From contig CM049309.1 in NCBI GenBank assembly GCA_026874595.1, forward strand, positions 55,030,079 through 55,094,078: a stretch of DNA of 64,000 bases, written 5' to 3'. Position numbers and translations under genes: made by a program. Under the pieces are notes generated by a model, which made no database searches, was not told the DNA's origin, and worked only from the letters and a program-made list of their open reading frames with translations. This document shows positions 1 to 64,000 of the stretch, piece by piece. Positions within the stretch are counted from its first letter, which is position 1, and each line of letters starts with the position of its first letter. The DNA is from Sipunculus nudus (lineage: Eukaryota; Annelida; Sipuncula; Golfingiida; Sipunculidae).

Positions 1-740
1 ATAAATAATACAGATGACAATTATGAAATTATATCAATCAGGGCTTTAAGTAGACAAAAAATGGAGACGCGCAGATCAATAATTCAGAAGAGTTCCACGG
101 GATTCAGGATCCTCCCAAAGGGATCAGTCCCAAAGTGTGAAGGGTTCATGTTAAATCATATCGTATTCTTTAGTATATCTTACGTCATTATTCTTACGTA
201 ATTTTCAGATTATATATACAGTGATTGGTACAGGGTTAGCTGTTCCAGCCGGCTGGATGGCAGGGTGCATGTTTATTCAATTGACAACAGGGTGTGTCTT
301 ATAGGTATATAGACAGCTATGGTCATTGACTGGCTGACTGCCACAAGAGTCTGCAGTGCATGTGATTAATAGATGCAACTGCTAGAAATTCGCGCCACCA
401 ACAGCCCAGAGCCGAGCATTTCGAGCGTCAAGGACCCGTCCAGAACCCCCCCCCCCCCCCTACCCCGCGTTCCTTAGAAGCATTTTTCGATGATAATGAT
501 AACAAGGCCGACATGCATAATGCGAACCTGTGCATTGGGGTATACATAGGGTATATTTAATGCTTCTATGATAACATGCTTCATCATTATTGAAAAAGGT
601 ACTCAGTTTCTTTTCAAGTACATGTGTGACACTTACATGTACAAAGCAAGTACTAAACATTTTGAACCCGGGTACAAGCACCAATTAAGCAAACGTTACT
701 CCTAAAAAACTGGCATGTATGTATACATCACAAAAATGAT
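1..740. other. Intergenic, no gene seen
   Basis: No open frame here has recognisable protein similarity or plausible splice structure. The only marked feature is a run of 15 C at 446-460. The rest is ordinary AT-rich sequence. Confidence 0.6.
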
Positions 741-1115
741 TGTAGGTGGCACCACCAGTGTTACGTACGATAAAGCCATCAAAGATGTATGGAAATGCAA
801 ATTTTCAGACACATGCTTCAAACCACTCTTGAGCTAGGTACACAGATGCATGAAACAAAAAAAAAATTATAGTAGGTGGCGCCACAAATCTTTATCCAGG
901 ATGTACAGATATGCGTAATTGCATGCTGATAAATCAAATCACTCCTAAGATTTAAGCAGCGACTTACACTCTGCAAAAATCATTGTAGGTGGTGACACCA
1001 GTCTTGTGTACGAGAGAGTCATCAAAGATGCATTGACATGCCAAAATTTCAGACTGATACATCAATCTTCTTTTGAGTTGGGCCAACTCAGCTGACAAAG
1101 CTCAGCTGAGGAAGG
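741..1115 (+). repeat. Degenerate GGTGGCGCCACC-type repeat
   Basis: Three variants of the palindrome GGTGGCGCCACC occur near 745, 885 and 988. Each is followed by text of the type 'gtacgataaagccatcaaagatg' and 'aaattttcagacacatg', which also occurs in the large elements at 35207, 41848 and 57267. The segment ends in two copies of CTCAGCTGA (about 1085-1110), the terminal motif of another repeat family in this window. It looks like an old, diverged copy. Not coding. Confidence 0.6.
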
Positions 1116-1689
1116 CAGTTGCCGCCTAAGTCAATGGTGACCATAAGTGACAGGTGATAATACTGCACTCAGTGAACTCTTGACCTGTACCTGGCTGCAC
1201 TGACTGACCTCTTGACATAATGCATTATCTGATACAGTTTGTAGTTAGCCAAAGCTATATATGATACGGACTGGAACTTGGCCTGTCACCAAATCAGAAA
1301 TAGTGGGCAGTCTGCCAAGCTGTTTACAGATACAGACAAAATCTTGTCCTGTTGCCAAATAAGTTTACAAATACTGAAAGACTTTTGCTACAATGCTTTT
1401 TTTAATCCTGACATTTTCAAGAATTTTTTTATAAAAAAATGTTTAGAATAATAACAGATGTCAATTGAAAACCAAAATCAGAATGCAGAAATATTTTATA
1501 CATGGATTTATTTTACACATAATTCGGGTGTGTACAGCACTGCTTATATAACCACAGGATTCAGTCCGGCTACTAAAAAAAATCTACTAACTTTTTTTCC
1601 AAAGTATCTCACAGTCTCCTCATTGCTTATTCAGCCAAAAATCATTTAAGTAAACTTGAACAAAGGCCACCTATGAACCATGTCAGTAT

Positions 1690-2370
1690 GCTTACTCGGC
1701 CAAATGACTAAGTTCAAATTCCTGTAACTCGGCCACAATTCATCGAACCCTATACATTTGAACAAACTTGAGAGAGCTCATCTCTGGGATAATTTGAATG
1801 TTAAACAATTTTGCTGAATGATTTCGGAGAAGAATATTTTTAAAGGTTTTCTTGCTTTTGCCCGTGAAATATAAGTCGCTGCAGGTGGCGCCACATAAGC
1901 TCAATCCCACAACATTTGACATGTGACTGATTTCCGCAAAAGATTTGTTGATGAAAGCTCCAGCCATTTCGTAGATGGTATATTTAATATGCTTTTTTAA
2001 CCAAATGACTAAATTTAGCTTCCTGTAACTCGGCCAAAAATCACCGATCTGGAACCATTCGAACAAACTTGAGAGAGATTGTTTCTGGGACATATTTCAT
2101 GTAAAATATTGAACAATTTGGCTGGACAGTTTCGGAGAAGAAGATCTTTAAAATGTTTCTAGCCTTTTCCCTATAAAATATATATATGTCAACGAAGATA
2201 GCAAAAAATTTGCTTGATCCTACAGAGTTTTTCAGATAACTGATTTCTTTGTATAACATTTGGTGATGCTATAGCTCCTGCCGTTTTTGAGATATCATGA
2301 GCAAACGTTCAGACGCCGGACGCCGGACGACACCACACCGTCGCATAAGCTAACAGATTAGCTAATAATG
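1690..2370. repeat. Two tandem diverged ~300-bp repeat units
   Basis: The phrase 'gaacaaacttgagagag' occurs near 1760 and again near 2059. It is followed in both places by related text ('ctctggga', 'tttcggagaaga'), which gives a tandem pair with a period of about 300 bp. A GGTGGCGCCACAT motif lies inside the first unit near 1885. The tail 'acgccggacgccggacgac' followed by an 'agctaacagattagct' fold at about 2315-2365 looks like the 3' end of a dispersed non-autonomous element. Confidence 0.55.
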
Positions 2371-3290
2371 ACGATGATGATAATAATAATCTATATGGTC
2401 GCACTGGATTTTTTGTCACGGAACTCCTCTATGGCCACGCCTCGGAAATGCGCGTATTGTTTTTGAACTTTCGCAGATGATGCAAAATGTGTGCTACGAG
2501 ATGAAGTCATTTTCCCTATTTATTCAGATATATTTGATGATATTTTTCGAAGGGATTTTCGCAGTGCAACTACGATTGTGAATAAGTTAAGGCAGAAATC
2601 AGTTTGTTAGTCTGATTCAAGCCCCCCCCCCCCCCCCGTGTTCTGATCGCGGTATGTGCCGCAGCTATTGAAAAGGGCAAACAGTCAATATAAGGTTTCC
2701 CTTTTTTAAAGTAAAAGTTACAAAAATTTCAATGCCGAAACAAAACATATACTAAGTGGCGAATTACCTTTCATAAATGTTCATACTCTAAAATGTGGAC
2801 GTATACAATGAAAGAAACGGACCCTGGTTTCTTTCTTTTTTGTTTATATCTTTACATTTTCTGAGACCCATAGAGTCAGACACTTCAAAATGTTCAGTTG
2901 TTTCTAGAGCAACAACAAACATAATTTGATTATGTTAATAAATTATTAATATGTGCATGGTAGGTATGTTTTGAAATAACCTTTTGTCTTGTCTTATTTT
3001 GAGGCATTGTCTGCATGGGCATTTTATCCCTATGGCCTGTGCACCAATATGTGCTGTTGTGTTATAAATTATTATTAAAACAAGTAAGCCCCTTATATAA
3101 TAGCGCCACCTTTCGTATCTGGGACGGAACTAAACTGGTCATCAAGTGCAAAATAATGAACAGGTAGGATAAGAATAGTAATAACAATTACAATAATGAT
3201 CATCATCAATATCGGATAGATCCGGGCAAAGCTATAAGAGCCTGAGGCATGCAAGTGCATATATATATATATGTGTGTGTGTGTGTTTGT
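2371..3290. other. Intergenic; C16 tract
   Basis: No gene recognised. A run of 16 C lies at 2622-2637. A short AT/GT microsatellite lies at about 3258-3295 and abuts the next repeat. Confidence 0.55.
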
Positions 3291-3297
3291 GTGTGTA

Positions 3298-3421
3298 AAA
3301 AGACTGCACGCAGTAGGAAGAGAATATTTATTTGATTCGCCAAAGGATCTATATAAACTAGTCCTTGAACACTTGAACATACACAGCAATTTGTCAGCAC
3401 TACCCCGGATGTAATGAAGTG
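3298..3421 (+). repeat. Dispersed direct repeat, copy 1
   Basis: This segment ('gactgcacgcagtaggaag' through 'ccccggatgtaatgaagtg') recurs at 4884-5012 with high similarity. Both copies are preceded directly by an AT-rich microsatellite, so the microsatellite probably belongs to the element's end. Confidence 0.7.
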
Positions 3422-4429
3422 TTTTAGACGCACTGACAATGGAAAAATGTATAAAAGAGATATACACATGTACAGAGGAAATTACAGAAAATGACTTTGT
3501 ATACTGCATGAAATCTGAAAACAAATACGGAAACATGATAGAGTTGTACATCAGTGCATATTATCTGCTGTATATATATTGTCCTTAAACCTATATATAG
3601 GCCTACTGAAACCCCCTCAAATGATAGCGAAGTTGCGTAATACACCACCACGCATAACTATAACCTATATCTGTTTGAAATTTCTTAAATTCATAGGTTA
3701 TACGTGGAAATTTTAGGTATTTTCCTGTCTCTTCGAACATCATGTCTATAATAAGGTTTTCTTGAACAATACAGAACCGAAACGAAATGGCACATGGGTA
3801 AAAGAACATTAGCAACATGAAAGCCACATGATTTTGGTAAGTTTGTTTTAAATTCAACTGGCTTGTTATTCTGCATAACCAACTGACCTATTATGTATGA
3901 ACTAGTTGTATGAACATTTTTTTATGTTCAACTGGCTTCGTAAATGAACTTGTTTTTTTCCAACTTGTTTGTTAAATTAACTTTTATACTTTCAAATTAC
4001 TTGTTTTATACTAAAGTTGCTTGAGTTATACATTTTCTATGACTTTTAATTTGTTAAATATTTTTACAAGTGCAAGAATATGATTTCGTTTTTTTTTTTT
4101 CTCGATAAAAGTGAAAATGTCGGTTGGCGTCTCCTTTCATTTTAAAAAGAATCAAAAGAAAACATGAAAAATCACGTTTACCTGATTTCAGTTTAATATT
4201 TTGCTTTACTCAAGTCTGTAAAATATCCAAATGAAAATTGTAAATTTGTGCCTTATTGTAAAATTGTGTTATTTTAAGTAATAAACTATTTAATACCTAT
4301 TAATCTTGACTGCTAAAGGTTCCAATGTGAATAAGTTAACATAGCTTACACTTGAATAGTAATTAAATGCAACAAAAAAACTGAAGTCTCTATACAATTA
4401 ACACCCATACATACATCAGTATACCACCA

Positions 4430-4430
<1 letters not shown>

Positions 4431-4487
<57 letters not shown>
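4431..4487. repeat. (TA)n microsatellite
   Basis: Uninterrupted TA dinucleotides over about 57 bp. Confidence 0.95.
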
Positions 4488-4494
<7 letters not shown>

Positions 4495-4785
4495 CTATAC
4501 ATACACTTGTTTGCAGCAGCTGAAGATGATCAGGTTGAGGTTTCATATACACGTATATTACAACCGTATAACGCGATTTTGCACTTGGTCACGTGCATCG
4601 TTTTAGCCTGTGCTGTCTCTGGCTGTGCCCGTCTTTATCTGTGTCATGCACTTTTGCATGGTCTGTGTCTAATTTGCCTGTGCGTTTTTGGTGTATAATT
4701 TTTGCAACTACAGTATGCGCTCATATCTTTTATTTTCGGTCCATATGACAAGTTGACACATATGTATAAGAAGGAGAACTAATTG

Positions 4786-4812
4786 TATATATATATATAC
4801 ATATATATATAC

Positions 4813-4882
<70 letters not shown>
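4786..4882. repeat. (TA)n / TATACA microsatellite
   Basis: AT dinucleotide tract with periodic TATACA variants at the left, becoming a pure TA run that ends directly at the copy 2 direct repeat. Confidence 0.95.
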
Positions 4883-4883
<1 letters not shown>

Positions 4884-4884
<1 letters not shown>

Positions 4885-5012
4885 AAAGGTTGCACGCAAT
4901 AGCCTTTGAGTTATGGAAGAGAATATTTATTTGATTCGCCCAGGGATCTATATAGAAGAGCCCTTGAACATACCAAGCAATTTGTCAGCACTACCCCGGA
5001 TGTAATGAAGTG
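4884..5012 (+). repeat. Dispersed direct repeat, copy 2
   Basis: Second copy of the 3298-3421 repeat, about 1.59 kb downstream. It differs by a few substitutions and a short insertion near its left end ('agcctttgagttatg'). It is preceded by a TA microsatellite, as copy 1 is by an AT/GT one. Confidence 0.7.
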
Positions 5013-6950
5013 CAAATTGGTTGAATTTGCGCAGATTAAGACAAGTGCCCTGACAAAATGGATGGGGTTCGCAAAGTGAATGAGGCTAATTGACAGGGTG
5101 TTGTGTCTATCGCAGAGAGATCATTCTCCGCCATGTTTTCATATTTAACGTTCCATCCTTTTATTTCTTGTAGACATATTGCCGATTTGCGGATGAAAAT
5201 CGGTCCTCCCGAGTCGCCTCAAGTTTGCAGCAGACGACAGCTGTGCCGCCATGATAGATTGGCGGGAGCGGCCTGTTCACACCTCTCTTGTTTCTGCTTC
5301 TGTCTGTGTCCCCGACAGGTGTCCAAGTTCACAGTATCTAATTCATCCTCGTCCACATTAGATTCACTAAACACCAAGCCGGGCAATTTAAATACATCTA
5401 TAGAGCACGGCAATACCATGGATCAGGTATTCCTTCACATGGACAAAAATTAATTCTTTTTCCTTTCTTTAATTAAAGGTGTCAGTAGCGTCAATTTATC
5501 TACAAAGGGGAGGGGGGGGGGGGTAATCAAAGTTGGGCAACCTTTTTATAAATATATATATATGTGTGTGTTTATATATATATATATATATATATAATAT
5601 TATATATATATAATTGTAATAAAGAAATACAATTAATCTATTGCAATTTTTTTAATGGTATATCTATATAGAATGCTAGGAAAAAATTACCCGAGCCTAC
5701 ATTATACATGTATATGTCTCAGCTACGGCTGCATGGATCACACAGGAAATTTAGCAAATAATGCAAGTTTGTAACGGTTCAACATTTTTGCATCAAAGGT
5801 TAACCCGTGGTTCCATTGAATGCTTGGCTCAAGCCTGAAATGGCCCGATGTAAGACATCGTGCTGTCTCACATGCAGTAAATTTAAACATCATTTATGTA
5901 TGGTAATCAAAAATACCTTTAAAAATAATGTTTGTTCCTTTGGGTTTTAAGCTAACTTTCCAAGAAATTTAAGAAAAAAATCATAACTTTTTTTGATAAA
6001 TATGGTGACAGACAAACCATCCGACCATGCAGTCAAGTAACCAACCAACCAATGACTACAGTAAAATATATATATATATGCCTCCCGACGCCGACGAGCA
6101 CATGTATAAAAATGAGGCGGGATGATCTTCTTTGGTAAAATATATTTGTTATAAATAAATAAAAAGATGTGTGAATATCATACATACACGTTAATCTATA
6201 AGTGAAACTTTATTTTAGATGGTTAAACTGACCTGATTTTGTTTTGAGAATGACTTCAGTATATCTATAATGTATCTTCAGTGTAAATCTAACAAACCAT
6301 ATAAATAGAAAATCAAAGGGGAAATTCAAGAAACATTCGGATGAGAATTTGCGGGAGTAAGATAAACTGAGTAAGATTTGATTTGGACCAGGTTAATTCG
6401 CTCTATATATTTACGTTGCCTGTTGATGACTGTGAACGCGGTGTAGCATGCGCCCTCTCAAGAGATAAGTACCTATACATCTACATACGCTGAGATACAA
6501 GCCCGGCGGGGTCTCACTAAATAATAAATCAGGACGAGGCATTGTTCTTTTATTCTTCTCAACTGATGTAAGAACGATTGTTAGTCCGCACGCTGTATAA
6601 CCTGCCGCGAGCTCGTTTAGGGTGGGTCCTCGTACGGCGGTCCATCAGCCCGGCTGTCAGTCCGCGCTGTCAGGGAAAGTCCCCGGGACGTATCAAATTA
6701 TTCAATCCATAATTTACGTCAAATGTAATCTATTATGTAAAATATTTGAATGAAAGGAGGAAGCATGGTCTTATAAATGAGCTTAAATAACATTCAGTCA
6801 TGTTTCTTTCGCAGAAGTTCCGTACAAGAATTTTTTTACATACTTTATTATCAGCAGTCTTATACCACCGTGTATGCAAAGATAGTTTTGTTTGAATTTT
6901 CATGTATGTTTAACGTCTAAATAAGACTGAGTTCGTTGAGAGGCTGAAGA
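5013..6950. other. Intergenic, no gene seen
   Basis: A frame open at 5103-5453 shows no recognisable domain and I do not call it. A G-rich tract lies at about 5510-5523 and mixed TA microsatellites at about 5558-5612. Nothing else could be supported. Confidence 0.5.
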
Positions 6951-6954
6951 TACC

Positions 6955-7805
6955 ACTTTACTCATCAGGTCATCACAGAGCCTGATATCATATGGTACTC
7001 GTCAAAGAGCCTACGTGAGTGGAAGATATACCCAGGTACCCATCACCGAGCCTGCGATGCTCATCACAGAGTCTGTGCTAGTGGAAGATACCATGGCACT
7101 CGTCACCAAGCCTGCTTAAGTGGAAGACACCGCGGTCCTTATCACAAGCTGGCTTAAGTGGAAGATACCACGGTACTCGTCATAGAGCCTGTCTATGTGG
7201 AAGATACCGGGGTACTCATCACAGAGGCTGTGTCAGAGGAAAATACCACGGTACTCATAACAAATCCGACTTAAGTGGAAGGTAGCGCGGTACTCATCAC
7301 AAAGCCTGCTTAAGTGGAAGATACCACGGTACTTATGAAAGATACCAAGATCTCATCACAGAACCTGTTTAAGTGGAAGTTAGCACGGTCCTCATCACAA
7401 TCACCGAGCCTGATGAAGTGGGAGATACCATGGTACTCATCACAATCACTGGGCCTGCTTTATTGGGAGATACCACGGTACTCATCACAATCACTGGGCC
7501 TGTTTAAATGGGAGATACCACGGTACTCATCACAGTGCCTACCTAAGTGGAAGATATCACGGTAATCATAACAGAATCTGACTCAACCGTAGATACCACG
7601 GTACTTGTCACACAGCTTTTCTCAATGGAAGATACAACCATTCTCGTCACAGAGGCTCTCTTAGTAGAAGATACTACAGAACACACGCTACTCGTCATAT
7701 AGAACCTGCCTCAGTGGAAGATACCAGAGTATTTTACTCGCAACGGAGCTCGTGTCAGTGGAAGGTACCATGGTTCTCATCACAAAGTCTACATAAGTGG
7801 AAAAT
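6955..7805 (+). repeat. 39-bp minisatellite
   Basis: About twenty degenerate units resemble 'gtggaagataccacggtact' followed by 'catcacagagcctgcttaa', 39 bp together. Because 39 is divisible by three, one frame stays open in places (7314-7565) and reads as 13-residue repeats. This is expected from the period and is not evidence of a gene. Confidence 0.85.
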
Positions 7806-10285
7806 ACTACGCTCCCACAACAAGGCAGAGTTACCACTGTGAAAAAAAATGTCTATGCAACTATTGAAAACACAAGACGTGTTGATGGAGGGAGCGACGT
7901 CTGCCTGGGGCTGGGCGCGATGAGAACTTATTCTCCCCCGGCCCGCCATGTGCCTCGAGGCTTAATAACTCAAGCCACAACAACAGCAAGGACATGGCGT
8001 GGTGATAGCCGTCAAACCCCATGGGAAGTCAAACCTCTCTGCCCTTTTGGTAATTATATAAGCTAGATCAGTTCCTGTCTATGTGGCCACAAGGGTCACC
8101 GAAGGCTGTTCCGTGATTACTGCTGCTCTCGTGTCCGTAAGTTCTCGCGCAATGAGGTTCGAGTTCTCGCGGGGTTTGATTTACTGCACCTCTAGAAGTA
8201 CCGCGTGCCAGGCATATTTCGGGACATTTCTCAGTTCATCAGTCTTGATATCGGAGATTCCTGACCGCACCAGTGGGGTTTGGAAGTGAATTTATATTCG
8301 TTGGCTCTTATGTAGCAGACGGACCCGCAAAATCCAGGCACACGCTCTGCGTGGATGGTAAGGAGAACAGTTTGTTGAGGATGAAACCTTTTCTGGTTTC
8401 CTCTGCGGTTTGTCTTCCACAGATTAATTGTACATGAAAGACATGAAGTGTGCGCGGTACTTTACATATGACCATAATACCCGACGGGTCCTCCTATCCA
8501 TCACTCCGTAACAGGCAGACAAAATGGCCGCGGTCAGATTACTGCTTTCGGGAACGTCTATTAGCATCCTTGCAGTCACACCCATGATATACACCCTGAT
8601 TTTATTTGCTTCGTTTTCAATTTTTTTTTTATTTTGCCAGTCACGGCGTTACCTCCGCACGTGGAGTGCCCATAAATATCGTTGGACTGTCGGAAAAATT
8701 TTGCACATTTTCATCTCAGCCCTCGACTCAGTATTTCCGTATCAATCATGCAGAAACTAATGTCATTATTTCGGAAAAATGTTAATTATGAAATTCCGTG
8801 AAAGCAGTACATTCATCGCCCCATTAGGCTGAATCGCAAAAAAAGGACAAATAGGGATTTTCATCGTAACTGAGTATTTGCAAAACGGTGCACGATTTGT
8901 TTTCTCTTTAGGTGGTATTTATCTATATATAGCGATTATAAGTATTGATTTAATTTATGTTTGAAATTATATATAGAAACAAAGTGATTAACTCATCCGG
9001 AACAAAACGTATGATTTACACATAAATGTCGACATCTATGATGTAAATCTGATGTTACGGTTAAACTTATTTAATATTTCATCGATTACGTTAATAGTGC
9101 ATTTTTATCTTACACGTATTCATAATTTTAACCTATTGTCGCATTAAGACGAGATCAAACGTTCTGGTTAAGATTTGAAATTCACATCTAGGTTATTTAT
9201 ACAGAAAGTACATTGGTGTTTGTCCAGATTAAAGGCCAGCTACAGCATTGTATGTTTTGTCGTTTCATGGAATCGCTTAGGATAGAAACGCTTGCGCTAA
9301 GAAACATAAATTTGTGTCTGCGTTGGTATGTGTGTGGGGCATCTTATGGTATCAATATAGTCATGAAGCTGTAAGTTCTTTGTTGTAAGATCTAAAACTT
9401 GGTGGGTGTCAAGTAAAACAAAAAAACTTAATGAGAGCATTTTGTCATCTGTTTGTTGCATCCCGGGTACCAGTCGACCCCGTCACCACAGGACAAGGTT
9501 TTTAACGACAGCATGTGCACCAGAAATAAAAGAGCGACGGGACGTCCCGTGGATTCTTAGTGCGTGCTGTACAAGAACGTTCTGTTAACGTCAGTCTCCC
9601 GATGCGAGCGGGACCAGGAGTGTTGGTGAGAAGGGTGTTTTATATGCTGTATCAAGTATCTGCAGGTGCTTTCGGTGACTCCAGGCAAAGCATGGCCTAT
9701 ATATGTGACATAACGAGGTGGAAAGAAAGGCACAGCTTGACTCGTAATCTCCTGAGGAAGAGAGCCTGTCACATTTAATAGAGGCAGGGACACGTCTATA
9801 GGCCGCCCGCCACACTTGTACCAACCCCAAGGACTTATAGTCCCTATGCGGGCGCTGGCCGTTTATCCGACGTTAATGGCGGTAATATATCCATCATGAC
9901 GAATTAATCTCTACCCCATAGACATGTATACCGTCTCAACGACCCGGCCCAGAGTAACAAATCCATTCCATCAGATTTTTATGTACATAATAAATCCTAA
10001 TTAACATCTAATGACCGGTTCTGTCGGCTGGTTTGTGCATAGACATAAAAGAGAATTTAATATCTCACAGTATGATCGCGGAATATTATATATTTGTATA
10101 TTCCCATGTCTCTGTAACGTTATTTGTCGTTTATTAGCTGTTGCATCAGTTTTATTTTTATATCCACCGAATGACTATGTTTAAAAAGTTTCTTGGTCTA
10201 CGTCTTTAGAGCTTTACGTCATTACATGCATACGAAGATAACACCCATAACCCATGACCAGACAGATACACATTCAAACAAATCT
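7806..10285. other. Intergenic, no gene seen
   Basis: Moderately GC-richer stretches at 7850-8300 and 9450-9850 contain short open frames. None shows a domain, a credible start context or splice signals linking it to others. Confidence 0.5.
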
Positions 10286-10289
10286 TTTA

Positions 10290-10755
10290 CGTGTTCGGGT
10301 TGGATATATACGACATGTATGCGTTCGGAATTTATATATACGCGTTCATATCAGATACGCATTCAGACTGGATATATACGCGCCCACATCGGATATATCA
10401 GATACACACGCTTTTAGATTGTTTGGATATATACGCGCTCATATCGGACATGTATGCGTTCAGATTTTATATTTACGCGTTCATATCAGTGCTGATGACG
10501 AAAAAACTGACGGTGGCGGCCTTTGCGGCTCTCTGCTTGGCTCTGTGGCATAGCGACTGTTGGCTCGCAGAACATGCTTAAGGAGCGCACAGGGCTGAGG
10601 TCTTGACCACAGCAACCTGTAGCTGCTCGACGAGCGTATACTTTCTTTGGCTTGGCTTGGCGTTCATATCAGATACGCGTTCAGACTGGATATATACGCG
10701 TCCATATCGAATATATTAGATACTTACACGTTCAGATTGGATGTATACGCGCTAA
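10290..10755 (+). repeat. TATACGCG repeat cluster split by a GC-rich island
   Basis: Degenerate units of the type 'ttcatatcagatacgcgttc' and 'agactggatatatacgcg' occur at 10290-10488 and resume at 10663-10755. Between them lies a GC-rich block of about 170 bp (10490-10662). 'cgttcatatcag' flanks the block on both sides, which could be a target duplication or simply repeat text. Confidence 0.6.
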
Positions 10756-10759
10756 GGGA

Positions 10760-13685
10760 CACAGTTCAGTGGATAAGGCGTGTGATAAAACGCTTAGTCT
10801 CTTTGTAAGGACCCAGTCGCGATATATATAGAAGATGTCTAAAAACACACTGCGCAGAATAGTACTCACAAGACTCTGCTTATTAGAAATCCTTACCCAA
10901 CAGTTGACTTGGCTGCTGAATAAACCTGTGGTAAAGGCAAAAAATGTAGTAAAGAAGTAGATGTAATTCATTCAAGTATGTTGGATTAGAACTTTTTTCA
11001 AGGAAAATTACATGAATATGACTTTTTTTGCGGTCAGAACTGAACTATATGTGATATTTTCAGCAGTCGCATAGACAACGTTAATGCATTTTATTAAACT
11101 GTGACAAATTTTTATCGTTAAGTTTGACAGCTAATAAATCAGGTCCCGACCGTTCCACAATTCCAAACATAAAGAGGATTGTTTTGAATAGAAACGGCTC
11201 TGCATGGTGGAAGGTGGTCTAAACAATGCAAGCTTTGCCACCCATGGTAACAGGAGCTGTATATTAATGTCACGACACAAACATACACACCGACATACAC
11301 ACAAACTAACACACAGACCACCACTTGTGCCTTTATATCATACAGCTGTCTGACCACGTGGACCCCGTGTGGCGCTGTGTAAACGGGTTCCACCAGATGA
11401 ACGGTCAAATGAGATAGACACCACGTGTTAAACCATCCGCAAAACAGTTATCTACGGCTGTAAAAACAAAGTCTGCTTGTAATTATCTACATGATCACTC
11501 ACTCGTCGTGAGAGATAAGATCCAGTGACTGTCAATAAAATTAGGCTCGCGAAAGAATGCTCAATAATAGTCAATTACCGCAGCAAAAATTGCATTGTTT
11601 TACAAATATTATAAATCTTTGTCACTTTTGTGGATTTATGATACAGGAAATTTTCAGTCATGCGGCACTTGGATGTTAAAATATGTATTGCTGTATATAG
11701 AAATGAATTTTCTCACTTTATAACTGATACCTTTAAAGCCTGCTTACTGTGCGTACGTATTGATTAACTGTTGGTATAATTCCTGTTAAGAAAAAGTTCT
11801 TATATATAACGTTTCTTTGCTAGATATATAGGCTCGTAAAATGAACGTTGTTAGTTAATACGGTTAATACGTCAATGTTGACAAACATAAAACCATGTTA
11901 CATAAGCCGCGGTATATAGCCTGCATATGTGCGGCAGGTGAAATAATATACTCTATAGTAGCAAACCGCCCTCTGTAAAACCTTGGTTTGTCTGATAAGC
12001 GCCAGATGTCCTTGCTGATTTTTTTACGATTATTTTGGCGCCCCCATATGTTATAAACACGTGGCTGTAAACAAAAAGAAAAGCCTGTGGTGGCACTGGC
12101 GTTTTATGGACTAATTTTTACCAAAAAAAAATCAAGGAATTATCTTTAGTTAATAAACATCAGATATCGGAATAGGCCCCTTAAATGTTGGAATCAGTGC
12201 TTATTTTAAAAGAAATAACATGCACGAAAGACGAAATATATACACACACAATGTGTGTATATGAAATAAATATAGTTCAGTCCCTGTATGGTATAAATAT
12301 CTTTATATACGTATGTGAGATGCCCGCGATTCGCTCACACTGGATCCACTGACACTATATATACTCCGTGATGAATGTCTTTATCAATGTGTGGGGAAAC
12401 CCTAGATCCGCTGACAATTTATAAATACCGCCCCTGATAGCTCATGCAGCGTTAACTTGTTTTGCTCTGCATTGAAACATGGCATCTTCAATAGATGAGT
12501 CACGGACAATCCATGCATCTGTACATTTAACAGATATATAACTTACACAACAAGACTTAGAATTATATTCCAGGAAGGAATCAGATGCCAATTCAATATA
12601 CATGTATATGCGAAAACTGTCAAGGACGCATTATAAGTGAGTTTATAACAGCACAGTTATATGAACATTTAATAATTTAACTAAAATATGGTAATGAAAA
12701 TCAATTGAAACTTTCTTTTATTCTAAATTCACAGCGGTTTAACGGGTTGACTAGAATGAAGCCATATGTATAAAAGGATTATATTCTGTCCAAAACAACA
12801 CACAGAAATCATAAAAGTATAAGGTGTTACTTGTGGAATTGTAATCAAATATATTCAAGATGGACTAGTTTTCCAACTGACTCAAAAAATAATTATGCCA
12901 ATTTATTTTGTTTTAATTTATTTTATTTCCTTTGTATTTCACTAGTAAATAAATGCATGTGTTGCATGCACGTCACCAGCTCTAAATTATTCATTTAACT
13001 TCTTCCTGTAAATGTTGGGCAATATTTCAAATACACGTCCACAGTCAGACAAACAGCAAACCAAAAGTACCCGAGAAAAAAACTCAGCCATGAGCAGCTT
13101 GATCCTGCATGGCTGGCGGGGGATTACCGGCTCTCTGATCTACTTCCTGGAGTGCCTCCCAGAGGGGCTCGAGTCATCCAAGAAACGTGTGGCGGCCATC
13201 AGCAAACCAAGACAAACAATTCTATTATGCTTCCTTACAAACGTCTTACTCCCCTGGCTTCTCAGCTGCATTTCAAATGTATAACACGTTAATTGCATTT
13301 CAAAGCAGACCAAGCAAATACATGCACGCGCACACGGCATATATATATTCATGTCTATATGACATGGGGCGTAGATAGAGGTGTGCCTCAGGAGGCGATG
13401 CCCCCCCTCGCCACCCACCCACCCCCGACACCGATTGAGGAAAAAATTTTCCAATAACTAAATATCTGCTTAAAATTATAGTATGAAAGTAATTATATGA
13501 AATAACAAAATATGAAATAATCAGTCATGTTAACATGCATCAATTTTACTGACTGTGCACTTTAATCTATACAGTTATAAAAATTATACATATCTCAAAT
13601 TAATTCTCAACTCTCATAGGATAACTAAGAAAGTCAAGATATTGAATCTTTAAAAAATGTTACAAGGTAATTGAAGTTCTAGGCT
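10760..13685. other. Intergenic, no gene seen
   Basis: AT-rich sequence with a small CA-rich patch near 11278-11320 and no recognisable coding segment. The frame at 13012-13284 has no known domain. Confidence 0.5.
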
Positions 13686-13689
13686 GATT

Positions 13690-13758
13690 CTCCCTCTCTC
13701 TCTCTCTCTCTCTGAATATATATGTATGTATGTAAATATATATATATATATACATATG

Positions 13759-13803
<45 letters not shown>
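13690..13803. repeat. (CT)n plus TATACATA microsatellite
   Basis: A CT tract at about 13690-13714 is followed by a compound TA/CATA tract to 13803. A C-rich run follows at about 13840-13859. Confidence 0.9.
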
Positions 13804-13809
<6 letters not shown>

Positions 13810-13860
13810 TTTGACCAGAGGGAATATATATACTGCACCCCCTCCCCCCCCCCCCCCCCA

Positions 13861-14430
13861 TCCGTAAATCCTGCCTATACGCCCCTATATATACACGTAA
13901 AAAAACCTTTAAGTGTTCAAAAGTCATCTTCTTTACTCCCCTATAATCACATACTAGTATTTCTCGCTGTTTCGTACCTGGAAATATACGCCGTGCGTGG
14001 CACACGAGGACAAACGCACAACGCCTGCTCAACCAACAGATATGTTTTTTTTTTTAAATCACACGAGGAATAGTCGATATAACAGGAGTTAGACGCATGC
14101 GGCCGGGTGTGTGTGGGGTGTGTGTGTTTGTGTAAAGCCACACTGACCCTTCAATCTTTCGACATTTTCCTTTATGATTTTGCACCCGTTTGTTCCCGGA
14201 CATCCTCCGATGTGGGGTTCATGCAGATTTCCAGATGTATACAGCTAGTTCTTTGTCTGACGAATGTGATAATTTTCCAGTCCTTTCACACCCTCACCCC
14301 ACATTAGGTATACATTACGGTTAATGGCTAAACGGTACATCCTTACGCAAATACCATCATATAGACTTTTATACGTGTGTCATATAGCAGCATCCTCTGT
14401 CATCTATATACCCATCTATATGCATGAACT
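13861..14430. other. Intergenic, no gene seen
   Basis: Nothing recognisable beyond a poly-T run near 14045 and a GT-rich patch at 14107-14133. Confidence 0.5.
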
Positions 14431-14431
14431 C

Positions 14432-14502
<71 letters not shown>

Positions 14503-14529
14503 GTTTGTTAGACATAAACTATAAATATA

Positions 14530-14581
<52 letters not shown>
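14431..14581. repeat. (CT)n and (TA)n microsatellites
   Basis: A CT tract (about 14431-14464) is followed by two TA tracts (about 14466-14502 and 14533-14581), separated by roughly 30 bp of unique sequence. Confidence 0.9.
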
Positions 14582-14582
<1 letters not shown>

Positions 14583-15115
14583 AAATCAATGTAGATATTA
14601 GATATACAATAACATTATAATTTTTTCTTACATGCTTCTATATCCCACCTCCTCTGAACATATACAAATGTCGGAAAGCCAATCTGATAAAAGCATATAC
14701 GTAAATTTCCTTTTGTTTATACCCTGTTCAAAAATTGGCCAAAGTGGGATTAAAAGATAACAAATGAATATATGTATACAAGAGCAAGTGTTAGACACAA
14801 ACAGTGTATATATATGGTTATATAAAATCTTAATTGAAGCATCACTCAGTTATTGCCTGTGCTATATACCAAACCCGAACGCACGTAAATATACTATAGT
14901 AGTCTTTATAAAAACGCAGCGAAACGCGCTCAGGAAAATATTCTATAACTCGAAGAAACGAGAAAGAAATTTATAAGACAAGCTCGCTGTATTGATTTTC
15001 AGGATCACGGTTAGTTTATTAATGGTATAACTGTGTCCATGCAGCGCATATATAGGCTAAAGTATATATATCAAGATGGTAGATTTATCATGCAGGATAT
15101 ATAGTTTATCTATAC

Positions 15116-15120
<5 letters not shown>
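14582..15120. other. Intergenic, no gene seen
   Basis: AT-rich unique sequence. No domain or splice structure visible. Confidence 0.5.

Positions 15121-15207
<87 letters not shown>
15121..15207. repeat. (TA)n microsatellite, ~87 bp
   Basis: Pure TA dinucleotide run, among the longest in the window. Confidence 0.95.
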
Positions 15208-15210
<3 letters not shown>

Positions 15211-15237
15211 CCCTTCTCAGTCTGGGGATATAGTAGT

Positions 15238-15389
15238 CAGGGGCGAATCCAGAATTTAGGAAAAAGGAGGGGTCCACCCATGCAGTATAGGACTAATGAC
15301 AAAACCTAGGACTAATAAAAGGTTCCTAGGTCCCGGTGCGCGGTGGCTGAGGTCCGGTCCCTTAGATCTCTCCCCTGGATCCGCTTCTG
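15238..15389. mobile_element. hAT-like MITE, ~150 bp
   Basis: The left end reads CAGGGGCGAATCCAG. The right end, reverse-complemented, reads CAGAAGCGGATCCAG, giving about 15-bp imperfect terminal inverted repeats with a CAGGGGCG start typical of hAT-derived MITEs. A 5-bp GTAGT flanks both ends, but the surroundings are GTA-rich, so the target duplication is ambiguous. No coding capacity. Confidence 0.65.
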
Positions 15390-15399
15390 GTAGTTATAG

Positions 15400-15437
15400 T
15401 AGTAGCAGTAGTAGTAGTAGTGGAAGTAATAGCAGTG

Positions 15438-15475
<38 letters not shown>

Positions 15476-15505
15476 ATGGTGTGCGCGCGCGTGTGTGTGT
15501 GTGTA
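15400..15505. repeat. (GTA)n-(TA)n-(GT)n compound microsatellite
   Basis: A GTA-type run, then a TA run (about 15436-15452), then GT/GC-rich dinucleotides to about 15505. Confidence 0.85.
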
Positions 15506-15766
15506 ACTCCTTGTCGTTAATATTATAATCCACCGACAGGTTTTACAAATTTAGATTTGAGCGCAGTTTTCAAAATATCAGCAAATGCACCTTGTTTATT
15601 TTTCTTTTTTTTTTTTACCGGGATGTAGAAAAGGAAGGCCATCCAGAGTGAGTGACCTTTTTTTATTTATGAAGTTTGCTTGATATTTTTTGTCGCGGGT
15701 ATGGCTCTCTTGCGTCCCTGAAGGTGCACACCTCGAGTATCCCCTCTCCTAATATTATAGCCGCTC
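15506..15766. other. Intergenic, no gene seen
   Basis: Short unique stretch between the compound microsatellite and the inverted-repeat element. It has one poly-T run near 15610 and no recognisable signal. Confidence 0.4.
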
Positions 15767-16745
15767 AAAGCTGCGTTTACCGGGCGCTCAGTATGCGGTA
15801 TATGCTGTAGGCGGCATGAGACACGCGGTTAAATGGAATTCTCAGAGGAGAAATGGATCCGCATACCGCGCGCGGTATGGCGCCCATGCATGCATGGGCT
15901 CTGGTTACTATATATGCACGAACTACTGTTGTCCAAATATTTTTTTCGCTCTAGTTATTTTATCATAAAGCGTTTACCGTGCCCGCGATATGCGGTATGC
16001 GGCAAGAGACATGCGGTTAAATGGAATTCTCAGAGGAGAATTGGATCCGCATATCGCGCGCGGTCTAGCGCCCATGCATGCATGGGCTCTGGTTACTATA
16101 TATGCATGGACTACTGTTGTCCTGTACCATGACTAAGACGGGCCCCGACTCAGTCATGCACGCTACATAAGGGAAAGAATCTGCAGCGCGACCCTTAACC
16201 AGGGTCGCGCATAATGAAAGGAAAAACCCAAAAATCCTAAACCATGCAGACTTAATAATTTACTGCGATGGAAAGACCAATGGTAAATGACTTGTTGGTG
16301 GCTGAATAACATCTTCATATAATGCAGTAGTTATGATAATCACCTAGAATACCAGACATGTCAAGCGTATTACCTTGTCACTTATAGTGCTAACCCCCAT
16401 ACATGGGTCCTCCGTTTATGTATACAATGATGGAGGATTCAAGGGAGTTTCGAAGTATCTTTGCTCAAGTATGATATTTATTTAAGCCATATTTTACCTT
16501 TTTGTGTATTATGTGGACCAGATAAGACATTTTTTCGGTCATTCCGCTCCTAGTTGCAGAAACATTACTCGTTTACTCGTCCACGACGTTGTATGGATGT
16601 GTAACTGGTGTAAGGAATGTCAACTCGTGACCACAACCAGAACTACAGATGCAGCGCGACCTAGCGGGATTTGACATCATCGGGCCCATATATATCGCAG
16701 TGATTCGCAGATCGCATACCGCGCGCCCGGAAAACGCAGCTTTAT
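15767..16745. mobile_element. GC-rich inverted-repeat element with an internal tandem duplication
   Basis: AAAGCTGCGTTTACCGGGCG at the left end is mirrored by the reverse complement AAAGCTGCGTTTTCCGGGCG at the right end (about 16726-16745), an inverted terminal pair of about 30 bp that continues as GCGGTATGCG-like text. Inside, a segment of about 190 bp is tandemly duplicated (about 15774-15935 and 15969-16122). Each copy carries the perfect 18-bp palindrome GCCCATGCATGCATGGGC (about 15882 and 16071). A further perfect hairpin (GCGCGACCCT, 5-base loop) lies at 16186-16210. I see no transposase, so this is probably a non-autonomous DNA element. Confidence 0.6.
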
Positions 16746-17571
16746 AATTCCATCTTCCCATATACACTTTTCTCTGGAGGTCTTACGTTCCATTCCTATC
16801 AGTATAATTTTAGTTGAAGCTTGTATACAGATGATAAAAGGATACAACATGTCCTGCTGTTTATTTACGACTCGAGCCCTGTCCGGTTCGCCCGGGAAGT
16901 ATGGAGTATTGAATTACAGGAGGCCACGGGGATCACTCAGTCTTCAAGACAGAAAATGCAATCAACCTCACAGCCATGGGAACAAGCTACTGATAGAAAA
17001 AAACTTGGAACGTAAAATGGCCTTGGATTAATGGTGGTGGAGTAGAGCTTTTTGTCGACAGTTCCTACCCCGCAGATAAATAATCTAATTCCAGGCGGCC
17101 AACATGCGCCTCTTGAACGTACGCGGCGTTGTCCGGAGGCACGGACTTCACCGATCTCATCGGTCTGTTGTACTTTAACAATCTGTCTGAGAAAAGGGAA
17201 GCCAACACATACAGGGCCGGGGAATTGTGCTTTTATGAAAGCAGGGTCAAAAGGGCGAACAGAACCACTTGAAGAACACTCAGCAATGCGGTGACCCGTT
17301 CCCCATACCTTTTGATATGAGAATGTCTTTCTGTTTTCCTCTCAGTGTACATTAGGTTGCCGGTATACACGCCGGTTTCCGCCACTCGAGTTGGCCTCAG
17401 AAGGCGTGGACCCATTCACTATATTATGATGTAAGACATGTAACACACATACACACCCACCATGGAAGCCAAACACATATATACAAGTGTGCAGGATTAC
17501 ATGTATGCGTGTATGTGTTCAATTAACATGGCTTAATCATTAATTGCTGCCTTTTATAATAACAACTTGAA

Positions 17572-17573
<2 letters not shown>
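16746..17573. other. Intergenic, no gene seen
   Basis: Somewhat GC-richer. Short frames at 16821-17031 and 17052-17294 carry no domain I recognise. Nothing else supported. Confidence 0.45.

Positions 17574-17631
<58 letters not shown>
17574..17631. repeat. (TA)n microsatellite
   Basis: Uninterrupted TA run of about 57 bp. Confidence 0.95.
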
Positions 17632-17635
<4 letters not shown>

Positions 17636-18579
17636 ATAAATTAATATACCTTGGGATAATAGTAAGAATCTATAAGAATAATCATTTCCCTTTGCCAAAT
17701 ACGATTTAGTCGGCATAGTTGGTTGGTTTGTATGTTATTAACATTGTTTAAAAGTGTTAAACGGATCTTAATGAACTTTGTAGAGAGGTACGGTAACAGC
17801 TAGGGAGGAAATACAGCCTCCGTGTTTTATGGTATAATCTGGATAACAAAAGCTTGATCAGGATCCTGTAAAGTTATGACTGTGACTGCTTTCTTAATAA
17901 ATACATCGTACGACAGGAGATCAAACAAAAGAGGAAACGTGTATTGCTCGCTCTATATGATGAAAAACAAATTCAGTGGTAGAAAATCTAGCAAAGTATA
18001 TTTTTTTTTATCGTTACAATCTAAAAAAAAAATAAAAATTTGTTCGAGAGAATGAAGAATCTTATACCATTTCTTTGTAATGCCCAAAGTATATGCAGAA
18101 CCAAAAATGAGGGTTACTGAAAAGTCATACCGAAATGAACCTAGACTTCAACATATTCGTTAGGAAAAGAACGTCACAACAATGTGTGTTAAAATACTGA
18201 TATATGGGGTCATATACTTACATTTTGAGGTAAACAGTGCGATATTCAATGAGGCTTTGTTATTGATCCAAACATCTAAAAGGTTTCAGACGAATACTGA
18301 ATCAAAATTTAGGGAAGAGTCATAAAAAGACTTGTATTTGGGGGGGGGGGGTTCTCTGCGCTTCATGCATACATTCTTCATATCTGAGTTGATGGTTTTA
18401 TTATAAGATAACAAAGCCTTACATGATCTTAATTAAATTATATGTTAATTTATTTAAACGTGATAGCTCATGCATAATTTGAAAAATATCTAGAAAAGGG
18501 GAAAATGGATCAGAAGCAATTTTACTTTTACACGAAATTAGGCTTACAAATTATAAAGAAGTCGATGCATTTACATATA
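17632..18579. other. Intergenic, no gene seen
   Basis: AT-rich; a run of about 10 G lies near 18340. No coding signal. Confidence 0.5.
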
Positions 18580-18581
18580 TA

Positions 18582-19426
18582 CAGTCCGTCCCGTTTAATT
18601 GAATGTCGTATTTGTAAACCGGTTATATCCATTTAAGCGGGCTATTCAAATAAACGGGGTGTTTATCTTCAAGGTTGTAGCCGTCACTATAATACTATGA
18701 ATTGCTATTGGATGGCCTGCGTGTGTTTCTCGTATTATTCAGAAGGATCCGAATTATTTGTTTTGGAATTTTTTATTTAATGGTGTTTCAATTCATTATT
18801 TTATATATTTTATTCATTTATATAATTTCTACAAATTCTACGGAAATATACTGTATATTCACCTATTTGCATTAATTATTGATAAAAAACTATCCTACTG
18901 CCAATGGTTGACATCTTACCGATCATGTGAATATATCAAATGTTGTCAAAGGTTTACTATGGTTCTTCAAGGATTTTGATTTATCATAAAACATTTTATT
19001 TGTTTCAACTATAGAAATAGAAAATTACTGTGCATTCACCTGTTCGTGTATTTTTTCTATAAAAAGCGATGCTACAAAATGGCTGACAGCTGAATGATTA
19101 CGTGAATGTGTCAAAGGTCACAAAGATTCCTAAAAGATTTTGATATTATAACACATAGTCTTCTTTTTAATTTTAAAAATATTTTCTGCACGTTTACCTG
19201 TTCGCGTGGTCTTAAAAAAACGACGTTTCTGGAAAACGTCACCTTTCCGCCAGAGATCGTTTCTACTCAAAACCATTGTGAGCACAATGATGTATACATT
19301 TATCAGACATTCATAAAAACGAAGAATTTTATTAAGAAGACATAGGAAAAGATTTTGTTTTTCATTATTTTATAAAATTAAACGGGGTATACAATTAAAC
19401 GATATAAATTTAAGCAGGACCGACTG
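18582..19426. mobile_element. pogo/Tigger-like non-autonomous element
   Basis: Left terminus CAGTCCGTCCCGTTTAATTG; the right terminus, reverse-complemented, is CAGTCGGTCCTGCTTAAATT. Both are flanked by TA (18580-18581 and 19427-19428), the target of Tc1/mariner-pogo transposases. CAG-start termini of this form are characteristic of pogo/Tigger elements. The 845-bp interior has no transposase frame but contains two to three diverged internal repeats of about 170-200 bp ('ttcacctgttcgtg', 'aaaggtttactatggttc' and variants). It is probably an old internally rearranged copy. Confidence 0.75.
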
Positions 19427-19429
19427 TAT

Positions 19430-20580
19430 ACCCTTTAGTTACATGATAACTTCACTCATCCATATCATTCACATTCAATCAACTGCTTCGTACAAAAAAA
19501 TTCATTACATTTTTAAAGCAGACAGCATGTTTAATTTATAAGAGGAGACCAAGGAAGCACTTATGTTAATGTTTACGCATTAAAGATTCCGGTAGTTGTT
19601 TGATTGTAAGGGCAATATTCTGCGATATTTATCACAAAATGTTCCCTTTACACTGCAAGTTTTAATTAAAAAAAAACCTTTAGGATAGCAGCATATCCCT
19701 CCCTCTATATTTTATTCTGCAGTGTGATAAAAATGATTCATGTAATCAAATACGCAGATTTATTAACTCTTTTTAAGTTAAAATGATAAACTTATATTGA
19801 ATGAATAAATGTTTATTGAGACCTATTTGGCGTTTAATTATTAATAAAATAATCGCACAGTGGACGTTAATTAAAAAATTAAAGAAATTAAAGATAAAAA
19901 TTAATATTTATTCTAACTGTACTAAACATTTATGCTTGCATGCATTGAAATTTTTCAAGTGAAAAAAAGTTTTCATTTTGTCACCAGTACACAAGTGTCC
20001 GATGTGTACATGATAAAGAATAAAAAGATTTATAATGGAAAAAAGAACGGAAAATTCACGCATCCCCCCCCCCCCCCCCCCGAGCCCCGCCCACTTTTTC
20101 AAATGCTTGGCCCCCCAAATAGACCAGATCTGACGCTGACCTTTTACCTCGCCTTATCTCCGACCTGATGTGTACACATATGTTCAGCATAGGTATGTGT
20201 AAGGTAGTCGGTTTAATTAACTCTGACAGTCATTTCATCAGGCATTCCTATGTCAAGTGTTACAGATTAATTCTATGATTTCTGGATAGTTGGTCCCCGA
20301 CACAGCTATTTGTGAATGTCACTGTGTCAGGACATCGCGCGGCAGTTCTGTCCTGGTTCAGGGAGCAGTCATGTGACCTGCTTCAGCTTCGTCTGGATTT
20401 ACAAGTTCATCACGTCTTGTACAGGTGATAATGTGAATATACTTCCGTAATATGAGATCAGATTGGTGGATATTAATATATAAAAAAAAATTCCCCTTAA
20501 TTAATAGATTAATTCCTTCAATATTCTTCAAGCATTATACTGTTCATGCTTTAAATAACACAGTTTTTTTTACTGTTCTG
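19430..20580. other. Intergenic, no gene seen
   Basis: AT-rich; a C-tract of about 17 lies at about 20064-20080. No recognisable gene. Confidence 0.5.
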
Positions 20581-20589
20581 ATACATAAT

Positions 20590-21320
20590 ATTGTGCATGA
20601 TTCAGCAATCACATATTTCCTATAATCGCATTATAAAATTCTTCATACATGTATGTTATTGTTCACGATTTAGTGGTCACACTTTTCACACCACTTATAA
20701 CCATTAAATAGCCTATATAAATCAGCAGTCATTTCCTTTTTTTACCGCATTAATATTAAATATATAAACTTATTTATTTTACATGGATTGTGTATACAAA
20801 TAGTTGTAAGTAATCGCGGCACTCTCTTTGGCTCGGGTGGTGGTGTTCGCTGAACTATAGAGGTGGAGGAAACCGGAGGACCCGGAGAAATCCACCGGCC
20901 TTGGACGAGCAACTACTGCCCACTCTCTTGTATATATAATATATAGCCATGCCAGGGATCGAACCCGGGTCGTCAGCGGAGAGAGCCGACATTTTTTACC
21001 CCTCGACTGTCCATGTATGTTATTGCTCACGATTTGGTAGTTACACTTTTCATAACCACTTATTTCTCCTAACACATAACATGACCCATAAATCAGCAGT
21101 CACATTTTTTTCCGAACCCATAAATATTCTTCATACATGTATGTTATTATTGCTCACGATTTAGTAGCCAGATTTTTCCTAACCGCAGTAATGTTCTCCT
21201 ATAACATGTTATTGCTCGTTATTTTTAGTCACATTTCCTTACTGCGATAGTTATATTCTTCGGCTAACGCTCACGATTTATGGGCACATTTTCCTTTTCA
21301 TATTAATGTTCTTCAACGAA
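20590..21320. repeat. Degenerate 'cacgatttagtagtcac' repeat cluster
   Basis: The phrases 'catacatgtatgttattg' and 'ctcacgatttagtag' recur near 20646, 21012, 21135 and (degraded) 21210-21280 with irregular spacing. The SINE at 20805-21015 interrupts the cluster. Confidence 0.6.
20805..21015 (-). mobile_element. tRNA-derived SINE
   Basis: On the minus strand the sequence carries a perfect Pol III B-box-like motif GGGTTCGATCCC (20955-20966). About 60-90 bases further on is the block 'GGTGGATTTCTCCGGGT' then 'CCTCCGGTTTCCTCC', a central domain shared by many mollusc SINEs. The A-box region (around GTCGAGGGGTA) is weak. It is too diverged from a tRNA fold to be a functional tRNA. A decayed relative lies at 60437-60590. 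Confidence 0.7.
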
Positions 21321-23450
21321 AATAATTACTGACGATGTAAGTCACTAATTTAATTTTTGTTATTTTTTGTTTTGTTTTGATATGACAAATATAATTCCGC
21401 GCAGAAGTGTTTAAATGCAAGGTCTGGTACTTCGTTAAAATTTGTTTGGAACTCCAAATTGTAAAAAGAAGGCGGACCTTGATGTACAGTATGCTTATAC
21501 TATGCGAAGAAGGAAATGTCGCCTGCAGCAAGTAAAGTGTAGTCTGCTATAACATTTTGCTTAATAAAACCACGCTATCTGATCCTAGTGAAATTAACCC
21601 GTTAGCTGTTATCCAACGTGTTAACCATCTGTCAGTAAGAAGCGGCGCACATCGCTGTATTTAAGCTCATTACGAATGAAACAGAAAAAGTCATATGTAT
21701 ATATATATACTAGTATATCATTTCCAGCCTGTGTACGTACTTACATATCATGTTTCATTTTTTTAGCTGGGTCCATTATGTAATATTAAGGGTGATAGTC
21801 TTACCTCATCGGCCCTGGTTACACAGGCGACCGCAGTCATCGGATGAAGGCCTTCAGTGCTGCGTTCTAACTCAGCCGTCCAGTACAGGCTTTATCAGCA
21901 CCTCCAGTATCAACAATACACCGGTATCAGCTTATCACTGAGCCCTAAGTATCCACTCGCGAGTTTACAGTATGTGTCAGTTACTTGTGCGCGAAGCTTA
22001 AATTCATGTCCCCAGCTACAGAATAAATATGTCCGTCGTGGAGTGTGATGAAAAGTTCAAGGTGCTCCGAGTTGGAGAAATGTGCAGTAATTGCTTAAGC
22101 TAAAGCACTCCGCCTGGAGTAACAGGGCGCGACAGACAAAAACAAACACACACGCTCCAGTCCAAGGAAGCGGCCCCACGTGTTAGCCCTAAGTAGGAAT
22201 CATTAGCGACACTGTTTATATATTGTGGTTCAAGACCTCCCGATCCAATTGTCAAAAAATAGGTGGTAAATTGGCACTAGGTGTGCACTGTTGGGAAGGA
22301 AGGCCACACGCCAAGAACGGACAAAGTTTTACCCCTCCCCGCTTCCTGGCACAACTTGTCCTGGTTGCTACCCTCACCCTCACCCCGTCCCGTATTTCTA
22401 GCAGTAGAGTGACAATAAAAGGTGGGGGCATCGAAAGAGGCAAATAAACATCACCTGTTGACATTCGTAATGGTTTCCTCTATTTTCACACGTGGAAGCT
22501 ATGAAACAGCGCGGCTCATTTGTTGTTGGCACGATTGGCCTCGCCCGCCTGACAGTACAGAAGAATGAAAGCAAACACCTACAAGGATCGTTCTCACGTT
22601 AACTTTATAAGACGCTAAGGGTTGGAGAAAATCAACGGATTAAGGTTAGGGCGAGATGTAACCTGTATACAAGTAGCAGTAGCAATACCCCCTACTGTCA
22701 ATTTGTTCTGCTACTTACCTGGCCGCTTGTAACTAAATGCTACTGCTCCCGAATACCTGAAGTGCCTAAAACACCTGTACAAATTCCTGTAATGGATTTT
22801 CTGAAATTCCCTTCCCGCCCTTAACATTTTCTTTCGCAGGTTCACTTTTTATAGACTACATCCGATTTCGTATCACGACAAATCCGTGAAATCTGACTTC
22901 GTGTGTACACAAGATATGTTTTCAAACTGAAAACGGGAAGGTTATTGAAACCACTGATTTGTTGGAAGCGCATTCTGGTGGCAACATAACTGCAGGGCAC
23001 GAGTAAACATTGCTGTACAGTTAATCCGTCTATAACAACTTTCCCTTTCTTAATGGACATCACGGGATTACAAGGTTGAGTCTAAACTGGTAAGGCCGGC
23101 ACCCCTTTTATATACCGAACATAAACCATTAATTTGACGGCCGAACAGAGTCTGTGGCCATGCCCAAGGAAAAGGGGAATTGCCATTTCTTTAATCAGGT
23201 GCTTAGCCAAATGGTGTCAAAACCTGATTTACAACCTCTCGACTCTCACTCAAATGACTTGGGCAAAATGTAAATATAATGTAATAATATCATTCATTAG
23301 ACACCTACACGAACCCTATTGTTCTCAAGCCGTGTGTCTAATCTCAGGGAGCAATGGCTCCAGTTTCACCAAACCTTTACATATTAGAAATTAAGTGAAA
23401 CGGCTGTTAATTTTCTTATTACGAGCACTGCACTCATGCAGCTGTTTGTC
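21321..23450. other. Intergenic, no gene seen
   Basis: Unique-looking sequence with several short frames (for example 22223-22464) but no domain, no convincing splice pairs and no repeat relation to the rest of the window. Confidence 0.45.
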
Positions 23451-24862
23451 GGTGACAAAAAAAAGTCTACGCTATGCAGCAATGGATCACCACAGATCAT
23501 AGGAGCATTCAGATACATTCCCTGAGCGCAATCTACGGTGCCCCCTGTGTGTGCATAGCAGAACTATCATTTGGGCTGCATTAAATTACTGTTTAGCAGA
23601 TGGATGCTGCTGACGTGTGTTTAGTCCTGTTACATTGACTGAAATCATGTGTACTAAAACGTGAAGAATGGCATGTAATCTAGAAGGATAATTTATGAAT
23701 GTTTAAAGAGGGGCGATTCATACATGGATATTGACGGGGTGGTCGTTTTCTTGAATTGAGATAAGGATGTGTGTATGGAGGCAATAGAGGGTCATGGTAT
23801 TATCATAATTACCACCGCAGTCGCACAGACAGACCAGCAAAACCTGTCCATATATAATGTTGTCTGTGCATTTAATAATACTTAAAATAGAGATCAGCCA
23901 TGCTGCCCTCTGGAGGCGGGTCATTTAACTAATGTTCATGTATTTGTGAAGTTGGCCAAGTTCACACAGCTGTACATAGAGACAAACATCCGATTTCTCA
24001 TTTGTTCCCGACATTAAAACGTCTTGGACGTCCCTGTTAACTGTTTCTGATTTGGCTACAATTTCAAGAATTTACAATTTTGAGAATTTACAATTTCTCA
24101 AAAGCTGTTAACTAATGATACACCTTTTCATAGCCAAGGCTACAATTCAAATATTTAGACAGGTCATCATTTTCAATTTTGTTTTGACACCAGTGAGGAA
24201 GTTAACTGTTCAAACAGAATTATGAAGGAGAATGTACACATTTTCATGGACTCGTTTCTATTATAAAGAAGAAGCCTGTGAGTCTGGTAAAATGGTATAA
24301 ATATTTAATAATTTGATAAGAATAATCATTATAAATACACCCCAAACTTAAGTATGAACCAGAACCATTCATGGTTTGTTAATGTCTACACCTTGGGCAA
24401 ATGTATTTTATGATGCACAATTAGGTCAAACTAATTACAACAACTAATTCAAAATCTATATTTTATTAAATAAAAGTGTATAAAAAGCGGAATGACATAC
24501 ATGTATTTACAGAATGATGAGGATCACATTTTTAAATGAGTTTGAAAAAATATTCACAGCCCAATACTCTAATGCTGAAATACCTTTGACCCTTTGTTAC
24601 CCTGTCATGGTAAGACTAAGGGGTGGATAAAAGCAACCATGTGTTGAGTCTGTGCCCTTATGATTTAAGAAATATCAGTTCAGTGATGGACTATTCACAG
24701 TAAAATCAAGCTGATTCAATCTATGGTTGAGAAATATGAACTTCTGCAAGTAAACTACCAGAATTTAAGACTTAAATTCAATATATGTAACACAGCAACA
24801 ACAAAAGAGAGAACAAACATGTAGCCGATGAGAACTAGAACACTTGTGACAGGTGGAGTTAG
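23451..24862. repeat. 1.4-kb tandem duplication, copy 1 (distal to PIGW)
   Basis: Nearly identical to 24869-26274. By eye I find about five substitutions plus one 6-bp length difference ('gttgagtctgtgccc' here against 'gttgtgccc' in copy 2). The unit starts at ggtgacaaaaaaaagtct and ends at acaggtggagttag. The junction carries an extra 'gtgaca', suggesting microhomology at ggtgaca. The copy contains a truncated copy of the last PIGW exon and its 3' flank. Confidence 0.93.
24755..24862 (-). pseudogene. Orphan duplicate of the PIGW 3' coding end
   Basis: This segment matches the final 108 coding bases of PIGW, including the TAG stop, but begins inside the exon and has no splice acceptor. It cannot be spliced into a PIGW message. 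It arose with the tandem duplication and is too young to have decayed noticeably. Confidence 0.85.
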
Positions 24863-24868
24863 GTGACA

Positions 24869-26274
24869 GGTGACAAAAAAAAGTCTACGCTATGCAGCAA
24901 TGGATCACCACAGATCATAGGAGCATTCAGATACATTCCCTGAGCGCAATCTACGGTGCCCCCTGTGTGTGCATAGCAGAACTATCATTTGGGCTGCATT
25001 AAATTACTGTTTAGCAGATGGATGCTGCTGACGTGTGTTTAGTCCTGTTACATTGACTGAAATCATGTGTACTAAAACGTGAAGAATGGCATGTAATCTA
25101 GAAGGATAATTTATGAATGTTTAAAGAGGGGCGATTCATACATGGATATTGACGGGGTGGTCGTTTTCTTGAATTGAGATAAGGATGTGTGTATGGAGGC
25201 AATAGAGGGTCATGGTATTATCATAATTACCACCGCAGTCGCACAGACAGACCAGCAAAACCTGTCCATATATAATGTTGTCTGTGCATTTAATAATACT
25301 TAAAATAGAGATCAGCCATGCTGCCCTCTGGAGGCGGGTCATTTAACTAATGTTCATGTATTTGTGAAGTTGGCCAAGTTCACACAGCTGTACATAGAGA
25401 CATACATCCGATTTCTCATTTGTTCCCGACATTAAAACGTCTTGGACGTCCCTGTTAACTGTTTCCGATTTGGCTACAATTTCAAGAATTTACAATTTTG
25501 AGAATTTACAATTTCTCAAAAGCTGTTAACTAATGATACACCTTTTCATAGCCAAGGCTACAATTCAAATATTTAGACAGGTCATCATTTTCAATTTTGT
25601 TTTGACACCAGTGAGGAAGTTAACTGTTCAAACAGAATTATGAAGGAGAATGTACACATTTTCATGGACTCGTTTCTATTATAATGAAGAAGCCTGTGAG
25701 TCTGGTAAAATGGTATAAATATTTAATAATTTGATAAGAATAATCATTATAAATACACCCCAAACTTAAGTATGAACCAGAACCATTCATGGTTTGTTAA
25801 TGTCTACACCTTGGGCAAATGTATTTTATGATGCACAATTAGGTCAAACTAATTACAACAACTAATTCAAAATCTATATTTTATTAAATAAAAGTGTATA
25901 AAAAGCGGAATGACATACATGTATTTACAGAATGATGAGGATCACATTTTTAAATGAGTTTGAAAAAATATTCACAGCCCAATACTCTAATGCTGAAATA
26001 CCTTTGACCCTTTGTTACCCTGTCATGGTAAGACTAAGGGGTGGATAAAAGCAACCATGTGTTGTGCCCTTATGATTTAAGAAATATCAGTTCAGTGATG
26101 GACTATTCACAGTAAAATCTAGCTGATTCAATCTATGGTTGAGAAATATGAACTTCAGCAAGTAAACTACCAGAATTTAAGACTTAAATTCAATATATGT
26201 AACACAGCAACAACAAAAGAGAGAACAAACATGTAGCCGATGAGAACTAGAACACTTGTGACAGGTGGAGTTAG
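24869..26274. repeat. 1.4-kb tandem duplication, copy 2 (proximal to PIGW)
   Basis: The copy contiguous with the intact PIGW terminal exon (26167-26381), hence probably the original. It includes the last 108 coding bases and about 1.3 kb of 3' flank. A 68-residue frame on the minus strand (25136-25342; same in copy 1 at 23718-23924) is identical in both copies, which reflects recent duplication and not demonstrated constraint. Confidence 0.93.
25880..25885 (-). promoter_or_regulatory. Candidate PIGW polyadenylation signal
   Basis: AATAAA on the minus strand, about 280 bases beyond the PIGW stop codon. The duplication repeats it at 24462-24467, so two tandem signals exist downstream of the gene. 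The hexamer is common in AT-rich DNA, so confidence is limited. Confidence 0.4.
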
Positions 26275-26381
26275 CAAAGTATTCATGGAAAAATTCACAG
26301 CTCCGGTCAGCAAGTTAGCCAACAGAAAGTAAAAAAGTCCATTTCTGTTAACTGCTTCCAGCAAGCAAAATCCTTTTGGAC
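26167..26381 (-). CDS. PIGW: PIGW coding exon 7 (terminal)
   Basis: Residues 417-486 and TAG. It begins [20 protein letters not shown], then [16 protein letters not shown], and ends with LKFW, close to the vertebrate QFW end. Acceptor TTTCAG|G. Its last 108 bases lie in the tandem duplication and recur at 24755-24862. Confidence 0.95.
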
Positions 26382-29300
26382 CTGAAAAAGTAGAAGTAAA
26401 CAAGTGATACATAAGATTTATATACCTATTAAATATAGTTTCTATTATTATTGCCTTGCTGCAGTGGAAATGCTTGGAACAGAAATATGATTTTGCCCTA
26501 GAAAAAAGGTCTAACACATGATTAAATAGTGGTAAACAGTGTCGAAGAATGGTCTTATTTTAGCAGCTGTCTGTAGACAAGTAAAAGTTTATTACAGTTT
26601 GGTCTTATTTGAGCAGATGAAATGCAGGACTACAGTGGAACCTGTCTGAAATACAACCTGTCTAATAAGACCACCTGAGAATTAAAACCAGTTTTAGCTA
26701 GTTTCACATGTGGTCTTATTACACAGGTTTCACTCTATTTATATACATATTTATTTCTTTTTTTTTATTTATTTCTTATTTATCTTAACATTTTTATGGC
26801 ACTTCCATATTTTGGTTCTAAGATTTTATTTCTGTAAGATCTAAATTTTGTTTTTGTGTATAGATCTAAAATTTTCTTCAAGCTTTCAACTTATCCTACG
26901 AGTCATGTTAAGCATCACTGGATCTAACAGAAGCAAATGAAAAATTCAAAATTTGCAATGACACATTGGGTTCTCTGTGTGGTTGCAGTAACTCACCTTC
27001 CCTCTGACCTAAGACCACAGCCTGGAAGAGTGTCCATATCAGATCTACTGCTAGAAATCCAACAAGTTTAGCCACTGTGAATCCAAGCTGAAAGAATAGA
27101 AACATACAGGAGGAAACTGGCTATTGTGATTCAAGGGCTAATCACAATATTGATGAAAGAAAGTGCCTTTTATACAGCCTGGCACATGATGACATCTAGT
27201 GAGTGAAGGGTAAACTAAAATTCCATGTTATTTTAACCCATATCCAATCCCCTTTTTGGTTTTGAACATTAAGCAGGAATGTGGGACATCAGTCCCATAT
27301 GATGCCCCTTAACTAGAAGTAAAATAATTTTAAATTACATATACAGCAACAAAGTGCCTCCTCTTAAACTGTGACCAAACAGGTCATCCATTGTCTAGTT
27401 ATCACAAAGGCCAAACAAAATTTATTATGTGTTTCTCAGGCACTTTTTCCGAAAAATGATGCCGGCAGGTGGCATTTTTTTTTTTTTTTACCATGAAAAA
27501 AGCATAAACTATCATTATTTCTCATGCACTGGCATAGAAATGACAACCAATGGTTAAAATATGAGATATAAACTATTTATAGGTCAAATAAATCAAATGT
27601 TTGAAAGGATCTTTGAAAGATGCGACATTTTCATTTCTTTTACATGTAATATTAACATGCAAATCAGATTATATAGGAATATGGGTGTCAAAATCTTGCT
27701 GTGAACCTCTGAACAAGAGGATCACGCTAAAGTTAATGACACTGAAATGCATGATGGTCATGCATTGTCAATACAGGATCTGATATTGTTTCATAAAGAA
27801 ATACAACAGAAATTTCTTTACGTCTTACATAATATTTGTTGCTTTTCTAATTTGAATTTTAATTGTAAAAGAAGTATATGGAAGTTTGTTTAACTAGTGG
27901 CCCATGAGCCATGACGCTCAGCTGAATTCAAGGAATGTTGAACAATGACCAAAATGACAGCAAGAATGCAAAAAAATCATGAATTTTGTGAAGAATCCGA
28001 AGGAATGGATTTCAGTGGGCTTTTGGACAGATGACCACTTCATTTGAAGGTCTCATAAATAGAAACTAGAATATAAGCAGAAGCTAACAAAAGCCCTCAG
28101 CCAAAAGAACAGTGTTTATAGGTGGTAACAATTAAAAGTATGAAATATTTGTACTAACATGGATGTATATCTGTACATGTCTAAGTTATATAAATTTAAA
28201 CTGGAGAAGTATGTAGTGCATTTGCAAGTATGACTAATCACATGCAGAACTTGGAGATCATCAAGGCATATAATTATACCATGTTTCATAACAATCCACT
28301 CATTGGTTCCTGAGAAATGAGCTCCTAAGTTTTTTCTATTCTTAGCTATGTGACCTTGAAAAGTATGTCACAGTCACCCATCTTTGAACTTGACCAAGAT
28401 TTTGTTGATCTGCATCAGTACTGAAGAAATGAAGTTCTTGTGTTGAATACCTATGGAGATATCCCATTCACAAGCTTGTCCAAAGTTGAAAAATCCATTA
28501 AAATTCATCATATTCAGAAATTGTAGGTGGCACCCCCAAACTTGTGCAGCAGGTACAGACCATCAGTCCCAATAATCATAGTAAGTTTTGTAAAAATCCA
28601 CGCAATGGGTCCTGAGATTTGAGCTCCTAAGTTTTTTTCTATTCTGAGCTCTGTGACCTTAAAAAGTAGGTCATGGTCCCCCATCTTCAAACTTGACTGA
28701 GATTGTGTTAATATGCAGCAGCATTGAAGAAATGAAGTTCCTGTGTTGAATACCTCACAAGGCCAAAACTGAAAAAATCCAATAAAAATTCATTAAGAAT
28801 CAGAAATTGTAGGTGGCACCCCCAAACTTGTGTAGCAGGTACAGACCATAAGTCCCAATAATCATTGTAAGTTTTGTGAAAATCCACCTAATGGTTCCTG
28901 AGAAATGACCTCCTAAGTTTATTTTTATTCTAAGCTATTCTAAGCTCTGTGACCTTGTAAAATAGGTCAAGGTCACCAATCTTCTTACTTGACCAAGATT
29001 TTGTGGTGAATACCTTTAGGGATATCCTGCTCACAAGGCAAAAACTGAAAAATCTGATAAAAATTCATTAAAAATCAGAAATTGTAGTTGATGGCCCCAA
29101 ACTTGTGCAGCAGGAACAGACCATCAGTCCCAATAATCATAGTAGGATTTGAGAAAATCCACCAAATGGTTCCTGAAAATGGGACAAGGGACCTATCGGT
29201 CATGGCATTCATCTGAAACTGATTCTGAGAATATTTGTATAAAATCCTAGTGGTTGTTGTTGACTGTGCACTTTTATGGACTCTTGAAAGATGCAGGAGC

Positions 29301-32300
29301 CTCTCATGATCACAAACATGTATTTGTATTCAGTTTCAGTATTTCAAATAAATGGCTATAATAAGCATGTAAATATATCCTCTTGGAACATACAAAACCC
29401 TGCAAATTATAGAATAATGAAGAATAATAATACACATTTAATCTATTAACTTAAATAAAATGTTGTAAAAAAAATTTAAAATTTTCCATTTTCAAATGGG
29501 CATAAACTAAATTTGATAAGCAACTACAAACAAGCCAATTAGGTATACACTGCATCTGCACTGTGTAATATATGAAACTTGTAGCCTGAAATTATTTAAT
29601 GATTCAATAAGAAAAAAAAGTAACTATTTTAGCATAGCCTTTTTTTGCATTAGTAGTTTTTACCATTTTCAATTTTGTTTTAATTTACAAATTTAATATA
29701 TTTGCATTAAAAAAATCTGAAAATATAAGTTAATTCAGAATTGTAAGTTGCATCATTATTTACCCTTAGTTTGGCTCATATGAAGTCAAATTATGCATAC
29801 ATATATTATTATATTTTAAATCACAAAATATTAAAACTTAATTTAAAAGATGTTTTAAAGAAAATATCACTTAAACAAGTGGCCCATGGGCCATAACACT
29901 CAGTTAAATTCAAGGAGCCTTGAACAATGGGTAAAATGACTCCCAGAGTGCTCAAAATCATGCATTTTGTAAATATAGGTTACAGCGACCCAATTCTACA
30001 TCCAGCTGCTACCACTTGTGCCCATCTGACTAATAGTGTATTAAAATAATGTTCTTTCACACAGCTGTCAGAAATTAGGGCACAGTGACATTATTTCAGG
30101 TTTCCAAGGAGATATTTTATGGACCTCTCTGAATCTCATGTATGAGGATTTTAGGCCAAATGAATACAATTTGTGCTCCATCTGACTCACTGAGTGCTTA
30201 AAATGATGTTTTCTCCCCTTATATGCAAAATATAGGTCATCATGACCTAATTTCATGTTTCCAGGGAGATTTGTCAAGCACCTCCCTAGATGTAAAGTTA
30301 GAAATTTCTAAGTCTAAAGATTAGTTTGTGCCCTTTTAACAGCCAGACCACTTCATTTTAAGGTCTCAAAAAGAGAGAGAAAAAATGTGTAAAAATTAGA
30401 AAAAAATATGGATGGCACCACCAGTCTGCAGGAACTGATGAAACACTCTATGATCAATATGCACGCAAAAAAATCATGGCAATCAATGCAATAGTTATTC
30501 AGATATTGGAGCTTTTTTATCATATTTTTAATTATTCGGGGGGGGGGGGGGGTACTTATGAGCCTACTGTATGGAGCATATGGATCACAGGGACCTAATT
30601 TCAGGTTTCCAAGGAGATTTTTCATGGACCTCCATGGATGTACTGTTTGAATTTTCTAGCTCTAACAGTTACGATTTGTGCCCTGACGGACAGCCAGACA
30701 AACGACGGCCAAAGGTTGATCACTATAGCTCAGATGACTTACAGTCAGATGAGCTAAAAAACATAATGCCACAAAATGGCACCTTCAAGATTATTCTTTG
30801 AATCATTATTCAAAAAAAGTTTTGAACATTGGAATTTTCAGTACATGATTAATTTTACTGACTAAATAAAGATTCAGTAAATTTGGTTAAAAATCTCCCT
30901 TTTCTGACAAATTTATTATTTTTTTTGGTATGATCCTGATACAATTAACATTTTTTATATGCTGGAAACTTTTTTTACAGGCTGCTGTATAAAGTATGTC
31001 ACATAGACCTGATTGCTATGACAACTGATCAAACCTGCCTGACCTTCCCAATAATAGTAACAGACAGTAAAACTGAGGATACATAATGATCACTGTATCA
31101 CATTTAACCTATAAATCTGTAAAAAGCTTCTCATTGCAACCTGAATGTAGTGATCAGTGACAGTTGCTTCACAAAATTACACTGAAATCACCATCTATAA
31201 TCATTTTTAAGGGTTTTTTTCCCCCAAGTTAGCTGAGTAGTTTCTATTCGAATCATCCAAAAATACCTCAAGTTAAATAAAAATTTATTATTGTAAGAAC
31301 CGAGGTACAGACAGCATTAAGTACAGAATGGATTCATTGAACATAGAACTGTTCTTGCAAAATCACCAAAATTTAAGAGCTTTAAGGTTTGGCTTAGATT
31401 TATCCAGAATTTGTCAATTATTTAAGATTAGTATTAAATTATTAATTAGCTAAGCCTGATCCAGAGAACAAATTCAGAGCATTAATGATTAATGTTGTAA
31501 ACTTACCATCCACACCACAAATGTGAGGTTAGCGAGTCTTCGTGAGGTGTCTTCTATTGTGATGACACAGACCTGGTGCAGCATCCACAAGAAGATATCT
31601 ACAACCAGGAGCACGCACCACGCCCTCACCCAGTCACCAGCAGTCTGTCTGAAGGGAGAACACCAGGAACATGATGAGGATTGAGAAATACATGGACCTA
31701 ACTATATGAAACAAAGCAGCCATGGGAGGGAGGAACATCAGAAACACACAGTTGTAATTCAGAAATAAAAAATGTTGTGATAATAAAAGACAAAAATCAT
31801 TCTTCAACATATGCTGTGCATCCCAAAAGGGAACATGGTGTGGAATGAGAGTACATGATAATAAGTGGCAGCAGATAGCTGACCTTCAAACCATAATACC
31901 AGTAGTAAGAAACAAGATGAGTCTGTCTCAGTCTTGTATATCTTGCATATATCAGGTTGTTAAAATGATAGGTGTCTCAGTCAGTGAAATAACCTGATGT
32001 TTTCTTTTCATGTCTGTGAATCCATGATAAAATAGATGTATATTATCTCTTGATTTAATTTCCTATATTTGTCTCTTCTCTTGTGGGGATAATTGTTTAT
32101 TGTTAAGGAAAAAGTGTCCAACATCTTAAACAAATGTAGCCAACAAAAAACATACTAAATATCTAATTTACAGCAAAATAAAATTATTAATCTGCTCACA
32201 ATGTGCCTTATACTTGCTGGAAAAACATTAACTTGCAGGAAAAAGTTGCACACTGTGCTAAACTTTGTTTAAATTGTGCTACTCTCTGAGATTACAGAGA

Positions 32301-35300
32301 CACCATTTGGATTAAGTACAGGCAAGTTTAACAATTTTTTAAATAAGATAAAAGTTCGTCACACATCCTCTGTTTACAGAAAAAAAACAATCAATAAATA
32401 AATTTCAAAAGAATAATATTTTGTGTATGATAAAAAGACCCTGACCTTGGCTGCAGGAGGTATTGTCCAAGCTGAACTCCTGCCAGAAACAGAGAGAGGT
32501 ACCCCAGGCAGGAGCATATCCCTTCTCTGTTAGCATTGAACCAGCCATCCCTGGAATCTCCACCATCTGTACCGTGGAGAATAACATCAACCAGCCCGTG
32601 CCTTGTCAGCAGCCACTGATAACCAACTCCAGTTGCTATAGACAACAGCAGACTGTACCGTCCATCCACAATACTGAACACAATGCTTGACAAAACCTGA
32701 AATTTAGACAGATATTCATTCAGGTACTAATTATGTATGTTAATATAATTTTTTTTATAAAAAAAGTTTCTATACAAAAAGAAGTCACAGCACCCCTTTA
32801 AATGTCTGATTAAATGTAAAGCCAATATACCCTATTTTTATAGTGAGCATTATATGGGTTATATAAAAAAGACAGTTATATGATGAACAGATGAACAAGT
32901 GACCAACTGGTCACAGAGCTCAGCTGAGGGGCTCATCCTGTGATACTTTTCAAATATAGGATATCTATATATGAGGAAAAGAAACAAAATGAGGAGTGTA
33001 GATATTGCACCATCTATGAGCAAATTGAACATTTTCAAGGAGATTCCATCCCAAACTATCAGGATGTCAGGTTAGACTTCCAAGGACTTATGGATACCAT
33101 TTGTACTTTTCTAATGACTAATTTGTGTGTCAGCTGGCTGTATGGCTGAATGAAAGATGGTGGACAAACACTCATCTTATCTATAACTGAAAGCTAGGTG
33201 AGCTAAAAACCTTTCAGTTGATGGAAACATAAAGCATATTTATGTATACATTTTCTTACTTCACTATTAAAACTCCTTTGTATCAGTAATTTTAACCTGT
33301 TTATAGATCCTCTCTCACTTTAAATGCCTTATCAGTAATCTGAAAAGAGACCAGATCGAGCATATATGTTGGACAACATACACAAGAGACAACAAAAGCT
33401 CTCTTAAATTCAGCTGACTGATAGTCACATAAAAGTACCATTGGCACTTACAAAAGAATCCTGCTGAATGATGGATTTGCAGGTACATTAATTTGTACTA
33501 ACATACAATACATTGTTTTATACATACCCTAACCACAGCCAGTGTGAAGAAAAAGTTCCAGTGAACCCCATACTCTGACACATGTTCCTGGTAGTCAGTG
33601 GACTTAACTGCAAGAAGTCGAGCAGCCCCCAAAGCCAAGAGTGGCCAGGTGGAAACTACTGACTTGCAGATTGATAGAAGTGTACCCTGCAGTGACCTGT
33701 GAAAAATATTGTATTTTGTGAAGGTTTAATGGGAATGAGTGAGATATAGAACATTTTATAATTCCAGTGATATACTATATAAACAGCAAAAACCATTAAT
33801 ATTATTTCATATATGCACAAGTTTAACCAAATTTTATTAATATTTAATGTTCAAGGACATTTCAAGGCTCTTAAAGATACAACTTTGGATTAGCAAGATA
33901 TTTTCAAATTGCCCCTTTACCAGCCTATATGATGCCATTTTTCACAAGGTTAAGCATGGCTTACTTCTCATAGTAACAGTCAGCCATTAGAATGAAATTC
34001 AAGGTCATTTAAAATTTTCACAATCAGCCAAATTCAAGAACTGGTACTTTTAAAGGAATTTTAGCATGTAGGCACCCTGATATCTTACATTAATCTTTCT
34101 CAGCAAGACAAGTAGAGTCTCAAGTAGAAGTAGGAATATAATGAAATCAGTCTGAACAGTCTGAGGAAAAGTATAAGGTAAACACTGATCATGTCTGGTG
34201 GTTTGTATATCCATTGTCACTATGTCTGTTATTTACATGTTAAGAATTGCCAAGATGTATTTCATTGTTTTCTGGAGATCTCGGACCTTTTACATCTCGG
34301 CCCACACAAAGTTGGACCACTTAGTACAATCTCGGACCACCCCATCGACGATCTCAGACCACATTCCGTACCATCTCGGACCACTATATCGGACCCGTTC
34401 AGACCTTGTTCAGACTCATGATGTCGTTGTCAAATGTGTATGTTCCATCTTCAAACGATGTTAAAGCTAATTATTAAACCATTATTACTCCACACATAAC
34501 TGTTGCCTCTCTCTCTTTATCATTCTATCCATCATTAATCATTCGCTACATATCGTCTTTATACTAATTTATAAATAATTCTAAAGTGTGTGCATTTGAT
34601 CATGTATACGAGTGTGCGTGATAAAGAATAAAAGAGAGACAGAATGAATGTAAGATTTAATGAATGAAAGAATAAATGAAAGGTTGAATGAGAGAAAGAT
34701 TGAATGAATGAATGAATGAATGAATGAAAGAAAGAATGAACGAAAAAAAGATTTAATGAAAGAAAGATTGAATGAATGAATGAATGAATTAATGAATCAA
34801 TGAAAGAATGGATGATAGACAGACAAAATAAATGAGGGATTGAACGAAGGAAGGAAAGAATGAATGAAAGAAAGATTAATGAAAAAAATGAAAGAAAGAT
34901 TGAAGGAATGAAGGAAGGAAAGAATGAATGATAGACAGATTGAATGAAAGAAAGAGTGAATGATAGACAAAATGAATGAAAGTTTGAATGAGACTAAATG
35001 AATGAATGAATGAAAGAAAGAATGAATGAAAAAAATTTTAATGAACGAAGGATTGAATGAATAAATGAAAGAAATATTGAATGATAGACAGACAAAATAA
35101 ATAAAAGATTGAATGAAGGAAGGAAAGAATGAATGAAAATAAGAAAGGTTGAATGATAGACAGTTTGGATGAAAAAAAAATTGAATGAAAGATAGTCAAA
35201 ATGAACTAGAATACGGGTAGTCGACAAGCGACTATGTGTATCCGCCTAAATCAGAGTGGAACGGGTGAAGTGAGGCATGGATTGAGTGGCAAGGGAAAAT

Positions 35301-38300
35301 TAAGTGCTGCATATTAGCATGGATGTCTGCAGCCAAATTGTGTATGTAGGTTGCCCCCCATACCACAAAATCCAGAAAGCCGTCCAAGTTGTATACATAT
35401 GAAAAATTTAAGGCAGATAAGTCAAACCACTACATGTATATGAGTGATTTTAGCCCGTGGCAGACAAACAGATGGACGCTGAGCAAAAATGGTTGCAGGT
35501 GACGCCACCAGTTTTGCGTATGATAAAGAGCTTTGTGAGAACTATACACATGCAAAACTTTGGTCCAATCGGTCAAACAGTTCCCAAGATATGAGCTTGG
35601 ATGTCTGCTGCATAAACTAGAATGCAGGTGGCGCCACCTGTCATAAAATCAAGAGAGCTGTCGGGGATGTATAAACCTGCAAAATTTTAGGCAGATATGT
35701 CAAACCACTGCCGAGATATGAGTGATTTTATCCAATGGCAGACAAACAGACAGGAGCTGTGCAAAAATGGCTGCAGGTGGCGCCACCAGTTTTGCGTATG
35801 ATGAAGAGCTATGTGAGATCTATACACATGCAAAATTTTGGCCTAATCGGTCAAACGGTTCCTGAGATATGAGCTTGGATGTTTGCAGTGTAAACATGAA
35901 TGTAGGTGGCGCCACCTGTCATAAAATCAGAAAAGCTATCCAGGATGTTTAGGCATGCCGAATTTCAGGTGAATTTGTCTAGTCACTGCAGAGATATGAG
36001 TGATTTTAACCCAAGGCAGACAAACAGATGGACACTGTGCAAACATGGTTGCAGATGGCGCCACCATTTTTTGTGTATGTTATAAAGCTCTCCAAGGGCT
36101 ACATTTGTGCAAAAAAATTTTCCTGATCGGTCAAACGGTTCCCGAGATATGAGCTTGGATGTCTGCAGCGTAAATGTGAATGTAGGTGGCTCCACCTGTC
36201 ATAAAATCAGAAAAGCTATCCAGGATGTGTATGCATGCCGAATTTCAGGTGAATTAGTCAAGTCACTGCAGAGATATGAGTGATTTTAACCCAAGGCAGA
36301 CGAACAGATGGACACTGTGCAAACATGGTTGCAGGTGGTGCCACCATTTTTTGTGTATGTTATAAAGCTCTCCAAGGGCTACATATGTGCAAAAAAATTT
36401 TCCTGATCAGTCAAATGGTTCCCGAGATATGAGCTTGGATGTCTGCAGTGTAAACATGAATGTAGGTGGCGCCACCTGTCATAAAATCAGAAAAGCTATC
36501 CAGGATGTTTACGCATGCCGAATTTCAGGTGAATTAGTCTAGTCACTGCAGAGATATGAGTGATTTAAACCCAAGGCAGACGAACAGATGGACACTGTGC
36601 AAACATGGTTGCAGGTGGCGCCACCATTTTTTGTGTATGTTATAAAGCTCTCCAAGGGCTACATTTGTGTAAAAAAATTTTCCTGATCGGTCAAACGGTT
36701 CCTGAGATGTGTGGGTTTATGTGTGGAAACAGACACACAAACGGACGCAGAGCGCAGAGGAAAGGTCAGAGGTCAAAACAAAATCGGGGCGCAGCAGTTC
36801 ACATGTGACCCGAACAAAATCCCGGGTTTCGTAAAAATTCCACCCAGCGGTTACGGAGGAGTTCTCCGGACACCTACGTGGCGGCGGCGGCGGCGGCGGC
36901 GTGCAGCTGAAAACATAGTATCCGCAAAACTCTGTTTTGGCGGATACAATGAAAGATTGAATGAGAGAAAGACTGAATTTCGTTTTTATATTGTATATAT
37001 ACGAAATTCTAATAATCTTTTTCAGCTCTTTGAGTTTAAACATGGTGTCAATTCCCACTTTTGAATTTCTGTTTTATGTATATATCTAAACTACAACTGT
37101 TTTCACTCTTTAATATTATCTAGTACAGTAGTTTAATAGTAGATATGTAACAGCGAAACACCAGTTCTGATTCTTTGATTCACACATGCTCACTTGTTCA
37201 TTTTCGGTTTATGTAGTTTTATCACAAATTTCACATTTCAGTTTTCATACCTCTTTTAATATTGTTTATATTAAATAAATTCTAATAAACTTTGTCATTT
37301 CCCTTTGAGTTTGAATATGGTGTCATGCGTTTCACACAAACTATTATAAATTAAGTGTAAGTGTGTGCTTGTGTGTGTCAAATGTTTTCTGAGTGGATAT
37401 ACATACTGAGCTATGTCGTAGGCCTAACTTTGTCCAAATGGAATTTTTAATATCTGAATCGCGCGCAGATGAAATAATATTGTGTATTATAAACATAACA
37501 TTGGTTATTTCATAACAGTTTAGGCGGCTAGGACATGTATGTTACTTTGGTCCGAGGTCGTAGTTGCCCGATTGCAAAGTGGTCCGAGATCGTTGGCCCA
37601 GTGGTCCGAGATCGTAATGGTCCGATCTGAAGTGGTTCAACTTTGTGTGGTCGGAGATCCCCAGGTACCATTTCATTTGTATCATTCTATACACAATAAA
37701 ACTGCATAATACTGGTGAATATTATTCAAAACTTGGGGAGGAGGTCCAAATAGGTAATGAAGGGCTGTTTTTGATAACACTTGACCTATTTCTGGTGTCC
37801 TTGCCTCTGGCCTCGGGGCAGACAATGGCATTAGAGAGAATGAAGGAGCCGACACCCACATCCATCAAGCCAGTCCCGTAGGTCTCTGCTTTACAAAACC
37901 TCCTGGGATATACAGCAAAGTCCACAGCAAGAATACCCAGACAGGACGCCATGTTGACATAGGCTCGGTAATGAGTGATGAAGGGTCGCTTGCCTCCCAT
38001 AGGTATGCTGAAGAAATCCTCCTGGACAGACGGTGTTTGTCTAGTTTGTGTCTGGTCCAGCATTAGCTGCTGACCCACCATAGCAAGCCCCAGGCTGGTC
38101 AAGAAGACTGCCAGGAGAACTGCTGTGGTCTGATCAGCCAGCACAGTAAAGCAGAAGACATTGGTCAGAATCAGCAGGAAAAAGTCCAAGACAAACTTCA
38201 CACTGAAACAGCAGAAAAAAAAATATTCAAATTTAGATAAACAGTAATTCAAAATCAATTAAGCACTTTTAAAAGACAAAGTCCTGATTAAATAACAAAA

Positions 38301-40117
38301 AAATATTTGAATATCTAACTTACAGGTTATCTATAAAAAGAACTCTAATCTCTCACTTGACTGCACCTCATCTCACCTGCAATGAAGGCTTGGGGTGGGT
38401 TTTAACATATCTGTTTAGATTCAAGGCCTAATGTATGCCTCAAGTTGTGAAGCAGTCTTGATATACACACTCTAAAGACCATAACTGTAATGCGGTTTAA
38501 TTCATGCATGGACCAAAGAAGTTCCTGATGTGGCCAAAAAACTTGTTAATCCCTTACACAGAGTGGTGCTGCTTAAAAGATTAGTACTAACTGATACAGA
38601 ATGAGAATCCCTTCAATGGTACCAGTCATTAATATACAGAACTCTGAGGTGTGAACTCTGATGACCTGTTGTCAGGAAAAACTTAAAATCTCCATATATA
38701 CTTGATTTATTAATAAATTTTATGCATAAAATCAGGAGAAATTAGACCTATTTCACTTTGACACAAAATATATTCATTACAACATCATGAAGAATGTTTA
38801 CATCTATAAAGTATATATATATATACATATATGTGCATGTGTATGCAGGAAAATCATCACAGTAGCGAATTTCATGTATAGGGTCTGTGTAGTGGTGGGC
38901 CGATCATCGAGTTTTATCGAAAGTCAGTCAGTTTGCTGCCATTTTCAAGCGCTCGATTACCAAAGACCACTATCGATTAAATCATAATAATGATTGTTTT
39001 CTTTCAAAAATGCCTTTTAGTTATGGGCAAAAATGATTCTTCCATTTTATACCACATTCCGCGCTTCATATAATGAGTCTGTGTTCCCAAATAACTTCCG
39101 TATGTAACTGAGTATGACACAGTAGATGTGAGAACAGAGGACTTACTAAACTTATTATCTGTGAACTCGCAGGGAGCTGCAGAATTGGCGGAGAGTTTTC
39201 TAACAAGATGTACATTGCAAAATATGGGCGGGAAGGCGTTAAAAAACTCCATAAATTCTCCAGGTCTATGCCAATTTTGCGAGATTTTCTTAGAAATAAT
39301 CTGTTCAACCGATGCCAGGTGCCACTGTTTAGGCCGTCCTTAAAAAATTCTTTGTTGGGGCTAACCCGGCCGGTCGAGTATTTGGAGTTCAGCTGGAACT
39401 TTTTTGGACTAGTTTGCAATTTTTTTTTGGTATGATCTGCCCCCAATCTGCCTTCATGTGCTAGAAAAACAGCCCCTCTATAGGCCTAACATTCTTAGAT
39501 GCTCTTAATTTCCATTATGAAAGATTTTACCCAATGTTGCCGATCGTTTAAAGTGATCCTTAAAATTAGTCTGTGTCTATATACGTGGAAGATTGTTACA
39601 CTCGTGCGCGAAAGGAGAATACCTGCTGGGGAAACCCAGGCACAGTTTCTTTGATAATTGTAAATATTTGTCTGAACTGATTAATAATCGATCATCAGTT
39701 GGTTTGCTCAAACCAATGATTGATTATGAAAAGGAACCAACTCCCACCACTAGGTCTGTGTGAACTTGGAAATCCCGATAAAATGAAATAATTCCAGCAT
39801 CTTTTTTTTTAGGGCTAGTCTGACTAGATCCATTTTACCACTATATGCTTCAGCCAGTTCAGGCATATACACAAACATACACACATGGAAACAGTCCCAT
39901 CTGTAATGAAGGTACTGATATCTGACAGGACACAGTCTCACCTGTAATGAAGGTTTTGGTATCTGATGGGAAAGAGCCACCAAATCAGAAAGTTTCTCAG
40001 CATCACTCCCAATGGGCCTCCCAGTGTCACCACCTCAATCTCTGCTACTGATGTACCATTATGGTTGCTGACGAACTCCTGCTTCAGCTGCTTGTACAGG
40101 TCTCTTTCTTCCATCAT
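26167..40117 (-). CDS. PIGW: PIGW, GPI-anchor inositol acyltransferase (seven coding exons, 486 aa)
   Basis: PIGW (yeast Gwt1) is a multi-pass ER membrane enzyme that transfers an acyl chain from acyl-CoA to the inositol of GlcN-PI, an early step in GPI-anchor synthesis. Coding exons, minus strand: 40117-39942, 38202-37786, 33696-33528, 32696-32446, 31648-31507, 27087-26997, 26381-26167. All junctions are GT-AG and in frame; total 1461 bases including TAG, close to the ~500 aa of the human protein. Family signatures: N-terminal [33 protein letters not shown] (residues 150-169), [44 protein letters not shown], and LKFW at the C-terminus. D153 and K163 correspond to the Asp/Lys pair I recall as catalytic in Gwt1. 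An in-frame TGA at 40136-40138 supports the start; a second ATG follows immediately. The introns are packed with repeats. I am confident of the identity from the family signatures. Confidence 0.95.
26633..26735. mobile_element. 103-bp MITE in PIGW intron 6
   Basis: Left end CAGTGGAACCTGTCTGAAAT; the right end, reverse-complemented, is GAGTGAAACCTGTGTAATAA. The element is flanked by TA on both sides, a pattern of Tc1/mariner-type MITEs. A related phrase (ggtcttatttgagcag) just upstream suggests a second, decayed copy. Confidence 0.65.
26997..27087 (-). CDS. PIGW: PIGW coding exon 6
   Basis: Residues 386-415, [20 protein letters not shown] and onward, a membrane helix. This is the least conserved exon, but both splice sites are strong (TTTCAG|C and GGGAAG|GTGAGT) and the frame joins both neighbours. 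Confidence 0.9.
27892..29200 (+). repeat. 'GTGGCCCATG...GCTCAGCTGA' repeat with tandem ~285-bp units
   Basis: Starts with aactagtggcccatgagcc followed by ctcagctgaattcaagg. Three related units follow, marked by 'aaattgtaggtggcacccc' near 28521 and 28805 and a diverged third near 29080, a period of about 280-290 bp. Each unit has 'tgtgaccttgaaaag'-like and 'gagctcctaagttt'-like text. No coding capacity. It lies in PIGW intron 5. Confidence 0.65.
29874..30757 (+). repeat. Second 'GTGGCCCATGGGCC...' element with hairpin-CTAA 3' end
   Basis: Starts acaagtggcccatgggccat and ends with a near-palindromic hairpin (AGCTCAGATGAC / GTCAGATGAGCT, 5-base loop) followed by CTAA at 30754-30757. It contains a run of about 14 G (30539-30552) and the phrase tggcaccaccagt shared with 43668. 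A foldback plus CTRR 3' end resembles Helitrons, but the usual A/T target is not evident. Confidence 0.55.
31507..31648 (-). CDS. PIGW: PIGW coding exon 5
   Basis: Residues 339-385 after the split Arg338. It includes a hydrophobic helix ([14 protein letters not shown]) and the conserved [13 protein letters not shown]. Acceptor CTTCAG|A, donor ATG|GTAAGT. Confidence 0.93.
32446..32696 (-). CDS. PIGW: PIGW coding exon 4
   Basis: Residues 255-337. It includes [20 protein letters not shown] and [15 protein letters not shown], matching the conserved luminal loop and following helix. Acceptor TTTCAG|GTT, donor CCAAG|GTCAGG (phase 2). Confidence 0.93.
32892..33209 (+). repeat. Short derivative of the same repeat family
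   Basis: Begins gaacaagtgaccaactggtc then gagctcagctgagg and ends aaagctaggtgagctaaaa. It looks like an internally deleted copy, about 320 bp, in PIGW intron 3. Confidence 0.55.
33528..33696 (-). CDS. PIGW: PIGW coding exon 3
   Basis: Residues 199-254 after the split Arg198. It reads [20 protein letters not shown], then [20 protein letters not shown] and [15 protein letters not shown], a highly conserved PIGW stretch. Acceptor CACAG|G, donor AGG|GTATGT. Confidence 0.93.
34640..35205 (+). repeat. (GAATGAAAG)-type microsatellite
   Basis: Degenerate GAAT/GAAAG repeats over about 560 bp. The same text resumes immediately after 36949 ('gaaagattgaatgagagaaag'), showing that the element at 35207-36949 inserted into the tract. 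Confidence 0.9.
35207..36949 (+). mobile_element. GGTGGCGCCACC tandem-monomer element, copy 1
   Basis: Starts actagaatacgggtagtcga, then TGTATCCGCCTAAATCAGAG (35237). It ends TATCCGCAAAACTCTGTTTT then GGCGGATACA, so TGTATCCGCC/GGCGGATACA form inverted ends and the last 30 bases fold into a hairpin. The middle is a tandem array: GGTGGCGCCACC or close variants start at 35349, 35498, 35627, 35776, 35905, 36054, 36185, 36334, 36465 and 36614, alternating spacings of 149 and 129-131 bp. Both half-units share '...gcaaaattt...gagatatgag', so a ~280-bp unit is a dimer of ~140-bp monomers. Short open frames inside follow the repeat and are not genes. Confidence 0.8.
36950..37785. other. PIGW intron 2, distal part
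   Basis: Remainder of the composite element (microsatellite tail, AT-rich spacer, right inverted end to 37663), then unique intron sequence to the exon 2 donor. No gene seen. Confidence 0.6.
37786..38202 (-). CDS. PIGW: PIGW coding exon 2
   Basis: Largest exon, residues 60-197 with split codons at both ends. It encodes hydrophobic segments, a loop, then the hallmark block [20 protein letters not shown] followed by [10 protein letters not shown]. Acceptor TTTCAG|T and donor AATAG|GTCAAG; the donor is weak but is the only site giving continuity with exon 3. Confidence 0.93.
38890..39752. mobile_element. hAT non-autonomous element with an 8-bp target duplication
   Basis: Terminal inverted repeat TAGTGGTGGG on the left and CCCACCACTA on the right. 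The direct 8-bp duplication GGTCTGTG lies immediately outside both ends (38882-38889 and 39753-39760). Ends of this form plus an 8-bp duplication are diagnostic of hAT transposons. Subterminal CGATCATCGA and CGATTAATC-type text also fits. The interior (863 bp in total) has open frames on both strands (for example 39066-39446, minus) but no recognisable hAT transposase motif. It lies in PIGW intron 1. Confidence 0.85.
39942..40117 (-). CDS. PIGW: PIGW coding exon 1
   Basis: Residues 1-58 plus two bases of codon 59. It holds the conserved amino-terminal [10 protein letters not shown]-type motif (here [12 protein letters not shown]) that precedes the first membrane segment. Donor CAG|GTGAGA. Start ATG at 40117. 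Confidence 0.93.
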
Positions 40118-40153
40118 GAGCAGAGACGATGATCTTCAACCAGTCTTTGTTGT
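40118..40153 (-). other. Probable 5' UTR part of PIGW exon 1
   Basis: Minus-strand GTTTTAGTTTAG at 40154-40165 is a plausible splice acceptor just upstream of the start codon, so transcription probably begins further upstream in a non-coding exon. The segment contains an in-frame TGA (40136-40138). Confidence 0.4.
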
Positions 40154-40389
40154 CTAAACTAAAACACAATGTTCAATTTATTTTTCAACAAAAAAATCAA
40201 GGTCAAGTGATTAAATAATACATACAAAATAATGGAAAATCAAGTAAAACAGTGATGAACAGTACACGAATAACAGGTGACCAGATGCAACACGACTGAG
40301 AGATGGAAGACTCATGAGTGACAAATGCCACAGAGACCAGATGCAAAGAGGTGAAATATGTCCATAGATATGTTCATGCCAATGTAATT

Positions 40390-41290
40390 ACATCTACAGA
40401 GGCTAGGACATACAGAAGGGTCCATCTACAGAGGTAATGATATGTAGAAGGATCCATCTACAGTGAATATGACATGTAGAAGGATCTATTTACAGTGATT
40501 ATGATATGCAGAAGAATCCATCTACAGTGATTATGATATGTAGGATCTTTCTACAGTGATTATGATATGTACAAGGATCCCCCTACAGTGATTATGATAC
40601 GTAGAAGAATCCATCCACAGTGATTATCCTATGTAGGTTCTATCTACAGTGATTATCCTATGTAGGATCCATCTACAGTGATTATGATATGTAGAAGGAT
40701 CTTCCTACAGTGATTGTGATATGTAAAAGGATCCATCTACAGTGATTATGATTTGTATGATCTTTCTACAATGATTATGATATGAAGAAGGATCCGTGTA
40801 CAGTGATTATGATATGAAGACGGATCCATCTACATTGATTATGATATGTAGGATGTATCTACAGTGAACATGATATGTACAAGGATCTATCTATTGTAAT
40901 TATGATAAGAATAAGAATATATCTACAGTGATTATGACATGAAGAAGGATCCATCTGAAGTGATTATGATATGTAAAAAAATCCATTGACAGTGACTATG
41001 ATATATAGAAGGATCTATCTGCAATGATTATCATAAGAAGAAGACATCAACTACAGTGATTATGATATGGAGGATCTATCAACAGTGATTATGATATAAA
41101 AAGGATCTGTCTACAGTTAATATGATATGCAGAAGAATCCATTCCATTTTCGTAATGGGGCATCTACAGTGATTATGATATGTACAAGGATCTGTCTACA
41201 GTGAATATGATATGCAGAAGAATCCATTCCATTTTTGCGACGGGGCATCTACAGTGATTATGATATGTAGAAGGATCCATCTACAGTGGT
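40390..41290 (+). repeat. 32-bp minisatellite upstream of the PIGW start
   Basis: More than twenty degenerate units resemble gtagaaggatccatctacag followed by tgattatgatat (32 bp when complete; many are shortened). The array starts about 270 bp upstream of the PIGW start codon and may lie in a 5' UTR intron or promoter-proximal DNA. Confidence 0.85.
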
Positions 41291-41390
41291 TAAGAAAAAA
41301 ACTAAAAAAAAATTCCCAAAAACAAACTAACTAATTAAAAATAATTAAATTTTACAAATTTTTTACGTATTGTACATATTTTATATTACA

Positions 41391-41846
41391 ACAAGGGATC
41401 CAAGGGTCATGGCGCTCAGCTGATTTTGTAAAATTTTAGCATATGCAAAATTTATTTATTCTTATTGTTTTTTTTTAATATGTGTATAATAGCAGTTGGA
41501 AGACTAAGAGGAAATGGCTCTGCTATTTGATGATTATCAAATACTAATTATATGATTGCCAAATTAATACTTTGCACCTACAACTACATCAAAGATGCAG
41601 AAGCCTCTCATGATCAAACATTCGTAAAAGTATCAATATTTCAACTATGTGACAGTAATATGTGTGTAAAATACAGAGCTATGAATATAAACATCCAGTG
41701 ATACTTAAATATGAATGACATAATATGGGCAATTGATCACAATGTGAATCAGCAGCCAAAGCCACAAAATGAAACATTAAAAGAGAAAACTTTTACAGTG
41801 CTAATTCATAAACTACAGAGTTATTTTCACTGTCAATAAATATATT
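41391..41846 (+). repeat. 5' part of a 'CTCAGCTGA' repeat element
   Basis: Begins acaagggatccaagggtcat then ggcgctcagctgat, a diverged 5' end of the family at 27892 and 29874. The matching hairpin-CTAA 3' end lies at about 44535-44564, so 41391-44564 may be one old element that later received the insertions listed between those ends. Confidence 0.5.
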
Positions 41847-41847
41847 A

Positions 41848-42460
41848 ACTAGAGTACGGGTAGTCGACAAGGGACTATGTGTATCCGCCAAAATCAGAGT
41901 GGAACAGGTGAAGTGAGGCATGGATTGAGTGGCAAGGGGAAATAGAGTGAGGTGTGTTGCATATTAGCATGGATGTCTGCAGCTGAAATGTGTATGTAGG
42001 TTGCGCCACCTACCACAGATCCAGAAAGCTGTACAAGTTGTATACATATGCAAAAATTTAGGCAGAAAAGTCAAACCACTACATGTATATGAGAGATTTT
42101 ATCCCACAGCAAACAAACAGAAGGACTTGTGCAAAAATGGTTGCAAGTGGCCCCTCCAGTTTTGTGTATGATAAAGAGCTATGTGAGATCTATTCACATG
42201 CAAAATTTTGGCCTAATCGGTCAAACTGTTCCCGAGATATGAGCTTGGATGTCTGCAGGGTAAACTAGAATGTAGGTGGCGCCACCTGTCGTTAAATCAA
42301 GAAAGATATCCAGGATGTATACGCATGCGGAATTTAAGGTGAATTAGTCAAACCACTGCGGAAATAGGAGTGATTTTAACCCAAGTCAGATGAACAGATG
42401 GACACTGTGCAAACATGGTTGCAGGTGGCGCTACCATTTTTTGTGTATGTTATAAAGCTA
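41848..42460 (+). mobile_element. GGTGGCGCCACC element, copy 2 (3' truncated)
   Basis: Same 5' end as copies 1 and 3 (ctagagtacgggtagtcgac, then TGTATCCGCCAAAATCAGAG). Palindrome variants start at 41999, 42146, 42275 and 42424, spacings 147, 129 and 149 bp. It breaks off at 'gttataaagct', where copies 1 and 3 continue with 'ctccaagggctaca', and the 19-bp minisatellite begins. Confidence 0.8.
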
Positions 42461-43536
42461 TGCAGGTTAGGTCTGAGAGTGCAGGTTAGGTCTGTGAGTG
42501 CATTTTTGGTCTGAGACTGCATGTATGGTCTGAGAATGCATGTTTGGTCTGAGACTGCATGTATGGTCTGAGAGTGCACATAGGTCTGAGACTGCATGTT
42601 TGGTCTGCGAGTGCATGTTTGGTCTGAGACTGCATGAATGGTCTGGGAGTGCATGTATGGTCTGAGAGTGCATGTTAGGCCTGAGACTGCATGTATGGTC
42701 TGGAGTGCATGTTTGGTCTGAGAGTGCGCGTTTGGTCTGCAAGTGCATTTTTGGTCTGAGACTGCATGTTTGGTCTGAGAGTGCATGTTTTGTCTGTGAG
42801 TGCATTTTTGGTCTGAGACTGCATGTATGGTCTGAGGGGGCATGTTTGGTCTGAGAGTGCATGTTTGGTCTGAGATTGCATGTATGGTCTGAGAGTGCAG
42901 GTTAGGTCTGAGAGTGCATGTTTGGTCTGAAAGTGCATGTTAGGTCTTAGAGTGCATGTTTGGTCTGAGACTGCATGTATGGTCTGAGAGTGCACGTATG
43001 GTCTGAGAGTGCATGTATTGTCTGAGAGTGCATGTTTTGTCTGTAACTGCATGCATGGTCTGAGACTGCATGTTTGGTCTGAGAGTGCATGTTTGGTCTG
43101 AGACTGCATGTATGGTCTGAGAGTGCATGTATGGTCTGAGATTGCATGTATGGTCTGAGAGTGCAGGTTAGGTCTGAGAGTGCATGTTTGGTCTGAAAGT
43201 ACATGTTAGGTCTTAGAGTGCATGTTTGGTCTGAGACTGCATGTATGGTCTGAGAGTGCACGTATTGTCTGAGAGTGCATGTTTTGTCTGAGAGTGCATG
43301 ATTTGTCTGTAACTGCATGTATGGTCTGAGACTGCATGTTTGGTCTGAGAGTGCATGTTTGGTCTGAGACTGCATGTATGGTCTGAGAGTGCATGTATGG
43401 TCTGAGAGAGCATGTATGGTCTGAGAGTGCATGTTTGGTCTGAGAGTGCATGTATGGTCTGAGAGATCATGTATGGTCTGAGAGTGCATGTATGGTCTGG
43501 AGTGCATGTAAAGTCTGAGAGTGCATGTTTGGTCTC
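42460..43536 (+). repeat. 19-bp minisatellite (~56 copies)
   Basis: Units resemble tgcatgtatggtctgagag with variation mainly at three positions (ta/tt in 'gtatgg/gtttgg', and 'agag/agac'). Because 19 is 1 modulo 3, three units make a 57-bp, 19-codon repeat and stop-free frames appear in all three minus-strand frames, with MHSQT...SDQTCTLRPN-like text. Not a gene. Higher-order repetition (blocks at 42845-43130 and 43145-43390 nearly repeat each other) indicates segmental amplification. Confidence 0.93.
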
Positions 43537-43547
43537 AGTAATCATAA

Positions 43548-43697
43548 TCAATAATCACACTGCGTTTCAGGACACTGGATGAAACCACAGCTGAGAAACT
43601 GACATAATTGCTATCATTTAATGGTCTCAAAAACAGAAAAAAAAAGTTAGAAAAAAATACAAGTGGCACCACCAGTTTTAGGGAACTGTTAAAACTA
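43548..43697 (+). repeat. Left half of an interrupted dispersed repeat
   Basis: 'cactgcgtttcaggacactg' through 'ggcaccaccagttttaggga' and 'aaaacta' matches 45337-45473. The match resumes at 44312-44445 after the 43700-44309 insertion. It belongs to the family at 29874-30757. Confidence 0.8.
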
Positions 43698-43699
43698 TA

Positions 43700-44309
43700 G
43701 TCCGTTCCAGCACCCATGTCCACCTGTTTTTTTGCGTTTATCTCTACAAAAGACAAACTTGCAAATCAAAATTTGCACCAATGGCATAAAAAGGCAAAAG
43801 CGTAATTTTTAGTACCTTACCTACTCAAAATATAAATATCATTCACTTTACGGCCTGGTTGACATATCTCATATATACCAGTGGTTCATGCCGTCCCTAA
43901 TAAGTGGCCATTGTTTATCCTCCTTGTATAAAGTAATGTGATGTAACAGTGAAGTGCGTGCACGTGGAGAATACAAGTCTCGCTGTAAACAGGGGTCGGC
44001 AGCTCTTGATTATTGGTCCCATGAATATGGGCGCCTCTTTAGTACGTCACGTCTATTATGACGTCATCACTAATCCCTGATATGCCCATTTCACAGATTA
44101 GTGGCACGATGTCGCTATAGAATAGACTTGTTACTCATAAAATGGTTTTAAATTGTTTACAGGAAAATGACATAAGGTACGCTATTATTTCCATAATAGT
44201 TAATTACGCTTTTTCCTCTTTCTGCCCTAAGATTAAAAAGTTTGGACATTCTTTGATTATCAAAAAAATAATCACGAAAAAACAGGTGGACAGGGGTGCT
44301 GGAACGGAC
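43700..44309. mobile_element. 610-bp TIR element inserted in a repeat
   Basis: Left end GTCCGTTCCAGCACCC then TGTCCACCTGTTTTTT; the right end is its inverse, AAAAAACAGGTGGAC then AGGGGTGCTGGAACGGAC, about 34-bp inverted repeats with few mismatches, flanked by TA at both ends. The paralogous repeat near 45466 (aaaactagtcatggtc) lacks the insertion. There is no long frame inside. The TA target and end structure point to a Tc1/mariner-type non-autonomous element. Confidence 0.85.
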
Positions 44310-44311
44310 TA

Positions 44312-44564
44312 TGGTCATGGTCACTCAATATTCAAGGCAAGATTCATGGCTATCCATGCATTAATTATCAAGATACTGGAGGTTTTTAGTGAACATTTTT
44401 AAATTATTCTCGGGGGTACTTACAAGGGATATTTTATTGACCTTCACAGATGTAGAGGTCCAGTGATTACGATTTGTGCCCTGCTAAGGGACGACCGGAC
44501 GGCCAGACGGACGGACAGACAAAGTATAGTTATACCTCAGTTGACTTTCAGTCAGCTGAGCTAA
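44312..44564 (+). repeat. Right half of the interrupted repeat, with hairpin-CTAA end
   Basis: 'tggctatccatgcattaatt' and 'cgggggtacttacaaggga' match 45505-45580. It ends with the hairpin CTCAGTTGAC / GTCAGCTGAG and CTAA at 44561-44564. Confidence 0.7.
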
Positions 44565-44889
44565 AATAGAGGCGTCATTGGTTCTTCAACGGATTTAACA
44601 GTTACAGGCTACATGAAGGAATCAATGGACGATAAAAATACTTGTCGGTATTTTACCACACACTTCACTCTAGTACTCAAGTTGTGGCGATAATAAATGA
44701 AATCTTCAGCGGAAGTATCAAATTGTTTCCCAGTCACCAGAGTAGATTTGTAACTTCGTACAATGTAATTAAGGCCAATGACGGGTACGGGTACCAGTCT
44801 AGCTCTGAAATAACGGACTGGTCCCCGGACAAAATTTTACTTGCAATTAGGCGCAGGAGATTCCGGCTCAAGAATCTGTGAGGTACGGG

Positions 44890-44942
44890 CAGCAGCAGCC
44901 CCCCCCCCCCCCCCCCACCCGGGACACCCCCCCCCCCCCCGG
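44890..44942. repeat. Two poly-C tracts
   Basis: About 17 C (from about 44900) and about 14 C (to about 44941), separated by 'acccgggaca'. Length is likely to be unreliable in sequencing and assembly. Confidence 0.9.
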
Positions 44943-45330
44943 TGGAAAGCAACCTGGATCGTGAAAATAATTATGATAATTAATGCATCAAAATACTGAT
45001 TATTTGTATCTTCATACCTTTACTTCAGATAATATAAGATAAGATAACATTAATTAGCCTTCAGTTCCAGGAATTTGTCGTTGACTTGCAATTCATTACA
45101 TAAATATAAATAAGTAAATAGATACATACATAAAAGTAATACATAATAATACATAAGAAATCACTCATTACATATTGGCTATGCATGTAAAAATAAGCAT
45201 ATAAAAATGATAAAACAGATAATTCTGCAGGTAAAACACATAATTCAAAACATTAAATATCTAAGATGGTTGTGAGTTAAAAAGTTTAATACTGTGTGGT
45301 ACGAGAGATTTTTTAAAACGAGATTTCTAT

Positions 45331-45600
45331 AATAATCACATTGCGTTTCAGGACACTGGATGAAACCACAGCTGAGAAAATGACATCATTGCTATCATTT
45401 AACGGTCTCAATAACAGAAAAAAAGTTCGAAAAAAATACAAGGGGCACCATAAGTTTCAGAAACTGTCAAAACTAGTCATGGTCAATATTCAGGACAAGA
45501 TTCATGGCTATCCATGCATTAATTATCAAGATACTGGAGGTTTTGTATAAAATTTGTAATTATTCTGGGGGTACTTACAAGGGATATTTTATTATCCATG
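45331..45600 (+). repeat. Uninterrupted paralogue of the 43548/44312 repeat
   Basis: Colinear with 43548-43697 joined to 44312-44445, including tggatgaaaccacagctgag and caagattcatggctatccat. It provides the empty-site control for the 610-bp insertion. Confidence 0.85.
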
Positions 45601-45821
45601 AACTTGGGAAGTTCATGTAAATATGTGAAGCATACGTTTATATTGCTTTTGAATAGTTGAAAAAAAATTAGGGGTGGGGGCATCATTAAGAAAGGGTGGC
45701 TTTTGACCAAAGGGCTTTTATTCGGGGGAGGGGGGGCTTTTGTTCTACACCAATGTGTCTGTAATATAAATAGCTTGGCCCCAGCTTATATTTCTTAACC
45801 GTTCATAAGGTAGGTTGGGAA

Positions 45822-45856
45822 CACTGAACTAAATATAGACTATATTTAGTTCAGTG
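45822..45856. repeat. Perfect 16-bp inverted repeat
   Basis: CACTGAACTAAATATA at 45822-45837, three-base spacer GAC, then its exact inverse to 45856. The direct repeat ggttggga flanks it on both sides. It lies between the two head-to-head genes; function unknown. Confidence 0.8.
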
Positions 45857-48800
45857 GGTTGGGAACCAAGCTAGCTGCTTACCATGCCATCTATCGGTAA
45901 TATACAGAACTATAACAACATTTCCTGGATAGATGGCGACACCCGTATCATAAACATGAGAGGAAGCTGCATTGCCTTCACCCTGTTCACCATGGCCAAC
46001 AAGTAGCAGAGAGAAGCGTGGTATGTACCACTTTTTTCACCAACCGGTGTTTTATATAACGTCATAACCTATAAGTGTATGAACACACTGACAGTCTCCT
46101 GTTAGACTGTGAAGGTGGGGTTGGCGGCGTTTTCCGACCTCACGGGTTCTGTGGACACACGCCGTAACCTGACGACAGGGATGGTTGACACTGTTACGCA
46201 GTACGGCAGGTGACAAGTTACGTACATCACATCTGGGTGCTCTCATGGAACAATGCCGTACTGCTCACTATAGGGTGTCAGTTTGTTTTTGGCTGAAATC
46301 CCCAGAGTACATTCCAAGAGTATCAGATTGGAAGTGATAACTATGAAATGATTATAAGATTACCTAATTAAACTTAAGTCAGAGAATGCCCCAAAGAATT
46401 AGACAGGGAATGTTTAGAGAATAAAATATGCACTAATAGCTTAAAATTATGACTGTAAAAACAAACTAAAAATCTAAATAAATATTAATTTATAAGACAG
46501 AATTGAAAATTTTTCTATGCAAATTAAAATTTAAGTATTTCAGAACTAACTTATTACATAAATGCTCGGTGCGTCTGTCACCAGAAGCTAGGTGTGAGGT
46601 AAAGTATTACACCTGACAGTCAGATGTCGGTCAGGCTGACTGAATTGTCAGCGTTTGACTTATCTTCATTTTTAGTGTAAATATGAAAGTTTAAATAGTG
46701 TATTGAGTGCAGATACATGGCATTTACATGGAAGTGTTTAAACTTAGACCAAGTTGTGGCTCTGATGAACTGCGTACAGATAAAGGTCTGTGCATGCCAT
46801 GTTAGGTGCCTGTCCTAGTGACCAGACTACTGGTTAAACAATTGTTTCAGCCTGCTATATATAAAATTACTTATTGTATGTAGATATTGTTGAAAATTTC
46901 TATGTATGTAGACACGTACAGATAAGGTTTATTCATTTCAATCATGAATGTAATATGAATAAAATCTTTGTTTTGTGGAGATGATATTTCAAAGAGTAAA
47001 AGTGTTTGCTATAGAATTTGTAAGGTCTTTCCTATTAGTTAGAAGGTTGCTCTTTCTCTGTAAAAATTCATACTAAAGGCCTGATTTCTCAAACTGCTGG
47101 ATCGCTTTTAAAAATACAATGTACATTTTTATTCTGGAAAGCTGTCAACTGCCACCTCGGACAAGTGCTGCTGGTGCTGGCCACAGTTTCATCCATTATA
47201 TGCATTGTTCCTTCATTAGAGATGGATAAATTACAGCTGTTGTGAAACAGCACAGAAGGATGATGTCTATCAAATTTGGGTTCAAAGGTGCAGTCTGTCC
47301 ACAATTTGGCTTTTCAACAATAAACTGGACTGTTTAAATTAAATTTAACACATTCATGAAACTCCCACCTCAAGAACAGACCCTGCTGGTTTTGATATTA
47401 AAACTTCTGACAGAAGATCAAAGGTCACATTTAACAGTAACAGACTAACACTATGGACTGTGTCACCACCTGCTGTCCACTTTTTTTGTAGATAATTTTC
47501 TTAAAAGTGTATATTTTTCAATAATATCCTAGAAAACTACATATGGAAATGACAACCTGATATGGCAATTAAGAATTTTACAATAAATCCCCAGTTCATG
47601 TTTTACAACTTTTTGGTCTCTTCACAGTGATTTGACAGATATGATATGTCCCTGCATGAGTAGCTATCTTTGTTTTAGCTGGTTATAATTTTTAGAGTGT
47701 TTACATGAAACCATCCAATCAGCAGCCATCAATTTAGATTGTTTTTGCATGTGACAAATGACCTTGACTGCCATAAGTGGGTCTGATATATTGTAAAATG
47801 TAGACTTATTTCTCATGTTTTCAGATAATTCTGTTTCTTAAGTAAAGTGTAAGGTAGGTATTTTTTCTTTACCTCGTTGAAAATTTGGGCCTTTAAATTA
47901 TCTACATAATTGTTTCCCTAGAAATATAACTAATAAAAAATGTCATAGCAAAATGAGGTGATGAAATGGACTATAATAACATTGAACAGGATTTCAGCAG
48001 GTTTGTACTTTTACACAGTTCAACATGTTTCATGTTCACACATTATATGAATATAGTGTACAATATCCTTTATCCAAAATACACATTTGTATATGCAAGA
48101 CCAGTTTTCCTTGAAATCAGTGTGTTTGAAGGATCTTTCCTGACCTGTCACTGACTATCAAATTATCCATATTCTGGCTGCCATTGACTAATTTGACTTT
48201 GTATGTTTGCTCTGGCTGATGTAGCTGCATTGATATGGCTGACCAGTTTAATGCAGACTTATTAGACAGTTTAAGTATAAAAGAATATTGAAATATATTG
48301 TAGGTAATATTTTATATATTTCAAATTTTATGAGTCTCTTTTTTTACACAGACCTGCTGTATAAATGATTTCAAAGCCTATTATAATGTTGGGATATTTG
48401 AAGAATTTTAGTGACAAGATTTGATGAGAATGACAATTATTTGAAATAATTTCAAAGCCTATTATGATGTTGGATATTTTACAGATATTTAAATGACAGG
48501 ATCTTATAGTTCATTATTTGTGAATCTTGAGATTTTTTTTAATAAATATTTTTCTCAGCTAAGTATAGTTTGTGAAAAAAAAATCACTGACATATTTTTA
48601 AAACTAAGAGATCCTAAACTTTCCTTTCTCTGGAAACCAACAGAATATTTGAAGTCTTTATCATAGATGAAGTGCCATTTCAACCTGCTGACATTATAAC
48701 CTGATTACTGGCTGTCAGAGTGCCTTTACATCTAGGTCTGAGGAAAGCATTATAAGGCCTGATGAGGATGCAAATATTTTTGTCATTTTTTGGCCTACAG

Positions 48801-49010
48801 GTACTCTGTCAATTGACATAAACAGACTAATTGTTAGCATTTTAGTGTACTTTCTAACAACACCAAACATGAGCAAGAACAGTTCTGTTTTAACTCAGCA
48901 TATTAGTAAACCTATCCACATGTTTGTTGAATTTCTGGCTGCATGAATACAGGCATGGCTTGCAAGGGTTACACGACCCTGCCAACTAGCATGCGATAAA
49001 GGAAATGATT
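45857..49010. other. Intergenic region between PIGW and RNF144A; probable promoter zone
   Basis: No coding exon recognised. The stretch 46050-46260 is the most CpG-containing sequence between the genes and is low in repeats, so it is a candidate for the promoters or first untranslated exons of one or both genes. 46600-49000 is unique AT-rich DNA without recognisable features. Confidence 0.3.
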
Positions 49011-49019
49011 TTTAGCACA

Positions 49020-50390
49020 GCTAAATATAAGTAATCTGAGCTATAGTCGTGGTCCTTTGTCCGTCGGCTCTCCGTCCGTCGGTTAAACTGGCACGTTTTT
49101 GAACTGTTGGATCTACAAACCTGAAATTCGGCATACCATTAGATGTCCCCAAAATCTCCAACCATACCAAAAATTGGGTCAGTAGGACTTCGTCCTTTCG
49201 AATTATTAAGGAAAAACCTCCGTTTTCCATTAAAAACCCATTGTTACACTTCAAGACTGCCTAATATCAAAACCACTAACCTGATATTTACCATTTTTAA
49301 TATATTAATTCCTCTATATATTTCCTATGTACATACAAGAAATAAGTTTTATATTTTTTAAATACTTGAAGTAATTGGCCCAAACATAATGCACTTTGTA
49401 AAAATTCAGGAAATATATTTACTCCCTTAACTTGAGAATTGCTGAAGCTAGAGACTTTCTTTCAGGTATATAACTATATTTAGTCAAGATTTAATTGTAT
49501 ACCCAAAATTAGATCTGAATTTTTTAAATTTTATAAGTTATTAGCATATATTTAAAATCAGTACCTTAAATTCTGCCCAGATTTGACCAAGGCACATTTT
49601 ATTCCTATAACTGCTGTCGATTTAATGTTCACAGCATGTTACCTAAGCATTTCATCTCTTAACATCTGAAATTTGAAACCAGTTGATCAAAAACTGTTGA
49701 TTTTATTCCAGTTTTCAAGCACCATGTAAAGTATTGTTTAGATGAAGCAATTGTTATGCAGTTTGCTAGAGCTCAGCTCTCAGCTCCCTAATTTGGCATA
49801 CAGTTAGATGTCCCCCAAACCCCCCTACCATACCAAAAGTTTGGTCACTCGAATTTCATTCCTTCGAGATGATAAGAAAAAACTTTAATTTTCAATTAAA
49901 AACCCATTGTTACACTTCAAGACTGCCTAATATCAAAACCACTGATCTGACTGTGATCATAAAAATATACATGTTCTTCTATTTATACTCTATGCACATG
50001 CCAGAAATGATGTGAGTATTGCGAAATTGTTTTAAGTTATGGGCCAGAACATAATGCACTTTGTAAACAAGAAATATATTAACTCCCTTAATATGAAAAT
50101 TGCTGAAGCTAGAGATTTTTTTTTTTGTCAGGGATATAACATTATTTAATCAAGATTCAATTGAAAACCCAAAATTAGTACTGAATTTTTCAAAGTTTAT
50201 AAGTTATTAGCATAAATGTAAAATCAGTACCTTAAATTTTGCCTAATTTTGGTCATCGCATGTTTGTTTCATGTAAGCACTGTTGATATAATTCTTGCAG
50301 AAATAAGGATTTCAGCTGGTCAGTTTGAAAGTTGAAAGAAATTGGCCAAAAACTGTAGCTTTTACTAAAGTTTTTATGAGACCATGTCAG
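49020..50390 (-). repeat. Two tandem ~667-bp diverged repeat units
   Basis: Text around 49135-49600 ('ggcataccattagatgtccc', 'aaaaacccattgttacactt', 'tgctgaagctagaga', 'agttattagcatata') recurs in order from about 49795 to 50250, offset about 667-670 bp. The left edge (about 49020-49085) is an inverted 'agctatag...ggacaaagga...cgacgga' tail of the CTCAGCTGA family. The matching 5' end in the same orientation is at about 53577-53610. Confidence 0.6.
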
Positions 50391-50595
50391 ACCAAGGCTC
50401 TTTCCAGCCCCTCTCCAGTCACCTGTATGTCCTCAAGTTGACCTTTTAGGCCAATTATGCACGCTTGAGGCAGGGCATATACTTGCAGCTGGGCAGCTTT
50501 TTGCTTGCCACAGCTGATCCAGGTGTCCAACCCAGCTCATCTGTTAGTTGTTTAGACCAACAGCATAACAATAAACAATGAATAAATAAATTTTT

Positions 50596-52123
50596 ATGCC
50601 CCCGCCACAAACTGGCCGGGGCATATAGTTTTACCCATGTCCGTCATTCCGTCCTTCCGTCATTTCAAAATCAAACAGTTGTACAGACTTTTTTTCGCAT
50701 TGCCTGCAGATATTGGCCTGATTTTTGGTGTGTGGGCAGATACAGACCAGTTACAGATCGAGTTCGCGTTTCGTCCCGGTTGACCTACTTTTAACTGTTT
50801 TACGGCTCCTAAACTTAGAAAATTTCATGAAAAATAAAAATATTCATGACAGATACACATGTACAGACTTTTTTTCGCAATGCCTGCAGATATTGGCCTG
50901 ATTTTTGATGTGTGAGCAGATATAGACCAGTTACAGATCGAGTTCGCGTTTCGTCCTGGTTGACCTACTTTTGACCGTTTTACAGCTCCTGAACATAGAA
51001 AATTTCATGAAAAATATGAAATTTCATGACAAATACACATGTACAGACTTTTTTTCCCAGTGCCTGCAGATATTGGCCTGATTTTTGGTGTGTGGACAGA
51101 TATAGACCAGTTACAGATCGAGTTCGCGTTTCGTCCCGGTTGACTTACTTTTCACCGTTTTACGGCTCCTAAACTTAGAAATTTTCATGAAAAATAGAAA
51201 TATTCATGACAGTTACACATGTACGGATTTTTTTTTTCGCAATGCCTGCAGATATTGGCCTGATTTTTGGTGTGTGGGCAGATATAGACCAGTTACAGAT
51301 GGAGTTCACGTTTCGTCCCAGTTGACCATTTTTTGACCGTTTAACGGCTCCTAAACTTAGAAAATTTCATGAAAAATAGAAATATTCATGACAGATACAC
51401 ATGTACAGACTTTTTTTTGCAATGCCTGCAGATATTGGCCTAATTTTTAGTGTGTGGGCAGATATAGACCATTTACAGATCGAGTTCGCATTTCGTTCCG
51501 GATGACCTACTTTTGACCATTTTACGGCTCCTGAACATAGAAAATTTCATGAAAAATATGAAATTTCATGACAAATACACATGTACAGACTTTTTTTCGC
51601 AATGCCTGCAGATATTGGCCTGATTTTTGGTGTGTGGGCAGATAATGACCAGTTACAGATGGAGTTTGCATTTTGTCTCAGTTGACCTACTTTTGACCAT
51701 TTGACTGCTCCTGAACATAGAAAGTTTCATGAAAAATATAAATTTTCATAACAAATGCATATGTACTGACTTTTTTCCTCAATGCCTGCAGATACCACCC
51801 TGATTTTTTTTGTGTGGGCAGATAATGAGAGTTACAGATCGAGTTTGCGTTTCATCCCGGTTGACCTACTTTTGATTGTTTTACGGCTCCTAAACATAGA
51901 AAATTTCATGAAAGACAGAAATTTTTTTTGGAAAATGCACATGTATGGACTTTTTTTCACAATGCCTGCATATACTGGCATGATTTTTGGTGTGTTGCTT
52001 GATAATGACCTGTTACAGATCGAGTTTGCATTTTGCCCTTGTTGACCTACTTTTGACCATACGACACCTCCTGAACTTAAAAAATTTTCCAAATGTTTCT
52101 AATTTGCCCAAGGCGGGGGCATT
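50596..52123. mobile_element. ATGCCCCCGCC-bounded element with 8 x 180-bp tandem units
   Basis: Inverted ends ATGCCCCCGCC (50596) and GGCGGGGGCAT (to 52123). Inside, gtacagactttttttc or variants start at 50681, 50861, 51041, 51221, 51403, 51583, 51763 and 51943, a regular 180-bp period. Unit text includes cctgcagatattggcctgat and agttacagatcgagtt. No coding frame of note. The architecture (short inverted ends around a tandem array) parallels the GGTGGCGCCACC elements, but the sequences are unrelated by eye. Confidence 0.8.
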
Positions 52124-53576
52124 CGTGTCGTTCCGACACATCTAGTTATTGGTCTATAATAACAACTTTAAAAACAATCAATAGAAAAGGAATTTGACAG
52201 TTGATGAGTAACACTAACAGGGAATTACCTTGCAGTTACTGATGTTTTATGGATTTTGTATGAATGGATGAAAATGTATTCCAAATAACACCATTGAGTC
52301 ACCTATGGTATTTTTCTTTTAATTTTAATAATGAAAAAAAAATAATTAAATTATATTGTTTTATACTATTAGGGATTATATGAAGGAAATTAATGATTGA
52401 CAAAGATGCAGTTGATAATATAAATCTAAATTCCCAGGTCTTTTCTAAGTGTTTCAGCTTGTTAATTAATATTTATTTCAAATTTTAAAAAAAGTTAAAA
52501 TATGTCAAAAATTTTAAAATTTTACTCGGACAAGTACTGATTAAGATGTCAATATGTTTTACTTATGACCTTTAGACACGTGGCTGTAACAGCTGTCACA
52601 AGATGTCACAAAATATCACAAATAATCAAAATTTATATTACTGGTTTCTATATTTCAGTTAATAAAATCAAACTTGCCCATCTTTAGTTTTCTCCTTGTA
52701 TAATTTATAGGGTATTCTTATCCTTGGGTTATTTTTTACACATATAATGGTTTCATAGCTGAGATACCTCAAATTTTTTTCTGATACTTTTTTTTTAATA
52801 AAAAAAATTGAATATGATAAAAAATCAGATCTTAGACAAGTTCTCATTAATATTTCTGTAATGTTAATAATTGTCATTAGACTTTTGCTATGTCTAGTGT
52901 GTAGATTGATGTGAAGGTAGTCCAAAGTGAATATTATAGTTTTATTTTTGAATATAAATAAAATTCATAAAACCAGGTACTTATGATCATTATTTAAATT
53001 TGTGATATTTGTTTTATTCTGGAATCTCAAGAACTTTGTTTGGCTGAAACTGAATAAATACAAGACATGGTGCAGTACTTTGCAAATGTATTTGAATGCA
53101 AATATGAATATGTACTCCATAATTTCATGTATAAGGATAGGAATACATGTAAAAATGAAAGTGTTTGAATACAAATGCATGCATGAATATATTATTTTAA
53201 TAATCATTTATTTCAATAATATTTTTTAAAAATCTTTGATGAAAAAAACATGATACTGTTATAATTTTTAATTTAAATTATATTTGACATTATATTTGTT
53301 ATTAGTTTTTAATAAATAGTTTAACTTTTCAAATAATTCTGCTGCAATGTAGGTAAAGTTTTATGGCCAAGTCAAAACCTATGTGATAATGGCACACCAT
53401 TTCCAACTGTAAATAATATTAATGACATCAGTCCTCTTCCCTGTCTCCAAGGATATTATCAAAATCTTACATAACTTGAGTTAAACACCATCAGCTTATA
53501 ATAGAGCTTATATTACCTCACAAAACCAGCTTTTGCCTACATCCTCTTCCAAATCATATTTTGTGATTATATATAA
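52124..53576. other. AT-rich intergenic stretch, no gene seen
   Basis: Very AT-rich with many poly-A/T runs. Short frames have no domains. It may be the interior of the minus-oriented repeat whose 5' end is at about 53577-53610. Confidence 0.45.
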
Positions 53577-54230
53577 CAGCTGAGTGCCATGACCCATGGG
53601 TCCCTTGTTTACCATAGATACAGGGTTTCAGTTTGGGTTGTGAGTTCACATGTATTCTCTTGCGTTAATGCATTATTAGTAGCATAATATTAAGATTATG
53701 GGCTGTTTACAACAATATGAATGTTACATGATGGAAGACCACTGCGATGCATTCCTTAATATTGCTTGTATCACGACTCAAGTAAGCTTACCAGCCTAAT
53801 TATAAGTGCTTATGGAGTCATTTTGTCAGAGCTATCATAGATGTGTCTCAAGGCCAGGTGTATATAATAACAGCTCACATGTTTAAAATTTGCATTTCAA
53901 ATTTTTATTGGGAGAGAGACTGCAAGTACCCCTGCAAGGAAACTTGTGAAACAACAAACGGCCAAACTGGTCAGTGAAACATAATTGCATCATAAGGAGG
54001 AATTAAAGATTATTGTTTCACATGCAGTCAGAATTGCAATCAAAGAAGGGATGGTCACTATGAAAATGAAGATTTCCTTAACATATACTGGATGATCTTT
54101 GTTTGATCACAGAAAGAAAGTACGCTCCTCCAATAAGAGCGGGTGTTACATACTCCTTTTGTTTTTAACTGATGCTTTGTATGACAAGGTTCTCTAGGTC
54201 TGAACACCAGGGTGGGCACACAGCAAAAAT

Positions 54231-54468
54231 TTGCAATCAGACCAATGAGAGTAGTATCACAATGTGGATCAGGCCATCAGTTCCAAATTTTAAACCTGTG
54301 ATGCCTGCTCTCATTGTTCTGATTTCACTGGTCCTGACACAGGTCCAAGCATTGGACCAATAAGAGCGGGTGTTTTGGTGTATCAGGCTCTGAGAGCAGT
54401 TGTCTCATGTTTAAAATTTGGAGCTGCTGGACCATGCTATATCACCCTCTCATTGGTCTGATTACAAC
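54231..54468. repeat. Foldback inverted repeat, ~62-bp arms
   Basis: 54231-54295 (ttgcaatcagaccaatgaga through ccaaattttaaac) is the imperfect inverse of 54409-54468. A second smaller palindromic set (ccaataagagcgggtgtt at about 54130 and 54357) overlaps it. It could be a foldback MITE; no clear target duplication found. Confidence 0.65.
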
Positions 54469-54479
54469 TCTTTGTTGTA

Positions 54480-56135
54480 ATTTTAGTTAAAAGTAATATG
54501 TAATTGTAATTATTATTTTATAATGTCTGCTCCATGTATTATACCGGAAGTCACTCAAGTCTTAGTACAAAAGGGAACTTTAAATAATTTTGTGTCCATC
54601 AGGTGCCAACAATATTGAAACTGAAGTTGATTCGTCAAGCAAATACAAGTGTGTTTCTTGACAACTCCAGACTTCATGAATAGCCTCTATAATTTGCCAT
54701 GATAATTAATGTGTTCATCTGGTTTGGCATGTATGGTATCTCTAATGACTTTTCTTAATTAATTAACACCTGGCTGCCAGAAGTGGTTACTTGAACAGGC
54801 ATGGGCAGTCAAGCACATCATGATATGTGAAATACTATCATGGGCAGTCCAGGTTCACTCTTAGTGTGATGTTATACTTCATTGTTATTGGTCATAATTT
54901 GTAAGCTGTAATTTTATTGGTCATTCTTATATTGTTTGGTGAATGTATAAAAGATAGTAAAGGTGAGACAGTCAAGATACAGACCTGCACCCAGTTTGTC
55001 AGGCAACATAAGCATGTACATAAATGAGAAATAAATTACATAATATAAAAAAGAAGAAGTTGTCAACTGTATACTGGAGCTAACCTCAACCCTAAGCGTT
55101 GACCAAACAATGAACTGCAAATTTGGTTAGACTATTCTACCCAGGTTTTACCCAGTTAATTATCCAGGTTTTTCACATGATTTTCTGCTTTTATCATACA
55201 TGAGGATCCTGCCTTAGTTTCTTTGTGGCTGGTAAGCAGTGGTTATATACATACATTTAATAAATGTTGGTTGTTGACCACATGACCCCAGTCACAACTG
55301 GAAGCAGCCATTTTTTAGTCACACTTGAATTTATGTTTGGCAATGCAGAGCACATCACTAATCGACAGGGATGATACAACTTCACTACTGTTGCTTCTTC
55401 TGGATTCACTTAACGTGTTTTCAGTTCTTATAGACTTATCCACACCAAACTGTGCAACTATTTTGGAAATGAGAAAGCCCAGAAACTGGTTTCCTGTGAT
55501 ATACATCAGTCATTGTCATTTTGCCTTCATTTGGTTTGTATGACTCTCTTTCACAGGAACAGTGGTTACAGCTGCTCTCACTCTTGAGGTACTATAACCA
55601 GAATGCACTGAATTCATACTATTTTGAATGTTGTAGAATGAAAATAATAATTAATTTTAAAATAATATTTAAACATTTGTTGTCTTTTCTTACATTAACT
55701 ATATGATTAAAACTAAGGAAATATGGGAATGAAAGAGCCTAGGTAAAACCTACCTGGCTAAAACCCATTAATATAACCTGGACAAGTGGGTAAAACCTGC
55801 TAACCCTGAACAGAAACAGCTATTTATATAAGTTTCCCAGTTTTAATGTTCTATACTGAGTATACTCCTTTATTATTTGGAGCCTGTAGGTATTACTTTT
55901 GTTCAGAGTGTTACAGCAAAAATTAAAAAAAAAAACACAAACATAATCATCTGTTTGTATTTTGATTTAGATTTGAGAAGGAATTGGAATAATTCAAATG
56001 GGAATTAGATAGAGTAATAGTGTGTACGGCAACACATCTGATAAACAGGAACGAATGTGATAAATGACTGTAATGAAGCAGGACCATTTCACCATCTTTT
56101 GTACATATTATTTATGAGAGGTGACATTTTTTCAG
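54480..56135. other. Region upstream of RNF144A, no exon placed
   Basis: Unique AT-rich DNA. Short frames at 55315-55543 have no domain. A 5' untranslated RNF144A exon is expected further upstream, because the first recognised coding exon begins at a splice acceptor. Confidence 0.4.
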
Positions 56136-56314
56136 CCCCACCCACCGTCACCCTGGCAGGCCAGCTGTTTAATGTGATGGCTGTGTATTCCGCCAAACGG
56201 AACCGGGTTGATCTAGTGATCGATCCCACAGTCACATGCAAGCTGTGTCTAGGCGATTATTGTCACCAGGATATGTATCAGCTGCAAGACTGCAAATGTC
56301 TTTACTGTGAAAAG
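56136..56314 (+). CDS. RNF144A: RNF144A first recognised coding exon
   Basis: Acceptor TTTTTTCAG ends at 56135. The coding part starts at ATG 56177 ([17 protein letters not shown]) and carries the first half of RING1 to CEK46. Donor AAG|GTAAGT. Bases 56136-56176 are either 5' UTR or, if an upstream coding exon exists, coding. Confidence 0.85.
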
Positions 56315-59300
56315 GTAAGTAATGTTCCGTTATTGAAACAATGAAATATGACAGCAGATTTTCACCTACGTACTGGTATTAATTGTATTCCCAGACAAAG
56401 TCGGGGGATACTATGTTTTCATACCGGTCCCCCCGCCGCTGCCGCATTTAAATCCTGTTGGCGCGATAACTCAAAAAATATTTCACTGATCTTTACAAAA
56501 CTTGGTATATGTATAGATATGGGTGAGAGGACGACCCTATTTAAAATGAGGTCATGACCTTGATTAGGAGAGTGTCCTTGACCTTAATTAGGTCCAATTT
56601 TGGGGAAAATCACACAAATTCTTAAATATCTCAAGAAATCTTGCATGGATTGATCCCAAAATCAAGTTGGTGGAAGATCATGGATAGGATTGTCATGTTC
56701 CAGAAACTAGTGGTGCCACCTGTTATTCTTGTACTTGTTTTTGTGCCATTTAATACCCCCATCATTGCCACTTAACAGTACTGTGAGCATTATAAGTCAA
56801 AAACTAATGGACAGATTTCTTTTATATTATGCTTATACATAGACATGGGTTAGGGGATGATGTATATTGAAATTGGGGTCATGATCTTTTCTATGAGTGA
56901 CCTTTTCTATGAGTGTGGTTTCATAATAATTGTTGCTGAATAGGGGGGGCCTATCCTTAAAGGGGGGGGATTAATTGTCTGGGGATACTATGGCACCTGC
57001 GGTGCCAAGAAATATCCAGTTCTTATCATGCCTGGGATGAATATAAAAATATTTGAACATGAATATAGGTAATAAAAATGTAGGTTCAAAATCATATTTT
57101 GTTAATTACATGAATTATGATGTATTTGATGTTAAATACTTGTTAAAACATTGTAATTTAACACTTGTTCCAGTTAATAACATGCATCCACATGACATTA
57201 TTTTTCTTCTTGATACATGTTTGCATACAAAAATGCCATGGACACAAGCAATTTCATGATTAAAACTAGAATACGGGTAGTCGACAAGCAACTACGTGTA
57301 TCCGCCTAAATCAGAGTGGAACGGGTGAAGTGAGGCATGGATTAAGTGGCAAGGGGAAATAGAGTGAAGTGTTGCATATTAGCATGGATGTCTGCAGCCA
57401 AATTGTGTATGAAGGTTGCCCCCCCTACCACAAAATCCAGAAAGCCGTCCCAGTTGTATACATATGCAAAATTTAGGCAGATAAGTCAAACCACTACATG
57501 TATATAAGTGATTTTAGCCCGTAGCAGACAATCAGATGGACGCTGAGCAAAAATGGTTGCAGTTGACGGCACCAGTTTTGCGTATGATAAAGAGCTATGT
57601 GAGAACTATACACATGCAAAATTTTGGCCCAATCGGTCAAACGGTTCCCAAGATATGAGCTTGGATGTCTGCTGCATAAACTAGAATGCAGGTGGCTCCA
57701 CCTGTCATAAAATCAAGAGAGCTGTTGGGGATGTATAAACCTGCAAAACTTTAGCCAGATATGTCTAACCACTGCCGAGATATGAGTGATAAAGATTTTA
57801 TCCCTTGGCAGACAAACAGACAGGAGCTGTGCAAAAATGGCTGCAGGTGGCGCCACCAGTTTTGCGTATGTTATAAAGCTCTCCAAGGGCTACATTTGTG
57901 CAAAAAAAATTTTCCTGATCGGTCAAACGGTTCCCGAGATATGAGCTTGGATGTCTGCAGCGTAAACTTGAATGTAGGTGGGGCCACCTGTCATAAAATC
58001 AGAAAAGCTATCCAGGATGTATACGCATGCCGAATTTCAGGTGAATTAGTCAAGTCACTGCAGAGATATGAGTGATTTTAACCCAAGGCAGACAAACAGA
58101 TGGACACTGTGCAAACATGGTTGCAGGTGGCGCCACCATTTTTTGTGTATGTTATAAAGCTCTCCAAGGGCTACATTTGTGCAAAAAAAATTTTCCTGAT
58201 CGGTCAAACGGTTCCCCGAGATATGAGCTTGGATGTCTGCAGCGTAAACGTGAATGTAGGTGGCGCCACCTGTCACAAACTCAGAAAAGCTATCCAGGAT
58301 GTATACGCATGCCAAATTTCAGGTGAATTAGTCTAGTCACTGCAGAGATATGAGTGATTTTAACCCAAGGCAGACGAACAGATGGACACTGTGCAAACAT
58401 GGTTGCAGGTGGCGCCACCATTTTTTGTGTATGTTATAAAGCTCTCCAAGGGCTACATTTGTGCAAAAAAATTTTCCTGATCCGTCAAACGGTTCCCGAG
58501 ATATGTGGGTTTATGTATGGAAACAGACGCACAAACAGACGCAGAGTGCAGAGGAAAGGTCAGAGGTCAAAACAAAATCGGGGCGCAGCAGTTCACATGT
58601 GACCCGAACATAATCCCGGGTTTCGTAAAATTCTGCCCAGCGGTTACGGAGGAGTTCTCCGGAAACCTACACCGCCGCGGCGGCGTGCAGCTGAAAACAT
58701 AGTATCCGCAAAACTCTGTTTTGGCGGATACAATTACACCACCCTCTGATAGAAATGGAAACTTTTTTCTCTCTTTTTCATGTTTATATTTTTCAGAAGA
58801 ATTCTTATTCATATTAGATGATAAATGATTAATTAAGAGAAGATTGTGGGAGGTCATCCATATTATGTTTTTTTAACTAATAAAATGCTTAACCTGCTCA
58901 AGCAAATTTATGTTCTCAGAAATATTTTTACCATCCAATCAGTGTTTACAGAGTTGGGATGTACAGCAATTGGGATAAATTCTGTTCATTCATTGAATGT
59001 TTTCAGTGTGTGAAGCAATACCTGGCCATCCTAATCTCAGAAGGAAATGTACTCAGTATCACTTGTCCTGATGCACAGTGTAAGAAACAAGGACACTTCA
59101 GTCCTACAGAGGTAAGCTGTAATAGAGGAGCCACTGTGACTGTGACACATCATAGATAACCCCCAATTTCAACTAAGATTTGTTTAGATATTTCCTTCAG
59201 TGAATAAGAGAGTATGTAACTGTCCATAAACTGAGACAAATACAAGTAATACATACCTGTCCATAAAAGGGAAATAAACACATGATGTCGTAATACGTAC

Positions 59301-62300
59301 TTGTCCATAAAGGGAAACAAACACATGATGTCATAATACATACCTGTCCATAAAGGGAAACAAATACAAGATACCATTATACATACCTGCCCATCAGGTG
59401 AAACAAACACAAGATGTCGTAATACATGCCTGCCCATCAAGCGAAACAAACTCATGAAAACTCATAACAAAGAGAGAGATATATGATGACAAGTCTGTTT
59501 TCCACGACCAAAATATTTTTCATAAAATGTCACCAGATAATTTGAAGGTTTGCCCTTTTGATCCTCTCTGTACTTGTCCATATTTATATAGTTCAGCATG
59601 GATATTTGATGCAGTCTCGGTAGATATGTTTCATGGATTTCATATATACAGATCCCTTCAGTATCCATGTAGCTTGACATTGTTTAAGAATAACAGACTC
59701 TAGCATGGCATTTAAATTATGTTGTTTCAGATTGAAAAATTGGTGGAAAGGTCAACCTATGAAAAGTACATGAGATTCAAGTTTGAAAGAGGTAAGTTTT
59801 TTATCCATCTTTAACCATAAATCTAAAAGCTGTTACACAGAGTGACCATGTAGTGATGAGGATGGGTGGATTATGGTAGTTAAAGTTAATTTGACAATTT
59901 CAAATTTGACACTTCAATTTTATGGATAAACTAGAAAATTTCACTCAGAGAGTGCAGATCTCTGCCAAGGCAGCTCATTACCCGCTTGCAGCATTGTCAG
60001 AAATGCAATGTTTTCCCCTAAATAATTCTGGATCCAGATTATCTAGATCACCCCCAACATTTAATTAATTGTTCTTTGTATCATTGCTGAGCTAACCTGA
60101 AACTTCATCAAAATCTGTTCAAAACATTTTGAGTAATGTTTATAGTCAGTTATAGCTGAGCGTAGTCATACATGGGTCACATTTTTTGTCTGTGATTTGC
60201 AGAGATTGAGATGGACCCAAACAGGACTTGGTGTCCAGAGGTAGGCTGTGAGACGATCTGTCATGTCTGCTCAGCTGCTGCCAGTGCTACAGGAGAGAAC
60301 CTACAAGCCAAGGCAGTCAGTTGCCCTACAGTAAGCACAAAACCTAAATACTATAAACTTTTTTATTTTACATGGATTGTGATTATTATAACTAAACATG
60401 ACACTCTTCATGTTTTAGGAATGTAGTGTTTGTTAGTGTCTAGATGTGGATGAAACCTGGTCCTGTAGAAAACCAGCAGCCATAGAAGATCCACTACCAC
60501 CTACTCTCAGCCACGCCGGGGACTGCACTGGGGTCACCTGTGGAGAGAGCAGAGCATTATACCCCTTTACTGTCCAGGCCACTGTAACCTTAATTCACTA
60601 AATAGTAAATCCACATTAATTTCATATTATAATGTCCCATAAATGTGCTGGAGAGATGAAGATAAAACTTGTTTGTCTGATGGAACACCATTCCTATTGT
60701 ATAGTTAGATCATGTGATGATTATTCTGTTTTGGTCATCTTTGTAGTGTGGACTGCGATTCTGCTCACTTTGTAAATCTCGATGGCACGCCAATCAAACA
60801 TGTGACGAGTTCATGAAGAGTGGCCGCAAGGAGGATGAAGGGTGAGTTTATATACTATCTTTATTACTCCCGGGGATTTTTCTTTCATAAAAACTTGTAG
60901 GAAAACTAATTATGGTATTCTTGCTGTGATTTGTGTCTTTGAGATTTAGCTTTTTGTTGCCATGACACACGGTTCTCCAAATTGGATTAAAACAGGAATT
61001 TTAATATTTATATACTTACGAAAGGATGTCAAGGTTCAATCAGTGCTGAGAAGCTGCTTTGTTGATTTTCATTTATAATCAGATTAAGCGTGAATTGTCA
61101 TGGGGTTTGTCCCAGGTGGGGTTTGTCCCAAACCAGACGTCTCATTGAATTATCCAAGACCAGACCAAGCTCAGGAATATCCTGGGCCAGACTTTGTGTT
61201 GGGTTATCCTAGGCCTGACTGATACAGATGCTGACTTGTGACAATGCTTGAACAAATTCCAAGACGGCTACATATCCCACAGAAAACATGATTTATTGTA
61301 AAACATCATTGATGGACTCGCATAAATATTGTTCTTTGGTTTATACTGGCATACACATACTCCTTAAAGGGAGAATAATAATTTTTTTACATATAAATTG
61401 ATTGACTTTAGACCATGAGTGGTTAGTATTTATGTTTACCATTGAGAATTTGGCTAAGGGTTATCATAGATCAGCTTTGGCCTGGGGTTATCCTGTTTCA
61501 GCCTTAGCCTTGGGTTCTCCTGAGTCAGTTTTAGCCAAGGGTTATCCTGGTACAGCCTTATTTTCAGGTTATCCTGGGTCTGTTTTAGCCAAGGGTTATC
61601 CTGGTATAGCCTTAGTTTCAGGTTCTCCTGAGTCAGTTTTAGCCAAGGGTTATCCTGGTACAGCCTTAGTTTCAGGTTATCCTGGGTCTGCTTTAGCCAA
61701 GGGTTATCCTGGTTCAGCTTAAGTCTTGGATTATTCTGGGTCAGTTTTAGCAAGGGTTATCCTGGTTCAACCTTAGTCGGGGGTTATCCTGGGCCAGCGC
61801 TTGATAGGGTGTATTTCAGGACAATTTTAGTTAAGTGTTATCCTAAGCCAGATTTACCATCAAGCTCAGCCATGTTCAGATTTATTTGTCAAGTTTTGGC
61901 TGGTATAGATTTTATGTCAAATCACTTGGGTAGATTTGCTTAAAGAAATATCCATCATTTTTTAATAAAAGACCATCATAACCTTTTATCCTTAATAGAG
62001 TATAATGAAATATGAAATAGAGACTCTGGAGTGATGACTTCCTTGCGTGTATTTCAGCATTCCTTTCCACTGTGCAGAGGATTCAAACATCAAACGATGT
62101 CCAGTGTGCCATGTCCCTATAGAGAGGAATGACGGCTGTGCCCAAATGATGTGTAAAAGATGTAAACATGTCTTTTGTTGGTACTGCTTAGCGTCATTAG
62201 ATGTAAGTGCCTCCACTTTACAAAACCTTTAATAATGTTGACTTTTCAGCATGTGCAATGTAAGAGTTATTGACATTAGATATGTTTTAATATTACTGCA

Positions 62301-63435
62301 AATTAAATGACCTGAATGAATAAAATCTCCACCTACAATGTCAGTCTTAAATAGCAATGTGAAGAGCTCCATCGTTCTGCTTGTTTTAGTTGCTCTGGTT
62401 TATTTGACAGAGTGATTTGTTTGTTTCAGGATGATTTTCTCTTACGGCATTATGACAGGGGACCATGCAAAAACAAACTGGGGCATTCAAGAGCATCTGT
62501 CATATGGCACAGGACACAGGTGAGGCCAGCATGTGGACACATTGGTTCAAGTTTTACATCTGTATACTTAGACTAATTAGCAGTTTCTTCATCTTTGCTT
62601 ACATGCAATCCAGACTGTATGGTCTCTCTTAATTGTGTCCAGTTTCTGGATGTGAATAGATTTTGGCAGACATGTGAGCTTATGGGCCATGGTGTGGCAT
62701 TGTCCGTAAGCATATACTAACATAACAATCTCAGAAACTACAAGAGCTAGCATCACAAAGTTTTGTGCAAATGTTGATCACATGACTTACATTTGAAATT
62801 GAGGTTTTTGAGGTGCCACCTACACCAACCAGTTTTTTTTTATGAGCAAATACCTCATATTTTAACCTCTTTCAGCTTAAAATGTTTTATGGTAAAACTG
62901 TCAAGCTGAATGGTTGAATTTTCACAAGAATAATCCTAGGGTGGGGCTCTTTCCATTGTATAAAAATAGATTGGGTTCATTGATTTTTGGTGGGGTCATA
63001 GAAAGCTTAAGTTGGTCTTGTGGCCATTAGTAAGCCTATTACTTGATATGACAATTTTTGCGGCTCTCTCCGGACATGTCAACATGGCTAAGGCATGAAA
63101 GAGCAAATATATTCAATTTCAACTTGTTTTGATGATTATAAATCATTACCTCCTTGTGGTTACAGCTGTATGGTAGTAGGTAGTAGCTACACAGTTCTCT
63201 GTGGATATATTTTAATTTTTGCAAAGGTGTATCTTTTGCTTCATTATTTAAGACCTTTTCCAGTTTAAATGTTTGATTCTTCCATTTGCAGGTGGTAGGG
63301 ATTTTTGCTGGCTTTGGAGTACTCCTCCTGGTTGCATCACCATTTCTACTTCTGGCTGCACCGTGTATTTTGTGTTGCAAGTGTAAAGTGTGCAAGTGTT
63401 GCGAGGAGGATGACACAGACACAGTGCCCTCCTGA
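56177..63435 (+). CDS. RNF144A: RNF144A-type RBR E3 ubiquitin ligase (eight coding exons, 301 aa)
   Basis: RBR ligases take ubiquitin from an E2 bound at RING1 onto a RING2 cysteine and pass it to the substrate; RNF144 proteins are membrane-anchored at the C-terminus. Coding exons: 56177-56314, 59007-59111, 59731-59791, 60203-60330, 60747-60841, 62058-62202, 62430-62519, 63292-63435, all GT-AG and in frame, 906 bases including TGA. RING1 begins at C21 (CKLC) with CKCLYCEKC at 39-47. The IBR region spans about residues 109-163. RING2 begins at C190 (KRCPVC); the predicted catalytic residue is C203 in DGCAQMMC, followed by [10 protein letters not shown]. The RNF144 signature [20 protein letters not shown] (residues 235-254) leads into a membrane helix [20 protein letters not shown] and a Cys-rich tail. 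Length matches human RNF144A (292) and RNF144B (303); the tail favours A. The start has G at -3 and +4; the frame is open upstream to 56057, so a longer N-terminus is possible. Confidence 0.95.
56350..57000 (+). repeat. Dispersed repeat in RNF144A intron 1
   Basis: Bounded by gtcgggggatactatgtttt on the left and gtctggggatactatggcac on the right. Inside are two related units about 325 bp apart ('tatgtatagatatgggtgag' near 56507 and 'tatacatagacatgggttag' near 56832). Contains tagtggtgccacctg near 56707. Not coding. Confidence 0.55.
57267..58735 (+). mobile_element. GGTGGCGCCACC tandem-monomer element, copy 3
   Basis: Same termini as copy 1 (actagaatacgggtagtcga; TGTATCCGCC near the left, GGCGGATACA at the right). 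Palindrome variants start at 57414, 57562, 57691, 57846, 57977, 58126, 58259 and 58408, spacings 148, 129, 155, 131, 149, 133 and 149 bp; the single 155 is explained by a 6-bp insertion. The 3' domain after the array (58500-58735), with cagaggtcaaaacaaaatcg and the terminal hairpin, matches copy 1 closely. It lies in RNF144A intron 1. Confidence 0.85.
59007..59111 (+). CDS. RNF144A: RNF144A coding exon 2
   Basis: Residues 47-81, [20 protein letters not shown] then [15 protein letters not shown], the second half of RING1. Acceptor TTTTCAG|TGT, donor GAG|GTAAGC. Confidence 0.95.
59205..59455 (+). repeat. 43-bp minisatellite in RNF144A intron 2
   Basis: Five to six units resemble gtaatacatacctgtccata then aagggaaacaaacacatgatgtc. 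Not coding. Confidence 0.8.
59731..59791 (+). CDS. RNF144A: RNF144A coding exon 3
   Basis: Residues 82-101 plus one base, [20 protein letters not shown], matching the helix linking RING1 to IBR. Acceptor TTTCAG|ATT, donor AGAG|GTAAGT. Confidence 0.93.
60203..60330 (+). CDS. RNF144A: RNF144A coding exon 4
   Basis: Completes Glu102 and encodes residues 103-144, with the IBR motif [14 protein letters not shown]. Acceptor TTGCAG|AG, donor ACA|GTAAGC. Confidence 0.93.
60437..60590 (-). mobile_element. Decayed SINE related to 20805-21015
   Basis: The minus strand shows TGGACAGTAAAGGGGTATAA then GCTCTCTCCACAGGTGACC, colinear with the head of the SINE at 20805-21015, but the B-box is destroyed (CCCCAGTGCAGTCCCC). 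It lies in RNF144A intron 4. Confidence 0.55.
60747..60841 (+). CDS. RNF144A: RNF144A coding exon 5
   Basis: Residues 145-175 plus two bases, [20 protein letters not shown], the zinc-binding second half of IBR. Acceptor TTTGTAG|TGT, donor GAAGG|GTGAGT. Confidence 0.93.
61440..61800 (+). repeat. 27/54-bp minisatellite in RNF144A intron 5
   Basis: Units alternate 'ttagccaagggttatcctgg' and 'ttagtttcaggttatcctgg', a 27-bp monomer in 54-bp dimers, about 12-13 monomers. Since 27 is divisible by three, both strands read as open 9- or 18-residue repeats. The array is intronic and has no link to the RNF144A frame. Confidence 0.85.
62058..62202 (+). CDS. RNF144A: RNF144A coding exon 6 (RING2, catalytic)
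   Basis: Completes Gly176 and encodes residues 177-224, including [20 protein letters not shown] and [18 protein letters not shown]203 in GCAQ is the predicted ubiquitin thioester cysteine. Acceptor TTTCAG|C, donor GAT|GTAAGT. Confidence 0.96.
62430..62519 (+). CDS. RNF144A: RNF144A coding exon 7
   Basis: Residues 225-254, [20 protein letters not shown] then [10 protein letters not shown], a block almost invariant in RNF144 proteins. Acceptor TTTCAG|GAT, donor CAG|GTGAGG. Confidence 0.95.
62520..63291. other. RNF144A intron 7
   Basis: Contains a 'gaggtgccacctaca' variant near 62810 in repeat-like context ('aaactacaagagctagcatcacaaag'). Nothing coding. Confidence 0.5.
63292..63435 (+). CDS. 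RNF144A: RNF144A coding exon 8 (membrane anchor)
   Basis: Residues 255-301 and TGA. It encodes the transmembrane helix and the cytosolic-type tail [20 protein letters not shown]. Acceptor TTTGCAG|GTG. Confidence 0.95.
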
Positions 63436-64000
63436 TTACGAGGCTGCCTGTTAAAACTGTGCTGTGTGATCTCAACCCTACCCTGTGACAGCTCAACTAC
63501 TGCTTTCCCACCCAGTCACACAACTTGTTTGAATTTGTGCCAAACAGATGAAACTTTTGTCATAATTTTATTCCTTTTATGTTAGCTTAAGTACAAACAG
63601 ATGGAACTTGTATATATATATATATATTTATTTATTAATAGTGGAAAAGGATTTCACAGTCCATTAACTGAAAATCTAGATGAATGACAATTGGTTAAGA
63701 TTATGGGTAAATACATGGTTTTCTTGTAAGCAGAAGAGTGGCCTGCTGATAGTTTTTCAGACTGGGTTATATTATGAATGTGCCAAGTTTATTGAATTTT
63801 CTTGAAAAAATGTTGCAACCTGTTGACATTTGACACCATGGATATATTATTACAGAATTTCTCATTTAAATGTACTGCAGATCTAGCTCTGAAGTACCTT
63901 GCATTGAGAACATTTGAGAAAATGTATGGTGTGACAAGGTCATTCCTTTAAATTCAGTCACCCCTTGAAATTCAAATATTCACCTTGGCTGATGGCCTAA
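63436..64000 (+). other. RNF144A 3' UTR and downstream
   Basis: Contains a short TA tract (about 63611-63628). No canonical AATAAA is seen on the plus strand before the window ends, so the 3' end may lie beyond it or use a variant signal. Confidence 0.4.

Follow-up and report, generated by a model that had tools for sequence, protein, structure and literature searches.

Three repeat copies in the 64-kb stretch of DNA analysed here (the window) are non-autonomous Helentron elements of the HINE type, lying on the minus strand, and their central repeats are part of a highly diverged set of monomers that occurs in several repeat families, some of which at least have HINE-type ends. Within the monomers, a 12-bp palindrome (GGTGGCGCCACC) is the first of two conserved boxes, and its exact sequence occurs 111,729 times in the 1.43-Gb host genome compared to 14 times for a reversed control. 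That one 12-mer is present more than 100,000 times in repeat families otherwise little alike suggests that it is required for the spread of the elements. Our preferred, though still tentative, reading of the sequence is that the box is a putative protein-binding or replication module that HINE-type elements would require to amplify, with its 129/149-bp phasing being a by-product of the dimeric repeat unit.

HINE and DINE-1 Helentrons are described as having subterminal inverted repeats (subTIRs), an inverted repeat by the 5' subTIR, a 3' hairpin, a microsatellite, optional central repeats, a TT-type target and no coding sequence (PMC4067079), and the present element has all of these modules, the TT-type target and no coding capacity (Table 1). 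It differs in its plus-strand end, ACTAG, which is CTAGT on the element strand. The canonical Helitron 3' end follows the rule CTAG|T, and the present 3' end could be read in that way. The features placing the copies in the HINE type were subTIRs at both ends (likewise in copy 3), a 5' hairpin, a predicted 3' hairpin, a microsatellite, central repeats, clean insertion and absence of coding capacity. The (GGC)n microsatellite was also found in all four family-3 rows extending to that end, and the TAGTCG/CGACTA stretch of the 3' hairpin recurs in copies elsewhere, with a stem base altered in some. At the single site tested, insertion was clean and without target duplication: when joined, the flanks of copy 1 aligned with 92% identity to the adjacent GAATGAAAG array along 37 bases. 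Judged by frame length, the copies have no coding capacity, as stop-to-stop frames over them reach at most 125 aa, except for one of 187 aa where copy 2 is broken off, which is mostly 19-bp array. The window holds no open reading frame of at least 250 aa, no tRNA was found in it and no Rfam family reached its gathering score. A Pfam scan covered 20 stretches, almost all drawn from the 124 listed stop-to-stop frames and all other than the frames over the HINE copies.

Table 1. Coordinates of the HINE-type copies, their parts and other box-bearing repeats in the window
Feature	Position	Strand	Remark
HINE-type non-autonomous Helentron copy 1, complete	35205..36949	-	in a GWT1/PIGW-type gene, with an exon on either side
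Terminal hairpin TAGTCG-loop-CGACTA near 3' end	35218..35234	-	predicted pairs; whole-segment z only -1.2
3' subTIR	35237..35250	-	93% complementary to 36935-36948
Central tandem array, 280-bp dimers (129-131 + 149 bp half-units)	35311..36725	.	
Tenth copy-1 box, degenerate	start 35349		
Nine palindrome boxes	35498..36625	.	starts 35498, 35627, 35776, 35905, 36054, 36185, 36334, 36465, 36614
Example of box 2 (ACGGTTCCTGAGATATGAGCT)	35855..35875	+	start 79 bp after start of the 12-mer at 35776
(GGC)n microsatellite within 5' end	36880..36901	.	from sequence
5' subTIR with complementary inverted repeat (hairpin)	36917..36948	-	fold -10.9 kcal/mol, z -6.5; subTIR exact
HINE copy 2	41848..42464	-	cut short by 19-bp tandem array (42461-43535)
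HINE copy 3, complete	57265..58733	-	
Diverged relative, boxes at 745, 875, 988	690..1058	+	family 4, assigned by eye
Family-2 copy	1701..2369	+	box at 1884
286-bp tandem array, family 5	28489..29181	+	has chiefly boxes 1 and 2 in common with the HINE array, equally spaced
Family-1 box	30411..30422	+	
Box resembling family 1	43662..43673	+	assigned by eye
Family-3 HINE piece	56377..56904	+	box at 56709; 5' end signature at 56406, minus strand
Box resembling family 2	62805..62824	-	assigned by eye

The initial annotation had described a 12-bp palindrome recurring at alternating steps in three copies, and the recurrence at 129-133 and 147-155 bp was confirmed. Steps in copy 1 were exactly as claimed (149, 129, 149, 129, 149, 131, 149, 131 and 149 bp), as were those in copy 2 (147, 129 and 149 bp, including a degenerate box at ~42146) and copy 3 (148, 129, 155, 131, 149, 133 and 149 bp, including a degenerate box at ~57414). 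Across the window, GGTGGCGCCACC with up to two mismatches had 28 matches compared to 0.34 expected, a count reached in none of 100 shuffles. The palindrome was perfect in 10 of the 22 monomers of copies 1-3 and had one change in 8; the 4 more degenerate ones include the 57414 monomer, scored with 7 mismatches from an anchor one base off. The ~280-bp unit is a dimer, as had been proposed: the profile of one half-unit matched 9 of 11 monomers of the other (E from 2e-6 to 1e-3), with partial, weak matches to the two degenerate head monomers (E of 0.02 and 0.35) and ~45% identity between half-units. The suggested shared descent of the copies was also upheld. In trees, same-position monomers from copies 1 and 3 cluster together. 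Lone palindrome sites reported elsewhere in the window were present, but some of their coordinates had to be moved (885 to 875, 28521 to 28526 and 43668 to 43662). The site at 28526 is followed by a second box at 28812, and further sites beyond the earlier list were found at 988, 45932 and 62805 (minus strand).

Box instances sort into six repeat families of at least three members each, which take in 97 of the 111 instances retained for having complete context and scoring 15/20 or more in the box. Loosening the threshold merges family 0 with family 4 and family 1 with family 3, giving four clusters and seven single instances; the six families are therefore not all independent. A check of palindrome against flank, suggested with the first description, showed the box, with its 13 nearly invariant bases, to be far better kept between diverged families: identity among seven consensuses (0a and 0b, built from 21 and 16 of 46 family-0 rows, and 1-5) was 0.952 in the box versus 0.338 elsewhere, conditional on recruitment of the families through the box, by which a box-less family would be missed. 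The next best separate 12-bp window reached 0.52 at +83, in the region of box 2. In five of the seven consensuses this second, weaker box sits 86-88 bp downstream of box 1; it was not found at the expected place in consensuses 2 and 4. Using a box-2 pattern derived from box-bearing families, with hits pooled over families, box 1 (up to two mismatches) was found upstream of 8/8 sites with at most one mismatch compared to 40/4,000 random positions, and of just 5/34 and 5/197 weaker sites.

Within single families, the claim that the palindrome is more than a landmark did not clearly hold, although it stands between families. In family 0, recruited by flank only from unselected stretches, identity was 0.882 in the box versus 0.747 in the flank (n = 17), and only 2 of 109 windows, the box's own included, score as well as the box. 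Box decay was close to flank decay in three of the four testable families from these stretches (4-8 instances each), with flank/box change ratios of 0.91 in family 1, 0.96 in family 2 and 0.85 in family 4; samples were small throughout (17, 7, 8 and 4), with too few instances of families 3 and 5. With the window added, ratios were 1.11 (family 2), 1.12 (family 4) and 0.79 (family 1), and the family-5 box was worse kept than its flanks (0.51, n = 5). Inclusion of palindrome-selected loci gave 2.29, 2.01, 1.11, 0.87, 1.48 and 0.56 for families 0-5, but we place the main weight on the unselected stretches. Because the box decays like its flanks in most testable families, selection appears to act on spreading lineages rather than on inserted copies.

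Boxes with up to two mismatches were also common in 200 kb of unselected DNA, sampled as 20 stretches at set rather than random positions on contigs 1-10: 45 were counted, spread over 13 stretches, compared to one on reversed DNA. GGTGGCGCCACC and its one-base shift were the most widespread non-simple 12-mers there (7/20 stretches each), a narrow lead over an unrelated 12-mer, AAATTTGGTGAT, in 6/20. In the viral_contigs collection, GTAGGTGGCRCCACCWGT was met at two loci (L001 and L002), which are without repeat context and, judged by eye, look like chance matches. The box1-gap-box2 pattern had no match in viral_contigs or genome_contigs, the box-2 pattern had none in viral_contigs, and a distant blastn search of copy 1 against plasmids gave none. 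In the literature collection searched, the letters of GGTGGCGCCACC were met in one paper, on a chitinase, and among the matches listed for GAGATATGAGC none was on repeats by title.

If the box is a module for amplification, it would be needed while an element lineage spreads, as a putative binding site for a host factor or for a partner's Rep/helicase. The bound protein may help transcription, replication or targeting of the element, the array would multiply the sites, and lineages that kept the box would have founded new families. A more specific proposal, in our view doubtful, is that several Helentron-type families each kept the same host-factor site (for a CTCF-class or comparable architectural or replication protein) for a mobility advantage, seeding more than 100,000 near-identical, often arrayed sites through the 1.4-Gb genome, introns included. 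If true, such a number of sites would suffice to sequester the factor or to shape chromosome domains.

Oyster Cg_HINE and Pearl elements with Cg170/BIV160 repeats (PMC7492417, PMC5139131) are alike in module order, 140-180-bp monomers and short arrays. By analogy, the two conserved segments in their diverged monomers may correspond to box 1 and box 2; unlike for the present box, abundance of one exact 12-mer is not mentioned in passages of those papers on these repeats. Satellite-like repeats with conserved motifs in a diverged background have been described in bivalves, the role of the motifs being left open (PMC5139131). Here, one such box is pinned to 13 nearly invariant bases, counted genome-wide and found to be conserved from family to family though, for the most part, not from one inserted copy to another. 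This combination of between-family conservation and within-family decay distinguishes a selfish need of the elements while they spread from use by the host, and the question of the role of the box is now reducible to a direct binding experiment.

Strict maintenance of the dyad was rejected, as all 12 imperfect 12-mers among the 22 of copies 1-3 are asymmetric. In 107 of 126 flank-found instances (palindrome-selected loci included; those dropped exceeded four mismatches or had the box displaced too far to the left), 34 changes fell in the left half and 68 in the right. At the centre, CpG had become CA 22 times versus TG 7 times. Much of this asymmetry comes from the centre, since 25 versus 39 changes remain when the two central bases are left out (p = 0.10), in instances that are related. 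The left half resembles the CTCF core, and CA at the centre is permitted by the CTCF consensus. The box might be a candidate CTCF site, or one for a sister zinc-finger architectural protein (GYAGGTGGCRC one way), its arrays scattered by the elements, a reading of the motif that we consider fairly unlikely. Some mammalian SINEs spread CTCF sites, and the present case is alike in its many mobile-element-borne candidate sites resembling the core, but unlike in its weak overall consensus match and its several families. Exact matches to the core SYAGRKGGCRS number 21 across the window compared to 0.44 expected, 19 of them inside boxes, and the core arose in 111 of 200,000 trials with a shuffled box; CTCF orthologues have been reported in molluscs and annelids (PMC10658182). 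However, the full human consensus, printed as CCASYAGRKGGCRS (PMC6746451), is matched weakly, with the CCA part absent (best 14-mer 9-12/14, where 128/3,000 background 50-mers score at least 11). The core lies on the box strand in only 12/22 monomers (13/22 on either strand) and matches consensuses 0a, 0b, 2 and 5 but not 1, 3 or 4. The right half, CCACC, is also kept yet falls outside the CTCF consensus, and the motif was picked after the fact. A Helitron-CTCF literature search returned no title bearing a search term.

It is unlikely that the palindrome instead promotes array formation and rearrangement, through template switching or breakage, and so marks sites of repeat amplification. Bivalves offer a precedent: DTC84 of Donax trunculus, compared by description only, is likewise an element whose repeats carry a conserved palindrome, lying near the repeat junction, and 13 of 16 breakpoints in phBglII400 fall at its longer palindrome (both via PMC5139131). 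At one locus here (L006) the array ends 7 bp past a palindrome. In copies 1 and 3 and locus L027, however, the array-tail junction is at box 2, ~90 bp from the palindrome, unlike in DTC84. Moreover, the fold of a 46-base single strand with the palindrome is weak (-3.8 kcal/mol, z -1.2), and the box also occurs at single or widely spaced positions.

Shared ancestry or exchange without function is possible behind the conservation of the box, given that in families 1, 2, 4 and 5 it decays about as fast as its flanks or faster, and that the families may all be homologous, with box 2 at equal spacing in 5/7 consensuses. That the box is only a landmark, a functionless relic of common descent, is nonetheless rather improbable: between consensuses it is kept at 0.95 versus 0.34 elsewhere despite a decay-prone central CpG, and in flank-found family 0 it outlasts its flanks. 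Finally, a role for the conserved spacing itself, through nucleosome phasing or spaced dimer sites, as suggested initially, was not supported and is very improbable despite the ~140-bp half-unit of family 0, because the grouping of same-position monomers of copies 1 and 3 indicates phasing inherited with the array, and other families have other box distances (about 336, 286-300 and 409-1329 bp).

The recurring 12-bp palindrome (hereafter the box, or box 1) was matched 28 times in the window with up to two mismatches, against 0.34 matches expected. The alternating steps of ~129 and ~149 bp that the initial annotation had described in three elements were genuine: the steps in copy 1 reproduced the earlier values exactly, and those in copies 2 and 3 also agreed, the degenerate boxes there having been read correctly. 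The ~280-bp unit was likewise recovered as an old dimer, with a profile of one half-unit detecting 9 of the other half-unit's 11 monomers (E ≤ 1e-3) and ~45% identity between the two. In a monomer tree, 35498 (copy 1) and 57562 (copy 3) were paired with strong support, the pairing of 35627 and 57691 fell slightly below the tree threshold, and the head monomers of all three copies clustered together. Judging from this tree, the box spacing is inherited along with the array. Because it also varies from family to family, the phasing is not the point, and a role for the spacing, such as nucleosome positioning, was not supported.

Copies 1, 2 and 3 are HINE-type non-autonomous Helentrons, with a left end common to all three and a right end common to copies 1 and 3. 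When the flanks of copy 1 were joined, they formed an uninterrupted match to the adjoining GAATGAAAG array (37 bases, 92%), which indicates duplication-free insertion at an A|A (T|T) step, as judged from this single site and with the target ambiguous by one base; the 3' end can alternatively be read as CTAG|T. This anatomy and duplication-free insertion are HINE features according to the accessible text of PMC4067079 and PMC7492417. Three minus-strand Pfam matches to GWT1 (E = 2e-37, 3.7e-19 and 2.8e-17) show copy 1 to be intronic and in the same orientation as the gene; the genes of the window also mark it as animal DNA. Copy 3 is probably intronic too, within an RBR-type ligase gene for which the IBR match (E = 0.0011) was below the cut-off; the probable exons flank or adjoin both copy 3 and a family-3 piece.

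Coordinates and order of features in the window and at three loci outside it (L006, L016 and L030)
Feature	Position	Strand	Remarks
Copy 1	35205–36949	minus	parts listed below in minus-strand order
5' subterminal inverted repeat (subTIR) and complementary inverted repeat	copy 1	minus	fold −10.9 kcal/mol, z −6.5
GGC microsatellite	copy 1, after 5' subTIR, before array	minus	seen in sequence
3' subTIR	copy 1, after array	minus	
Terminal hairpin	copy 1, after 3' subTIR	minus	weak as whole segment
Copy 2	41848–42464	minus	
19-bp tandem array	42461–43535		57 copies; cuts copy 2 short
Copy 3	57265–58733	minus	
GWT1/PIGW-type gene exons	26167–38258	minus	
Probable RBR (IBR) E3 ligase exons	56045–60426	plus	named partly by eye
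Array sharing boxes 1 and 2	28489–29181		
Recurrent TGACCTTG/AAGGTCA stretches	28300–29200; L006 4960–5200		in some families
48-bp inverted repeat	43694–44315		90% complementary, 526 bp apart, adjoining a box
180-bp tandem array	50680–52058		7.7 copies; no box found
Right ends from two distinct HINE families	L006 ~6031–6080; L030 ~307–370		few bases upstream of family-4-like boxes; by eye
Other HINE-like 5' ends	L016 ~7488 and 5290		by eye, seem to start at a T-rich step within family-1 repeats, ~120–130 bp past the box

Across the host genome (1,426,538,692 bases in 153 contigs), the exact palindrome occurred 111,729 times versus 14 for the reversed pattern. With up to two mismatches allowed, 45 boxes were counted in twenty unselected 10-kb stretches, spread over 13 of them, compared to one in reversed DNA. 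Ranked by stretch count, AGGTGGCGCCAC and GGTGGCGCCACC were the top two non-simple 12-mers (7/20 each), AGGTGGCGCCAC being non-palindromic, so that a single box can contribute a count from either side. The lead was narrow: 6/20 was reached by register-shifted words from this box and by a single unrelated 12-mer, AAATTTGGTGAT; the next palindromic 12-mer was present in 4/20.

We took 111 box instances with context from three sources (the window itself, the unselected stretches, and 20 loci selected for the palindrome) and obtained six families with at least three members (families 0–5, together 97 instances). Loosening the threshold merged family 0 with 4 and family 1 with 3, which reduced the set to four clusters plus seven singletons. 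HINE 5' ends occurred in families 0 and 3, with different subTIRs in a shared surrounding pattern (in family 3 this was seen in four of six rows; the remaining two either stop short of that end or lack it). At its end, family 2 carried a CGACGG-type microsatellite together with a different terminus, which by eye we take to be reminiscent of Pearl elements. Array units measured ~336 bp in family 1 and 286–300 bp in family 5. The right ends at L006 and L030 possibly share an A-rich target beside the box, which may reflect an insertion preference or a composite element.

Box 2, a GAGATATGAG-like stretch (0–3 mismatches in 10) downstream in the same monomers, lay 86–88 bp from the 12-mer start in five of seven consensuses (0a, 0b, 1, 3 and 5, family 0 being split in two) and was not found at that position in consensuses 2 and 4. 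The array sharing both boxes had mainly these in common with three HINE-array monomers, at identical spacing (ungapped agreement 0.63 for box 1, 0.78 for box 2 and 0.37 for the remainder). Here box 2 is the clearer signal, since the best of 2,000 random loci equaled box 1 (0.63) and reached 0.56 for box 2.

Agreement among the seven consensuses was 0.952 inside the box and 0.338 elsewhere, a difference that is conditional because the families were recruited through the box. Two further recruitments lessen this dependence. By flank alone, family 0 in unselected stretches gave 0.882 for the box versus 0.747 for the flank, and 2 of 109 windows, the box's own included, equaled box conservation. 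By box 2 alone, with a pattern derived from box-bearing families and hits pooled across families, box 1 lay upstream in all eight good sites, which may be largely family 0, versus 40 of 4,000 random positions; at weaker sites it did so in only 5/34 and 5/197. Within families, whose members were recruited by flank, the flank-to-box ratio of changes in unselected stretches was 2.15 for family 0 (n = 17, pooling old lineages), 0.91 for family 1 (n = 7), 0.96 for family 2 (n = 8) and 0.85 for family 4 (n = 4). Adding the window gave 2.69, 0.79, 1.11 and 1.12, respectively, and 0.51 for family 5. The comparison of palindrome and flank proposed in the initial annotation is therefore positive between families, conditionally, with no clear protection within most of them. 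These ratios suggest that inserted copies lack clear special protection, whereas family-founding lineages kept the box; on these small samples, the simplest reading would be that the box functions in the spreading of the element. Precedents exist for HINE-type elements that carry satellite-like repeats and, in bivalves, for diverged monomers with two motifs in common (PMC7492417 and PMC5139131, accessible text). The box, its abundance and a conservation that holds between families but for the most part not inside them were not found in the literature searched, which included the accessible text of PMC8268682, with supplements and most subscription papers outside its scope.

The dyad of the box is imperfect. 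The left half held 34 changes and the right half 68, while the central CpG read CA 22 times versus TG 7 times (P = 0.001 and 0.008 if instances were independent, which they are not); with the central bases excluded, the counts were 25 and 39 (P = 0.10). A directional reading, GYAGGTGGCRC, fits the core of the CTCF consensus as printed in the accessible text of PMC6746451, and the window holds 21 core matches versus 0.44 expected, two of them (23903 and 25321) unrelated to the box. That the box is a CTCF site nonetheless seems unlikely from motif comparison, as the core is present in only four of seven consensuses, only 9–12 of the 14 positions of the full consensus are matched, and the right half of the box is conserved as well.

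Among other recurring sequences, AAGGTCA occurred 24 times in the window, both strands counted together, and the 48-bp inverted repeat is a possible MITE.
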